The notes beneath the pieces were generated by a model, which was not told the origin of the DNA, did no database searches, and saw only the letters and a program-made list of their open reading frames with translations. A stretch of 64,000 bases of DNA from Isoetes taiwanensis. Taxonomy: Eukaryota; Streptophyta; Lycopodiopsida; Isoetales; Isoetaceae. A program made the translations under genes and the position numbers. Shown in pieces: positions 1 to 64,000 of this stretch. Location of the stretch: contig JAJEKV010000066.1 of the NCBI GenBank assembly GCA_021234155.1, forward strand, positions 7,092,118 through 7,156,117, given 5' to 3'. Each line of letters starts with the position of its first letter. Positions within the stretch are counted from its first letter, which is position 1.

Positions 1-117
1 TGGAAGTTACGTATTGGGGTTATGGTTCGTTTGTATATAACCATAGCGTACATGCCGGTAAATTTAGGATTGATCGCCCACATAGGGTTCTTGAATAACA
101 TTTCAGAACTAATGGTT

Positions 118-503
118 TCAGCGAGCGAATGGGCAGCTTAAAAATGTCGGCTTCAAGAGGTCACGAACCTGGCTCTCAGACATGCATGCATCGACAAGCA
201 TCACAATTTTTATTAAGGGTAAGAAAGCTTTTATTAATATAGAAAAAGCATCATTAGGAAATATCTCTATCTCCCAACTATCATTCCTGCTATTTCCAGC
301 GAACACAAAAAGAAGCCTATACAAAAGATAAGGCGTGGGGAAACATCGGGCTTTGGAGCATTAGGTACAAGGAATTTCGGTACAATTTCTATGATCATGT
401 TAGTTCGAGCTATAACTCCCACGATGGTCCCATCACTAGTAATCACGGTGATGCAAGGATCACCCCGATATTTAATTTCTAGATTTGAGGCATCGAGGAG
501 CAT
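118..503 (-). pseudogene. Unrecognised degenerate coding stretch
   Basis: Two overlapping minus-strand frames (78 codons at 503-267, then 68 codons at 324-118) read like ordinary protein: the first contains EIKYRGDPCITVITSDGT and the second QVRDLLKP. A one-base shift near 300 would join them. I do not recognise a family. It could be a gene or transposon fragment with a frameshift, or chance open frame. Confidence 0.2.
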
Positions 504-539
504 TTATGGCGAGGAGAAGATATGAGCATTACCATAGAA

Positions 540-850
540 TACACGCTAGACCATCGATGGCGTGATTTGTGCACTTTGTAATTTACTACGCGTTTATTAT
601 ACCGTATTTATTGCGCCATTAATACGCTTTGTGCATTTATTAAGTAATTATCAAAGCTACCACAGTACCTTTTGGTATCATATCAGGGCTTACTAATACC
701 TTTTGTATTACTGCGCCATTTTGCATTTATTATGCTTATTAATGCTTTTGCATTTATTGCGTAATTATCAAAGCACCTACATGTGCGCACTTTGCATTTA
801 TTAAGTGCCATTAACACGCTTTGTATTTATCATGCACTATCAGCGCACGT
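540..850. repeat. AT-rich degenerate repeat of a GCATTTATTA motif
   Basis: The motif TTTGCATTTATTA(A), with neighbouring CATTAATACGCTTTG and GTAATTATCAAAGC, recurs at least four times in about 300 bp with no fixed period. Such sub-repeats are common in LTR promoter regions. It lies a few hundred bases upstream of a TATA-like box in the same orientation. Confidence 0.4.
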
Positions 851-1057
851 ATATGTGTGCATCTCAGATTTATTATGCCATATTGGCAAATTTGTTAGAA
901 GATATCAATCCCATAGAATCTTAATGATATCCATTTTAGGATACTATGGAATGAAATATATATTCTACTTGATACACGATTACATGCTGTGCTGTGATAT
1001 AGTACAATATAGCCCTAGATTAGTCATGTGTCGCATCATCCAACTTAAACTCCATCT

Positions 1058-1065
1058 TATAAATA
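1058..1065 (+). promoter_or_regulatory. TATA-box-like sequence (TATAAATA)
   Basis: TATAAATA is followed by a GC-richer stretch and a CT-rich tract near 1,125, the layout of a plant core promoter or the U3/R part of an LTR. No matching second LTR or primer-binding site was found, so a solo LTR is only a suggestion. Confidence 0.3.
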
Positions 1066-1149
1066 GAAGGCCTTCTTATTGTCTCGACGCGATTGAGAGT
1101 AATTTGAAGAGCTATCGTGAACGCTTTCTCTCGCTTCACTAATGCCATT

Positions 1150-1975
1150 GCATGCAAGGTAAATATTCTCCCATTTTGTTACATTGTTAAAGCTTGGATT
1201 GTTTAATATGAAACCAGTATTTTTCATCCCAATGTTGGCGTAATGCTATGTATATTCTACCTGAAACTGTGAAATAACGGCTTATTTCTTTGCAATTATA
1301 TTTGATTTGGTGAGATGACACGGTGATGGCATCGGCATTATTGAGCTAAATCTAGATGATTTTTATGGATGGTGGATACTTTGGTAACTCAACAGCCTTG
1401 TGTCGAGATGCTATATTGAGTTCCTTTTTGATTTATTTCAGAATTTATATTATTCTGAAAAATATCATTCTAGTGATGATGAGGCATCTACCAAGAATTG
1501 ATAATTCTACTTGATGTTTGATGTAGTCTCAGGAATATGAACCAATAACAAAAAGTGGTATTGACCAACTTTTTTAAAAGACTAGGCTAAATATTAAAAA
1601 TTTGTAATTTTAAATTAGAGTTAAAATAAGATCTTACGGTTGCTTCACATCACCCAGAATCCACGCGTCATTGTGTAGAATGGTTGGACTAACGGGGTCC
1701 ACCCACAGCCAGTACCTCTTGTAATTATAAACATAGTCCAAAATTTTCCTACTTAATGCTCCTTGCTGCTAAACCCCCACAAAATTTCCATATTATATCA
1801 GTGCAAAATTACTTGTTAAGTAGTCTTCGTAGTAATGCATCTCCCTATTGGCTCACAGTCCACAATTTACGTTAGTATATATACATTTGACAGCTAAGGG
1901 TTGGTTGTAAGTGAAACCACCATTAATTAAGGCAATTATATGAATGCATATCTCCTTATAGAAGATTATGATTCT
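1150..1975. other. No recognisable feature
   Basis: AT-rich sequence with no long open frame and no repeat I can identify. It may be the 3' flank or LTR remnant of the decayed minus-strand chromovirus just to the right. Confidence 0.4.
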
Positions 1976-2002
1976 TCCATCAGCTGGGAGATGGGGCCAC
2001 TT

Positions 2003-2525
2003 CCTATCATGCCTAAGATGCCAAACTCATGCACTTTAGTTTTGCTTTAGCGAGGACAGCCTTTCCTATTTGGGCGTGAAGATAGAGTCCTCCCCGCCGG
2101 TTCTAATTAGAGGTGGTTTCCCTATCAATGCATAAATTTAACGACCCTTATCTTCAGTACGCCCACTGCGGGACGAAGTAGATCTCTTTAATTCACCTTC
2201 CACTCAATCTATTCTAGCCCATGTCACTACTCTATGGACGGTGTCACCCTCTTGCATTGCTCCATGAATTCTGTGTACCGCTTCTCCAACTGGATTGTAG
2301 TAACGACGAGCGCCCCTCCATGTATGAGTCCATTTCGTTGCTGTATTGGAAAAATTTGATCTTCTTGTCTTCTTATAAGCCCCGCCAAGAAGAAACCCTC
2401 AGGACGCATTTCTGCCACCGTCCGCCATTTCTAAAGAACTCGCTTGTTCTTAATATCTCTCGATTAGGAGTGTGTTTCTTTAGGAGACTTAAGTGGGAAG
2501 TTCGACCCTATGAACAAAGTTTAAA
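2003..2525 (-). pseudogene. Chromovirus fragment: chromodomain and 3'UTR
   Basis: Read on the minus strand, this matches the end of the chromovirus pol at 53.36-53.87 kb on the plus strand. The reverse complement contains the run TCTCCTAAAGAAACACACTC seen at 53,366. A minus-strand frame at 2418-2227 ends LEKRYTEFMEQCKR, parallel to LEKQYPQFMEQCKG in the complete element's chromodomain. The downstream non-coding part (AGGCATGATAGGA, GCATGAG, ACGCCC blocks) also corresponds. Frameshifts and gaps are frequent, so it is an old copy. The preceding integrase part lies at 6.8-7.9 kb on the same strand, so about 4.3 kb of other DNA separates the two pieces. Confidence 0.75.
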
Positions 2526-2529
2526 AATG

Positions 2530-3370
2530 AAACGACTAATTTGCTCCAAAACAAGAGACTTTTAAAAGGAATCTTTGAAAGACTCCCAAAATCTCCCCTG
2601 TCTTTCTGTATATTTGTGACAAGTGTGACAATTTGAATATTTTCAGTACCATTTTGAGGGGAATTTCAACTCAAATTTATTCAAATTTGTTTGGTACCCA
2701 TTTTTTGGCCCCTAGTTTGGTTTGAGAAATAGTAATATTTTTAAGGACAAAACAAAAATAGACATTGAAAAATACAGCAGTTTGTAGAGCCCAAAACGAT
2801 TACAGTCTCAAATAAGAATCGTCACAAAATTATAACAAATTGCCAAAAAATAAATATACTTTATATCGTCTCAATGAAGCAAAACATTTCACCTTAGCAG
2901 CCTCTGAAGACGAGTCGGTCTGTGATGCTTCAGGCTTTTGCCTTATACACTTGCTCTTTTTGTTCCTCCAAATTAAGTAGACTTCGTAGATAATCATGTA
3001 TTTAATGCATTTATGTATCCAATCCGGACTTTTTTTAGACTTTGTAATTTATTTATTTCAGTCCTTAGTTTCTTCCAAATAAATTTCCACATGGTATAAA
3101 TTTCATACCCCAAATAGGATAGTGTACGTGTGGATTATTAGTATGCTGAGAAACAAGACAGATAAATTTATACCGCAAGAGGACTCGAAAGGTATAGATT
3201 TATACAACAAATTGAGTTTTTGATAAATTTGCGTTAGGCAGGAGTTCTGTTTTATAAATTTTTGCGCTGCAGAGGATTCCATGTAAGTAAATTTATACCG
3301 CAGAGTTTTTCTTCGATATAAATTCGGCTACCAAAGATATTCATCTACCTATAGATATGTTCCCCATATT
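2530..3370. other. No recognisable feature; AT-rich
   Basis: Sequence between the chromodomain relic and the first copy of a duplicated unit. I see only AT-rich non-coding DNA, probably part of whatever was inserted into the decayed chromovirus. Confidence 0.4.
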
Positions 3371-5640
3371 TGTCGTGCGCTTTTATCCGACCGTCCGCTC
3401 GAGATCCGGACCACGTGGAAGCTTTTGGACGATCCCATGTTTCAAAATGGCTGGGGAGTTACATATGAATCGATAGACACGATCCTTACTCGGCCCGTGC
3501 TGATCTCGATCCCCACCATCGTGCACATGATTTTGGAAATTATATGTATAGATCCTATGGCTCTATATAAGGTGGAGATCTGGACCTTGATCGGGTCCAA
3601 GATCCTAATGCCTGCTTCAACGCTTCTATCCTGAGTAGCAGGCTTTTAAAAAATTTTATGTTGTGTAGATCTAACCCCGCCATTGACCCCAACCCCCATT
3701 CCAACCATACTAGACCAAGCATTAAGGTTTATGTTTCATATATACTAAGGTGTTTCCTATTTAAGATAAATGTGACTATAACATTCTAGCTAGTTCAAGT
3801 AGTTCTAGAATGTTCCTGAAGGCTCTAGAAAGTTCTGCAATCAGAAAGTTCTAGAGCATAAGAGAACTGGGGCCTTAAGAAAATTCTTCCTAGTTCCCAA
3901 ATTATTCTAATAAGTTTTAGAATGCTCTGTGAATGTAGGGGAATCCTACTGGAATGTAAGGAATTTAGGAAAATACTTAGAAAAATGAATGTATTTGTGC
4001 CCTTAGGAATGTTCCAGTCTTAAACAATCGTAAAAAGTTCTAGAATGTAGAAACTGTGGCGAATCTATAGAATGTAAGAAAATCTTTATAAAATGTGTAA
4101 GAGAGAATCGTAGGAAAATACTTTCATAAGCCTAAGGGAATCTCTGAAACTGGGTATCCATGAACTCCTATAAAATTCATGGGAATCTAAAGAAAATGTT
4201 GATGAAATTCAGAGTATCTATGGGGAAATCTTTATAGAATCTCTTTGAATCTAAGGGCAATCCTATAAATCTTGAAATGAATCAAGAGAATTCCAAGTGA
4301 TCTTCATAGAATCTTGAGAATCTAGGAAATTTAATGGAATCTAGATAAAATTTAGAGAAATGCTCACTAACCCCTAAGAGAACCTTGGTAGAATCTTAGA
4401 GAATCTATGAATTTAGAGCATTCTCAAGAGATTCTTTTACAAGAACTTGCACGAGGAATATGCTAAATCCTCTAATACGCAATCGTAGGATATATATATA
4501 TATGTATAGTTATCTATCTACTCTATATGTTCTTATGTTTGTCGCCGCGGCTTTATCCGACCGGTCCGCTCGGTGATCCGACGCCACGGACTTTGGGATC
4601 ATCCACTCGCATGCGCGGTTTGGGAGTTTATATATAATCCAGATAGACGCCGATCCTACCTGGCCCGCTTGACACCTGATCCCCATCACGGGTCCGAGAT
4701 CCTACTACCACATTGCTTGGGGACATATCGTGACGGCAGCACATGGCTTTGGGAATTGTATAACTGGCCTGCGGGTCTAGGTTATTCTATCCCTGCTGAC
4801 CCAGATCGCATTTTACTTAATGCTGTTTTAGGGATAGTCCCATGATCCAGTTTCTGTCCAGATTGGATCATAATCCTTGGGTCCGTTAAGATCCTACTGG
4901 CCACATTGCATGTCGCCTTAGTATTTTCAACAAATTTGCATGAAAGGCTTAAAGTTTTGTTAGTCGGGGATTCAACCCCTCAACCTCCCAGCCCCCCCAT
5001 TCTAAATCCACTAAAACCAAGCATTAATTTTAAGAATAATTTTGTTTCAAATATACTCTATGGGTAGCTCAATTAAGATAAATAGAATATAAATATTCAG
5101 ATAGTTCAAGAAAGTTCTAGAATGTTCCGTACTTAGAAAGTCTCTAGTTCAAGAAAGTTCCTAGGAATGTTCTCATGCTTCGCCTAAAAATAGAGTTAGT
5201 CAGAAATTGTTGCAAAATTTTAACTAAATAGATTATTTTGGAAGGTTCTAAATGCTTCATGGGTAAGTACTCTCAATCAAAATTGAAAATTAAGAGAATC
5301 TAGGAAATCTTCATGAAATGCTAAATGGTACATATAGAATGTTGAAGAATATAGAGGAACACAAGAGAATCTCAAGAGAATCGTTGGTTACCTAGAGCAC
5401 GCCAGGCCTTGCACCGTAAGAATATAAAATTGGAACACGCATCGTGAGGGACGTGTTAAATTTCTGTATAAATATATAATATATATAATGATATATATAT
5501 ATACATATGTAGTATCCTAAAAAGATTTCTAAGGTGATAAACTTCATAATTATGACTTCCTCGCTTTTATAATTTATAATTGCTTTTTTTATATATACAA
5601 ATATGCTTAACTATATATATTGTAAATATATATATATATA
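3371..5640. repeat. Two direct copies of a ~1.1-kb unit
   Basis: Copies start at about 3,371 and 4,541. Each begins with a TTTATCCGACCG-CCGCTCG block. That is followed by a CCCCATC/GGTCCAAGATCCT region, a CCAAGCATTAA block and a long TTCTAGAATGTTC / AGAATCT-rich stretch, then a (TA)-rich end. They are diverged, with many indels. The position between the two pieces of a decayed chromovirus suggests this unit belongs to a later insertion, for example tandem LTR-like pieces. Element type not identified. Confidence 0.5.
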
Positions 5641-5700
5641 TTAAGATGTATAAGATGTATATAGATATATATATACATAAAGTATGTGAACGCAGAGTAT
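5460..5700. repeat. TA-rich low-complexity tracts
   Basis: Several short (TA)n runs (around 5,475-5,500, 5,620-5,640 and 5,660-5,680) separated by AT-rich sequence. Confidence 0.6.
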
Positions 5701-6820
5701 AAAGCTTATATCGTGTAAAATCTTGTGGGTCTTTCTGTTCTAGTTATTTTTGTAACTTAATATCTGGAAATAACACACCATGGATAATTTTTATGCTTTT
5801 CTTGTATTTTTTTGTTCAAAAAGTTCTAAATAGTTCTAAATTCTCCTCGACCTTGTAATGCAAATGTTAGAGCATAAATTAGTCAACTCAAGAAATATTT
5901 TTTACTTTTTTCTACACATGCTAATCTCACTTTAGGTACTTCAAAACCCTACGCAAAAGGCAAAGGACCCTAAAATGTTATGGAGACACACATGTGCTCT
6001 AACCAGAAAAACCATTGAATTGTTCATGAAAAGTATAGCAACCCTCAAAGTTTACCTATTTCTTTGCAAATGTAATAAAAAAAAAGCAAGATAGTATACT
6101 TTCCAGTGATAAATGTGCACGACGCCATCGCTACGATGCTGATGAAATTGTGTCAAGACCTCAACATTTACAAGGAGCTTCACTCATCTTCTCAACAATA
6201 CTATATTGTGGATCGGTATTTGCAAGCCCCAAAGACATGATGAACACATCTCCCGAGAACAACAAAAGAGGCCATGTAACGCTGCAGTCAGCAATTACTT
6301 TAACTTCTGCTTCTCAGATAATTTATACGCTTATCACATGGAATGTCCCAACTAATCCCATGATTTCGTGTGGATGTATACCATTTTGTGAATAATTGTT
6401 ATGATGCAAAACAATAATTTTTCATTCAAGCAAATTTTGTTCAACTGCCTCCCAATGTCTTTTAAGGTCAATTAGGATGTTTAGCCAAAATGGTTGTGAA
6501 ATAACAAATTTTTGTCTCTATAATGTACCAATATAAACGCTCTAAGGATAAGATACAAAAAGCTGCCTAATTTTTCATATGAGTCAGCTTCCCTAATAAA
6601 TCTATGTAGCTTCGAGGGTCCTTTTTCCTCTAAAATGAGATATTTTTTTTCATGTTCTTCCTCTAATGTTAAGTCTTCCTAAAATGTCTGCTTTTCATGA
6701 GCAAATTTTATAAATCTTATTTCACATAGGTAAAAGAGTCCTTTAGGGCTATTTTAGAATTGTACTTTAGAAGGGATTCTTTCCAAACGCACTTCTTTAA
6801 ATAAGTGCGCTTATTTAAAA
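5700..6820. other. No recognisable feature
   Basis: AT-rich sequence with only short open frames; nothing could be assigned. It probably completes the insertion that splits the decayed chromovirus. Confidence 0.4.
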
Positions 6821-6824
6821 CTCA

Positions 6825-7870
6825 GTATTTATGGAGTTTAGATACTGCAGGTCCAACTTGTGGTGGATTGATACCTACCTTTGGTGATCCCCGAAGGTCC
6901 AAACCATCTGGAGCAAGCTTGTAATTGCCGATGAGCTTGGCCTCATTTGCACTTATCTTCAACCACACCTTATCTCCCACTTCAAATTCCCTTCATCGGC
7001 TCACAGCAAGTTGTTCATTATGCTTTTTCTCGCCGCTTGCTACAAGGAGGTATCCTCTACCTCTTCTACCAAATCTCGTATTTCCAAAGCGCATCTCGCC
7101 GGAGACTTCTACCTTGGGACAATCGGATTGTGCTGGCATTTGGTGACACCTGTACCCATAATTTGATCATAAAGGGGACACCTGGCGACCCCCGCCTACT
7201 CATCCCACTTAGATTGGCTTTGTTCAAAACATAGCTTCAATATGTTTCATGATTCATTACTGGCCAGACCGACCATTCCGTTTGGGGATGCTCATCGAAG
7301 CTTCGCCCTGATGGTGGTAAGGATCCCGCCAAAAGGTACGCATATAAACTTAGAGTCCCTTATCCGAGATTATTCCACGCCAAGATGTCGCGGAGTCTGC
7401 AAAAACTTCAACAAAGAGGACGTAAGAGCCTATCAGTCAGACAAGAAACCTACACTGCACAAATGTGCCATCTTTGACAACTTATCTACCACCACCATCG
7501 TGTGGCATCCTGCCTCTTGTCGCTGTAACGTAAGTCCACGCTTAATATTTAACCTCCCACTTAGCATTCTAAGATCTGCAACGTCAGCGCACCGAATTTG
7601 AAAATGCTCCGCCTTTGTTTGTTAAGTATTATCCGCACTCACGTAATATGATCTCGTATCTTCTTCTAATTTTAGGCACGCCTTTCATAAACCAAGATGC
7701 CTCGCTATGGGACTGTTGTGTGTATCATGTAGATTCGCCTAACTCCTAAAGATCTCTGCACACACAATTTGTTTTATGGTATAGCAAGTTATTCTCCTTC
7801 TTGTGTGCCCTAACATTTCTTTCTTTTCGATTATTAGAGTTTAATAGGTCTTTCTAGTCTCCTTTGTTTA
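6825..7870 (-). pseudogene. Chromovirus integrase relic
   Basis: The minus strand follows the integrase of the complete chromovirus (52.26-53.35 kb) in order. From high to low coordinate come a segment like LLYHKNKLCV, the N-terminal zinc-binding part (around 7,690-7,730), a SKWE block, [12 protein letters not shown] (around 7,455-7,500), a DRDSKF block, and the C-terminal REFEVGDKVWLKI (around 6,950-6,990) with the KLAP block. Integrase would insert element cDNA into chromatin. Many stops and indels make this copy dead, and its decay is much heavier than that of the two later chromoviruses here. It pairs with the chromodomain piece at 2.0-2.5 kb. Confidence 0.75.
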
Positions 7871-7894
7871 GTGGCCACGTAGTAATCTAGAGTC

Positions 7895-8215
7895 GCTGGA
7901 TAGGCATATTCACCCCTTATTCTGAATTCACACCGTACGAAGTTCCTCGCTTGTGGGGTATTGCCATGTACCATATGATCGTATAACAAGACTGCGAAAT
8001 ACTAGTAAGATTTCAAGTAAAATATTGCGCTAGTATTGACGTACGCGGCAAAATACAATTATGAGGGCCTTTCACATCTACCGCCACCGTAGAATATGCA
8101 CCCAAACCAAAGGGGGTTTAAGGGGATTTTAATTTAAATGTGTTGGGACCCAATGGTTGTGTTAATTAATGTCAATGGTAGTTATGTGTTGGTTGTTGAT
8201 ACAATGGTTGTTATA
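7895..8215 (+). repeat. ~310-bp direct repeat, copy 1
   Basis: Shares with 9,285-9,595 the ordered blocks GGATAGGCATATTCACCCCTTAT, AAGTTCCTCGC, a GTAAAATA/AAATATAATTAT core, CACCCAAACCAAAGGGGGTT and GGTAGTTATGTGTTGGTTGTT. The copies are in the same orientation, about 1.4 kb apart. This is compatible with terminal repeats of a small element or a dispersed repeat; no PBS or polypurine tract was seen. Confidence 0.6.
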
Positions 8216-9284
8216 TGTTGACGTTATATGTTGGGGGATTTAATTTTATTATGTTGGATGCTAATGGTTTGTGTTGCAAAATTGGCCCCTTTTGGGGTCT
8301 AGGGACGCTTGTACCTCCTAAGGTATGTACCTTAGAAATTCAAAACCTAAAAAAAAAAACTAGAATTACTGGAGGTTTCATCACTTGTACCAGTTTCTAC
8401 TCACAATAAAACAAATAGAATATAAGTAAAAGTTACCATAAAGATAGAGCATATTGATCCCATTATTCTAAAGTCATAAAGTTTGCAACACTCCATACAC
8501 AAATATTTTCAACTGGAATTCTAATACAGCTGCTTGGCCTCCATGGATTCTGTGGTGAGAAACCAAAAGTGTAGAACTTTTTCCTTGTTAAAGCACAAGG
8601 ATTCAGGAAGCCTTGAATTTGCTTAAGAATCATTTAAAAATCTAAAAAATGTATGGTAATTGTTTGTAAGTCATCTGGAATGGTTTTATAAACAATATCC
8701 AATAGCCGCTAATCAGATGTTAATCAAATTGTACGTGAAACCTACCAAACCCGCCTAAAATTGATGTTTTAGCATGATAAATCTTTAATCACATATCCAT
8801 AAGTCATACACTATCAAAGATTCCTGAGAGAGCTTTCAAACGAATAAAAAATCATCTCAAATAGAGATAAGAAAATGTGTTAATGTATAAACCCACATCA
8901 CATGCTCTTCAAGCCTTCATAAAAGCCCACATGTACCCGGCACACACAAAAGAGGGCTTTTTGTTGTGAGCCAATAGTTGCTATCATTACAAGACTGTTA
9001 ATGACAAAAAAGGGACTTTGTTGTGGTTTCATTGGTTGTTGGTCTCATTGGTACCCCAACACATAAAAGTACTAGGTTAGAGTTGGGTTGTTGACCATTG
9101 AAAAAAAAAAGGTTAAAATCAATGGGTCAAATGGTGCACTCTGGGAGCACGATTAGTACATCCATTTGAATACATCACTAAATCATAGAAAACCTAGTGA
9201 AAAGCTTTTCGCATAAAAATAAAGAAAACCCTCAGATGAGTGTTATATCTGCCACACCTGGGTGCACTCCAGCACCCAGAGTCA
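8216..9284. other. Sequence between the ~310-bp repeats
   Basis: No coding frame of note. A (GTTATATGTTG)-like stretch flanks copy 1. The segment at about 9,131-9,235 has a diverged relative at about 13,263-13,370 (blocks TTGCACTCT, TTAGTACA, AAATCATAGAAAACC), so part of it is a dispersed repeat. Confidence 0.4.
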
Positions 9285-9595
9285 AGGATAGGCATATTCA
9301 CCCCTTATCTCTTAATCTACAATCAATAAAGTTCCTCGCCAGGGGTATGCAAAGGCCAAAATTTGAAGGCATCAGACAACAAGATTTGCAAATATTTGTA
9401 AAGATTGGGGCAAAATAATTATATGGTGTTGATTTTGTACGGTAAAATATAATTATAAGGGCTCTTACGCCACCTCTCGTGGTAGAATATGTGCACCCAA
9501 ACCAAAGGGGGTTAGATTTCAACTTAAATGTGTTGGATCCAAATGTGGTTGTGATAATTAATGTTAATGGTAGTTATGTGTTGGTTGTTACATTA
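9285..9595 (+). repeat. ~310-bp direct repeat, copy 2
   Basis: Partner of 7,895-8,215 (see that entry). It is followed by a homopolymer A run near 9,665-9,681. Confidence 0.6.
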
Positions 9596-10049
9596 AAATA
9601 AATGGGCCTTCTGCCCTACCATGCAGTACCATGAACAATATGTAATATCTAAATATCTATACTTAAAAAAAAAAAAAAAAAACTAATGGCAATGAAAATC
9701 ATAATCAATCAATCACCAATCAATATATATTGACTGCCATTTCAACTGTGTCCATATATAAACAAGCATTTACATTTACATTTTAGGGCGTTTCACATGG
9801 GTACATAAATCATCAAAATATAAATAATCCAATTTTCAAGTAAGGCTGTGATCATAAGCAGTACATATTCGATCTTTTCCTTAAAGATAGTTCGTATATG
9901 ATTCCTACTGGGCTGGTTGCAAATCTAACAAGTCTTGAAGGATTACCTGGCAGTGATGGCAAAAGTTTACCGATATGCTCATAAGATGACAAAAGAGCGT
10001 GCTTTTATGGGCCTCATTCCTCAATTTGTGGTCTCGGCTAAGCACAGGA

Positions 10050-11760
10050 TTATTAGCCGGTCTTTTTTCGCCTAATCCCTTGCCATCCGCCGCTTTGGCG
10101 GCAAGGTGATGTGGGATGAGAGTCGCTACTCGAGATGGTTTTTCTTAAATTAGATGCATCCATTCCTGCGTATGGCTGCTCACCATAGGTGTCAAGATTG
10201 TTAATTTCTCTCAGAGAAGTCCGCTTGACACTAGTATCACAATCCATCCGTAGCTTTGCAATCGCTTTGGCGCATACAAATGCTTTGCAACAATCCCATT
10301 TGTGAGGCCACCGTGCATTATGTCCCATTCCCGCCTATTTGATTAATGTGATTATACCATCCGCTCATTTTTCGCTGAGATGGGCATGCTAGGCGTGGAG
10401 GCTGCCGGAGTCAAGATTAGAGATCCCGCGCCCAAGTAATGTAGCTGCTGATGCAGCTTACATCACCCCATTGGGATTCAGTCCTGCTTCGCCAAGAGCA
10501 TATTATATGGTGTTTGGGTTTTACTCCCAATTCTCCTAGAGGAATTTTTGTATTTTTTCCAAATTTTATGGCCTAACCTCGTATCTTGCTAACTGTGTGC
10601 CCGTGGATGGCAGCTATAGAGCATTATCGTTTAACTTAGAAACACTGTGCGCAAAATTATGAAATGCCAACCTTCTCTAGGTTATTTTGTTCACATACTT
10701 GGAGCATGCCAAATAATGCTTTCAGCCCACCTTAATAGTTTTGATGCCGCAGGCCACACATAGTTGGAAGACATTTCAACTCCTAAATATTTATACCGGT
10801 GATGTACCTAAAGCAAATACCTCCAATCTCAGAACAGCATGTGGTTTTAACCAAAGACCATGATTTGATTAGAATGGTTGATAGACATACCTTTATGCTT
10901 GCAAAAAAGCGCCAAAAGACATCTAGGATGTGACCTGCACTCCAATTGTGTTTTGGGAGAGATGAGTACAATATCATCAAAGAAACAAAGAGCAACTTCA
11001 CCACAGGGTCATATAAATCAGCACCAATTCCACTACTGGCCATTGGAGCCAAGATTCTACTTCATCAATGAAATTCCAAAGATGCCGGGGTGGAGCGTGG
11101 GCAGCCTTGTTTTAACCCTATGGTGCTGGGAAATCAGGTGAGTAGTAAAGGAACGAGTCCACTGTCACCTTACAGATATAGGCAAGCAACCGCTTCTTTG
11201 AGAGCATGAGGGACCCTAATCAGATCCATCCCGGCTCTTTGAAGCTTGCCTCGACAACAGATTGTAACGTTTTTGTAAGTTAGTCCATGAATGCTGGTAT
11301 AAGTTTGTTCCCTTAGGCATTTTCTCTGAGCACCCTGAGTGTCACTAAAGGCGATCAAATAGTAGAAAATTAGATTCAAACTGCCTGCCTGCGGTAACAA
11401 CACCATATCTTTGGCCTAATCCACTCAGTTTTGCTCAAATCATAAAGAGGCAAAAGTTTGTCATACCAGATTACCACCCACCGTCTCCAGAAGTTATGTA
11501 TGTCCTGCTTATCGCCATTGGGCTGGACTATACACTTGTATTACCGAATACGGCCTATAAATGAAGTTCCGCCATGCTTGAGCACCAAAGTTAAAGATGT
11601 GATATTTTCAGAGCAACTCACCTCCCCATTTGCATAATTCAGCCACCATCCCTAGATTATCTGGGATCTACCATTTTTCATGCGAGACAAGGCTTTGCAC
11701 ATCTCGATGAGAAAAATACCTGCCATGTAGTTCTGCGGTCATGGCTCTTGAGCCGGAAAT
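10050..11760 (-). pseudogene. LINE reverse transcriptase relic
   Basis: Minus-strand motifs appear in the right order. A GLKQGCP block (around 11,090-11,120) corresponds to RT motif B (GVKQGCPLSP in the family), followed within tens of bases by a FIDEVESWL-like stretch. FFDDIVLIS (around 10,950-10,990) is the catalytic YADD motif C with F for Y/A. KHKGMSIN and QIMVFG follow at about 10,860-10,900. A weaker TP-YG segment near 10,170-10,200 fits the region before the LINE C-terminal domain. Reverse transcriptase copies LINE RNA into target DNA. Stops and frameshifts are frequent and neither end is defined. The motif style resembles the plus-strand LINE at 21-36 kb more than the L1-type LINE at 15-21 kb. 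Confidence 0.65.
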
Positions 11761-14700
11761 GTGTAGAGGCCGTATTTAGCAAAGAAATCATCTCTCTTCA
11801 AGAGCAAAATTAGGGACATGGAGAAGGGCTTTTGCATAAATATTATGTAACTTAATTACATACGCTTTAAAAGCATATTATTTAAAAATTTATTAAGTCA
11901 TTAGAAGACGTTAAGAGTATTATAGCAATTTTAAAGCACTCAAAATAGATACCGCTTAAGATATGATATACATCTTCGCTGATTTGCCTATCAAACAAAT
12001 TCGCAGTAGGGTGCCATTCATTTTACTTGGCGCATCTAAACCCAAATCCAACCAACCATACACAACACATCAATAGGCCTCACGGCGCGCAGTGGTGGTT
12101 GGTACCGGGATGGTAAGGTGGGACTAATTGAACTTGACTGGCTTATTGACTGCACAAAGAATATGTCGGATCAACATCAGTTGACTTCTGCATCAAGAAA
12201 ATGCTCATGTGGAATTGATGGATCGAGATTCCATAGTCTGTATAGGAACGTGAAGGAAAGAAATTGGTTAGATTGGATATTAATTTAGGAAATAGGAATT
12301 TTACTAGGGAAATAAAATGAATCAATAAAAGCTTGACACCCATATGCTCTACAATAATGTTTTATTCACAAACCTATGAACGTAAATGAAATTGAATCAA
12401 CAAAAGCTTGAAGTAGGTTCATAAAGAACCGACACTTTCAAGGGTTGTCAGTTTGGTTTAACAAGGCAGCAGGAACGTCAGCTTGGTGATGAGTAGGTTT
12501 CCCCGTATCACCGTTGAAGTTTGTGACTGGCGATAGAGGTTTCAGCTGCTTGCTCATAGTATCTCCACGGTTGGGTTACTCAGCCACAGCCTATTTCACA
12601 ATGAAATCCATTGTTTACTTAACTATATATGATTTGATGCCCATATGGCCACTGCTTGACCGACGCAGATAACCGTAGTGCTTTGATGGAATAATCCGTT
12701 GTGTGCACAAGAATCTATTTGTTGATTGAAGCTAAAGGTCGGTTGCTATGAATAATCCAAAGAAAGCCAGGAATATCCAAGCAGTTGGAAGCAAAACAGG
12801 GCCTTCCAAAACTCTAAACTCTTTTAGAATCTTTCGCAACAAACTTAGAATGTAGAGCAAAACCAAGGAAACAGCGTTTTAAGCCAAAGCATTAGTAATT
12901 GTAGAACCGTAAAACCAATATCTTGTAAAAATACCATTATATTAACCGAAGAAACATAAAAAATAAATACCTTTTGTAATGTGGAGCAAAAAAAATCCTT
13001 CTGGAGGGCGTCCTCTCCATCAGCAAATAACATCCACCGCACAAGAACGCCAAGAGGGCAAGTATTAATATGGAATGTATGCAGAAGATATATGAGTAAT
13101 ACGCAGTAATATACAGTATATATAATATGCACATGCACACATCGCGTGCGGCCAGCGCAATACATGCAGGCTGCCACATGCTAAAGGTTCATGCACAAAC
13201 ATGCAGAGAGAGACAACAAACTCTGGGATTGCCGCGTGAGCCAACCAAAATTAACGGCTCCATAGTTGCACTCTAGAAATACTATTTAGTACACCCCAAT
13301 GAATACGCAACAACTTAAATCATAGAAAACCATGTAAAGTTTTATAAAAACAAAAAGTAACCCCCTCGTTGTTTATGCTATATTCAAGCCCCGCTTCCTG
13401 CGAACGTCGTAAAACTTCCTTAGTAGAAGTCTACAGTAAGCTGATCTTCTTGCCATACTCAATTTTTCAGAGCATTGATATGGCATTACATTCACCGGGA
13501 GCCTAACACCAACCGCTATGAATCTGCACATTGGGATTTGTTCCCGCATGGGGAAGGCTAAAAGCTAAATTCCAAGCAAGAGTGAATTGATTGTGATGGA
13601 GATTCGCTTCATTCGATGCATGAAAATGAAAACTAAATTGGTGAACCGAAGTAGAAACATGCAAAGAGGTGGTGGTTTAAAACAGGCTTTGAATGCCCAA
13701 AATGCTGAATTAAAGACGCTCTCCGCAAAAGAGGCCAAAGTTCCCATATAGCTCTAATACTCTGGGCCGCAAGTGCAAGCTACAAAATCAACTGACAAAC
13801 ATGAGGAGCATGTATTGCGTACCAACAATTGGCGAAACAAGAACTGCCAGAGCCACAAATTTAAAAAATCTCGTGTTTGAAGAGGAAAATGAAGACATCA
13901 ATCAAGTGGTGTGCTATTTTCATGAAACTATGCACCGCAAGATCCCACCATCACTCAGAAGACTTGGTAAAACTGTGTAATTTTTCCTGCAATCATCCTA
14001 GTCGTGATTTAGGGACAAGGGAAGCTAGAGACAGTGGTGCTCTATGACCGCGCCGCCTTTGAAAAGGGTACGTAATTAGTCAACTCGACCACTCCAACAC
14101 AATTGGAAATAAGGAAGAAGGAATTAGCCGTAAGATTTCAAAGCCGCTTAGAGATGAAGGGATCGGTTGCCTATTTAGACCGCAAGGTGTAAAGCACCGC
14201 ATCACTAAGAGAAGGAGAGAGAATAGGGATTTGGCATCCAAGGTTACTGTGATGGAATCGTATATGGTTTAAAACCAAGCTAAAATACAAGCCTGCGGAA
14301 AGTATTTGGAAGATTAGCACGGAAGATGAGCTACTATCGCCATGCTTCAACACTGCGGCCTCCTCCCAATCGTAACCACCCCGAGATCTGCAAGGAAACA
14401 CGCGACTCTCGATGATGAGGCCTTGCTAGAGGTCGCTTCTTCGTGGTTAGCTTCATTCTTTGGGATCAATATCATTCAAAGGTTGACCATAAAATTTGAC
14501 AGATTACAGTCAGAGAAACAAGGTCTCAAGTTGGTTTCTCAGAGAATAAGCTTTTCTCCAATTTCTATTATTCTACATCCCATAAGCTCTCGGCCATAGT
14601 AGACCATACATTAAGAATGCTATTACCCCTCTTCAGTGTTCGTGTTTTGAAAGAAAACTCTTCCTTTATGAACCGCCCCGTGGATTTGAGTTGAACCTAT

Positions 14701-14790
14701 TTATCATCGGGCCTCTTTCTTTGATTTGAAACCTGCAAGAATTACCAAGAAATCGAATCAGAATTGAGGGTTGATTAAGCAACTAGAATC
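11761..14790. other. Long stretch without a recognisable gene
   Basis: Only short frames in all directions. Visible items are a small internal duplication (AATCAATAAAAGCTTGA at about 12,318 and AATCAACAAAAGCTTGA at about 12,395), and the dispersed-repeat copy at 13,263-13,370 related to 9,131-9,235. Nothing supports a host gene. Confidence 0.4.
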
Positions 14791-15639
14791 TTCGTCACCC
14801 CGATTCTAGAAACGCTTTCGTGATTCTACCGCCCGCGGTTTCCGCCGCTTCGCTCTTTCCGTGCTTTCCTTCCCTTCATTTGACCCATCCCTTTCCATGA
14901 TAGATTCGAAATTCGCCCGCTGCCCCTCTTCGCCGCCTTTGATTTGACCTCTCGCGTTCTCTCCGCTTTCCCCCGTTGGTTATAGCCGTTTCTCCGTAAT
15001 TTTTCTAAACCTCTTTTTTTCAAAAATCTTTAGCCTTCGCCATCCGCCGACTTTCTTCCAAGATCTAATTCGTGGCTTGGCCTAACCATGACTATCAGGG
15101 TATGAAGCGCCCTCCCCGAAGTCAAGGTTTTTTCAATCTTCAAGCCCTATGTATAAATTGATATCGTGTACATTGCCAAATCCGAGCAGATCCGATAAAG
15201 GATCGGAAATGCATTAAGGAGCTCCATGCCCATTTCTTAATCTCTTGAAAACCCATCAAAAAGCAACGGCTATTATCATGGATCTGATGTAAGATGGAGA
15301 GGTCTTTTCAGCTTTTGAGGAGCGTGGAAAAATGGAGTCTACTTTTTCTGCCTAAGCAGTCCACATAAAGATTTGCCTTCAACACTGACAAAATTCAGCA
15401 TCTGATCTTCTTCTGCTCATACCCAAAATGACGCATCAAGTTGAAGCCATTCTTCCAGAATTGTTGCAGCTTTAAAGAACTGGTCTTCAAACAACCAAGG
15501 ATGAGCTCAAGATGAGCTAACAAATGCTACCGTAAACCTCTGCTCTTATCGCAGATGAAAGAAAGTCTTCTAAAATAGGTGGAAAGATGGGCTGAAACCT
15601 TTCCCATGTTGTCAAAAATGGAATAAGGACTTCAAATAC

Positions 15640-16440
15640 TTGGCGAGGCACCACTTCGCATGTCACAGGTCACCTCAAGACACTAAAGCAAAATTCTGTG
15701 GGACAGCAGACGCCTTCTTAGCTCCAATGGCTGCAAGCATACAAGAATGGCGCTACTTTATCCCAGAGGAAGTCAGTAAACCGCATTCGCCCGAATCCGT
15801 AACTAATTCAAGAATGCCAAGCCTTTAATGCTACAAGGAAAAAGAAAAACAGCGTGCAAGTCGAGGTCCCGGGACTGCAAAGCCAACAAGATAAAAAGTA
15901 ATATCTCTTACTGAAATTGTTCCAAAACTCGCTCCTAAACTGCAAAAGAGTTCCATGCATAAAAATTTTTAATCCTTCCGGCAGGACCTGTTACCACCAA
16001 ACCAAGGTTGATATCCCCTTCTTCTTGGATCTTTTCTTCTATCCTGGGATTACTCAAATCGCTAGTTACTTGGACAGAGGTCTTATTATTCATTTTCCTC
16101 GACTCCTGCCCCGGGCCTCCCTGAAGTCAAGTTCCATATCACCAAATTACCACCTAAAATTCGTTTCCATTCCTAAATTAGACACCAAGATCTTTTCAAG
16201 TCATATGCCAAGATAGCTATCATGCCAATAATATGCCTCAAAAAGAAATCAAAAGCTGCAAGCATTTGGTCTACATTATGAAATGGTTCCCCGATTTCAT
16301 CCCTAGATCACCCAATATCTCCATAACCTCCGGCCAAATTCCCTGTAACCTTCTGTATCTCTCCCCTATGGACTCCAACCATCTTAGAGCTTATCTACAA
16401 CCATTCATCCTGTGCTTTGGACATTAATATCCCCCTTAAA
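15640..16440 (+). pseudogene. LINE ORF1-like region (nucleic-acid-binding)
   Basis: In the frame at 16,233-16,427 the order WFPDFIPRSPNISIT, then LLYLSP, DSNHLRA and CFGH resembles plant L1 ORF1 proteins, where a DUF4283 domain is followed by a CxxC-FGH-type knuckle. The first two cysteines of the knuckle are not both readable, and a stop follows CFGH. The upstream frames (15,640-15,828 and 15,917-16,216) lie in the right place but show no motif I can name. ORF1 proteins bind LINE RNA. Assignment rests mainly on order and context. Confidence 0.4.
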
Positions 16441-17199
16441 CCACTTTTCCCCCATCCGCTCTCCAAGTCCATCTCCTCCGGACCGGGTCTCCTTCTGGTG
16501 AATATAAGATCTTCAGTATCTCAAGCATATGGAAAATCTGTGATCAGTCAAGAATGTCCCCTATTTTGTCTCTAAACTAGAGGTAGTTGAAGAGATAATA
16601 AGAAGAGCAACCGTCCAACCCCTGGGTTTCTTAAAACAAGTATGGGATTCAAAAAGTCTATACCGAGTCAAAGCACCCTCCGGAAATGGGAAGGAAATAT
16701 ATAGCAGCTGAAAGAAAGGCCAAGAAAATCCACCGATTCTTCCTTGAGGAACTCAAAGGTTTGATTCTAATCAGCCCTCGAAGCTCGGGCCTCAAGCCTC
16801 TGATCCCATAAAAAGTAGACCCAAAGAATCTATCGCACCCAATTTCCCCTCGGACTTTCAAACATCAAGCTACATTTTCCGATTCCACCCCAAGATTTTA
16901 CTATGCGAGAATCGCGAAAGAGACCAAATCTCAATCCAGCTTCTCTCGACCTCTAAAGGACTTGAGCAAGCAGAAAGAATGTTATCACAAAGAGATCCTC
17001 CCAACAAGAATGGAATCAAGTTATCAACAAGAGGAAGAAAAAACATCACAATCCAAGAGTGATGGAGTCAGAAGACCCCGGGATAGAAGAAGTCCTGTGA
17101 GACTTTCCTTACAAATCTCCTTTTATTTCATAATGAATAGCTCTTCAATATTATTACTTCAAATCTCAAGGTATAAATGATTCCAAAGTAGTGCGATAG

Positions 17200-17715
17200 A
17201 CCAAAGTTTGCCTCCTATCCCCATTTTCTCCTCGCAGAGCACAAACCGCATGATGCTAACTTTAGTTCTAAAATTGCAAGTGAACCTCCTGCAGTATGAG
17301 ACTTGGGTCTTCCCTGCTAATAATGTAGCTCGTGGAGTTAAGTATCCACGTTGGAAAAGAGCCTCAAACATCAATCGACAAGATATATGGCCAACATAAT
17401 TCATGCAGATGTAAGGATTTTTGTTTTAAATAGATATCCTCGTAATTGCCATCAACATTTTTTACTATAATAGTCCTAACCGAGAGAATCCGGATATCCG
17501 GAACAAGACCAAAAACAGCCTAAACAATGTTAGAGGTTGATGATATCATTATGGGAGGAGACTTCAATATGGTCACTATAGGTTCTGAGAAATTCCAAAA
17601 TCCTCTCTCTCCTGGGACGACCCAACTCTTGGTCTCGACCTCATTTCCTGGTAACAACCCTACCTCTTTAGCTTTAACCTCCCCTAATGATTTAGTTGAC
17701 TGGACAGAGAACTAA
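17200..17715 (+). pseudogene. LINE endonuclease (EEP) fragment
   Basis: The frame at 17,527-17,715 contains IIMGGDFNMV, the conserved metal-binding GDFN block of the LINE apurinic-like endonuclease that nicks target DNA. It is followed by a short readable stretch and then breaks. Upstream frames in the same strand carry the expected length of endonuclease N-terminus but are too decayed to align by eye. It lies about 1 kb upstream of RT motifs in the same orientation, as in ORF2. Confidence 0.65.
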
Positions 17716-18599
17716 TCCATGGATTGTTGTTCTCATGACAGTATCTACCCTAGTGAAAATCTTTTGGAATTCTGAAGTGAATAGAGCCTGTCATCCTTGA
17801 GTTCACACGGTCGACTTCCAAATGCTATTGCCATCCAAAGGGATAGCGACGCCTTACCAAGAGGAATTCATTTCCAAACTAAATGTCAAATGACAACTGG
17901 TCTTATTTTGGCGGACATCATTTCTAGAGGGTGTTAACTTCAACGCCGCTCTTTATGGCAGTTTAATATGGTTGGATGTTTAGCAGGCAAACTGCCAAGC
18001 CAATCAAAAACAAGCTAAAATTTGGGGAAAGAGATCCATAATTGCCAGATGGCCTCACTACTTTGAACAACTTTAAATCTTCCCCTGTATGAATGAGACA
18101 GAATCAGCTTTTAGAGATTGAAGTCAAGAATGAAAGATGGTCATAGGATGGAGATCAACCAAGATAATTGAGCTCAGATATTGAGAGAGCCCACTCCAGC
18201 TGATTTTCTTGTCAAAGCCATAGAATCCAAAGGAATCATACTTGATTTAGGTCAACACAATGGTATCAAAATTAATAGGATGATAACCAAATTATCGCCA
18301 CTAACCATTTCTTACTAACATCATGGTACCAGTCAGAAATTAACCAGTGTGAAAGCTGAGAACTGCATCAAAATGGGAAAGAGTTACCGTTGAAACTGTA
18401 ATATTGTCTTAACCGCCTTCTTTCATTTGTTTAAACTTAGCAAAGTGGTAAACGTAGTATGAAGAATGGAAAATCCCCTGTGATCCACTCGGCTTCCTGT
18501 AATTCCCACTCTTGTGCTATTTGGGATATTTTTGGGACCCCTGATTCTAATGTCGCCAATGAGTCTCTTACAAGCAGACATTGAAAAGAATATCAATGT

Positions 18600-19070
18600 A
18601 CTGTCACTTTGAGTCCCAAAATTTCGAACCTATATCTCCTTCTATTTATAGACCTATTTCTTTAACTTAACGGTTTACAAGATTATTTGTGCCATCACCC
18701 AAGAGGGCCGAAGAGGTTTTGAATAATATCGGGCCATGTACCAATCGGGCTTACTGGAAAAGGAAGGAAGATTCTGACAATGTTGCACGCCGCCTTAGAT
18801 GGGCAAAAGGATTCCAATCAAGAGGATTTGCCTCCTCAAACCTCATATTACTTCAAAGCTTTTGACACCTGGCCAATCCGAATTTCCTCAACCACAAGAA
18901 GTGAAACTTGGTTTTAGTAACGTACCATCAACCATACCTCACCAGAACTCTCCTGCCTTATTAATGGAGAAATTTACCCTCTTCAACATTAGAAGAGGAG
19001 TTAAGCAGTGGCCGCCTCGGCCCCTCTTTTCTCTTATCATTGTGATGGAAGCCTCATAGCAAATTTTGTA
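18600..19070 (+). pseudogene. L1-type reverse transcriptase fragment
   Basis: YRPISL (around 18,645-18,665) is the conserved N-terminal RT block. A FKAFDTW-like motif A (around 18,855) is followed at 18,985-19,056 by RRGVKQW then PLFSLIIVMEAS, which is the [22 protein letters not shown]-type motif B of plant L1 elements with a few changed residues. The motif C (ADD) region just downstream is not clearly readable. Several frame changes occur between the blocks, so no active enzyme could be made. Confidence 0.7.
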
Positions 19071-19589
19071 AGCAAGAAAAGAAGAGGGAAATAATAAATT
19101 GTGTTTGTTATCTCCTACAAATCACATGACTAATCAATTTTAATGGGTATTTTAGATATACCTTCATCCTTGCTTATCCATGGACTCTAACGCATTAATC
19201 ATGCCAAGGAGATCTTTTAAATGCTTTAGTAACTTTTTGGTCAGTAAGATTAATCACAACTCTATAACCCGATCTTGAGCTCAAATTGCCACTCTCTCAA
19301 ATGCAAGCCATCCCCCAAAATGTTCATTCTAAGCTTCTAGGCATTCCTTTCGCTTATCCCATCAAATAAGTGAATTATGGAATAACATCATTCAGCCTAC
19401 CACAAGTCGGCTAATTTCAACTCAAAGTTCCTTTTAAAGTTGGTTAAGTAATCCTGCAAACCTTGGCCGCCGCCTTCAACTGCTAACACTACCATCCTCC
19501 TTTCATTCTTTACGATACGTAAAGTTACAAGGGATTCTTTGGGAGATTTACTGTGGTACTCCAGCCTCTATGGAAGAATGTTAAAATCC

Positions 19590-20960
19590 AAAGTCTATGG
19601 GAGGATTAGGCATCAATATTGAGAAGCATGCCACAGCCTCGCAGCAAAGTGTATTTCTTCAGCTGCTATTACCGACAAGATCCAAAGATCCGGCTGCAGT
19701 CCCCAATGTCACTACATCCTCAAATGTAACTATATGGCTGGAACATCAAATGTTGCTCCCCTCGATGTTCTTTTTGACCCCGTGACCAACAATGGTCCTC
19801 CTCATAAGAAAATGGATTATGGCTTGGAAGGTAGTGAATGTATTCATGGAAAAGGCATTCCCTTTCAAACATATTCTGGGAATCCCCCTTACCTCTTGCA
19901 AACAAATAAAGACTCCATTGTCTATCGAATTTCCCACTGCCAAACTATAAAGAAAAAGGTCGATTACACTCGATTTATTCGATGCTGTGTTCTATTCCTT
20001 TGATTCCTCCAATATCTGTGAATGAAGATGATAACAGATTCCTTTATACTTTCATCCTTGAAGCCATGCAGCTTCTGCTGCATCGGAAATTTAAAGAATA
20101 CACCACTTGGCAATACAAAGGGAAACCTCTTTAAAGTAAAGGAGTGTATACAAGTATCTTATGAAAGATCGTTTATGAGTATTCACTCCCAAATGTAGTC
20201 CCAGAATGCCGCTAGATCCAACTTCATGCACCTTTGGAAATCCTCTAATCAATCCTAAAATCAAAGTATCTATTTGGTAATAATTATGGCATAAAAGCTT
20301 AGCCACACTCGTGTTTTCTCAGCTTGTAACTCTCACCCAAGACTGCCTTATGTCTCAGCAAGTAAAAAATGAAGACCATTTATTCCAGATCCCGCTTAGT
20401 CCCGGTACTGAGATCTCTTCGTAAGCTCTGCTACTCAATTCCTCTCTAGAGAGTCCCAAGCCTTCTTGGCACCAAACTCACCAAGACATTGGAGCTTCTA
20501 TATCCTTCTCTCTCTGAGAACTGAAAGGCGTAACAAGTCGTTTCTTCAGTAATGAAATAATATGGCCTCTGCCATTCTCTCTCAAACCAACTATGATGTG
20601 TCTTGATTTATAAAATTAACCTGCTCACTTATTTTGCAGTGGAAAATTCTTTCATGAGTAGACTGATCTCCTTCCCCAAAACAAGAAATATGAGGACATT
20701 CAAAATGGGCACTTGATTTTTGACAGTCGCTTCCTTCCATCATTTCAAGAAGACTGTGGATCAGATTTAGCCGGTGCTCTTCGTTTGACCCGAAGAGAGA
20801 ATTTATCTCACAAAGCGAGATGCACAAGAAAATACAACTTGTTAAATCTAGAATTGCCTATGTCTCTACCGCAAGATGACAATGACTCAAAATGCACTCT
20901 TAGACGGTATGCCGCTACTCCTCCCAGAAGAAATTCGTGCATTCTATTAATCAGACGGTG
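19590..20960 (+). pseudogene. LINE ORF2 C-terminal region
   Basis: The frame at 19,597-19,785 begins MGGLGINIEKHATA, like the KxxGGLGIRDLxxxNxAL block after plant L1 RT thumb domains. Near 20,250-20,270 NPKIKVSIW resembles the start of the zf-RVT domain (PPKVKxFxWR). The rest is decayed. This is the region thought to help bind LINE RNA. Confidence 0.55.
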
Positions 20961-21269
20961 ATGCAGATGCTCAGGGACATCCCGACAGGAAGACAACTCA
21001 AAACTCGCGGTCTTTATCCTTGCTTAAGCCGCTTTTGCTAACCTCTTTTTTCATCGAAAACCGTTATATTACCCTTTTCTTTATGATATCCCTACTCTGG
21101 CATCTTGAAAATCTGATACACCTCTCGCTTAAAAGCCTCATTTTGGCGAGAGGTTGAAGCCTTTTGGGTGGACACCCCATATAAGTAGTCATTTTGTTCT
21201 CTTTTCAAAATTATGAATATAATATCATCCTTCAATAAAAGAGCGTATTTAAGAAAAAGGCTGATTTAG

Positions 21270-23560
21270 TTTTTATTTCATCAAACTTGGGAGCATCGAC
21301 CAAATGCACGCCATCTTGGCGCGGCTTCGTAATTGTAGACTGTATGGAATTTCAAGGAAAATCGGGTATTGTGGTGAGAGGTTTCAGAGGGATAGGAGCT
21401 TATGTAAGAGAAGAGTTAGCAGATAATCGTGAATGGTTGAAGGTAAGCATGTTAATCCGGCATATGTGGCCTCGACTAGAGATGGATCGCATAAATAGCA
21501 GAGTCCAAGTGATTTGTTATTATGCTCCATTAACAATGCCGGACATACAACCAACTAGATTTTAAGGACGTGCACTTTTGCACGCATTTGTGTCACTGCA
21601 TCATTGAGCTTTTGGACAAGGGAGGAAGTAATTCATCGAAAGACTTTCAATGCTCAAACCTGAAATGTGCCGCTTCATGAGGTAGATGAATACTGAGCCG
21701 TCAGCAGACCGCAAAATGACCGCTAACCCCGACCGTAAAGAATGATAAGGCGTGAATTTTATTGAATTTTAAGCAAAGCACTGGGCTGAAGATACTAAAT
21801 GGTATTTCAAAGTTCCCCGACTCCACGGTTTTACTGGTTTCTCCTGTATACAAAAGCAGCTTGATTATTTGCTATCTCATGACATGTCGATGTAGCGCAA
21901 ATTTTAAAATTCTTGGATAAAGTTATTGAGCTCGATCATGCACCATTATGGTTTGAGCTTCAGGCACAACCCAGCAGCGAAAGCCACATCCGGCCCGCAT
22001 CGGCTTAGACTTGATCCGAGGAAGAAGGAGGATTATGCTAAACATGTTTCCGAGGCGCTATGTTCCCGGGTTTGACAGTGATTTGGAGAAGATGCTCATT
22101 CTTTTGAATAAGACTGTTTTAATCGCTGCCAACGCCACGCTAGTGTAACTAAAAACATGATATAAATGTACGCAATTTTTGGTGGGATCAAGAATGCTCT
22201 GCACACAAGCCGTAAAGGAAGTTGTTATTCAAAGCCACTTATGGTGGTAGAAACCTTGTTAAGGGAGAAGAAAAGATTGTACCAAAAGAAATATAGACAG
22301 TGAGTTGGATTGCCAGTTTAGAAAAATAACAGCCCAAGGTCTTTTGGCTTAACCGTTAGTATAAACCGCGATGCTAATTTAGACATGCAAGAATTGCTCC
22401 GCTGATCCAAAAAATGTACTTTGTGGATGAGTCGCTTAAGATGCCAATAATAGAAGTGGAAGAGGATATATACCATGGATATTCTTAGGTAAAAAGCAAC
22501 GAGCGGAGCAAGGAACAAGTGCTTAAGGATCTAATAGGGATCTCTCGGGATGGGAAACGGCTAAAATGTAAAGGAAAAGATCATGGATGTAGTTGACTAA
22601 AATGCCGAACCAGCCGGCCGTGACGGTCACGCGATGATTGGAATAACACAAATGCCAATTCCTTTCCCATGACTTTTACAATCATGATTGAAGTGTTTTC
22701 GCTAAGCCGCTATAGCCTCTTATATCACAAACTAGTCTTTATGGGCGCATGCAGAGAAGAAAAAGGCAAAAGGGCGTATGTGTTTTCTTGGCACCAATAC
22801 CGGACGCATCTTGACTCTTAGTTCAGCACCAGAGAGCAAAGGTTTGCGAAATCCCTCTTATATGTGGCTTTCACGATTCTTACCAAGGCTTTTGACACAA
22901 AGTTAACAGGGATAAACCGGGTGTAAGACTGAGAAACTGAGTCCCATTATCACCGAGAGGTGCTGACTTCCTGTGCCTTTATGAGGAAGTGATTGCTCAA
23001 TTGAAGGTGGATATACCCAGAAAGTAATCATGAGCACAATTGGTGTAAAGTATAGTCCGCTTCCTCACTTAACAGTTCTACGAATTACGATGAATTGGAG
23101 CAATGGTTACGGATCGAGGTACGGTACTCAAAGTAGTCCCTTGTTCTTCAATTACTATTATATGCGTATGACGTGGGTCATATTAGCGTAAGAGGTCGGC
23201 TGATTACAGAGACATTTTGGATAGTTTCGTCAATTTGTGGAGGAACGAGGTATGGTCAGAATTTATCTAAATCTGTGTCATAATTTTGGTACAATCTGCA
23301 GTGCCCCGTAGTCTAAAGATAAGGGTTTGCAACTGAAATAAAAGAGAGTTACAAATACCAGGACTTGTGTTCAGCTCAAACACAGCTGGAAAGAGTACAA
23401 ACAAAGGGTGGTACAGGGCCTGTATGGAATGGGCTATCCGTCTAAATAAGGTGGATGTAAGCAGCCGGTCCATGTAATGCACTTATTTAAGCGTCGGAAA
23501 ATGCTGTTGTTTCTGGTGTACAAATTGGGGACCATCCAAGACCGCCGCTTTGGCGGGCAA
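21270..23560 (+). pseudogene. 5' part of a second LINE (endonuclease and RT)
   Basis: The frame at 21,287-21,565 reads as an EEP endonuclease middle part: GKSGIVVRGFRG, then AYVREEL, and QVICYYAP before the break. GRALL with a LHH/FGQGR segment after it fits the next conserved block. RT blocks follow in order: TKAFDT (around 22,885-22,905, motif A), GVKYSPLPHLT (around 23,043-23,075, motif B with changes), LLYAYDVGHIS (around 23,153-23,185, motif C with YAYD for YADD), and VVSGVQIG (around 23,510-23,530, the VxYGxxxWG block). Homology stops near 23,560. The missing C-terminus reappears at 35.5 kb in the same orientation, so the LINE is split by about 12 kb. Confidence 0.65.
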
Positions 23561-23564
23561 AAGT

Positions 23565-24635
23565 GGAAAGGGAAAGGTAGATGCTGTAGTGGAACACCGG
23601 TGTCCCTCTTGTCCCCCTAAAATGTGGGTGGGAGATATCAAATTTGTGTTACTTTTTAAATGTTTGTTTGGCTCTAGTGCATGTAATGCCTAATTCAATC
23701 ATTTCGAATCGCAATGGTCCCCGACTCGCCACCCGCCCCATTCCACTTCACACAACCGGCCCCATTCCAATCTCCACCTAACCTATTTCTAAACCCACAC
23801 CCACTCCGCTGCCTTTCCCCGAAGCACACGGCTATGGCGCTTAATCCGGCTTAGGATCAATCCGCTCACCACCCCATTACCAGCGCTAAATCCAAAATCT
23901 CAAAACCGAGCAATAAAAGAGGAAAAGAGAAATCCCGTAACAAGAACGGATCATAAAAAGATGACGCCCAAAGGAAAAGACAAGTGAAGTTAAAGAAGTG
24001 AATTAGCAAAAACAAGAAGGGAGGATCCACTGTAATGGCCTTCCTGCACAGTTGTTTGATGGTATTAAAATTATATTTATTTCATAGCAACACAAAGCTC
24101 GGTCAACAGTGCCGATAAGAAAGAGGTTTTACTAGATTACCGGGCAGGATGACAATTAGGATAGCCAGATTTGGCTTAAGAGTCAGATCGCGGTGTCAAG
24201 AGACAAAATGCTGAACCTCGTGGCTTCCATTCAACTTGTGAAGAAGTCTAACAAAGAATGACAGCTTTAGGAGCCAAGAGTAGTTGCCTTGCTATGGCCG
24301 TAAGAAGCGCATTGCCACCGAAAGTGCTAACTCGGCTGCTCTGGTTTTGGTAAACTGGTGTTCATCCTAGGAATCTTACTCAAAGCAAATTGAAGAGGGA
24401 AGAGAGATTGCAAGGGGAAATGGGGTTTGTACAAAAGAGTTAGAAGAGCGGCGTACCCAATTTCATTATAGAACTTGTGCAGCAATTTTTGGACCAAAAT
24501 GTAGGTCTCCGTAAATGCAAAGGATGTTAAGTTCGTAAGATTGGAACTAAATAAGAGAGGACTGCTACTCACTATCCGAAGAATCCACAAGTTATTTCAT
24601 TTCTTCATATCTTCACCTACATTTTTATTGTTAAT
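23565..24635. other. No recognisable gene; start of DNA that splits the LINE
   Basis: Includes a C-rich stretch (about 23,720-23,830) and an 87-codon minus frame without a recognisable family. No terminal repeat was identified at the junction. Confidence 0.4.
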
Positions 24636-25160
24636 GTGTGGTATGTGGTATGTATAGTGATTGCTTGTGATATGGTTGTCAAGAGCAACGGCGTGGAATT
24701 AAATGTCACAATATATGCTTTGTGGTGCCTAGTGTGGTGAAGAATAAATATGGTAAAAATACATGCCGAATATATGTGGTGCCTAGTGTGAATATGTAAA
24801 ATAAAATGCCTGTAATATATACAAGTGGTCCCTAGTGTGGTGAATAACATGGTGCCTAGTGGTGTCTAGTGTGGGTGCCCATGCAGCCGCCAAGTGGTGC
24901 CTAGTGTAGAAAAATATGGTGTAAAATAAATGCCGAATATATCTCTATGGTGCCTAGTGTGGCTAATAACTTGCAAAAGATGAATGTCCTGTGAAGATAT
25001 GCTATGTGGTGCCTAGTGTGTGAAAAATATGGTGTACAATAAATTGGTAACATATGCTAGAAGCTCAGTGTGTGGTGACACACAAGGAGGTGTAAGATGA
25101 ATAAGTCACACATATGCTTATGTGAAGTCTCAGTGTGGAAATAGTGTGCAATAAATATGC
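24636..25160 (+). repeat. Minisatellite of ~50-60 bp with a GTGCCTAGTGTG core
   Basis: The core TGGTGCCTAGTGTG recurs at about 24,722, 24,776, 24,850, 24,894, 24,948 and 25,008, with variant copies before and after. Between cores is an AATATGGTGTAAAATAAATGCCGAATATAT-like spacer (shortened or altered in places). It lies immediately upstream of a decayed transposase-like gene. Confidence 0.7.
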
Positions 25161-25199
25161 CGGACAAATTTTGTTATCTTCGGTATTGCAATTGTTCAA

Positions 25200-26580
25200 A
25201 GAGAAAATTCAAGACGGAACATCCTAGTGTTATGATCAAACAGAGATGTTTGAAAAGCCGAAACCATGGTTTGTTGTAAACAAAAGGACTTCAATAGTTA
25301 AGCGGTCAGATATACCATGTTAGAATGCGAGCACAGATGGTCAATAGTATGAGAACTAAGACCTGAAAAAGCTGCAAATGCACTTGTCACTTTGGTAGGC
25401 CCATATATATGTGAATGCAGGACGCCTAAATACAAAAATAAGTAGCACAAGAAGTCTGGGCGTGGAATTTTTATGTGAGAAATCAGCTTCCAACCTTTAC
25501 TTCCATAAGAGTGGAAATGTACTCTGCGGAGGAAGAGTGTGGATTAAGAAGTCTCTCATTCCGCCTATTGCTTAACAACGAAGTATAGTGGCATGGTGAA
25601 GTGGGGAATACCTAGACTATGAAAAACTGTGATTCAAGAGATGGCAAGAAGTTCAAGTCGCTCACCAACACAATGAAACCTAGTAAGTCTTCCATCGGGT
25701 GAACAAAATGTTGGAGAAGCTTCCAAAAATTTCCTTTACACAATTTCAGATATATATGTGTAGGCCAAGAGCAAAGAACTCCCTTGATAACTTGCCCGGA
25801 GATGCTTACCATCCGCGGGTTGACTTCACAGAGAATTATACTCCTTTTAAGGAGCGTAATGAAGTTCAACCCATGGCATTGGTCAACAAACCGATAACTA
25901 TATTTTGTTCAAATAACCTATCGTGCTTTTCGATCCAATGACAGACACTATCGGTATGAAACACACTACTATGTGCCTATGATGCGGGAACATGACACAC
26001 TTTTTGTTCAACATTGTTTTATGAAACATTTTGAGTACTTAAAGCGTAGTGCTGGGTGAATGTCCCCAAATGTAGACTATGTATTTTCAGATGGTGTCGC
26101 ATCACAATTCAAAGCAAAATGCATCTATTTTATTTTTGTTGGAAGGTACAAATTGTAGACATGAGGTCAACATGATGTGGAACTTCGATCAAACCATGGA
26201 AAAGGTGAAATATGATGAAGGCAGCAGACTGAAAAGATGGATAATTTATAATTTTACAAAATTTTAAACATCCCGACATTAAACTAGATAATGCCTACAT
26301 GATGTGGTGAAAATTGGAGAAAACAATTTCAATGTGGCACATCCGAGTGGATCTAAAATGGAAGAAAAGTTCTGGAGATACTGGAAATAAAACCTCATCA
26401 TCAGAAAAGGCTTGGGGTGCAGAGACAATCTTAAACTATAAATTCATCTACCCATGATTCAAGACAGAAAATCCACCATGTTTTACGCACTGTAAAGCTA
26501 TCATGTTTTTTGCAGCAATTGTTACGCGAAAATGGACATGGTGTGAGAAATAAATTGTATAGATGAATGGGACCTCAGAA
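25200..26580 (+). pseudogene. Decayed DDE-transposase-like gene
   Basis: Three broken plus frames carry, in order, blocks of a eukaryotic family known mostly from uncharacterised transposon-like proteins. They are RDGKKFKSL; a KFPLHNFR block; VDFTENYT (around 25,820; DFAENYT in the family) with NEVQ; TLFVQHCF; VFSDGVASQFKAK (around 26,083-26,120); NMMWNF with an SNHGKGE reading in an adjacent frame (around 26,175-26,200) and LKRWI; and a C-terminal LRTVKLSCF segment (around 26,490). The two DF/SDG aspartates and the HGKG-type block would be the catalytic-core candidates. The superfamily name is uncertain. Many stops and shifts show that it is dead. It lies inside the DNA that splits the LINE. 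Confidence 0.6.
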
Positions 26581-26584
26581 TGCT

Positions 26585-29500
26585 GAACCATCCTCCAATG
26601 TTCATGCGATGTGGAAGAGACCCGCAAGCCCGCCCGCCAGCCATTATACTCAACCTTGGCACTTGCGTAAGCATCTTAGAGTAGCTGGCATGCTCTTTAC
26701 AGCTGCTACACCAAAGTGGAACGAGAGGACTTCAGATTTGATGTTATGCACCAAGCCAAAATTCTAGTTGAAAATGACTTCCAAGCAAACTAAACTAAGT
26801 TTTACAGAGGAAACCATGGTGGAGTACTAATATAAGTAGAAAGAAGCCTCTACAAAGGTGATGTATGAGTTGTTGACAAACGAGCCAAAGTCACTTGTAT
26901 TCTACTCAAATTTGTAAAGTATTCAGAGTTCCCATGCGTAGATCAAGAAAGGTGCCTAACTGCTTATTGTGCTACAGACCAAAGTGATGAGGAAAAGATT
27001 CTTGTAAAACTTGCCTGGGGAGGTTTTATCCGATGAAGATAGTACGCCCTGATGAAGAATAGCCTAACACATTCTGCTGTGTGTTGTAGAAATGACCCGT
27101 AAATTTCAGTCATGTTGTTGTGTTCACTGTTTTAAATATCAATATAAGAAACTCAATTCCATGCTCAATTGTATTTTGATGTCCCTTTGTTCATGTAATA
27201 TGTTTGCTTCCTCGATGTATGACATGAATGTATTTTGATGTCCCCATGTGTTGAGTGCCTGCAAAATACGTGCCTTCACCATTATTGCAGTTTCAATTAC
27301 GTGGTAACACATGTAAGCTTCTAATTTACGTTTCACCACGTTGTTTCTACTTTTCTCTGCCTCTTCTCCCATACGACAGATCCTTCAACAACTTTTCATC
27401 AAATGCTTCTTCCTTTCCTTTAAATTCCTCTCGGTCCCATCAATTCTCCTCTATCATCATTTGGCCGACAAATGCCGCATTCGGTAAATCATTATGGGAT
27501 GGCTAAAAAGTACGACTCCTGCAACCCAAAAGTGCCCCAGGATTATTCTTCGCTCCCACCAGCCATGTTTATTTCTGAAAGGTACGCTACAAAGAAGAAA
27601 GCCCTTGGGAAGCAGCCATAGCCATGGCCATACCGGGTGGGAAGCAGCTTTTACAATATAAATTAAGCGAGTAGCCACAGCATACAGAATATACGGCCAA
27701 CTTAATTCTTGGATGCCGTGAAACGATGGAGTGCCGAATATTGCAATGTGACCGTGAGAAGAAGAGCCTATAATACCTAGGCGTGTTGCCCCAATTTTCA
27801 GCCTATGCGTACTTATTGCATACGCTTCCAGCAAATGTAAATTACTCTTATCTGCACCTGGAGGAGAATAGCATCACAAAGCCAAAACTTTCACCGTGAG
27901 GTTGAATTCGTACACCATGCCCTAATTTCACCCTATATTGAAATTTCTTCTTTACACCAAAGATCTTTGGCCCGCTCTCTACTATTGACCAGATTCAAGA
28001 AGGTTGAGACCCTTTTCTCGCTAATGGCTACCAAGCCTCTTTACGCCAGACAAAAGTTTCATGATAGGTTGCTTCTTGGCTGAAAGTAATCAATCTTCAC
28101 TTCGTGGATATGTACTATCATCACAAGGCCTTGCGTGATGGACATGGAGAAGCCGCTTATTCCCGCTTGCAACACTCCACCATTATGGTTTCGCTTTCCT
28201 CCGCATGGCGCAAATAGGCCGGGAAGCTGACCTTGCGGCTAATCGATCCGGGTGATCATGTAATATCTATATATTTCAATCTTATCTTTTTGACAGGACC
28301 GCGTGGAATGAAAACAAGTGTATATAATCTGAAATGTAACCTTGGCAATCATTTTATATGTTTAATATGCAACCTCACTCTTCGTTCCATCAAGCGAATT
28401 GACAGGGTGAAAGTGACACAGAAAAAATTACATTAAGGATAGAACTGAATGCATTGTAGAACACATGATGAAACCCACCACCTGGAAATCATTACATCAA
28501 ATGCAAGTTCAATCATTCAAAGCCGGGTCAGGCAGAGATTGAGGAAACCCTAAATCTAGTTTTGCAATGGCTGGCTTATCCCGATCCAAATTTATGGCGG
28601 AAGAAAATGGCGAGAACACGGTACAAACACGCTAGCTCAAATGCAGGCCAAGAGATCTGGTGGAGACCTATACCGAGCAAATAAACCAGAACAGAGGCTG
28701 ATATTAGAGGAGTTTGAGGTAATCACGGAATTCGAGGGCCTGAAGCTGCCAAAACATGAGTTAACCCTACGGGCTTAAAAGACAGCCAAAGGATAGGCTG
28801 TTTCATACAATGATGTTGTTTTACACGATGCAAATGAGACTTAACAGAGCCGGTGCGTACCATGTGGTTCGGGGTGTATGCAGGATCTGCGGATGAGTTC
28901 GCAGCTCTCCCAGGCGTTTGAGGAAGAGGATATGTTCATCGAATCCAAAGTTAGTGAAATGATCCATGCTTCCGTACCATTAAAAGTTTCAGCAGTGCCG
29001 TACCAGATGGAGACAATAAATAAATCTCGAGACAATGCTTTGTGAATCAGACATAAGTGGGAGGTAAACGAAGCTCATGTTTTAGGTGTTGCTGGATTTC
29101 ACCAACTATTCAGCGTAAAACTTGATAGAAATCTTGACATACTTCTGAAAGAAGAAGAGTTGGCGATTCCCAGCACGCAGATCTCATTGAGGCCCAAGAA
29201 TCGTGATGTCATCATTAACCTCTTCTTCAAACAAAGCTATAATATTATATTCTACGTATTTTGATAATATTCGGTGGTGCTTCCTGTGTTATAGTTTTCC
29301 CCGATTTTCTCAAGATACTTCATTTCATAAGAAGTATGAACTATTCTACCGTGTGTAGATTTCCATATGTATTTTTCTCCCTTTGAAACATAAAACAACG
29401 TAAGTATCAATTACGCCTTCACCACGCTTTTCAACACATTTTTCACTACGTTTTCAATTATGATTTCACTATAATCACTAGCATTTATCTATTTTTGACC

Positions 29501-30500
29501 CATGTAAAATGAATGGTTTCAGACTCGGGAGCAGATTCGACCGGTTTTGGTGACAAAGAATATATGGATCTCAAATTAGTCCTCGAATTGATATGAGGCC
29601 AAAATTCATTGAGCTCTCACAGTAAAAGATTCTGCAAGGCCACTAACTTCGTCGAATTCTGTTTTTCTTTTCGCTTCTTTTGAACTTATTTCCTTTGAAC
29701 CTAGCCACCCATCTCATATTTTCCTATTTTGTCGAAAGCTGGTTACCCATAGGTTTGTTAGCGTGCGCATCATAGACTTTACCTTCAAAATTGCCAGGCC
29801 TGGTAACACGACAAAGTTCAAATAACCAAAGAACAAAGGGAAACCGGGAGAAACGCCAAAGCTGCCGTCTCTACTATTGCAAAACAAGTTCTCGGCTGCT
29901 ATTAATGAAAAGCCTTTACAAAGAATAGCCGGGCAAGGACTATTGCCAAAAAACGAAACCGTGGATTACAATACAAATCTAAACTAATCGCAATCTTGAG
30001 CCTATATGGAGGTCGCCCCAGCATGTATACCGGCCTTCGAGGAGTCGCCTCGCCATCATACCGCGACACCCACTCGAGCACCCGCAACGTAAGCCGGTAA
30101 AATTTTGATGATCCATGATGAGCTTCACCTCTCGGTGGAGGAATCCTGGCTACCATCAGAATCTTCCTTCGCGAGAAGAGGACGATCCTCCGCCAGAAGC
30201 CACTCTGATTCTCGACCGGCCGGCCGCTGGCGAGCGTGGTGCATACGGCTGGATAGTGTTCCCGCGAGTGTAGTCTCAACTTGGCCATGGCGTATGAAGA
30301 GATAATGAATGCAAAGGAGTAAAGGATGGCGAATGTATCTATGGTGGGGATCTTAATGAAGTCAGCAGTGGGCAGAATTTTGGGAATAAAGGGATGCAAA
30401 TCGTAGGCATCCATAATGATTTTGGAATGACGCAGAAGAGGAAAGGATTGCACACCCAGGCTCCAACATGCCACGTTAGGCTGCGGTCAAGCATGCCATA
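26585..30500. other. About 3.9 kb without a recognisable gene
   Basis: Possibly the 3' part of the transposon carrying the transposase-like relic. Frames of 125 codons (27,834-27,457, minus) and 190 codons (30,474-29,902, minus) are present but show no motif I recognise. The remainder has no clear repeat. Confidence 0.35.
29902..30474 (-). CDS. Hypothetical 190-codon open frame
   Basis: The longest frame in this part of the window. After an ACWSLGVQ start that overlaps the edge of a repeat array, it has a hydrophobic stretch (roughly residues 45-65, FAILYSFAFIISSYAMA) and an Arg-rich middle. No family recognised, no promoter or start context argues for it, and a 66-codon plus frame overlaps. 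It could well be chance. Confidence 0.2.
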   Translation of the reverse strand: MACWSLGVQSFPLLRHSKIIMDAYDLHPFIPKILPTADFIKIPTIDTFAILYSFAFIISSYAMAKLRLHSREHYPAVCTTLASGRPVENQSGFWRRIVLFSRRKILMVARIPPPRGEAHHGSSKFYRLTLRVLEWVSRYDGEATPRRPVYMLGRPPYRLKIAISLDLYCNPRFRFLAIVLARLFFVKAFH

Positions 30501-30509
30501 GACCTAAAG

Positions 30510-31130
30510 TTATGCTACCTAGGTTCAACATGCCAATGAAGTCCCCAACATGCCACCCGGCGGATTCACCAATATTCCTACCAAGACATTCACCAAATGC
30601 ACCACATGATCCACCACACATGCAACTATTTGCATCACCAAACATGTTGGTCAATGGAAGTCAAACATGTAACAAAGGTCATGTAAAGGTTTTCAAGTAC
30701 AAGGTGGCTCAAATATGCCACCTAGGCTCCGAATACGCCAAGGTGGCTCAAACATGCCACCTTGAAGCCCCAACATGCCACGAAGCTCCAACACATGCCA
30801 CCTATGATTCACCACATGATTCCCACCAAATGCACCACATGATTCTCACCACATACACCATTTGTATCACCAAACATGTTGGTCAATGAAAGTCAAACAT
30901 GTAACAAAGGTCATGTAGCCTAGCGACAAGTCGTATGGCTCAAATATGCCAATTAGTCAAACATGCCATGTGTGGCTCAAACATGCCACCTAGGCTCCAA
31001 ATACGCCACGTGAAGCTCCAAAGATGCCACCTATGATTCACCACATGGTTCACCAAAATGCACCACATGATTCACCACATGCACCCATTTGCATCACCAC
31101 ATCTATCAATGCATATGTAACACCACATTG
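30510..31130 (+). repeat. Degenerate array of a CCACCTAGGCTCCAACATG-type motif
   Basis: Short units such as GGCTCAAACATGCCACC and CACCTAGGCTCC alternate with CACCACATGATTCACC units. A larger period of about 230 bp is visible: the block CAAACATGTTGGTCAATG-AAGTCAAACATG starts at about 30,640 and 30,871. The same short motif forms a much larger array at 43.85-45.69 kb and a small one at 40.62-40.83 kb, both inside the LTR retrotransposon. Confidence 0.7.
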
Positions 31131-31134
31131 TCAT

Positions 31135-32175
31135 GAATCTTTGAATTTAGAGTGTCAATGAAAGAATAATACAGGCAAGAATAACCCTGGTTACACAATA
31201 CAAACATGTGATTACAAGTAAAGATCTATTGATCTCACAACCCCGCCATTAATATGTTAAATCGTGTTTTCACAACATCAATCATCATTCGCTAAGTATC
31301 CAACAAATGCGAACTAGAAATTGGTACACCTCGCGAACAAACATATATCAGGGCTCACATTGATGAGTACCTTCAAATTTAGCTAAATCGCCCGGGCTGG
31401 GATAAGATGTCCAAGTCTCTCAGACATCGCAAGAGCCGAAGCCATGCTTTGCAGCGATACATAGTGCATAGCATATATATGCTTTGCACGTCTTGAGGTG
31501 TCTTTTGCTTGAATTCTCGCTTTTGTTTTTCTCCTCGAGACACTTCCAAATTTTGCAAAAATTTAACGTGATTCGTAACCATATGGGTCAAAATAAAAAG
31601 AAGACAGTACAAAAGGTTGGAAGTTACCTTGTGACTTACATTCACCAAACGATGAACAGATTATAACTGGCGTATCCGCCGACGGCGATTGGTAGGAAAG
31701 AACACTTAATGCATCCACATCCATATATCGTTGTCCAGCTTGGAGCACCTACCGGAGCTTGACTTGATGCAATTCCACGATTTGTTGACATCTATCGATT
31801 GGTCCCTACCGGTGAACCCGATGCATCTTCCCATTTGCCCGAGTTTCAACTGTCTAATGCTTTCGGCGCGAGTGTCTTGTCCCCTGAGTCAATTACATTG
31901 TACCTCTATATCTACAAAGTAGGGATGAAGAAGTGGCCATCCCAATTGCATCAAACAAGACTTGCTACCTCGAGCAGAAAATAATTCCCTTTTGGTGTGC
32001 TATATGACTCACAAAGCCACACTCAAGATGAAACGCTAGACTAATTAGTAAATCCGCGACCATGCTCTCAAGTAAAACCGGAATTGAATCACAAATTGAT
32101 TTCTGTGTAACTATGTTTCTTTGGTTTTTTTAACTAAGCCCGTGCTTTTTACTCTCTTTACGTGAGGTTCCTCAT
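31135..32175. other. No recognisable feature
   Basis: Short frames only on both strands (about 60-90 codons), no motif recognised. Confidence 0.4.
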
Positions 32176-32179
32176 ATTT

Positions 32180-32525
32180 CCAGCGCCCCCCAAAATGAGC
32201 GAGCCATCTCATCCTGGTGGGGTGCTCTTAGATACAACAAATGTGACAAGCAAAAGAGACTAAGCCACCAGATCTTGTTTTATGCTCCGCTTACTCCTTC
32301 GTTGATGTATCTAATTGGCCACCGAGTGAGCCGGCTGCCATCCTAGGGGCAAATGCATACCAAACGTAAAAACCAAGGAGACTAAGCCAGCTTACTCTTT
32401 TCGAAGTTTTCCTGCTTGGATGGTTTCACTTACCCAAAATGAGTGGGCTGCACTCATCCTAGGGGGCAATTAGATTAACATCAAACAGACAAATGAAAGA
32501 GACTAAGCCAGGTGAAAGATTAGAA
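32180..32525 (+). repeat. Three tandem units of ~120 bp
   Basis: Each unit has a CAAAATGAGYGRGC start (degraded in the middle unit), a CATCCTRGGGG block and an AGACTAAGCCA end; ends lie near 32,267, 32,387 and 32,510. Diverged, with indels. Within the DNA that separates the two LINE halves. Confidence 0.6.
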
Positions 32526-32529
32526 GTCC

Positions 32530-33355
32530 ACTAATCCTAATTCGCTGGCATCCGCCCCTTACATCGTGCCCTACAAACTAAGCTACCTGGCGGGTGCTCA
32601 CCCGTAGTGCCTCAAGAGCTTGAAGTTGCTTTTGATCCCTACCACACCTAAGGGGCTTCAGAAAATTCATGTCAGAGAAAATTCATGACAAAGAATTTCA
32701 ATGAACAGATTACAAACTCAGAATCTTAAATTTGTCAATGAGAATACAATTATACCAAGCACTTCTCGTGAATTTTGTTGCGAAGTACCCCAAGAGGCCG
32801 AAAGCAGACATGGAAGATGGTATTGCGGGATCGTGATTCAAGAATCAAAAGTTGGTAGTGGTTTCCCATCCACCGGGAGGATCTTGCCACGCACGGGACA
32901 CCACTACCATAATCTTCAAATTTTAATGTTATCCCTGAAGTAGTGATCCAAGACAAATAAAGGAAGATCGTCCTTGCAAGATGTAAACCTCTCTTAACTT
33001 TGGTTCCGCGATTTCAACGCCAGCGCAGTTCCCTCGGGTCACGTTATATTGCCTCGAGTTTTATTCCGCTCGTTCTCGTATTGGCCTTCACCAGCCTCTC
33101 GTGATTCTGGCATATAGGCCCTACCACCGGGCTCCTGCATGACTTGGTTTATCCTTAATCATTCCTTCCCATTTTTTAAATTCCTTTACCATCTTCTCTG
33201 CCCCTGAACTCGTTGTCAACCTTCATTTGTAGCACCGCAGGCTTTGATCACAAGTTTGCAACCTGCCTTACACTCCAATCACTTCTTGATCTTGTAGAGT
33301 TGACCATTCTCCCAAGGTCCTGAATTCAACCGGAAAAGGAACTGCTGCTGGGGTA
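32530..33355. other. No recognisable feature
   Basis: Overlapping plus and minus frames of 68-80 codons near 32,700-32,956 with no known motif; otherwise featureless. Confidence 0.4.
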
Positions 33356-33359
33356 CCAC

Positions 33360-33725
33360 ATGACACAACAAAGTGCAATTCACTTTACACACCACAAATT
33401 CCATCATGACAAACTGCCCCACAAATGGCGCCATATTCGCCTACATAGAGGTGGTATGTGGCATACCAGGCACAGATTACTATTATTGGTGGCATGTGGC
33501 ACTTTAAACAAAAGCAGACACACCACCTATGGCACATTAACAAACAAAGGCACCACATATGGCAATCCATTTCGCACTCACAATGTATGCCAAAGACACC
33601 ACATGGTGCAAATGTGGATCCATAGGTGAAGCACACATTAGACACCTCACATGTGGCACCACAATGCAAAGAAGGCAATTACATCCGGCAGGCATCCACC
33701 CACCCCATATGTGGTAGATAGCGCG
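33360..33725. repeat. Degenerate CACCACATATGGCA-type repeat
   Basis: Variants of CACCACATATGGCA / CACATGTGGCA recur about every 25-60 bp across this stretch. No fixed unit. Open frames on both strands here are repeat by-products. Confidence 0.5.
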
Positions 33726-33729
33726 GTGC

Positions 33730-35495
33730 AATATTTAGCCAGCTAGCTAAAATGCCATATAGCGCATAATCCACCATTCTGCCAAGTATCAATTATATCT
33801 AACATCACATATGACACTAAGTATAGAAACATATGGAAGCCACCCACTATTCAGATAAGGTACCACGCTTAGTAATATGTCACTACAAACTACATTGCTA
33901 ATACTATATAATTGGTACCTAAGACCCCTGCACTATTTGAGCCAAGAGACATCGAACTGAAATTATCCACCACAACCAAAACCAGCGTTATCAAATTTCC
34001 TACACATAACTTCACACCCAAATGAAGAAGTAAGTGGTGTACCCCATTGTTCAAGCCATAGACCTTGCCGGAAAATAACAGCCTAATATTAAATTGCATC
34101 ATATGGTGGTTCCAGAAGAAGAGGGTTGAAAAGTACCTATTTTTTCGCTGATTTTCCCCAGATTCTTCTGGCAATTGAGGAGGCTTGACAGGCCTAGCCA
34201 TTTCAAGAGTAGGAAGCATCATTCGCGGCGGTGCTGCTCGCCTCACTATTTGGAAAATGCTCGCGATGCTTCCTCTTACGCTGGGACGCGAGAGTCTTCG
34301 CATCTTTTCTGAATCAAGGCTTTAAACTCAACCAAATTTATTTCTTTCCTTTTGTGTGAAGGTACACGCAATGTACCATAGCCCTGAGTGCCATGCCTCC
34401 CCGTGAATACCTTCCGCCTCGATTTTTCGGTAAAGGCACATATATTCATTATAATTTCCTTATCGATTTTCTTCAACCCGTGAAGGATGAAACAAAAACA
34501 AGAGTCAAACACCGTAGAATCACAAGTATCCCCGACCTAGAATGTAAACTCATATTATGTAATTTGAGATCTCCCGGTCCCCATAAGACCTCCAATAGAA
34601 ATGAGTACTTACATCAAACTCCAATGAATGCGATAACCATTGTCAAGCGTTTTTTTCCCTATAACTTTTGATCTACCTATGAAAATGTTGGCAAGGTTGT
34701 TGGCCATAAAATGAAAGATCTTTCAAGTGATATATATGGTTATGATGTGGCTTCACGCTGCCGCATGTGTTAGCCTTTAAAAATATGGTTTTTTGTTTTT
34801 CTTATATATTTACATCCCAAGTATACCAAATGGGTCGCCATTAGAAAAGATCTTGGAGAGATTTAATCCATTACAAATAGTGTTCGAATCGAGTTTGATC
34901 AAAGTTATAGAAAGATGACACCGCAAAGTTAGTTAGAATCGTGATTAATCATAATACCGAATAAAATACACTAGAGCTTCTCTGAGCTGGATGGCCAAAA
35001 GCCTGATGTGGCTTTTTAAGCATCCCTTTAGCTGGGACAAAATGAGATCTCAAATTACTCTCTAATGTAAAGGGATTTTCCTAATACTTTCTGTCCCCAA
35101 ACGTGACTCATTTCTTCTGTGTACACGTTTTTTCGCCTGGCATATTTCCTTTTGTAGGGTGTATCCCGCGGGTATTCAAGTCCTAAGATGATCGTGAGCC
35201 ATTTTCGCGGATCGATCTTCGCTTAAATCTAAATGGTCTTATGGATTAAGGAGCTGCGGATCGAAGTTTTGAGTAAGTTTAAAATTGTAATCAGAAATAA
35301 GCCCACGATTAAGGAGCGGATCTAGCCTTTTGAGGAAAATGATCGCACATTGCTGAACAAGACTGAATAAGACCGGAAAAGGACAAAAATTAGAACAAGT
35401 AATCGCGTGTATATCAGGAAAAATAAACTTCTCCCTACTACAAATTGCAGTTCCCACCACAATTTGAATCTAAAATGTAGCTGAAATGCACTTTT
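33730..35495. other. Undefined DNA up to the LINE 3' half
   Basis: Two minus frames, 34,512-34,276 and 34,303-33,890, overlap in a way that a single shift could join, giving KRKEINLVEFKALIQKRC followed by a Pro/Arg-rich stretch. I do not recognise the family. The rest holds no clear feature. Confidence 0.3.
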
Positions 35496-35499
35496 GTTC

Positions 35500-36240
35500 C
35501 ACTACAACATGCTTTCACCCAAAAGCGCCATGAAAATCTTTCTGCAAGAGAATTAGGCATGAGACATCAAGGCTATCAGATCATGTTGGCTGAGTTTGGT
35601 ATGTTGCCATTATTAGAAGTCAAGGACTGGCGCCTACACCTAATTATGTCAACAAAGTTGAGAAGTCTGATAGTACAAGAATACCATGCATTACGGCTTG
35701 AAGAATCAGCTTAAGGGATGGTATAGAGATCTGATGGAATGGTGTGAGAGATGGAACATTAGAGAACAAGATTGGCCAGATACAGATGTTGGCATTCGCG
35801 AATTAGTCCAAACAAAAGTTGTGGATCAGATGTGGCAGAAACAAGGGACAAGGTTTACATTTTACAAGAACGAAGTTAATCCCATGTTAGTCTACTCTGA
35901 CCAGGATTACATTAGATCCCATATTTCCAAAAGGGCGAGGAGTTATAACAAAATACAGAACTAGCTCTCACAACTTCAAGATTGAAACTGGACGTTGGCA
36001 TAATATTCCCAGGGAAGATCGATTGTGCACACTATGCAACTCAGGTGAGGTTGAGGATGAATCTCATGTTTTTCTTATCTGTAGCTGCTATCAAGGAATT
36101 CGGGAGAAACACCATATATATTGACAAAACAAACTTTTTTTCGCTTATGCAAATTGATCCTAATAGATTGGGGGATTTCTTAGTGGAAGTTGATAATCAT
36201 AGACAACTTCTATTGGAAGTAAAATGAATTCATTGTATTT
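35500..36240 (+). pseudogene. 3' part of the split LINE: ORF2 C-terminus with zinc knuckle
   Basis: The frame at 35,686-35,964 gives GWYRDLMEWCERWNI and FTFYKNEVNP. After a stop and a frame change, about 35,964-36,110 reads RTSSHNFKIETGRW, then RLCTLC, VEDESHVFLIC and CYQGIR. This is the SSHxLxIExGRW / RxCxxCxxxxVEDExHxLxxC signature of a LINE C-terminal domain, with a C-x2-C-x8-H-x4-C knuckle. The frame then runs to a stop at 36,227. It is the expected continuation of the LINE whose endonuclease and RT are at 21.3-23.6 kb. Only about 13 bases of 3'UTR remain before an LTR retrotransposon; the rest lies at 55,953. Confidence 0.75.
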
Positions 36241-37800
36241 TGTGACGTTCCAGGATAATATACGGTATGAATACGTATATTATACTGACACGTCACTAGT
36301 ATATGTCAACTTAGACGACATGTACACATCGACCATAAAGGGGTAGTACCCTAGGGTACAACCTTGTGACCCATTATATTGCACATGTTAAGGCCACATG
36401 TGAATATAATATCCTTTTGCCATGTGGCAATAGCCCATTGACCAATCAGGGCCCAGCCCTAAATTCGTGGGGATAAAGGGGCATAAACCCTAAAAGGGAA
36501 ACCCTTTTAGTTCCCAGCCCCCATAAGTCGGATTGGAGCAGCAGTGGACGTCTTCTCGCGTGAACAGTAGCAGAGGAACCGGAATTCCTTAGTCGCAGCT
36601 CGATCCAAGCCAGCAATTGCGAGATTCAGCAGCATGGATGCCTTCAGAGGAGTGGGAGCCAGCCAAGAAGCCGGTTAGTGGTTGATCCGATAGTTAGATC
36701 CGAGTTTTCAGCCCTCATTCCATAGGAATAGTATTCATTCTTAGCTATAAATGACCCCTACGACCTAAGAATGATAGATACTAACAAAGGAACCTAACCA
36801 TGTATGATTAGGTAGATTAGAATAGATGTATTCTATTGTTTCGATTCTGTTGTGATGATATTGTGACATTCTATCGCCACTCTTGTGTATTGGGAAGGGG
36901 GGTAGAGACCCGAGCCCAAGTAGTTGTATGATCATATTTTTAGCCCATTAATTCCCAATTAATGCGGCTCAGGCATAAGAGCCCGCCTGGCCGTGGGTGG
37001 CGGAGCTAGACCGGTGACAAGGGAGGGCTTGTCTAATCGCAGTTGATCCGGTGGCGTAATGACGGCCGGGGAACGGCTGTGAGCTAGGCCTAATACCACC
37101 CGCACTGCGCGAGGGGCGGGGTATGGGCTCGACACTGTGGGGTGATGCGTCATCTTCAAAGTGAGTTCAAGTCGTATATACGCAGCAAAGTGGCTCTCTA
37201 GCTTCGCCCGTGATTAGCATGAACCTTCGGAGGAGAGAGATCTCCCCCCTGCCTCATTGGGAATTTGGGGAGATGCAACCCGGTAGTAGTAGCCCCCTTC
37301 CGAGGCTACGGTGGGGCTCAATACTTTTCAGCCTATCCGCATAGTATGCGGGGAGGGGCGGATGGAGTGGACTACCCAACGGCCATGTTCCTATGCCGCC
37401 CAAATCCATTTGCCATGAATTACATGCGCATTGCTATCCCGGGAGACCCAAAAGGCGTCGATCGATCCCCATGAGTCGAGCACAGGTAGGATCTTCCCTA
37501 TGTCATGTTGATGTCTTGATGTGTGATGCAGCCTCTTTGTGATATGGTGGACCACCCCGAGGTGGGTATATTATTATTGTTTGATGTCATGTGCTCATGT
37601 TTTGTTTACGCTTCCGTTGCTAGGTCGATCAGGGGAGGAGGGATGAATGACACGTCCATTCTTCCCCGTCGGGTTCTTGGCCACCAGCGAGGGCCCGATG
37701 TTAGGTGGACGGCCTCACATCAGCGGGCAGATGCTGATTTGAGGGATGATCTCCAGTTTGTATACGATCGGGGCATCGTATATGAGCCGGGGCCGTCACA
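36241..37800 (+). repeat. Left LTR of gypsy-1
   Basis: 1,560 bp with perfect 7-bp inverted ends TGTGACG/CGTCACA. The first ~560 bp differ from the right LTR by about a dozen substitutions, but 36,960-37,510 (GC-rich) differs by many small indels and changes. The LTR should hold promoter and poly(A) signals. A CATAAACCCTAAAAGGG stretch near 36,481 is identical in both LTRs; I cannot place the TATA box with confidence. Open frames in it are shadows. Confidence 0.95.
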
Positions 37801-37801
37801 A

Positions 37802-37813
37802 TGGTATCAGAGC
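37802..37813 (+). promoter_or_regulatory. Primer-binding site for initiator Met tRNA
   Basis: TGGTATCAGAGC begins one base after the left LTR and is complementary to the 3' end of plant initiator methionine tRNA, the usual primer of minus-strand cDNA synthesis in Ty3/gypsy elements. Confidence 0.95.
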
Positions 37814-38034
37814 TCTGATCTTGGCAGACCAGGATCGAGCACTGACCGAAACCCTATAGGAACTAACTCATCTAGACATCCAGTCTTGGAAGTAAAAGCC
37901 CAAGCACAAACCTCGAGTAGCGGGAATTTTTTTTTTCTTTTCTTTTCTCCCGGGGTAGAGTTAGTAATTATCTAGGATTAGGATAATTGGAGAACATAGG
38001 TAAAATAGAACAAACAGACGAAAAGCACTTAAGA

Positions 38035-38102
38035 GACTCCAAGAGTGCGCCAGAGTGTAGTTAGGCCCCAACCTAACCCCCTCCTTGCGCACTCTTAGAG
38101 TC
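38035..38102 (+). other. Nested hairpin, copy 1
   Basis: Outer arms GACTCCAAGAGTGCGC and GCGCACTCTTAGAGTC pair over 16 bp with one mismatch. Inside, GTTAGG and CCTAAC form a second 6-bp stem. A second copy lies at 38,246-38,311. As RNA this would fold into a long hairpin near the start of the element transcript. Packaging or dimer signal, small-RNA source and leftover inverted repeat are all possible. Confidence 0.7.
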
Positions 38103-38245
38103 GTCCCTAGAAGTGACCTCAAAACTTGATTATAAATTACTCAAAGAGTAAAAATAATAATAGAATCTTGCTTAAAATGCTTGAATTAGTGGGAAACGAC
38201 ATGTAAATTGTTTAAATTGGATGTGTTGGAGCAGAGAAGGCCAAC

Positions 38246-38311
38246 GACTCCAAGAGTGCGCCAGAGTGTAGTTAGGCCCCAACCTAACCCCCTCCTCGCG
38301 CACTCTTAGAG
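38246..38311 (+). other. Nested hairpin, copy 2
   Basis: Same stem-loop as at 38,035 (period 211 bp), with one outer arm slightly decayed (GAGGC in place of GAGTC). It lies about 90 bp upstream of the telo-box/TATA segment preceding the H3-tail-like ORF. Confidence 0.7.
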
Positions 38312-38402
38312 GCGTTCGAAGAAACAGGACCAAACAAGACCCCAATTTCATCCAAGATGAGGAGACTTTCGCCAGCAAACGAACCAGACGACTACTTCGA
38401 CC

Positions 38403-38459
38403 AAACCCTAAAAATTAAACCCTATAAATTACGAGACATAGGCTCATTTTTTAGGGTTT
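38403..38459 (+). promoter_or_regulatory. Telo-box / TATA promoter-like segment
   Basis: AAACCCTAA at 38,403-38,411, TATAAATT at 38,423-38,430 and TTAGGGTTT at 38,451-38,459. Telo-boxes in both orientations near a TATA box are typical of plant histone, ribosomal-protein and translation-factor promoters. The segment is 75-130 bases upstream of the ATG of the H3-tail-like ORF, so it may be a captured host promoter. Confidence 0.5.
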
Positions 38460-38533
38460 CTCACGTGATTCCGCGAGCTCCTTCTGTTAGCCGATCTTTT
38501 GGCGCCCTGCTCCAAATCGAACACTGTCATACA

Positions 38534-38674
38534 ATGGCTAGGACAAAACAGACCGCCCGCAAGCCAAAGAAGGACGATAGGCCCAGCGCCCAAGTGCTTG
38601 CCGCAGAACAGAAGCTCAAAAATGCTGATTTGTATTCCTTGAGGGGGTACAGGACCGCTGCAACAAATCCCTAA
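38534..38674 (+). CDS. 46-codon ORF starting with the histone H3 N-terminal tail
   Basis: The predicted peptide starts MARTKQTARK, identical to the first ten codons of histone H3 (ARTKQTARK after Met removal). This includes the K4 and K9 positions and the ARK motif that chromodomain proteins bind when K9 is methylated. After residue 10 it departs from H3: PKKDD, then a charged, helix-like AAEQKLKNADLYSLRGYR, ending AATNP. The ATG context ACAATGGCT is the plant optimum, and the frame is open upstream to 38,357. The last seven codons and the stop lie in the first unit of a ~168-bp tandem repeat. It is on the sense strand of gypsy-1, between PBS and gag. It may be the captured 5' end (promoter, UTR, first codons) of a host H3 or CENH3-like gene, or a functional H3 mimic. 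Protein production is unproven. The ten-residue identity is seen directly; the meaning is inference. Confidence 0.55.
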   Translation: MARTKQTARKPKKDDRPSAQVLAAEQKLKNADLYSLRGYRTAATNP

Positions 38675-39110
38675 GCATTAATGTCATAGGACCACGCAAA
38701 ATCCTAACAATATCCTAACATTTTGGATATTGTTAGAGAAAGACCATTAAGCCACGCCTACATTTTTGCATAACAAACCATTAAGAATTGTGAGATGTAT
38801 TTCTTTATGGAGGAAATGACCATTGCAACAAATCCCCAAGCATTAAAATGGCAAGACCATGCAATATCCTAACATTATTCCCCCATTTTGGATATCGTTA
38901 GTGGAACACCATTAAACCGTTCCTACATCTTGGTATAATTTAGACCATTAAGAATTTGAGATGTAATTGTTTATGGGGAATAGGACCATTTCAACAAATC
39001 CCCAAGCATTATAAAATGGCAAGACTACGCAATATCCTAACATTATCCCCCCATTTTGGATATCATTAGTGGAACACCATTAAACCATGCCTATATCTAG
39101 TTGGTACTAA
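38651..39110 (+). repeat. Three tandem units of ~160-170 bp
   Basis: Units start with AGGACC/AGGAAATGACC near 38,651, 38,811 and 38,982. They share CAACAAATCCC, AAGCATTA, ATCCTAACA, TTTTGGATAT and ACCATTAA blocks. The first unit supplies the C-terminus and stop of the H3-tail-like ORF. Confidence 0.8.
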
Positions 39111-39201
39111 GGTTCGCTATAGACGATCCAATAGTTATCCACGTCATCCAATGGTTTTAATTGTATCTAATTTATCTTATCCAATGGTTCTTTCTAAGAA
39201 T

Positions 39202-39437
39202 GCAATGGTTCTTTGAAAAACAAGATAACTTATTGCACTTAGACGATTTGCACTAAGAATCCAATGGTTCTTTGAAAAACAAGATAACTTATTGCATTTA
39301 GACGATTTGCACTAAGAATCCAATGGTTCTTTGAAAAACAAGATAACTTATTGCACTTAGACGATTTGCACTAAGAATCCCATGGTTCTTTGAATAACAA
39401 GATAACTTATTGCACTTAGACAATTTGCATTAAGAAT
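39202..39437 (+). repeat. 59-bp tandem repeat, four units
   Basis: CAATGGTTCTTTGAAAAACAAGATAACTTATTGCA... repeats at 39,202, 39,261, 39,320 and 39,379 with an exact 59-bp period and only a few differences. Looser ancestor units (CCAATGGTT) precede it at 39,148 and 39,181. Confidence 0.9.
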
Positions 39438-39439
39438 TA

Positions 39440-40615
39440 GAGATGTAATTGTTGGAGCCATCAAGCAAAATACCACAGCTAACACCTTAAACGTAAACAC
39501 AAACTCAGGAAAACCTTGCTCGGAAAAACCTTGCTTCCGAGTCATGTGCACAAAGGTATCAGAACTCCTCTGCATGGTAATCCTCTAAACTAGTGGCTAG
39601 ACGTTATAGTTTGGCAGCTCCCCAATTCCAAACAATTGCATCAGAATATCTTTGTCATACTTCTGCATAGGAATCCTTTAAATCGTTGACTAACCTTCCT
39701 AAGGAGTATGGATGCAATAGAATTGACAATTCCTATTTGAAACAGTTAACTATCCATTTGGCACTACTTAATTTGTTTATCTGAAATTATTTTCTCGGTC
39801 TAGACTTAGTGTGATTTATCTAGACGATGGTGAAAATTAGTTGCTCGTGTCCTATCGGGGAAAGTTCAGCCCCTACCGTAGCAGTAACCTCTTTAACGGT
39901 CTTATCCACTAACTTTCTTATCCTATTTAGATTAGTGGGTAATGCCTAACTATCTAATTCTTTCTCATTGTAACTTCCTTTTTTAAGATACTTCGTTTGA
40001 GGATTTCTCAATATGCTTATGGATGATATTGCATTATGCATATGTAGGTTTTTGCAGGCAGCTATATTGGGTGGAAAGATTATCTCTTAAGGGCCTTTAT
40101 TCTTGTTTAAATGGCAATCTTGCTGGAGTTCTGCTGTAAGTGCTTTCTTCCTTTTTTACAGGTTATAATCTCCATAGAAAACTTTGTATCAAAGACATGA
40201 CTGTATGAAGAATCATAATATCTTAGACAACTTATGCAACAAGCAAACAATTGTTAAGACTCCTAAGAGAACCTCCACATCCGCATGAATGTTTGGTGCT
40301 TATGACAAAGCGGGATTCTTTGCACCATCTTGTGCTTTCGAATGCATGAAAATGCGAATGACATGTAGCCCATGCATGGGTATAATTGATGCACGGGTAT
40401 AATTGGATGAAGCGGGTAGTAGCCCATGCATTGATATAATCAGAGGCCTAGTTTCTACCTTTGGGATGTCATTGCCAACAGGGATGTCATCTTCCTTATA
40501 ACACGGACTCGGTACCAACTTACCCTAAGATCCATATCTTATGGTCTATATTTAAGTTTCATCCGGACTCGGTTCTTGCACTAATCTTGATATGGGAAAA
40601 ATAAAATCAACATAA
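39440..40615. other. Leader DNA without recognisable feature
   Basis: Non-coding, internal to gypsy-1. A short duplicated phrase (TAGCCCATGCAT) occurs near 40,365 and 40,421. No other signal seen. Confidence 0.4.
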
Positions 40616-40619
40616 CTCG

Positions 40620-40830
40620 ACATGCCACGATTAGGCTCTAATTACACCTCGCACAGCAACATCGCCAACGTGGCTCCCACCATACCACCTAGGCTCTAAC
40701 ATGCCACCTAGGGGTCAAGCATGCCACATCAGCTCCAACATGCCAAATACGCGGCTCCAACATGCAAGTTCTCCAACATGCCAATGTGGGTCAGGCATGG
40801 CACCTAGGCTCAAGCATGCCATCTAGGCAC
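40620..40830 (+). repeat. Short array of the CACCTAGGCTCCAACATGC motif
   Basis: About ten degenerate ~20-bp units (CATGCCACCTAGG, GGCTCCAACATGCC), a small relative of the large array at 43.85-45.69 kb and of the array at 30.5 kb. Confidence 0.7.
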
Positions 40831-40845
40831 TCCGAGTGGGGATAT

Positions 40846-43816
40846 GGCACGTAAACCCTGTGCCTTGCCAGGTTATTGTAGGGTTTACGATATGGAGGTC
40901 GGGCTTTGGTTCGTTGCACTTGGGACATGGTCGGCATTTCTTTGTTGAAAACACGCAGGATAGAAATTGCAAGAATGGGATTTTGATTTATTCTCCTCCT
41001 AGTTTTGCAATTAAAAGTGTAGAGCGCCTTATGCAGTAGCAAAATTGTTTGGGGTCACTCGGATTGGCGACTAGATCGAAACTCTGTTATTTCAGTTCTC
41101 ATGGCTCCCCATGCATGTTTAGAAATGGTCCACCTAGTTATCAAAAGTCGACCACGTTTTGGCCTTCAAAATGTAAACCACAATGCGTTGCTAGGTTATT
41201 GTAGGGTTTACGTTATGGAGGTTGAGTTTTATTCAGCACACGAGACATGGTCGAGAAGGCGAGTTGAAAACAAGAAGCAATAGAAACCGGCGAAATGGGG
41301 TTTGGATTTACCGAGGCGGGCTTTCCTACCCGGTGCTCCTCAGGGAGGGCAAATGCCAATGCCTCCCTTCCGGAGCCGGTTTCCCTATCCGACCGTTGAA
41401 TTCTCCATTCAAGTAACTTGCCCGGCGGGCTCAAAAAATTCAAGATCTGTCAGGAGAACATATCAAACCGCAAAGTGTCTGCGGTCGACCCGTGTAGAAA
41501 CCCAAGTGTTTTGTCGTTCGGGCAGTTACAAAGGCTCGGAATGGAGATTTGACTTCGCCATGTCGTCAGAAACGTGAAATTACCCTAGGGACCAAGTTAC
41601 ACGGTCATCTTTTGCAGCAAAAGAAGCACGAACCCTCTACATGGCAGTATTCTGCACCCTCCGCTAAGGACAATTCACTACGAACATGTTGGACATGAGC
41701 TACTTTGGTGCTTAGGGGCAGGGGTGGTCTTACGCCCACGAAACTTGGTCTCGGGGGGTAATGTCGATGTTTCGAGTCCGTTGGCGGTAAGATCACGATT
41801 CGGGGGTGGGATAGTTGCCCGTCCGTGGCCAGGGACCCTCCAGAGAGGACCTTTGGGTCGAACTTCTGCTGGAAGGTTTTAGGGCTCCGTCTTCTGGCAT
41901 CAACGCCCTCCCACTACCTCATGACATTGTGCAAGATCCTGGTCCAATCTGGCTAGGGTATGGCCTCCAAAACGTAAACCCTGTGCGTTGCTAGGTTATT
42001 GTAGGGTTTACGTTATGGAGGTCGAGTTTTATTCGATTGCACGAGACATGGTCGAAGAAGGCTGCGGTTGAAAAAACAAGCAATAAGCCCGGCGAAATGG
42101 GGTTTGGATTTCTGAGGCGGGGCTTTCCTACCGGTGCTCCTCGGGAGGGAAAATGCCAGTGCCTCCCTTCCCGGAGCCCGGTTTCCCTATCCGACCATTG
42201 AATTCTCCATTCAAGTAACTTGCTTCGAGCAGGCTCAAAAAAATTCAAGATCTGTCCGGGAGAACATATCAAACCGCAAAGTGTCCTGCAGTCGACCGTG
42301 TAGAAACCCAAGTGTTTTGTCGTTCGGGCAGTACAAAGGCTCCGGAATGGAGATTTGACTTCGCCATGTCGTCAAAAACGACAAAATTACCCTAGGGACC
42401 AAGTTACACGGTCATTTTTGCAACAAAAGAAACACGAACCCTCTACATGGCGTAATACGCACCCTCCGCTAAGGACAATTCCTCTGAACATGTTGGACAT
42501 GAGCTACTTTGGCTTAGGGGGCGGGGTGGTCTTACGCCCGCGAAACTTGGTCTCGAGGGTAATGTCGATGTTTGGAGTCCGTTGGCAAAAGTCGAGATCC
42601 ACGATTCGGGGTGGGATAGTTGGACGTCAGGTGGCGGGGACCCTCGAGAGAGGACCTTTGGGTCGAACTTCTTACGGTGGATGGTGGTTTTTGGGGCTCA
42701 GATCTTACGGCATCAGCGCCCTCCCACTACCTCATGACATTGTGCAAGATCTGGTCCAATCGGCTGGGGTATGGCCTCCAAAACATAAACCACGTGCAAT
42801 GCTAGGTTATTGTAGGGTTTACGTTATGGAGGTCGAGTTTTATTCGATTGCACACGAGACATGGTCGAGAAGTTGCGATTGAAAACAAGAAGCAATAAGC
42901 CCGGCGAAATGGGGTTTGGATTTATCCTCCTCTCGGTGTCGCAATTAGAAGTCAAGAACACATTTTGTAGTAACAAATTTTTTTGGAATGATTCGGGATC
43001 GCCAATAGATCCAAAGTCTGTTATTTTGGTTGCCATGGCTCCGCATGCATGTTCGAAAAAGGTACACCAGGTCCCAAGTGCAACTGACCACGTTTTGGCC
43101 TCCATAACGTAAACCCTACAATAACCTGGCAAGGCACAGGGTTTGCATTTTGGAGGCCATACCCTAGCTAGATTAAACCAGGATCTTGCACAATGTCATG
43201 AGGTAGTGGGAGGGCGTTGATGCCAGAAGACGGAGCCCTAAAACCTTCGAGGCGGTTCGACCCAAAGGTCCTCTCGGAGGGTCCACGGCCCGCGGACGGG
43301 CAATTCTCCCACCCGGGCTGTGATCGACTCACGCCAGCGAACTTCGAGACATCGACATTACCCTGGAGACCAAGTTTCGTGGGCAGAAGACCACCCCTAC
43401 TCCCGGAAGCGCCAAAGTAGCTCACGTCCAACACGTTCGTAGTGAATTGGCCTTAGCGGAGGGTGCAAAATACTGCCATGTAGAGGGTTCGTGTTTCTTT
43501 TGCTCAAAAAATGACCGTGTAACTTGGTCCCTAGGGTAATTTTCTTTTTTTCGACGACATGGTGAAGTCAAATCTCCATTCAGGAGTCTTTGTATGCTTG
43601 CCCGACGACAAAACACTTGGGTTTTCCGCGGTCATTGCAGGACACTTTAGCGGTTTGATATGTTCTCAGGCCCGGATCTTGAATTTTTGAGCTGCTTTCG
43701 AAGCAAGTTACTTGAATGGAGAATTCAATGGTCGGATAGGGGAAACCGGGTTCGGGAAGGGAGGCACTGGCATTTGCCCTCCCGGAGGAGCACTGGTAGG
43801 AAAGCCTGCCTCGTTA
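40846..43816. repeat. Composite ~0.8-kb repeats, two direct and one inverted
   Basis: The phrase AGGTTATTGTAGGGTTTACG recurs at about 40,869, 41,192, 41,993 and 42,802. Long units run 41,189-41,985 and 41,990-42,795 (period ~805 bp). Shorter sister units (ending in an AAAATTGTTTGGGG/ AATTTTTTTGGAATG section) run 40,846-41,180 and 42,799-43,105. From about 43,107 to 43,816 the long unit returns in inverted orientation, as seen from CCTCATGACATTGTGCAAGAT at 41,919 and ATCTTGCACAATGTCATGAGG near 43,182. A transcript could fold back over roughly 700 bp. Open frames here are incidental. Confidence 0.8.
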
Positions 43817-43849
43817 ACCTTTGTGATGTCAGTCTCACGGGGTGCGGCC

Positions 43850-45690
43850 ACCTAGTCTATAACATGCCACCTAGGCTCCAACATGCCACGGGCTCCAACA
43901 TGCCACCTAGCATGCCACCTAGGCTCCAACATGCCACGGGCTCCAACATGCCACGTGAGCTCCAACATGCCAAGTTGGCTCCAAGCGTGCCACCTAGGCT
44001 CAAGCATGCCAAGGTGGCTCAAATATGCCACCTAGGCTCCAACATGCCAAGGTGGCTTCAACATGCCCTGCGTAGGCTCCAACGTGCCAACTAGGCTCCA
44101 ACATGCCTCATGAGCTCTAGCATGCCACCTAGGCTCCAACGTGCCACCTAGGCTCCAACATGCCACCTCGGCTCCAACATGCCAAGGTGGCTCCAACATC
44201 ACCACCTAGGCTCAAGCGTGCCAAGGTGGCTCAAACATGCCACCTAGGCTCCAACATGCCACCTGCGGCTCCAACATGCCACGTGGGCTCCAACATGCCA
44301 CCCAGCATGCCACCTAGGCTCCAACATGCCACGGGCTCCAACATGCCCGCGTGAGCTCCAACATGCCCGCGTGAGCTCCAACATGCCAAGGTGGCTCCAA
44401 CGTGCCACCTAGGCTCAAAGCGTGCCAAGGTGGCTCAAATATGCCACCTAGGCTCCAACATGCCACGTAGGCTCTAACATGCCAACTAGGCTCCAACATG
44501 CCTCGTGAGCTCTAGCATGCCACCTAGGCTCCAACGTGCCACGGGCTCCAACATGCCACCTAGGCTCAAGTGTGCCAAGGTGGCTCAAACATGCCAACCG
44601 TAGGCTCCAACATGCCACCTGGGCTCCAACATGCCGCGAGGGCTCCAATATGCCCACCTAGCATGCCACCTAGGCTCCAACATGCCTCCAACATGCCACG
44701 TGAGCTCCAACATGCCAAGGTGGCTCCAACGTGCCACCTAGGCCCAAGCGTGCCAAGGTGGCTCAAACATGCCACCTAGGCTCCAACATGCCACCTACGG
44801 CTCCAACATGCCCACGTGGGCTCCAACATGCCACCCAGCATGCCACCTGGGCTCCAACATGCCACCGGGCTCCAAACATGCCCAAGGTGGCTCCAACATG
44901 CCACGTGGGCTCCAACATGCCAGGTGGCTCCAGCGTGCCACCTAGGCTCCAGCGTGCCAAGGTGGCTCAAAATGCCACCTAGGCTCCAACATGCCCACGT
45001 GAGGCTCCAACATGCCAACTAGGCTCCAACATGCCCGTGAGGCTCTAGCATGCCACCTAGGCTCCAACATGCCACGGGCTCCAACATGCCACCTAGGCTC
45101 AAAGTGTGCCAAGGTGGCTCAAACATGCCACCTAGGCTCCAACATGCCACGGTGGCTCAAACATGCCACCTAGGCTCCAACATGCTCCACCTAGCATGCC
45201 ACCTAGGCTCCAAAATGCATGGTCCAACATGCCACCTGAGGCTCCAACATGCCACAGGTCTCTCCAACATGCCACCTAGGCCCCAACATGCCAGGTGGCT
45301 CCAGCATGCCACCTATGCTCCAACATGCCACGTAGGCTCCAACATGCCAGGTGGCTCAAACGCTCTGCCACCCTAGGCTCCAACATGCCACCTAGGCCCA
45401 AATATGCCAAGGTGGCCCAAACATGCATATGCCACATGGGTTCCAACATGCCACTAGTTGGCTCAAACATGCCAAGGTGGCCCAAAAACAGGGCTCCAAC
45501 ATGGGTTCCAACATGCCACCTAAGTTGGTGCCTCAAACATGTCCGCGAGCTCCAACATGCCACCTAGGCTCAAGCATGCCACCTAGGCTCCAACATGCCA
45601 CCTAGGCTCCAACATACCACCAAGGCTCCAACATGCCAAGGTGGCTCAAACATGCCACCTAGGCTCCAACATGCCACCTAAATTCGATGT
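43850..45690 (+). repeat. ~1.8-kb array of ~20-22-bp units (CACCTAGGCTCCAACATGC)
   Basis: Some 80 or more units of about 20-22 bp, varying between CACCTAGGCTCCAACATGC, CAAGGTGGCTCAAACATGC and CACGTGGGCTCCAACATGC. Higher-order blocks also recur: an AGCATGCCACCTAGGC block appears near 43,910, 44,307, 44,663, 44,838 and 45,192. Frames of 60-108 codons on both strands reflect the period not introducing stops; they are not evidence for proteins. Confidence 0.95.
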
Positions 45691-45694
45691 TCTC

Positions 45695-48600
45695 GAGTCT
45701 ATTAGAAGAGCCAATTTATGGATTGTGGGAGATGCCCATTAGATTTGCGGGGATCATATGGAGAGGACATTTGAGACAAACTACTTTCCAAAAGGTGTTA
45801 AGGGTCCGTCTTAAAGCGTCAACAACACCGTCCCTCTAAGTGATGATACTATGCAAAGATCTGTCCAAAGCGACTAATGATTGTCTACTTCCACACAGTG
45901 CGTGGTCGAGAAAAAAATATGATGCATGTACGTGAGTTAAGCGGATCATGCAGCGGCGGTGGCCGTAAACATTCAAAATCTTGAGCACACATTCCATATA
46001 GCAGACCTCATTTTTCTTCACTTTCATAAAGACCTACAAAGACCTATAAATTCCGGTTGAGGAAAATCATGTCGGCCAAAATCGAAATCTTGATTTTCTT
46101 GGACCGAGCGAGGCAAACAATTTGGCATCTTTGGGCCGGTTAAATTGCAAAGCTGGACGGACGATTTGCATAGTCTAGCTTTGGCTTGATTACATGTCTA
46201 GCTTTGCAATTTAACCGTCACACTTAAGTCTAGCATTGGCTTGATTACAAAAAATAATAAACCTATATTGTATATTTTCGATGAAAAGCAATAAAAAAGC
46301 ATCCTATTTAACGTGTCGTGATGGGGGCGAGATGAAGCGGCCTAGATTGCGATCTAGGCCCTATCATCCTATTGGTTTGCCATTAGCGGGCCAGCCGATC
46401 GTGTGTTTTCTTTCCGCCTTACGCAATGGGTGGCTATGGCGATGGCCGGCTATCTGTTTTCTTTTCGCCTGCCTAGTTTGCGCGGTGCTCCTACTCAATA
46501 GGCGGCTATGGTGATGGCAGCCTATCTTTTCCCTTTGCTTCCGGCAAATCCGAAATCGCGACTATGGCGATGGCAAGCTTTGATTGTTTACAAAAATAAA
46601 GATGAATCGGACACTACTCTAGATGCCCAAGCGAACATACGATCCGTCTTCCAACATGTTTTGAGGTTCCATCAAGTAAATCCGGCATGCTTGTTTATTA
46701 CGTAACCGGCATATCTCACGTAGATGATATGCACAGGCCATATTTTGCGCGAGGATGGGATTTGAAATAACAACATTTAAGCCTCAGGGCAGATCTTCCA
46801 AGCAGTATATCGGCTTTGCATTTAGACTATGCATCCCGATCTGTTCATGTCCATCTTTTCCATTTGCTTAGCAAATCCGGTGAAGCGTCCTTGCGACAAT
46901 CAAGATCTTTGATTCGGGTTGTTTGTGGGAGCTCTTAGGTTTCTGCAAAACCTAGCTCTGGAAATGATGCATGTATCTGGTAAGAAAGGCAAACGCCATA
47001 CTACTGCTATTCACGTCATGAAGTCGCCTCCAGTCTAGTATGGCTCTGACGAGTTTCTTTCGATATTTAGATCCGGCCTAAAATGGCTCTGTAGAAGTTT
47101 TATTATGCCGTTTAATCTTCATTGGGGCGCGCAGCGAGAGGATCATGTTGCTAAACCAGACATACGATTGTAAGAAAGTAAAGAAGTTTTTTGTCTGTTT
47201 GATTCTGTATTTGTTTACATATGATCGTGTGATTTGGTGCCTCTTATGTCCAATGCAGAAGCTCCCTGGATTTTATTTTACTTGAAAATCTTTGGCCGGA
47301 TTGGCTATGGTGGATATCCTTTATGGCGAAATGCCGGCCGATCGCATGCCTTTGAAACTTCGGATATGGAATGCTAAGGTGCTCATTTTGCATTTCCATG
47401 GGCTAGACGGGCTATTTCTGGTGAGCACTGTTGATTCGTGCAACCTTGCTGCTGCTGCAGACTCCCATGGCTTGCAACCTTAGCTATTATTCTCGGGCAG
47501 AGCTATTTTTGTTTTCTTGTTCTTTATTTCACTTTTTTGTGTTGCATGCCACTGTCCTTTTCATTGTTGAAGCCAAAATTTTCTTGGAGAACTAAGATTC
47601 CACAATGAACAGGGCATTCGGGTATGGCTTGCATATATTTGGATAGCACAGTATATTTTAGTGGAAGGAATAGCTCCAGATCGAGCATTCAAGGAAGCCG
47701 ACCAGCACAAAGTAATCGGGTCAATACCCTGGCTAATTGAAACAGTTGCAATCAAATTGATGTTAAAGTGATGTTCCACTTGATTTAATGTTTTGAACCT
47801 TAAGGGAACTTGGTTCCCCTGAAAATAATCTTCTGAAATGTTTTGAACTTTAAATGTTTTTGCCTAAGTTAAACCAGTGAAACGGAGTCAAAATTTGGAT
47901 TGCAACTTACAATGCCTTTTATGGACTTGTTTGGGTTCGATTCCCAAAAAGGCTTTTCTAAAATAAATATGAGCAATCAAGAATTCAATGATATTGAAGT
48001 TATATGAGAAACAAAAATATTTAATATATTGACTTTCAAAATGTGGTTATTTTTTTTAACCACTATTGTTTTTAATTAATTTAAAAAAAAACTATGTATT
48101 GTTAGTAAATTGAAAAAAAGGCCATAGGTAGTTTTATTGATTTTTTTGCAAAATAACACTTGAAACAACGTGTCTTTTGTTGATAAAAACAACACTTCTC
48201 AACGTCGCTTTTTATTTTCTACGTGTTCTTTTTTTTTACACTTTCATTTATAGCATTGTAATTTAATTCTTCACGTGTTGTAATTTAGTTTTTCATGTGG
48301 ATTTCTTGAAAAATTATGTATGTTTTTTAGGGAAAATAATGTCAACTTAAAAAACTACAAGTAGAGAAAAAAAAAAACAACACGCATAGAAAAGGAAAAA
48401 ACTTAATGCTGTTTTTAGTTTTCCACATGTAAGAATATTCAAATCTAGATGTGTTATTTAGAAGACAAACAACGATTGGCTCCTCCAAAAACAATAGTCA
48501 AAAAAAACCACACGTTGACAAAAATCGCTAAAAACAACAAAAAAAAAGGGACACGCGTTGACCAAAAATAAAAGGTGCCAAAAACCACCGTGGGGAAATT

Positions 48601-48940
48601 TTTGCCAAAACCTTGTCTCTTTGTGCAAATCCGGATAAACGGGCCACATGGACTTTTGGGGCCATTTTCTTCATTGTTTTTGGCATAAAACAACACTCGT
48701 ACAACAAAAAAAACTGTGGACCAAAAATTGGGGTCGGTGTGTTCGGCAAGGTAGGTTGGTTAAATGGCAGCTCTCATACCTCCCATAGATGGGTGGAAGA
48801 GCTAGCATCCGCCATCAGGGGGATCGGCAAAGGGATATACTCGGGAACTTGGGAAGCGATGGAGGTGTACTGCCCAAGTAAAGAAGTTCCTTGAGGATCA
48901 CCCGGACTATCGATAAATCAATGTGCGGTTAGAACAAAAG
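45695..48940. other. Rest of the long leader; AT-rich, with inverted repeats
   Basis: No gene recognised. An 18-bp perfect inverted repeat (CGGTTAAATTGCAAAGCT at 46,137-46,154 and its complement at 46,200-46,217) encloses a 45-base spacer. CTATGGCGATGGC recurs near 46,434, 46,507 and 46,563. The AT-rich part holds an imperfect inverted pair (GTGGTTATTTTTTT...CTATTGTTTTT around 48,042-48,071 against about 48,490-48,514), possibly a MITE remnant. Confidence 0.4.
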
Positions 48941-48944
48941 GTGA

Positions 48945-50215
48945 ATGTCGACCTTGAATTCCAAGCCCAAAGGCGATCATACACCACTGGACAATTCCAC
49001 CGAGGAGCTATTCAAGAGTATTATGCAAGCGGAGGAAGAAATTTTCGCAGATGAGGTCGATCCGCAAGAAATAAAAGCCATGCCGGCAAAGTGGGAAGAA
49101 ACAGCAGAGGACCATAATGCGCAGCCCGGCAGGCGTTCGGCAAGACAAAGGAAAGGAGAAAAAGAGAGCGCCCTTGCAGATCTTCTAGCTCCATCTCTTC
49201 CGACGGCTTCGGATTCGAGCTCGACTCGAGGAGGAAACAAGAAGAACAGCCGGAAGGAAGAAAGAATAACGAGGAGACAGCCAGGCCAATCCGACTACCA
49301 GAAGAAGGTCGACTCGGCCTTAAGTAATGTTTGGAAGGCACGCAAGTTGGAACTTTTTCGGGTTAAAACAGATCAGGGATGGAAGCCGAAGCATGGCTAG
49401 ACGAGATGAGTGAGTACGGAAATGCTTACGGCATGAAAGATAAAGATAAGGGCAGGGTAGCCACCGCTAACCTGAAAGGGGCAGCCCGGATTTGGTGGAG
49501 GGGGTATGCTAAAGCCCATGGAATGAGCAGAGACAAGTGTAGGTTCACAAAGTTCGCAAAGGCTTTCAAAAAGCACTATGTCCCAAGAGAACACAAGTGC
49601 CACCATATGCAAGCATTCCACAGGTTACAACAGGGGAATAAATCCGTACAAAAATATACGGAGGAATTCATGAGGTTGAGGCTATATGTGCCAAAACTCA
49701 GTGAGAGAAGAGCAGTGGAAGGCTATGTGGAGGGCCTGAATGAGGACCTACGGAAGATAGTCCGAGCCCTCAACCCGCGCTCAGTATCTGAGGCGGAAGC
49801 GAAGGCACTGAGCCTACAAGGGACAGGGCCCCAGAAAAGTGAACCCAAGCAATGGTATGACAAAGGAAAAGCAATTGGAGGCCAGAGCCCAAGAGCAAGC
49901 AGTCCGTCGCCTGCAAAGACACCATACACCGGAAATCAATGGAGCTTGGCCGAGAAAAAGTGGGTCGACTTCAAAGATAAAGGACAAGGGGAGGCTCAAA
50001 TTATTCAAAGGCAGTCAAGCGGTTCCTCAACTCCATCCCGAAAAGAAAAGCGGGCAGGAATGTATAGAAAAACGGTTGTGCTTCAGGTGTTTCCGGCCGG
50101 GGGGCATAGAACACACAACGCCCGTTCGTGATCAATGCAAAGACACTTGCGGAGATGGGAGGTTGGGAGACCCCAGCGAGAAGAGGAGGAGGGGCGAAGG
50201 GCGATTATATCCATG
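48945..50215 (+). pseudogene. gag: gypsy-1 gag (capsid/nucleocapsid), frameshifted
   Basis: The first frame, 48,945-49,400, is a charged N-terminus ending SDYQKKVDSALSNVWKARKLE. The next frame, 49,379-50,131, continues with the Ty3/gypsy capsid: MEAEAWLDEM, LKGAARIWWRGYAKAHG, HYVPREH, a QGNKSVQKYTEEFMRLRLYV stretch and the RAVEGYVEGL block. The N-terminus parallels gypsy-2 gag, so one frameshift near 49,365 breaks the gene. The nucleocapsid knuckle CFRCFRPG is near 50,080; one further base shift is needed to read its His, and the last Cys codon is altered. Gag forms the particle in which RNA is copied. The start Met at 48,945 is uncertain. Confidence 0.9.
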
Positions 50216-50224
50216 GTGAGTGTC

Positions 50225-50790
50225 ACATCTTTGCCGCCATAGATGAGAAAGCGCAGAGAGCCAGTACCAAGTAATATCCACGATTGGTAAAATAGCCGCC
50301 AAATCTTTTATAGTAGACTGTGGCAGTTCCCATAATTTCGCATCACCAAGGATGGCACAAATGCTAAAGTTGAAAACACTAAAGTCTAAGCCTGCACCCG
50401 GTAGTGTTAGCCGGTGAGCCATCAGGCACACCACGGCTAAAAAGGGTGAATTTCAATATAGACTTACCTGGTATCAATATTGAAATGGGAGCAGAGGTCA
50501 TGAGCATAGGAAAATATGACCTCATCATAGGTATGGAATACCTCAACCCGGCAAAAGCACAAATAGATTGTGGAGAGCGGAAGGTGAAGCTCACGGTGCC
50601 TAACGGGAAAATCATAGAAATCTCAGGTAAGCAAGTGACACCTATAACGCAATGCATGTCGAGTAAGAAATTACTTAGATGCATCAAAAGGGAGCAAGTT
50701 GCATACATCTTCAAATTAGAACTTCTTTCAAGAAGAGGCACGGAAGATAAAGAAGATAAATCAGTAAGCAAACTACCCAAGTAGGTAGCC
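50225..50790 (+). pseudogene. pol: gypsy-1 protease region
   Basis: Around 50,310-50,345 the frame reads FIVDCGSSHNFASP, the aspartic-protease active site with DCGSS where gypsy-2 has DTGST. Stops lie between it and gag. The later part (frame 50,404-50,784) contains INIEMGAEVMSIGKYDLIIG and MEYLNPAKAQIDCGERKVKL, the second half of the protease fold and the linker to RT. The protease would cut Gag-Pol. The T-to-C change at the active site and the stops argue against activity in this copy. Confidence 0.85.
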
Positions 50791-51690
50791 AAGCTAATAG
50801 AGGAATTCCATGGCTTGTTCCCCGATGAAATCAAGGAGCTTCCGCCATATAGGGGAGTGGAGTGCGAAATTGCACTCGAACCAGGCACTAAGCCCACGAG
50901 TAAGGCACCATATAGAATGACAAACTTCACACGAACTATCGAAAGTTGAAGAAGCAATTGCAAGAGCTATTAGACCTAGGGTTCATAAGACCTAGTGTCT
51001 CTCGTTTGAGCCCCCATCTTATTCGTCAAAAGAAAGATGGAAGCTTGAGGATGTGTATTGACTATCGTCAATTAAACAAACACACAATCAAGAACAAGTA
51101 TGCCTTACCCAGAGCAGATGACCTGATGGATCAGTTACAAGGTGCCAGGGTCTTCTCCAAAATAGACTTAAGGTCTGGATATCATCAAATCAGAATCAAA
51201 GAGGAAGATATCCACAAAAGCGGCCTTAGAACAAGATACCGGCCACTATGAATTCACAGTCATGCCATTTGGCCTATCAAATGCCCCAGCAACGTTCATG
51301 AGACTCATGAACGATATCTTTCGGGAATTCCGACACATTTGTTATCGTGTTCTTCGATGACATTTTGGTGTATAGCAAGTCCCTAGAGGAGCATGTTCAG
51401 CATTTGAGAAGGGTACTTGAGAAGCTGAGAAGACACCAGCTTTATGCGAAATTGTCGAAATGTCATTTCGCCACCGAAAAAGTGGAATACTTGGGGCATA
51501 TCATATCAGCAGACGGCATCTCCACCGATCCGGCAAAGATCCAAGCAGTGATTGAATGGCCAGCACCAAAGAACATACACGAGGTGAGAAGCTTTTTTGG
51601 GCTTAGCGGGGATATTATAGAAAGTTAAGTCAAGAACTTTGCTAAGATAGCACCATCTTAATGAGACCTCACCAAGGCAGAAAAGATAAA
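50790..51690 (+). pseudogene. pol: gypsy-1 reverse transcriptase
   Basis: Frames 50,946-51,251 and 51,347-51,628, joined through a short intermediate frame, carry the RT blocks in order. These are [35 protein letters not shown] (first catalytic Asp), [29 protein letters not shown] (catalytic DD), YLGHIISADGI and EVRSFFGL. Catalytic residues are present, but frameshifts near 50,935, 51,235 and 51,335 interrupt the protein. RT with RNase H makes the element's DNA copy. Identity with gypsy-2 RT is high by eye, so both belong to related subfamilies. Confidence 0.95.
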
Positions 51691-51699
51691 ATTTGGGTG

Positions 51700-52110
51700 G
51701 CACATTGGCAAAAAAGGCGGCTCAAGCAGGATTTGAGAATTTAAAGGAGGCCTTAACAACCGCCCTGCCTTAACATTGCGATCCGGAGAAGGACAAGCTA
51801 GTCGCTAATCGACTTGAGCAAGATTGCGACGGGAGCAGTCTTAATGCAAGAGGAAAGAGTCGTAGCATACGATTCACGAAAGATGAATGACGCAGAGACT
51901 CGCTACCCGACACATGATCAGGAGCTATTGGCAGTGGTAAGAGCTTTAAAGATCTGGAGACACTATCTATTGGGAAGGAAGTTCCAATTAGATACCGACC
52001 ACCAGAGTCTGCAGTACATCTTCACGCAACCATTGTTGAATTTAAGACAAAGAAGATGGATGGAGTTCCTGGAAGAGTACGACTTCGAGATTGTGTACAA
52101 TTGAAACTCA
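51700..52110 (+). pseudogene. pol: gypsy-1 RNase H
   Basis: The frame at 51,814-52,104 contains ATGAVLMQEERVVAYDSRKM, DQELLAVVRALKIWRHYLLG, FQLDTDHQSLQYI and RQRRWMEFLEEYDFEI, the standard Ty3/gypsy RNase H with its catalytic Asp/Glu/Asp positions. The first Asp block (DAS) is altered, reading DLSK across a small shift. One extra Leu codon (PLLNLRQRR) is present relative to gypsy-2. This domain removes the RNA strand during cDNA synthesis. Confidence 0.9.
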
Positions 52111-52129
52111 ATGTGGTCGCAGACGCCTC

Positions 52130-53350
52130 GTCAAGGCACCCCTTAACAACAAGGGTGCATTGCAACGCCATATCAACACTTACCGGTGAGTTTGGCAAGA
52201 AAATAGAAGAAACGCGCCAACAGCCGAGGGGACTTCCGGTGAAGTATGGGCAAGCCTTTCTAAAGAGGCAAAAACGGACAAAGAGAGAGAAGCCTTCAAA
52301 CATTTTAAGAAGGAAGGAAATCTCTTGTACCATAAAAATAAGTTGTGTGTGCCGGAATCATCCGGAGTCAGAAGGTTGATTCTCCATGACACCCACAACA
52401 GCCCAATAGCCGGCCACGCAGGTTTTACGAAAACCTACTTCAAGATAAGAAGTAGTTACTATTGGCCAGGCATGAAGAAGCAGATAGGAAGGTACATACG
52501 CGGAACCAAGGCGGAACAACTACGAATTCCAGGAGCATTAGAGCCATTGCCAGTACCAAACTCCAAGTGGGAGATAATAAGCATGGACTTCATTACAGGG
52601 CTCCCTAGAACCATAAGGAGCAAAGACGCCTTAATGGTCGTAGTCGACAAATTGTCGAAGATGGCGCACTTTGTGCCTTGTAACCGACACGGCATTAGAC
52701 ACAGCGGTGCTATTCACAAAGGAGATTTTTAGACTCCATGGGATGCCAAGAGAAATAATCTCTGATAGAGATTCAAAGTTCATGAGTGCATTCTCGGGGA
52801 TCTCTTCAGCACCATCGGGCCGAAATTGTCGATGAACGCGCTTATCACCCTCGCATGGATGGGCAGGCGGGCGCACCAATCGGATACCGAAGATATGTTG
52901 CGGAATTATATGCGGAACAAGCAATCAAAGTGGGATGACTACATCTACTTGGTTGAGTTTGCATACAATAGCACCAAGCAAGAGTCATCCCAAATGTCGC
53001 CGATTTATGATCAACTACTGGCTATCGATTACTTGACACGGACACTTGGTACAACCCTGTGTCCAAGGTAGAAGTATCCCAGCAGATGCTGCCGAGATGC
53101 AACAATTGGTTGAAGAAGTGCGAGGATACCTCTAGAAGCCGAAAAAGAGCATAGCTGATCGGCACCGAACAGTAAGGGAGTTCCAAGTAGGGGACAATGT
53201 TTGGCTGAAGATAAAAGTCAAACAAGCGAAGCTTCGCATCGGCAATTGCAAGAAGCTTGCTCCAAGGTGGGCTGGTCCATTTAAAATTGTCAAAAGAGTA
53301 GGTAACCAAGCCTACAAATTGGACTTACCAGCACACCTCAAGATCCATAG
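52130..53350 (+). pseudogene. pol: gypsy-1 integrase
   Basis: The N-terminal zinc domain starts at LHDTHNSPIAGHAGFTKTYF (frame 52,325-52,732) but has lost the CxxC part, where RYIRGTKAEQLR replaces it. Core blocks follow: [29 protein letters not shown], a frame-shifted IISDRDSKF (around 52,755), HPRMDGQ in another frame (around 52,843), MLRNYM, and WDDYIYLVEFAYNSTKQ. The C-terminal REFQVGDNVWLKIK, KLAPRWAGPFKI and NQAYKLDLP (53,170-53,335) form the GPY/F-type end. Integrase inserts the cDNA. Missing zinc ligands and frame breaks suggest this copy is not functional. Confidence 0.9.
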
Positions 53351-53403
53351 AGTCTTTTCACGTAAGTCTCCTAAAGAAACACACTCCTAATCCAGAGGAA
53401 GTA

Positions 53404-53664
53404 TTGGAGACACCGAGTTTACTGGAATTAGCGGACGATCAGCTTGAGATTGTCCCTGAGTTTCTTCTCGACCGATCCTATAAGAAGACGAGAAGATCTC
53501 AATTTCTCCAGTACCTTGTGAAATGGACGCACTTACCAGTGGAGGACGCTACGTGGGTACTACAATCAGATCTTGAGAAGCAGTACCCACAATTCATGGA
53601 GCAATGCAAAGGGTCGGTTAGATCACCAAAGTGGTCGACTCGAACCAATGGGCGAATGAGGTAA
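53404..53664 (+). CDS. pol: gypsy-1 C-terminal chromodomain
   Basis: Residues about 19-70 of this frame form a chromodomain: PEFLLDRSYKKTR, LQYLVKWTHLP, DATWVLQSDLEKQYPQF and MEQCKG. The first cage position, usually aromatic or E-I-L in P-E-x-I-L-D-x-R, is conserved as PEFLLDR. The central YLVKW supplies a Tyr and a Trp, and the ATWV position a third aromatic, so an aromatic cage for methyl-lysine is plausible. Chromodomains at the integrase end steer chromoviruses to heterochromatin carrying H3K9 methylation. This stretch is uninterrupted, in contrast to the integrase. The same element carries an ORF beginning with the H3 tail at 38,534. Confidence 0.85.
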   Translation: METPSLLELADDQLEIVPEFLLDRSYKKTRRSQFLQYLVKWTHLPVEDATWVLQSDLEKQYPQFMEQCKGSVRSPKWSTRTNGRMR

Positions 53665-54328
53665 TATAGGAGTCTACTTCGATGCCACGAAGTAGTCACT
53701 TTGAGAGAAAAGAGGTCATTCGGGGAATGCATTTGTTAGGAAAAGCACCTCTAGCCCCATATATGTTTTGATAGGAGGAATCTGTCCTTCACGCCCCATA
53801 TACGGGAAGGACCCCATCCTCCACGATGGGCAACTAAAGGTGTAGGCATGAGCGGCATATAGGCATGATAGGATGATGTCTCCGCAGGCACGATGGAAGA
53901 ATCATCCTCTTCCAACACCGGGAGATTAGCCATGCATTCATGTAGATAGGTGGGGTGGTCACCATATAACCAAAAATTTTATTAATAATTGAATGATACT
54001 AATGTAGTGTTGAACCTGCAGGCCAATAGAACGACAAACAGGCGGGAGGTTGCACTACAAGACCTTGTAGCATATGTAATGAATAAATGCTACAAGGGGA
54101 CGAGAACCTTAAGAACACTTTTTGCTATGTTCAATCTTGATATTTTAAACTTGATATTTTAATCTTGATATTTTAATCTTGATACTTTAACTAATGTTGA
54201 ATTAAGGCATAAATTAAATGCCTTACCATGTGGTGATTATAAACATTGCAATTAGAATTTTAAGTATTATCTTATAATAATTCTGTTAATTACATGTACC
54301 ATCCAAGATTCCTTGTGCAGGTATGTTT
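53665..54328. other. gypsy-1 3' untranslated region
   Basis: Non-coding sequence between the chromodomain stop and the polypurine tracts. Its first 250 bases have a diverged minus-strand counterpart at 2.0-2.25 kb. Around 54,140-54,190 an ATTTTAATCTTGAT motif repeats three times. Confidence 0.6.
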
Positions 54329-54383
54329 CCAAGGTGGGGAGACTCGTGATGCTGCGGACAGCATCAATCCAAGGTGGGGAGAA
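54329..54383 (+). promoter_or_regulatory. Polypurine tract, duplicated
   Basis: AAGGTGGGGAGAA (54,371-54,383) directly abuts the right LTR and is the expected plus-strand primer. A near-identical CCAAGGTGGGGAGA lies 40 bases upstream (54,329-54,342), separated by a GTGATGCTGCGGACAGCATC stretch whose GATGCTG/CAGCATC arms can pair. Confidence 0.85.
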
Positions 54384-55947
54384 TGTGACGTTCCAGGATA
54401 ATATACGGTATGAATACGTATATTATACTGACACGTCACTAGTACATGTCAACTTAGACGACATGTACACATCGACCATAAAGGGGTAGTACCCTAGGGT
54501 ACAACCTTGTGACCCATTATATTGCACATGTTAAGGCCACATGTGAATATAATATCCTTTTGCCATGTGGCAATAGCCCATTGACCAATCAGGGCCCAGC
54601 CCTAAATTCGTGGGGATAAAGGGGCATAAACCCTAAAAGGGAAACCCTTTCAGTTCCCAGCCCCCATAAGTCGGATTGGAGCAGCAGTGGACGTCTTCTC
54701 GCGTGAACAGTAGCAGAGGAACCGGAATTCCTTAGTCGCAGCTCGATCCAAGCCAGCAATCGCGAGATTCAGCAGCATGGACGCCTTCAGAGGAGTGGGA
54801 GCCAGCCAAGAAGCCGGTTAGTGGTTGTTCCTATAGTTAGATCCGAGTTTTCAGCCCTCATTCCATAGGAATAGTATTCATTCTTAGCTATAGGCGACCC
54901 CTACAGCCTAAGAATGATAGATACTAACAAATGAACCTAACCATGTATGATTAGGTAGATTAGAATAGATGTATTCTATTGTTTCAGTTCTGTTGTGATG
55001 ATATTGTGACATTCTATGCGCCACTCTTGTGTATTGGGAAGGGGGGTAGAGACCCAGAGCTCAAGTAGTTGTATGATCATAATTTTAGCCCATTAATTCC
55101 CAATTAATGCGGCCTGTGCATAAGAGCCCGCCTGGCTGTGGGTGGCGGAGCTAGACCGGCCGACAAGGAGGGCTTGTCTAATCACGGTTGATACGGGCGG
55201 CGTAATGGACGGGGGAACGCCGTGAGCTAGGCCTAATACCCCGGCGCTGCGTGAGGGCGGGGTATGGGCTCGACACTCGTGGGGTGATGCGTCATCTTCC
55301 GGTGAGTTCAAGTCATTATCTGGCGGTGGCTCTCTAGCTTTCGCCCGTGATTAGCATGAACCTTACGGAGAGAGATCTCCCCTGCCTCATTGGGACGGGG
55401 AGATGCAACCCAGTAGTAGTAGCCCCTCTGGCTATTCACCCGGCAGGCTACGGTTAGGCTCCAATACTTTTCAGCCTATCTGCATAGTATGCACAGGAGG
55501 GGCGGATGGAGTGGACTACCCAACGGCCATGTTCCTATACCCGACCAAATCCATTTGCCATGAATTTCATGCGCATTGCTATCGGAGACCCCTAAAGCTG
55601 TCGGGTCGATCCCCATGAGTCAGAGCCTGGGTAGGATCTTCCCTATGTCATGTTGATGTACTGATGTGTGATGCAGCTACTGTGATATGGTGGACCACCC
55701 TTCGAGGTGGGTATATTATTATTGTTTGATGTCATGTGCTCATGTTTTGTTTACGCTTCCGTTGCTAGGTCGATCCCGAGAGAGACGGGATGAATGACAC
55801 GTCCATTCTTCCCCGTCGGGTTCTTGGCCACCAGCGAGGGCTCGATGTTAGGTGGACGGCCTCACATCAGCGGGCAGATGCTGATTTGAGGGATGATCTC
55901 CAGTTTGTATACGATCGGGGCATCGTATATGAGCCGGGGCCGTCACA
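54384..55947 (+). repeat. Right LTR of gypsy-1
   Basis: 1,564 bp, colinear with the left LTR over its whole length, TGTGACG to CGTCACA. The right-flank TATTT completes the target duplication. Differences from the left LTR concentrate at about 55,090-55,650. Confidence 0.95.
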
Positions 55948-56002
55948 TATTTGCTGCTTCATTAAGCATGATTAATAAATTTATTTATTTATTTATTTAT
56001 TT
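55948..56002 (+). mobile_element. LINE 3' end: rest of 3'UTR and (TTTA)n tail
   Basis: TATTT (target duplicate) is followed by about 20 bases and then AATAAATTTATTTATTTATT-type repeats to about 56,002, where chromovirus pol sequence starts abruptly. Joined across gypsy-1, it follows the LINE stop codon at 36,227 and gives a short 3'UTR with a (TTTA)n tail, typical for LINE 3' ends. Confidence 0.7.
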
Positions 56003-56426
56003 AATGCGTCCTCGTCTTCAACGGCTTTCTAGAAAGTGTGTTTGCGACCACATTGGGCTTCCTTGGCTTGTAAATTATCTCGAAGTCATATTTTTCAAGG
56101 AATTCCATCCACCTCCTTTGCCTCAAATTGAGTGGTTGTGTGAAAATGTATTGAAGGCTTTGATGATCCGTATCTAGCTGGAACCTTCTTCCCAACAGAT
56201 AATGCCTCCAAATTCTTAAAGCTCTTACTATAGCCAGAAGTTCCTGATCATGTGTCGGATAGCGCTGCTCTGCCTCATTCATCTTCTTCGAATCATAGGC
56301 CACTACCCTTTCCTCCTGCATGAGGACTGCACCTGTTGCTATCCTGCTAGCATCTGTCGCTACAAGCTTATCCTTGGCTGGGTCTGGCAACACTAGAACT
56401 GGCGCTGTTGTCAAGGCTTCTTGCAA
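56001..56426 (-). pseudogene. pol: gypsy-2 RNase H
   Basis: Contains LVATDASRIATGAVLMQEER (first catalytic Asp), DQELLAIVRALRIWRHYLLG, FQLDTDHQSLQYIFTQP and VVANTLSRKPL. Then the frame runs into the LINE tail (KTRTH, stop). The domain itself is intact. In gypsy-1 the same place continues TTRVHCNAI, so the LINE inserted within this codon neighbourhood. Confidence 0.9.
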
Positions 56427-56456
56427 GGTCTCGAACGCTGCATGGGCCTTCTTTTG

Positions 56457-57595
56457 TCAATGACTTGCCCAATCCTTTATCTTACCCGCTTTGAAGAGGT
56501 CCGTCAATGGTGCCGCTACCTTGGCAAAGTTCCTGACGAACCTTCTGTAATATCCTGCTAGGCCGAGGAAGCTTCTCACTTCATGTGTGTTCTTCGGTGC
56601 TGGCCAATCGATCACTGCTTCGATCTTCGCGGGGTCCGTGGAGATGCCTTCTGTTGTGATCACATGCCCTAGGTACTCCACTCTTTCTGTTGCGAAGTGG
56701 CACTTAGATAACTTTGCAAAGAGTTGATGCCTTCTTAGCTTTTCAATCACCTTTCTTAAGTGTTGCACATGCTCTTCTAGGAACTTACTATAATTAGAAT
56801 ATCATCAAAGAAAACTATGATGAAAGAGTCTAGGAATTCACGAAAGACATCGTTCATGAGCCTCATGAATGTCACTGGAGCATTAGACAATCCAAATGGC
56901 ATCACCGTGAATTCGTAGTGACCATATCTTGTCATGAACGCTGTCTTGTGGATATCTTCTTCCTTGATCCTGATCTGGTAATACCCCGATCTCAAGTCTA
57001 TCTTGGAGAAGATCTTCGCTCCTTGCAATTGGTCCATGAGATCATCTGATCTAGGCAAAGCATACTTGTTCTTAATGGCGTGCTTATTTAATTTTGCGAT
57101 AGTCAATGCACATCCTAAGGCTTCCATCCTTCTTCTTCACAAAGAGGATAGGCGCTCCAAAAGGAGAGACACTAGGTCTTATGAACCCTAGGTCTAGCAA
57201 TTCTTGCAGTTGCTTTTTCAATTCCATCAACTCATCGGTCGACATTCTGTATAGGGCGCCTTGCTTGTTGGCTTAGTCCCTGGCTCAAGTGCTATTTCAC
57301 ACTCGACTCCTCTATAGGGTGGAAGCTGCTTGATCTCATCAGGAAACAAGTCATGAAATTGCTTCACCAACTTTGCTATAGGCTTTGGGAGCTTGCTCAA
57401 TGTCTTGGCCTCTTTCTCTTCTTCTGACTCTTGGTCTTCGACCTCAAGCTTAAGGAGATAGGCCACCTGCTCCTTCCTTATGCATTTAAATAATTTCTCA
57501 CTAGACATGCATTGCATGATTGGGGTGACTTCTCTACCTGCTATCTCGATGACCTTCCTTCTGGCGTTGTTAAGGTCACCTTCCGCTTCCCACAA
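56457..57595 (-). pseudogene. pol: gypsy-2 reverse transcriptase and linker
   Basis: Three frames (57,595-57,227; 57,127-56,777; 56,768-56,457) give ITPIMQCMSSEKLFKCI and KQFHDLFPDEIKQLPPYRGV, then [20 protein letters not shown] (catalytic Asp), [28 protein letters not shown] (catalytic DD) and YLGHVITTEGI with EVRSFLGLAGYYRRF. The breaks near 57,240-57,130 and 56,790 are small. The catalytic motifs are intact, which suggests a fairly young copy. Confidence 0.92.
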
Positions 57596-57643
57596 TCAAT
57601 GATGGCTCCCGCTGGTCCAAGATATTCCATGCCTATTATCAAA

Positions 57644-58336
57644 TCATATTTGCCGATGTTCATCACTTCGGCTCCCAATGCTTCTTGGCAAGTCTACGTT
57701 GAAGTTGATCCTCTTCCCGGCTGTGTGTCGAACTGCTCCACTGGCCAAGACAACTGGCCTAGGCTTAGACTTCAAGGGCTTCAGCTTCAACATCTGTACC
57801 ATCCTTGGCGACGCAAAAATGTGGGTGCTCCCTGTATCTATCAAGACTATGAAAGATTTTGCTTGGGATTTCCCGGTTGTCGAGATGACTTGATGCTGGC
57901 TTTCGGCATTCTCGGTATCAATGGCTGCAAAAATATGGCACTCACCCTGGATATAGTCCGGTGCGTCCTCCTCGTCAGCGTCGGTGGGTGTCTCCCATCC
58001 CATCTCCGCTAGTGCCGCGTTCATCATCAAGGGGCAGTTGTTTGTCCTCTGCCCTGGTTGGAAACACCTAAAGCACAACTGCTTCTCTATGCACTCCTGC
58101 CTCTTCTCTTTGGGAATGGATTGCAAAAACTGTCTCACTACCTTGGAATAGTTGGATCCCCCTCCTTGCTCTTTGAAGGTCACCTGTTTCTTATCCAGTT
58201 TGCCAGAGTTTGCATTGCCCTGCTTCCCGTAATTAGCGTTGTACTCAGGCCTGCTGGCTGCTGGGCTCGACGCTCTTGGGCTATAGCCTCCCGTGCCCTT
58301 TCCCCTTGTCATGGTAATACTGCTGCCTTGGTGCAT
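57644..58336 (-). pseudogene. gag-pol: gypsy-2 nucleocapsid and protease
   Basis: This frame continues gag after a shift near 58,300. The knuckle LCFRCFQPGQRTNNC has the CX2CX4(H)X4C spacing but Gln in place of His. The protease active site, FIVLIDTGSTHIFASP, has its Asp codon at about 57,838. The second half of the protease lies partly in the next frame. Protease would mature Gag-Pol. Confidence 0.9.
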
Positions 58337-59285
58337 TCTCTTGGGGTCCCGTCCCTTGCAAGCTGACTGCTTTGGATTCCGCTTCTGACACCGTTCTAGG
58401 GTTGATTGCTCTTACTAGCTTTCGGATCTCTTCATTCAACCCTTCTATATAACCCTCCACTGCGTGCCTTTCACTCAACTTCGGCACATAGAGCCTTAGT
58501 CTCATGAATTCTTCCGTGTACTTCTGAACTGATTTGTTGCCCTGCTGCAATCGGTAGAACTGCTGCATCATGTGGCACTTATGTTCTCTTGGCACATAGT
58601 GGCGCTTGAATGCCTTCGCAAACTTCTTGAACCTGCAACTGTCCCTGCTCAGTCCATGTGCTTTGGCGTAGCCGTTCCACCAAATCCTAGCTGCTCCCTT
58701 CAGATTGGTTGTAGCTACTCTGCCTTTGTTCTTGTCCTTCATGCCATAAGCATTGCCATATTCTCTCATTTCATCAAGCCACGCTTCTGCTTCCATTCCG
58801 GATCTGGTGTCTCCTGAGAACTGCTCGAGCTTTCTTGCTTTCCAGACATTGCTAAGCGCTGAGTCGACTTTCTTCTGATAATCAGATTGTGCCCTGCCCC
58901 TATCATGGTTTGGATTCTCCCGGCGGTCTTGCCTCTCTTCTTCCTGCTCTTCCGATCCGGAATCAGAGTCTAAACTAGAGTCGGAGGAGCCGCCTGAGCT
59001 AGGTGATCTTCTTCTCCGGCTTCTCTTCCTTTGCTGTACTGTTCGGCCGGCTGGTGTTTCTGGCAATGGCACATTCTGGTCCTGGTCTTGCCCTCCTGTC
59101 GCTGCTACTGCCAGCAATGCCCTTATCTCATGAATGTCGGATCGAATCTGTGATAGCTCTTCCTCTGGTGTCACTGCATCAAACTCTTGGCGTAGGTTTC
59201 TTGGCTGGAAACGCCTTGGTGGAATACGCTCTTGGTCATGATGTCCTTCTTGTTCAAGATTTCTAGGTACTATAGTTGCATACAT
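58281..59285 (-). CDS. gag: gypsy-2 gag (capsid), 334 codons
   Basis: The best-preserved frame in the window. It opens with an N-terminal MYATIVPRNLEQEGHHDQER region, a QIRSDIHEI helix, an Arg/Ser/Glu-rich stretch (residues ~80-125), then the capsid: QKKVDSALSNVWKARKLEQF, GMEAEAWLDEM, LKGAARIWWNGYAKAHG, HYVPREH, QGNKSVQKYTEEFMRLRLYV and EGYIEGLNEE. It ends early, before the knuckle, because of a frameshift near 58,300. The start at 59,285 is supported because the same ATG opens the duplicated 66-codon fragment at 62,274. Gag builds the particle for reverse transcription. Confidence 0.92.
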   Translation of the reverse strand: MYATIVPRNLEQEGHHDQERIPPRRFQPRNLRQEFDAVTPEEELSQIRSDIHEIRALLAVAATGGQDQDQNVPLPETPAGRTVQQRKRSRRRRSPSSGGSSDSSLDSDSGSEEQEEERQDRRENPNHDRGRAQSDYQKKVDSALSNVWKARKLEQFSGDTRSGMEAEAWLDEMREYGNAYGMKDKNKGRVATTNLKGAARIWWNGYAKAHGLSRDSCRFKKFAKAFKRHYVPREHKCHMMQQFYRLQQGNKSVQKYTEEFMRLRLYVPKLSERHAVEGYIEGLNEEIRKLVRAINPRTVSEAESKAVSLQGTGPQENAPRQQYYHDKGKGHGRL

Positions 59286-59393
59286 ATTAGATTATACTCT
59301 GATGATTAGTTCATTGTTTTGTCATTGCATTGGTTGTTTGATGATATAATTGTGGGGACAAAATATATCAAGAGAACATAATTGAAATTACCA

Positions 59394-62114
59394 CTAGTAA
59401 ACGTGTGCCCGGCGTTGCCGGGCATAAGTAAGGGCGTGAGTTTTTATAGGTCTTCAATATAAAATTGATCCTTTAGAGTAGTTGCTACAATTCATGACGT
59501 CAACATACAATAGATCAATGTCCTTGGAGCCATCTAGATTGTAATGCAAACCTTGAAATCTATTAATATAATGTAAGTACTTGTCTCACCATTTTCAATT
59601 TGCAATAAAGCCCATGAACAATCTTATAAGAACCTAAGAACCATGTTATAAGGCCCACTTCAAGAACATTCTGGAACGAATACATATCTGTGTATCAAAA
59701 CATATCTTTGTAAGATCCAAAATACAATGAGAAAAAACCAACTTGGAAAGTAATGTTTAACTTGTAGAAGAACATGTGCACTCTAGTTTCAGAACTACAA
59801 CACCAATTGAAAGCATTAAGCATGCAAAAAGACTACCTGTGGCTCCTTAACTTTGAAATGTTTATCAACACTTATCCAAGATGAATTCAACCAGTGAAAT
59901 AATCTTAAATTAACATGCTACAAAATTCAGCAAGAAAAGGTTCGCATCTAACTCAGAAATACTCATCTAATTGCCTTTGATAGATCGAATACTTTTCCAG
60001 GCAATGTACTTTTGATATATTGTAGCTCTTTTCTACTGATCTTTGTCTGGATGAAGGTAGACTTACTGTATTCCTGCTTCATGGCAGATCCTATAAACTT
60101 GTGGCAGTTTCAGTTTTAGATTGCTCATCACATAATGGCAATGCATTAAAAAAAAAGCTTTTTTCATGACATAGTAGTGAATGATGCACTTGTGTCCGTA
60201 TGGCAGCATGCATAAACAACTTAGTATTACCTTGCAATTCATAGAAACTCTTTTGTCGATTTCTTATAGAGCATTTTCTGCACACGACGGAGATCCAAGC
60301 TTGAGATCCAAGCTTCTGCAAGCTGTCCACGCAGCAACGAATGTCATTTTTACAGATAGAAAATATAGATGTATTTAATGATAGAAAATATATATATATG
60401 TATTTACTGCATGCAGTGTCAGATGTTTCTATCGTATCTAAATTAGCTTGCAAACATAAAACCGTTGAAAGCAAAGCTGATCTAGGAGCTTGCCGAAATC
60501 CTTTACCTGCTTGCTAAGTCTCTTCTGTTTGCAGCGGAAATGAAAGCCTCCATTGCCGAAAATGGAGAAACCTTACCTCAAAAGTTTGCTTGGGAAAGCT
60601 ACTTCTATTTGCAGCAAAAATGAATACCTCTATTTCCAAAACTGGAGAGCTTTGTTGGCATAGTACATGCATAAGAAAGAACATGCTTCTATTGTGGTTT
60701 CATGGCCCGAGCTAGACTATGGAGGCAGAGGAGGAGAAACATGACCGGAAATGATTGTTACGTTACTGAAAAATGCTTATACAAAAATGGATGCAGAGGG
60801 GAAAACCGAATTTTTTTTCTGGCTGGAAATTACTGCAATAAAATCAAGTGCTACTGCAAAAAAGAAGGAGGATCTACCTGCTGTGGCAATTCCAAGCTAT
60901 GTATCAAGACCAAATTTGAATCATTTTGTTGTTAGACCAGAGAAAATATAATGCTATACAATGTGTAGATTCTTTACCACGATCTGCTTGATATTCTATC
61001 TCCTTCTAATTCATAGTTCTATCCCCCTAATGATGATCCATAAGACTTCAAGAAAACACAAGCGCAAGAAAACACAACCTGCATGTTACAAAAAAAGAGG
61101 AAAGAGGACCAAAGGCGGGCGTGACAAAAGCAGAATTTTAAATAAACTCAACACCAAGTGCAAATCCGGATCGATCTTAGCATTTTTTCTTTGCAAAACA
61201 CACATACAATAGTCATGCTTTCTCTTGTTTTGAAATAGGCTGATGCCTTGGCAGCCCCATAGTTCGATTCAATACCATTTTTTTAGTTATCACGTATACC
61301 CACATTGAGTTCTTCTACCCATATTGAATTTAATACTTAAACATGACAAACCAATCAAAATGCTAACAGAGCTTAATCTGGGTACTTACTTGTGCTGGGC
61401 CACCATATCTAATCAATCATATTTGGCATACTGATCGGTTTCTATAGTCTGCAAGAGTCTCATATACTCCAACCACGTGCATAAGCAGAGAAAGATATTG
61501 CACCAATAACCTGCCAAAAGAGACACCACGGATCCTAAGAACAATTTGAAAAATCATAATCTCCTAAAAATTGTAACCGGTCATTAGTCATAGCTTTCAT
61601 GAAAAAACCCTGAAGGAAGTTGTAGAAACTCTTCTGCTGTTGCAGAAACTTAGCTTCAGCTGTTCTCATCTTATATCCCTTAACGTGGGTTCAAAAAATG
61701 TGCCTTAATAAGGTGTCTCATCCTGATGCCTTAGAATTTGCAGAATATCACAACAAAAACTTTTAGATGGGGAAACCTTACATTTTCAGGAGATACATGA
61801 TTTTTAACTTCGCTTTCCGATCTTGCTCCTATACTCCACAATAAAATAAAGTTGTGCTCAATCAGATCAGCTTTGAACTTTAAATCAAACCCTAACCTTC
61901 AAAGGAAAAAAAGTTACAAAGTGCAATAGAAGCTTTTAGGAGGAACACTAATTTATCTTGCTAAAAACATATCTTAACCTTGACAGGAACTTAGTTTGCT
62001 GCTACAAAATAGGTAGGATCGCTTTCACCAAATAATAGTCCCATTTTACACTCTGCAGAACCAAGACGTTGATCTATGGCTTAAATTTATAACTCTGCAG
62101 AACCAAGACGTTGA
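59394..62114 (-). mobile_element. Non-autonomous Helitron-like unit, copy 1
   Basis: On the minus strand the 3' end is a 7-bp-stem hairpin (TGCCCGG-CAACG-CCGGGCA, 59,406-59,424), then CACGTTTA and the terminal CTAG (59,394-59,397), followed by T. These are classic Helitron 3' features. The 5' end starts TC after A, at 62,114 (TCAACGTCTTGG) and again at 62,072. There are no inverted terminal repeats and no target duplication, as expected. About 2.7 kb with no RepHel coding capacity; short frames inside (for example 60,702-60,935) have no known motif. It interrupts the gypsy-2 leader at A^T. Confidence 0.75.
59406..59424 (-). terminator. Helitron 3' hairpin, copy 1
   Basis: Perfect 7-bp stem with a 5-base loop, 8 bases before CTAG. 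In Helitrons this hairpin signals the end of rolling-circle replication. Confidence 0.8.
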
Positions 62115-62382
62115 TCTCATGAATGTCGGATCGAATCTGTGATAGCTCTTCCTCTGGTGTCACTGCATCAAACTCTTGGCGTAGGTTTCTTGGCTGAAAA
62201 CGCCTTGGTGGAATACGCTCTTGGTCATGATGTCCTTCTTGTTCAAGATTTCTAGGTACTATAGTTGCATACACATTAGATTATACTCTGATGATTAGTT
62301 CATTGTTTTGTCATTGCATTGGTTGTTTGATGATATAATTGTGGGGACAAAATATATCAAGAGAACATAATTGAAATTACCA
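62115..62382 (-). repeat. Duplicated gypsy-2 gag N-terminus and leader
   Basis: A copy of 59,126-59,393 at an offset of 2,989 bp, nearly identical. It encodes the first 54 residues of gag (from MYATIVPRN to DIHEI) before running into the Helitron 5' end. Both junctions fall at A^T, the Helitron target dinucleotide. Confidence 0.9.

Positions 62383-64000
<1,618 letters not shown>

Follow-up and report, generated by a model that had tools for sequence, protein, structure and literature searches.

A histone H3 variant gene carried by LTR retrotransposons of Isoetes taiwanensis and its truncated copy in a Ty3/Gypsy chromovirus

The window, the whole 64,000-nucleotide stretch of Isoetes taiwanensis DNA that was analysed, contains a Ty3/Gypsy chromovirus with an LTR pair (92.5% identity), a target-site duplication (TSD), a primer binding site (PBS), a polypurine tract and a chromodomain at the C-terminus of integrase. 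The gag, reverse transcriptase (RT), RNase H and integrase pieces lie in Gypsy order in decayed frames, and the chromovirus named as host element in the original prediction is confirmed. Its features are:

36241..37800, plus strand: 5′ LTR (TGTGACG...CGTCACA), preceded by the TSD TATTT at 36236-36240
37802..37813, plus strand: primer binding site TGGTATCAGAGC, read from the sequence, with a tRNA assignment that we presume to be of the initiator-Met type
38035..38323, plus strand: leader with a hairpin-forming unit of 78 nt in two copies (38035-38112 and 38246-38323, 94%)
38403..38505, plus strand: promoter-like block upstream of the histone start, with what we take to be telo-box motifs (38403, 38417 and, on the minus strand, 38452), TATAAAT at 38423 and a presumed E2F-type site, TTTGGCGC, at 38498
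38534..38629, plus strand: surviving histone H3-variant codons 1-32, MARTKQTARKPKKDDRPSAQVLAAEQKLKNAD
38630..38674, plus strand: read-through of the frame into a 165-bp repeat, ending in TAA
38603..39098, plus strand: 165-bp tandem repeat array, copy 1 overlapping the end of the histone piece
38630..48741, no strand assigned: 10-kb block, mostly repeats, replacing the remaining histone ORF and most of ORF2
48742..48924, plus strand: remnant of the ORF2 3′ end, matching relatives (L014 7248-7428)
48945..50131, plus strand: gag, frameshifted (Retrotrans_gag, E=1.4e-16)
50247..53068, plus strand: decayed pol with RT, RNase H and integrase pieces and a protease-like piece (by eye)
53302..53661, plus strand: integrase C-terminus with chromodomain (PF00385, E=3.2e-10)
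54371..54383, plus strand: polypurine tract, read from the sequence
54384..55947, plus strand: 3′ LTR, with the TSD TATTT at 55948-55952

When the chromodomain was aligned by eye to HP1, aromatic cage residues one and three were absent (group II type); this chromodomain evidence comes from the window element alone and not from families B and C described below. PBSs of the tRNA-Met type have been described for Beta chromoviruses (PMC3605345). Adjoining the 3′ end of the element, a second, related Gypsy element on the minus strand (56001-59291, gag-RT DNA ~72% identical) may have inserted into it, and the direct repeats 59125-60841 and 62114-64000, which lie ~3 kb apart and are 95-99% identical, are either a young LTR pair or a tandem duplication. 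Long degenerate arrays with a unit of ~19-20 bp resembling GCCACCTAGGCTCCAACAT occupy 43847-45680 and 30700-31032 and occur also near 40620-40828, while big direct and inverted repeats (83-89%) at 41160-43817 give a fold-back structure within the element's insert.

On the sense strand, between the PBS and gag, a 46-codon ORF (38534-38674) with the start site ACAATGGC begins MARTKQTARK and has the translation MARTKQTARKPKKDDRPSAQVLAAEQKLKNADLYSLRGYRTAATNP followed by a stop. The exact H3 N-terminal tail reported there stood up to scrutiny: under a first-order Markov model 8.7e-9 occurrences of MARTKQTARK are expected in the window, and the next best among its 2883 ATG-started 10-mers matches the H3 start at 5 of 10 positions. 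A search for the ARTKQTARKP pattern in a prokaryote contig collection (stated size 257 billion bases) returned two matches, neither of which sits in recognisable histone sequence. Chance codings of ARTKQTARKP do occur, but only at the scale of that collection, and the Markov expectation together with this control rules out a chance match as the source of the window's MARTKQTARK. The two bacterial codings (L001:6064-6092 and L002:645-673, one preceded by methionine) are a handy control for short peptide matches in general.

Beyond codon 10, similarity of the ORF to canonical H3 was not significant (shuffle p 0.14-0.95 over ten comparisons), in agreement with the complete divergence after the tail that had been described. 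An alignment of codons 11-31 that caught the eye as residual H3 homology was rejected when shuffling gave it no significance, and a supposed resemblance to ribosomal protein eL35 was dropped. Residues 11-32 are a conserved linker of the element itself. From 38630 onward the window copy is repeat DNA, and similarity to relatives returns at 48742, in the end of ORF2. The 46-codon ORF is present as first described, but only codons 1-32 (38534-38629) are gene and codons 33-46 are repeat: what survives here is the front of a complete histone gene, which the 10-kb repeat block interrupts after codon 32. The histone gene is dead in the window copy, in which no H3-type histone fold was found. Searches of phage, plasmid and viral contigs gave no relative of the finding and protein database searches gave no candidate, with no match for gag at E<=1e-5 among 754 candidates; because even gag had no match there, that protein database seems to lack coverage of such elements, and its blanks say little.

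The window's own genome assembly (1,658,258,908 bases in 1110 contigs) was then searched with the 46-aa peptide, giving at least 125 matches at E<=1e-3 among 150 scored of 813 candidates. Most of these matches cover positions 1-32 or 1-33 of the peptide, and open frames 390-482 aa long contain many of them; the family copies sought are there, although many others are broken, with shorter frames. Among the first seven relatives (L004-L010), three encode the full protein (L004, L009 and L010, with 388, 400 and 394 aa), two have frames that break in the fold (L006 and L007) and two break early (L005 and L008). The family A protein, 388-400 aa long, starts with an H3 tail and a K/R/E-rich linker, continues with a stretch rich in acidic residues and proline, and ends in an H3-type fold, which matches Pfam Histone at E=6.4e-22 in L014 and E=1.8e-21 in L015 and has histone H3 as its best PDB matches. 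An H3/CENH3-type histone within an LTR element had been foreseen, and we regard the identification of an element-encoded histone as practically certain. Two narrower readings offered at the outset fall away: a captured 5′ exon, because open-frame relatives encode a complete histone, and a short peptide in its own right, because the window ORF is the truncated front of the gene for this protein.

The family A tail is exact over H3 residues 1-9 (after Met) and departs from residue 10 on; K4 and K9 are kept without S10, K14, or the K27 and K36 contexts, and a full canonical tail with K14, K18, K23, K27 and K36 was not found. The fold retains R49, R52, R69, R72, R83, C110, H113, K115, R116, T118, K122 and D123, which we take to be contacts to DNA, H4 or H3′, while R63, F84, R129 and several further H3 positions are replaced. 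Fold and linker blocks carry a net positive charge.

Twenty family A loci of 10 kb each, chosen among the tail matches for long open frames, were used to place the gene within the element. The LTR ending at the leader start is full-length in 16 of the 20 and partial in three (in L027 a 78-base piece only), and gag lies within the fetched 6 kb downstream in 19 (absent in L024). The order is LTR, PBS, hairpin-unit leader, histone ORF, hairpin-like sequence again, ORF2, gag and pol, with an LTR-to-gag distance of ~4.6 kb in L014. This arrangement, in which the histone ORF is followed by ORF2 and a separate gag, rules out the H3 tail as the N-terminus of gag. Because related elements carry long, intact versions of the histone, their sequences suggest that these mobile elements make their own chromatin protein.

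In the loci examined, ORF2 is placed after the histone ORF and before gag; it is 503 aa long in L014, includes one 60-residue stretch with a net charge of -22, and gave no significant Pfam or PDB match. Its start motif is present in 16 of the 20 A copies, and it is open to at least 500 aa in 2 of those 16. The ORF is common to A and B at E=4e-7 (a comparison of few sequences) and to A and C with 28% identity over 465 aa, E=3e-24 (one 9.5-kb locus). A form similar to the 78-nt hairpin unit recurs behind the relatives' histone ORF (L014 ~5327-5606); the unit could serve as a signal for packaging or dimer formation, or mark the borders of a captured cassette.

The promoter-like motifs are found at similar positions in most of the 20 relatives, with an E2F-type site at ~-36 in 16, a telo box in 19 and TATAAAT in 17 within the 300 bases upstream. 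In the upstream regions (~600 bases) of seven host H3 genes, a telo box was found in none and an E2F site in one, and these regions show no similarity to the element save a 16-base match (E=0.57). On these motif counts and this lack of similarity, a captured exon 1 with its host promoter, descended from those seven H3 promoters, is unsupported. The E2F and telo block, whose distance from the start hardly varies, would on its motifs suit S-phase expression.

Selection was measured as pooled pairwise NG86 dN/dS in the 15 of 20 A copies with a long frame and fold motif, dropping L011, L012, L016 and L024 (altered or cut frames) and L028. The values were 0.016 for residues 1-10, 0.036 for residues 1-32, 0.135 for the linker (33-170), 0.287 for 171-230, 0.071 for 231-295, 0.040 for the fold and 0.122 for the whole, with pS of 0.26-0.52; in the fold, pS was 0.295 and pN 0.015. 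The A copies were chosen by their tail, which biases the tail value low, whereas the fold was unused in the choice save for the demand for a long frame; dN/dS over the ORF is low for the fold, and for the tail subject to this bias. The same bias applies to codons 1-10, where one amino-acid change was found in all among 21 sequences (the window and the 20 tail-picked copies). The fold of family B gave 0.031 (6 copies), and the capsid core, for comparison, 0.033 (7 copies). The histone ORF is under purifying selection across copies, these having been picked for long frames.

A fold-based search that was blind to the tail (150 scored of 8133 candidates) gave 29 copies with a fold identity of at least 88%, no stop and a frame of at least 391 aa (391-482 aa), and in all 29 a tail match lay in frame, which for family A runs counter to the absence or frameshift in most copies that would have refuted the original prediction. 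The tail identities of 75-97%, with one match from residue 6, say nothing on the exactness of codons 1-10. Three further long-frame folds, at 74-77% identity, are without a family A tail match. The 29 of 29 covers long frames, the majority of the 150 having shorter ones; the candidate numbers of 8133-9022 in this and the following searches are a first look and not confirmed copies, and all copies come from one genome, drawn from its top-scoring matches and long frames. Assembly errors may account for some frame breaks, since nanopore and Illumina reads plus optical mapping underlie the assembly (PMC8566536).

With canonical H3 as the query, 150 of 9022 candidates were scored, giving at least 15 full-length H3 genes at 96-98% identity, a count in which intron-bearing genes could be missed, and at least 135 core matches at 71-86%, of which 129 are stop-free in the match. 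Six family B copies, fetched by long-frame choice, encode 409-420 aa with an N-domain, a linker and an H3 fold. In the two copies compared, the fold shares 86% identity with host H3, and it matches Pfam Histone at E=2.4e-41 in L041. The N-domain starts MA(I/N)(T/I)K(S/R)APDP, and H3 tail residues 1-9 were found in none of the six. The starts MANTKSAP and MAITKSAP (L041 4473-5696; L035-L040) could be a decayed MARTKQTA, and ARKS occurs in the later linker of two of the six (L039 and L040). Two 10-kb B loci have an LTR-like end, a PBS, the histone ORF and ORF2 pieces, and L042 also has gag, protease and integrase. The family-B-type fold signature MPKDLALA(R/S) occurs at 530 genome sites and the MARTKQTARK pattern at 1051 (the pattern admits S for R, which is absent from the 100 sites listed), with reversed controls of 0 for both. 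The 1051 sites far exceed host H3 and family A, and many sites of both kinds are decayed.

Family C has the exact tail followed by linkers unlike those of family A. Thirteen exact-tail C-type sites, taken from first-listed, mostly small unplaced contigs, had a fold nearby in 12 cases (none in L056), and in none of the 13 is the frame between tail and fold free of stops and frameshifts; the decayed L058 shows the order tail, fold, ORF2, gag, pol. The C fold search (150 scored of 8756 candidates) gave matches all at least 91% identical to the query, five with a stop, and open frames up to 488 aa. When six C copies were picked by fold and a frame of at least 424 aa, blind to the tail, the 180-base piece reached an in-frame tail in three, all reading KQTARK (earlier residues lie outside the fetched piece), while each of the other three either starts downstream of the tail or is shifted in frame. 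In contigs C1-C906, 3 of 12 C folds have the exact tail upstream, all 12 frames being under 310 aa. Other linker types (KVVPPGY, KAGERP) follow the exact tail in L052, L055 and L062, and there is therefore more than one C-like family. The order of H3 ORF, ORF2 and gag recurs in at least three families in the loci examined.

In an unrooted tree of the folds, A and C group together on a branch (99.9/100) away from host, human and yeast H3, CENP-A and the CENH3s, and B forms a clade (94/93) beside H3 with weak placement (55/60), a pattern that fits either two separate captures or a single old one followed by replacement. Like plant CENH3, with its LIPxAxF-like motif and variable N-terminus, A and C have a motif, LIPRA(A/P)F; unlike it, they combine a loop 1 of H3 length with the exact H3 tail, and neither the longer loop 1 nor a place in the CENH3 clade was found in A or C. 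The family A fold is 46-50% identical to plant CENH3, no closer than to host H3 (49%). The B fold is 86% identical to host H3; the A and C folds are too diverged for descent from a host H3 gene to be traced. Host H3 itself (L031) has A31, Y41, S87 and L90, the signature of non-flowering plant H3 (PMC4357034).

The best explanation, to which we give a probability of about 0.6, is that the histone gene is owned by the retrotransposon and that its protein is incorporated into nucleosomes at or close to element DNA; the chromatin mechanism as such we would put at even odds. The strongest hint of mechanism is the conservation in family A of the fold residues for pairing with DNA, H4 and H3 together with residues 1-9. 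The element H3 variant would be produced in dividing cells, pair with H4, and enter nucleosomes at the locus or on incoming cDNA, possibly with ORF2 as its dedicated carrier. With K4 and K9 in its tail but without S10, K14 and the K27/K36 contexts, part of the host silencing marks could not be written, while K4/K9-dependent factors would still bind. Most transposable elements of bryophyte models carry H3K9me1 and H3K27me1 (PMC10952607), and for this reason an H3 without K27 could matter to the element. Counting against this explanation, many copies are dead, ORF2 is rarely open and its acidic stretch has only 60 residues, and the family A fold has replacements at R63, F84, R129 and further H3 positions. 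One tail-based mechanism cannot serve all families, since family B is without the H3 tail, and the cage residues missing from the chromodomain speak against integrase simply docking on the K9-methylated tail of its own element.

The CENH3-like motif of A and C, and a chromodomain in the same element, would also suit a targeting factor, in which the histone is a chromatin tether whose fold enters preferred nucleosomes while its tail or linker brings in capsid or integrase. We consider this unlikely, given the H3-length loop 1, the place of A and C outside CENH3 in the tree and the incomplete cage. Somewhat less likely still is a decoy, a soluble H3-tail protein that would tie up the host's K9/K4 writers, readers and erasers, its fold serving nuclear retention and stability. 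The recurrence of H3 residues 1-9 before differing A and C linkers, at sites that were tail- or pattern-picked and are biased accordingly, speaks for it, as do the three KQTARK readings from fold-picked C copies; but the fold is strongly constrained too, nucleosome-contact residues included, and family B has no such tail. Condensation of RNA or cDNA by a basic histone inside the virus-like particle would draw on the positive charge of fold and linker and on a separate ORF upstream of gag, but it needs neither conserved histone-pairing residues nor the tail, and the gag-pol of a relative (L015) has its own CCHC motif, recognised by eye (the Pfam zinc knuckle score, E=0.015, misses the cut-off), which makes this role improbable. 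That the gene is a functionless passenger, host histone DNA captured and copied along, agrees with its loss or breakage in the window and many other copies and with the known LTR capture of host fragments by maize Bs1 (PMC13317346), but is very improbable in view of the gap between pS and pN in the fold, the long open frames of the 29 fold-selected copies and the identical gene order in three diverged families. A histone owned by the element and acting in nucleosomes remains our preferred reading. Its widest form, that an LTR superfamily owns its nucleosome through a K4/K9-tailed H3 (in B with the tail replaced) and an ORF2 chaperone, thereby escaping K27-dependent silencing, is tentative and falls somewhat short of even odds.

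Viruses and host proteins are known to carry H3 tail mimics, with H3 tail residues on a non-H3 backbone; here, the backbone has a real histone fold. The nearest likeness is to viral histones, especially the single H3s of DNA viruses (PMC9145170), in which a mobile agent encodes a putative nucleosomal H3. Those H3 cases are from DNA viruses and this one is from an LTR retrotransposon, with a tail-and-linker or N-domain part of ~290 aa fused to the fold and hundreds of sites in one plant genome; a term search of that review's text gave 0 occurrences of 'retrotransposon' and 'retrovirus'. Maize Bs1 and other plant LTR captures (PMC13317346) likewise place host-type coding sequence in an LTR element, but the segments in Bs1 are reported to fall short of full-length ORFs, whereas here a complete domain is selected across families and accompanied by a shared second ORF. 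Plant chromoviruses (PMC3605345) share the order LTR, PBS, gag, pol and integrase with chromodomain, to which two ORFs are added here, both located after the PBS and before gag; the first encodes a histone. Among the open-licence PMC matches listed (preprints being outside the scope), none describes a retrotransposon-encoded histone by title or abstract, in keeping with the novelty originally supposed. In the Isoetes genome study, repeats with BLASTx similarity to plant proteins were purged from the repeat library (PMC8566536), a filter that would drop H3-bearing elements, which may have been overlooked for that reason. Pipelines that discard host-protein-like repeats can mislead, as can counts of H3 genes in such genomes.

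To our knowledge, the carriers of core histones described so far are cells and DNA viruses. If our reading is true, a superfamily of LTR retrotransposons that owns an H3 under selection would join them as a third. It would also serve as a natural experiment, showing which regions of H3 are important for a parasite under silencing, residues 1-9 recurring in A and C while the remainder of the canonical tail is gone, and the question of whether transposons can own chromatin would become directly testable.
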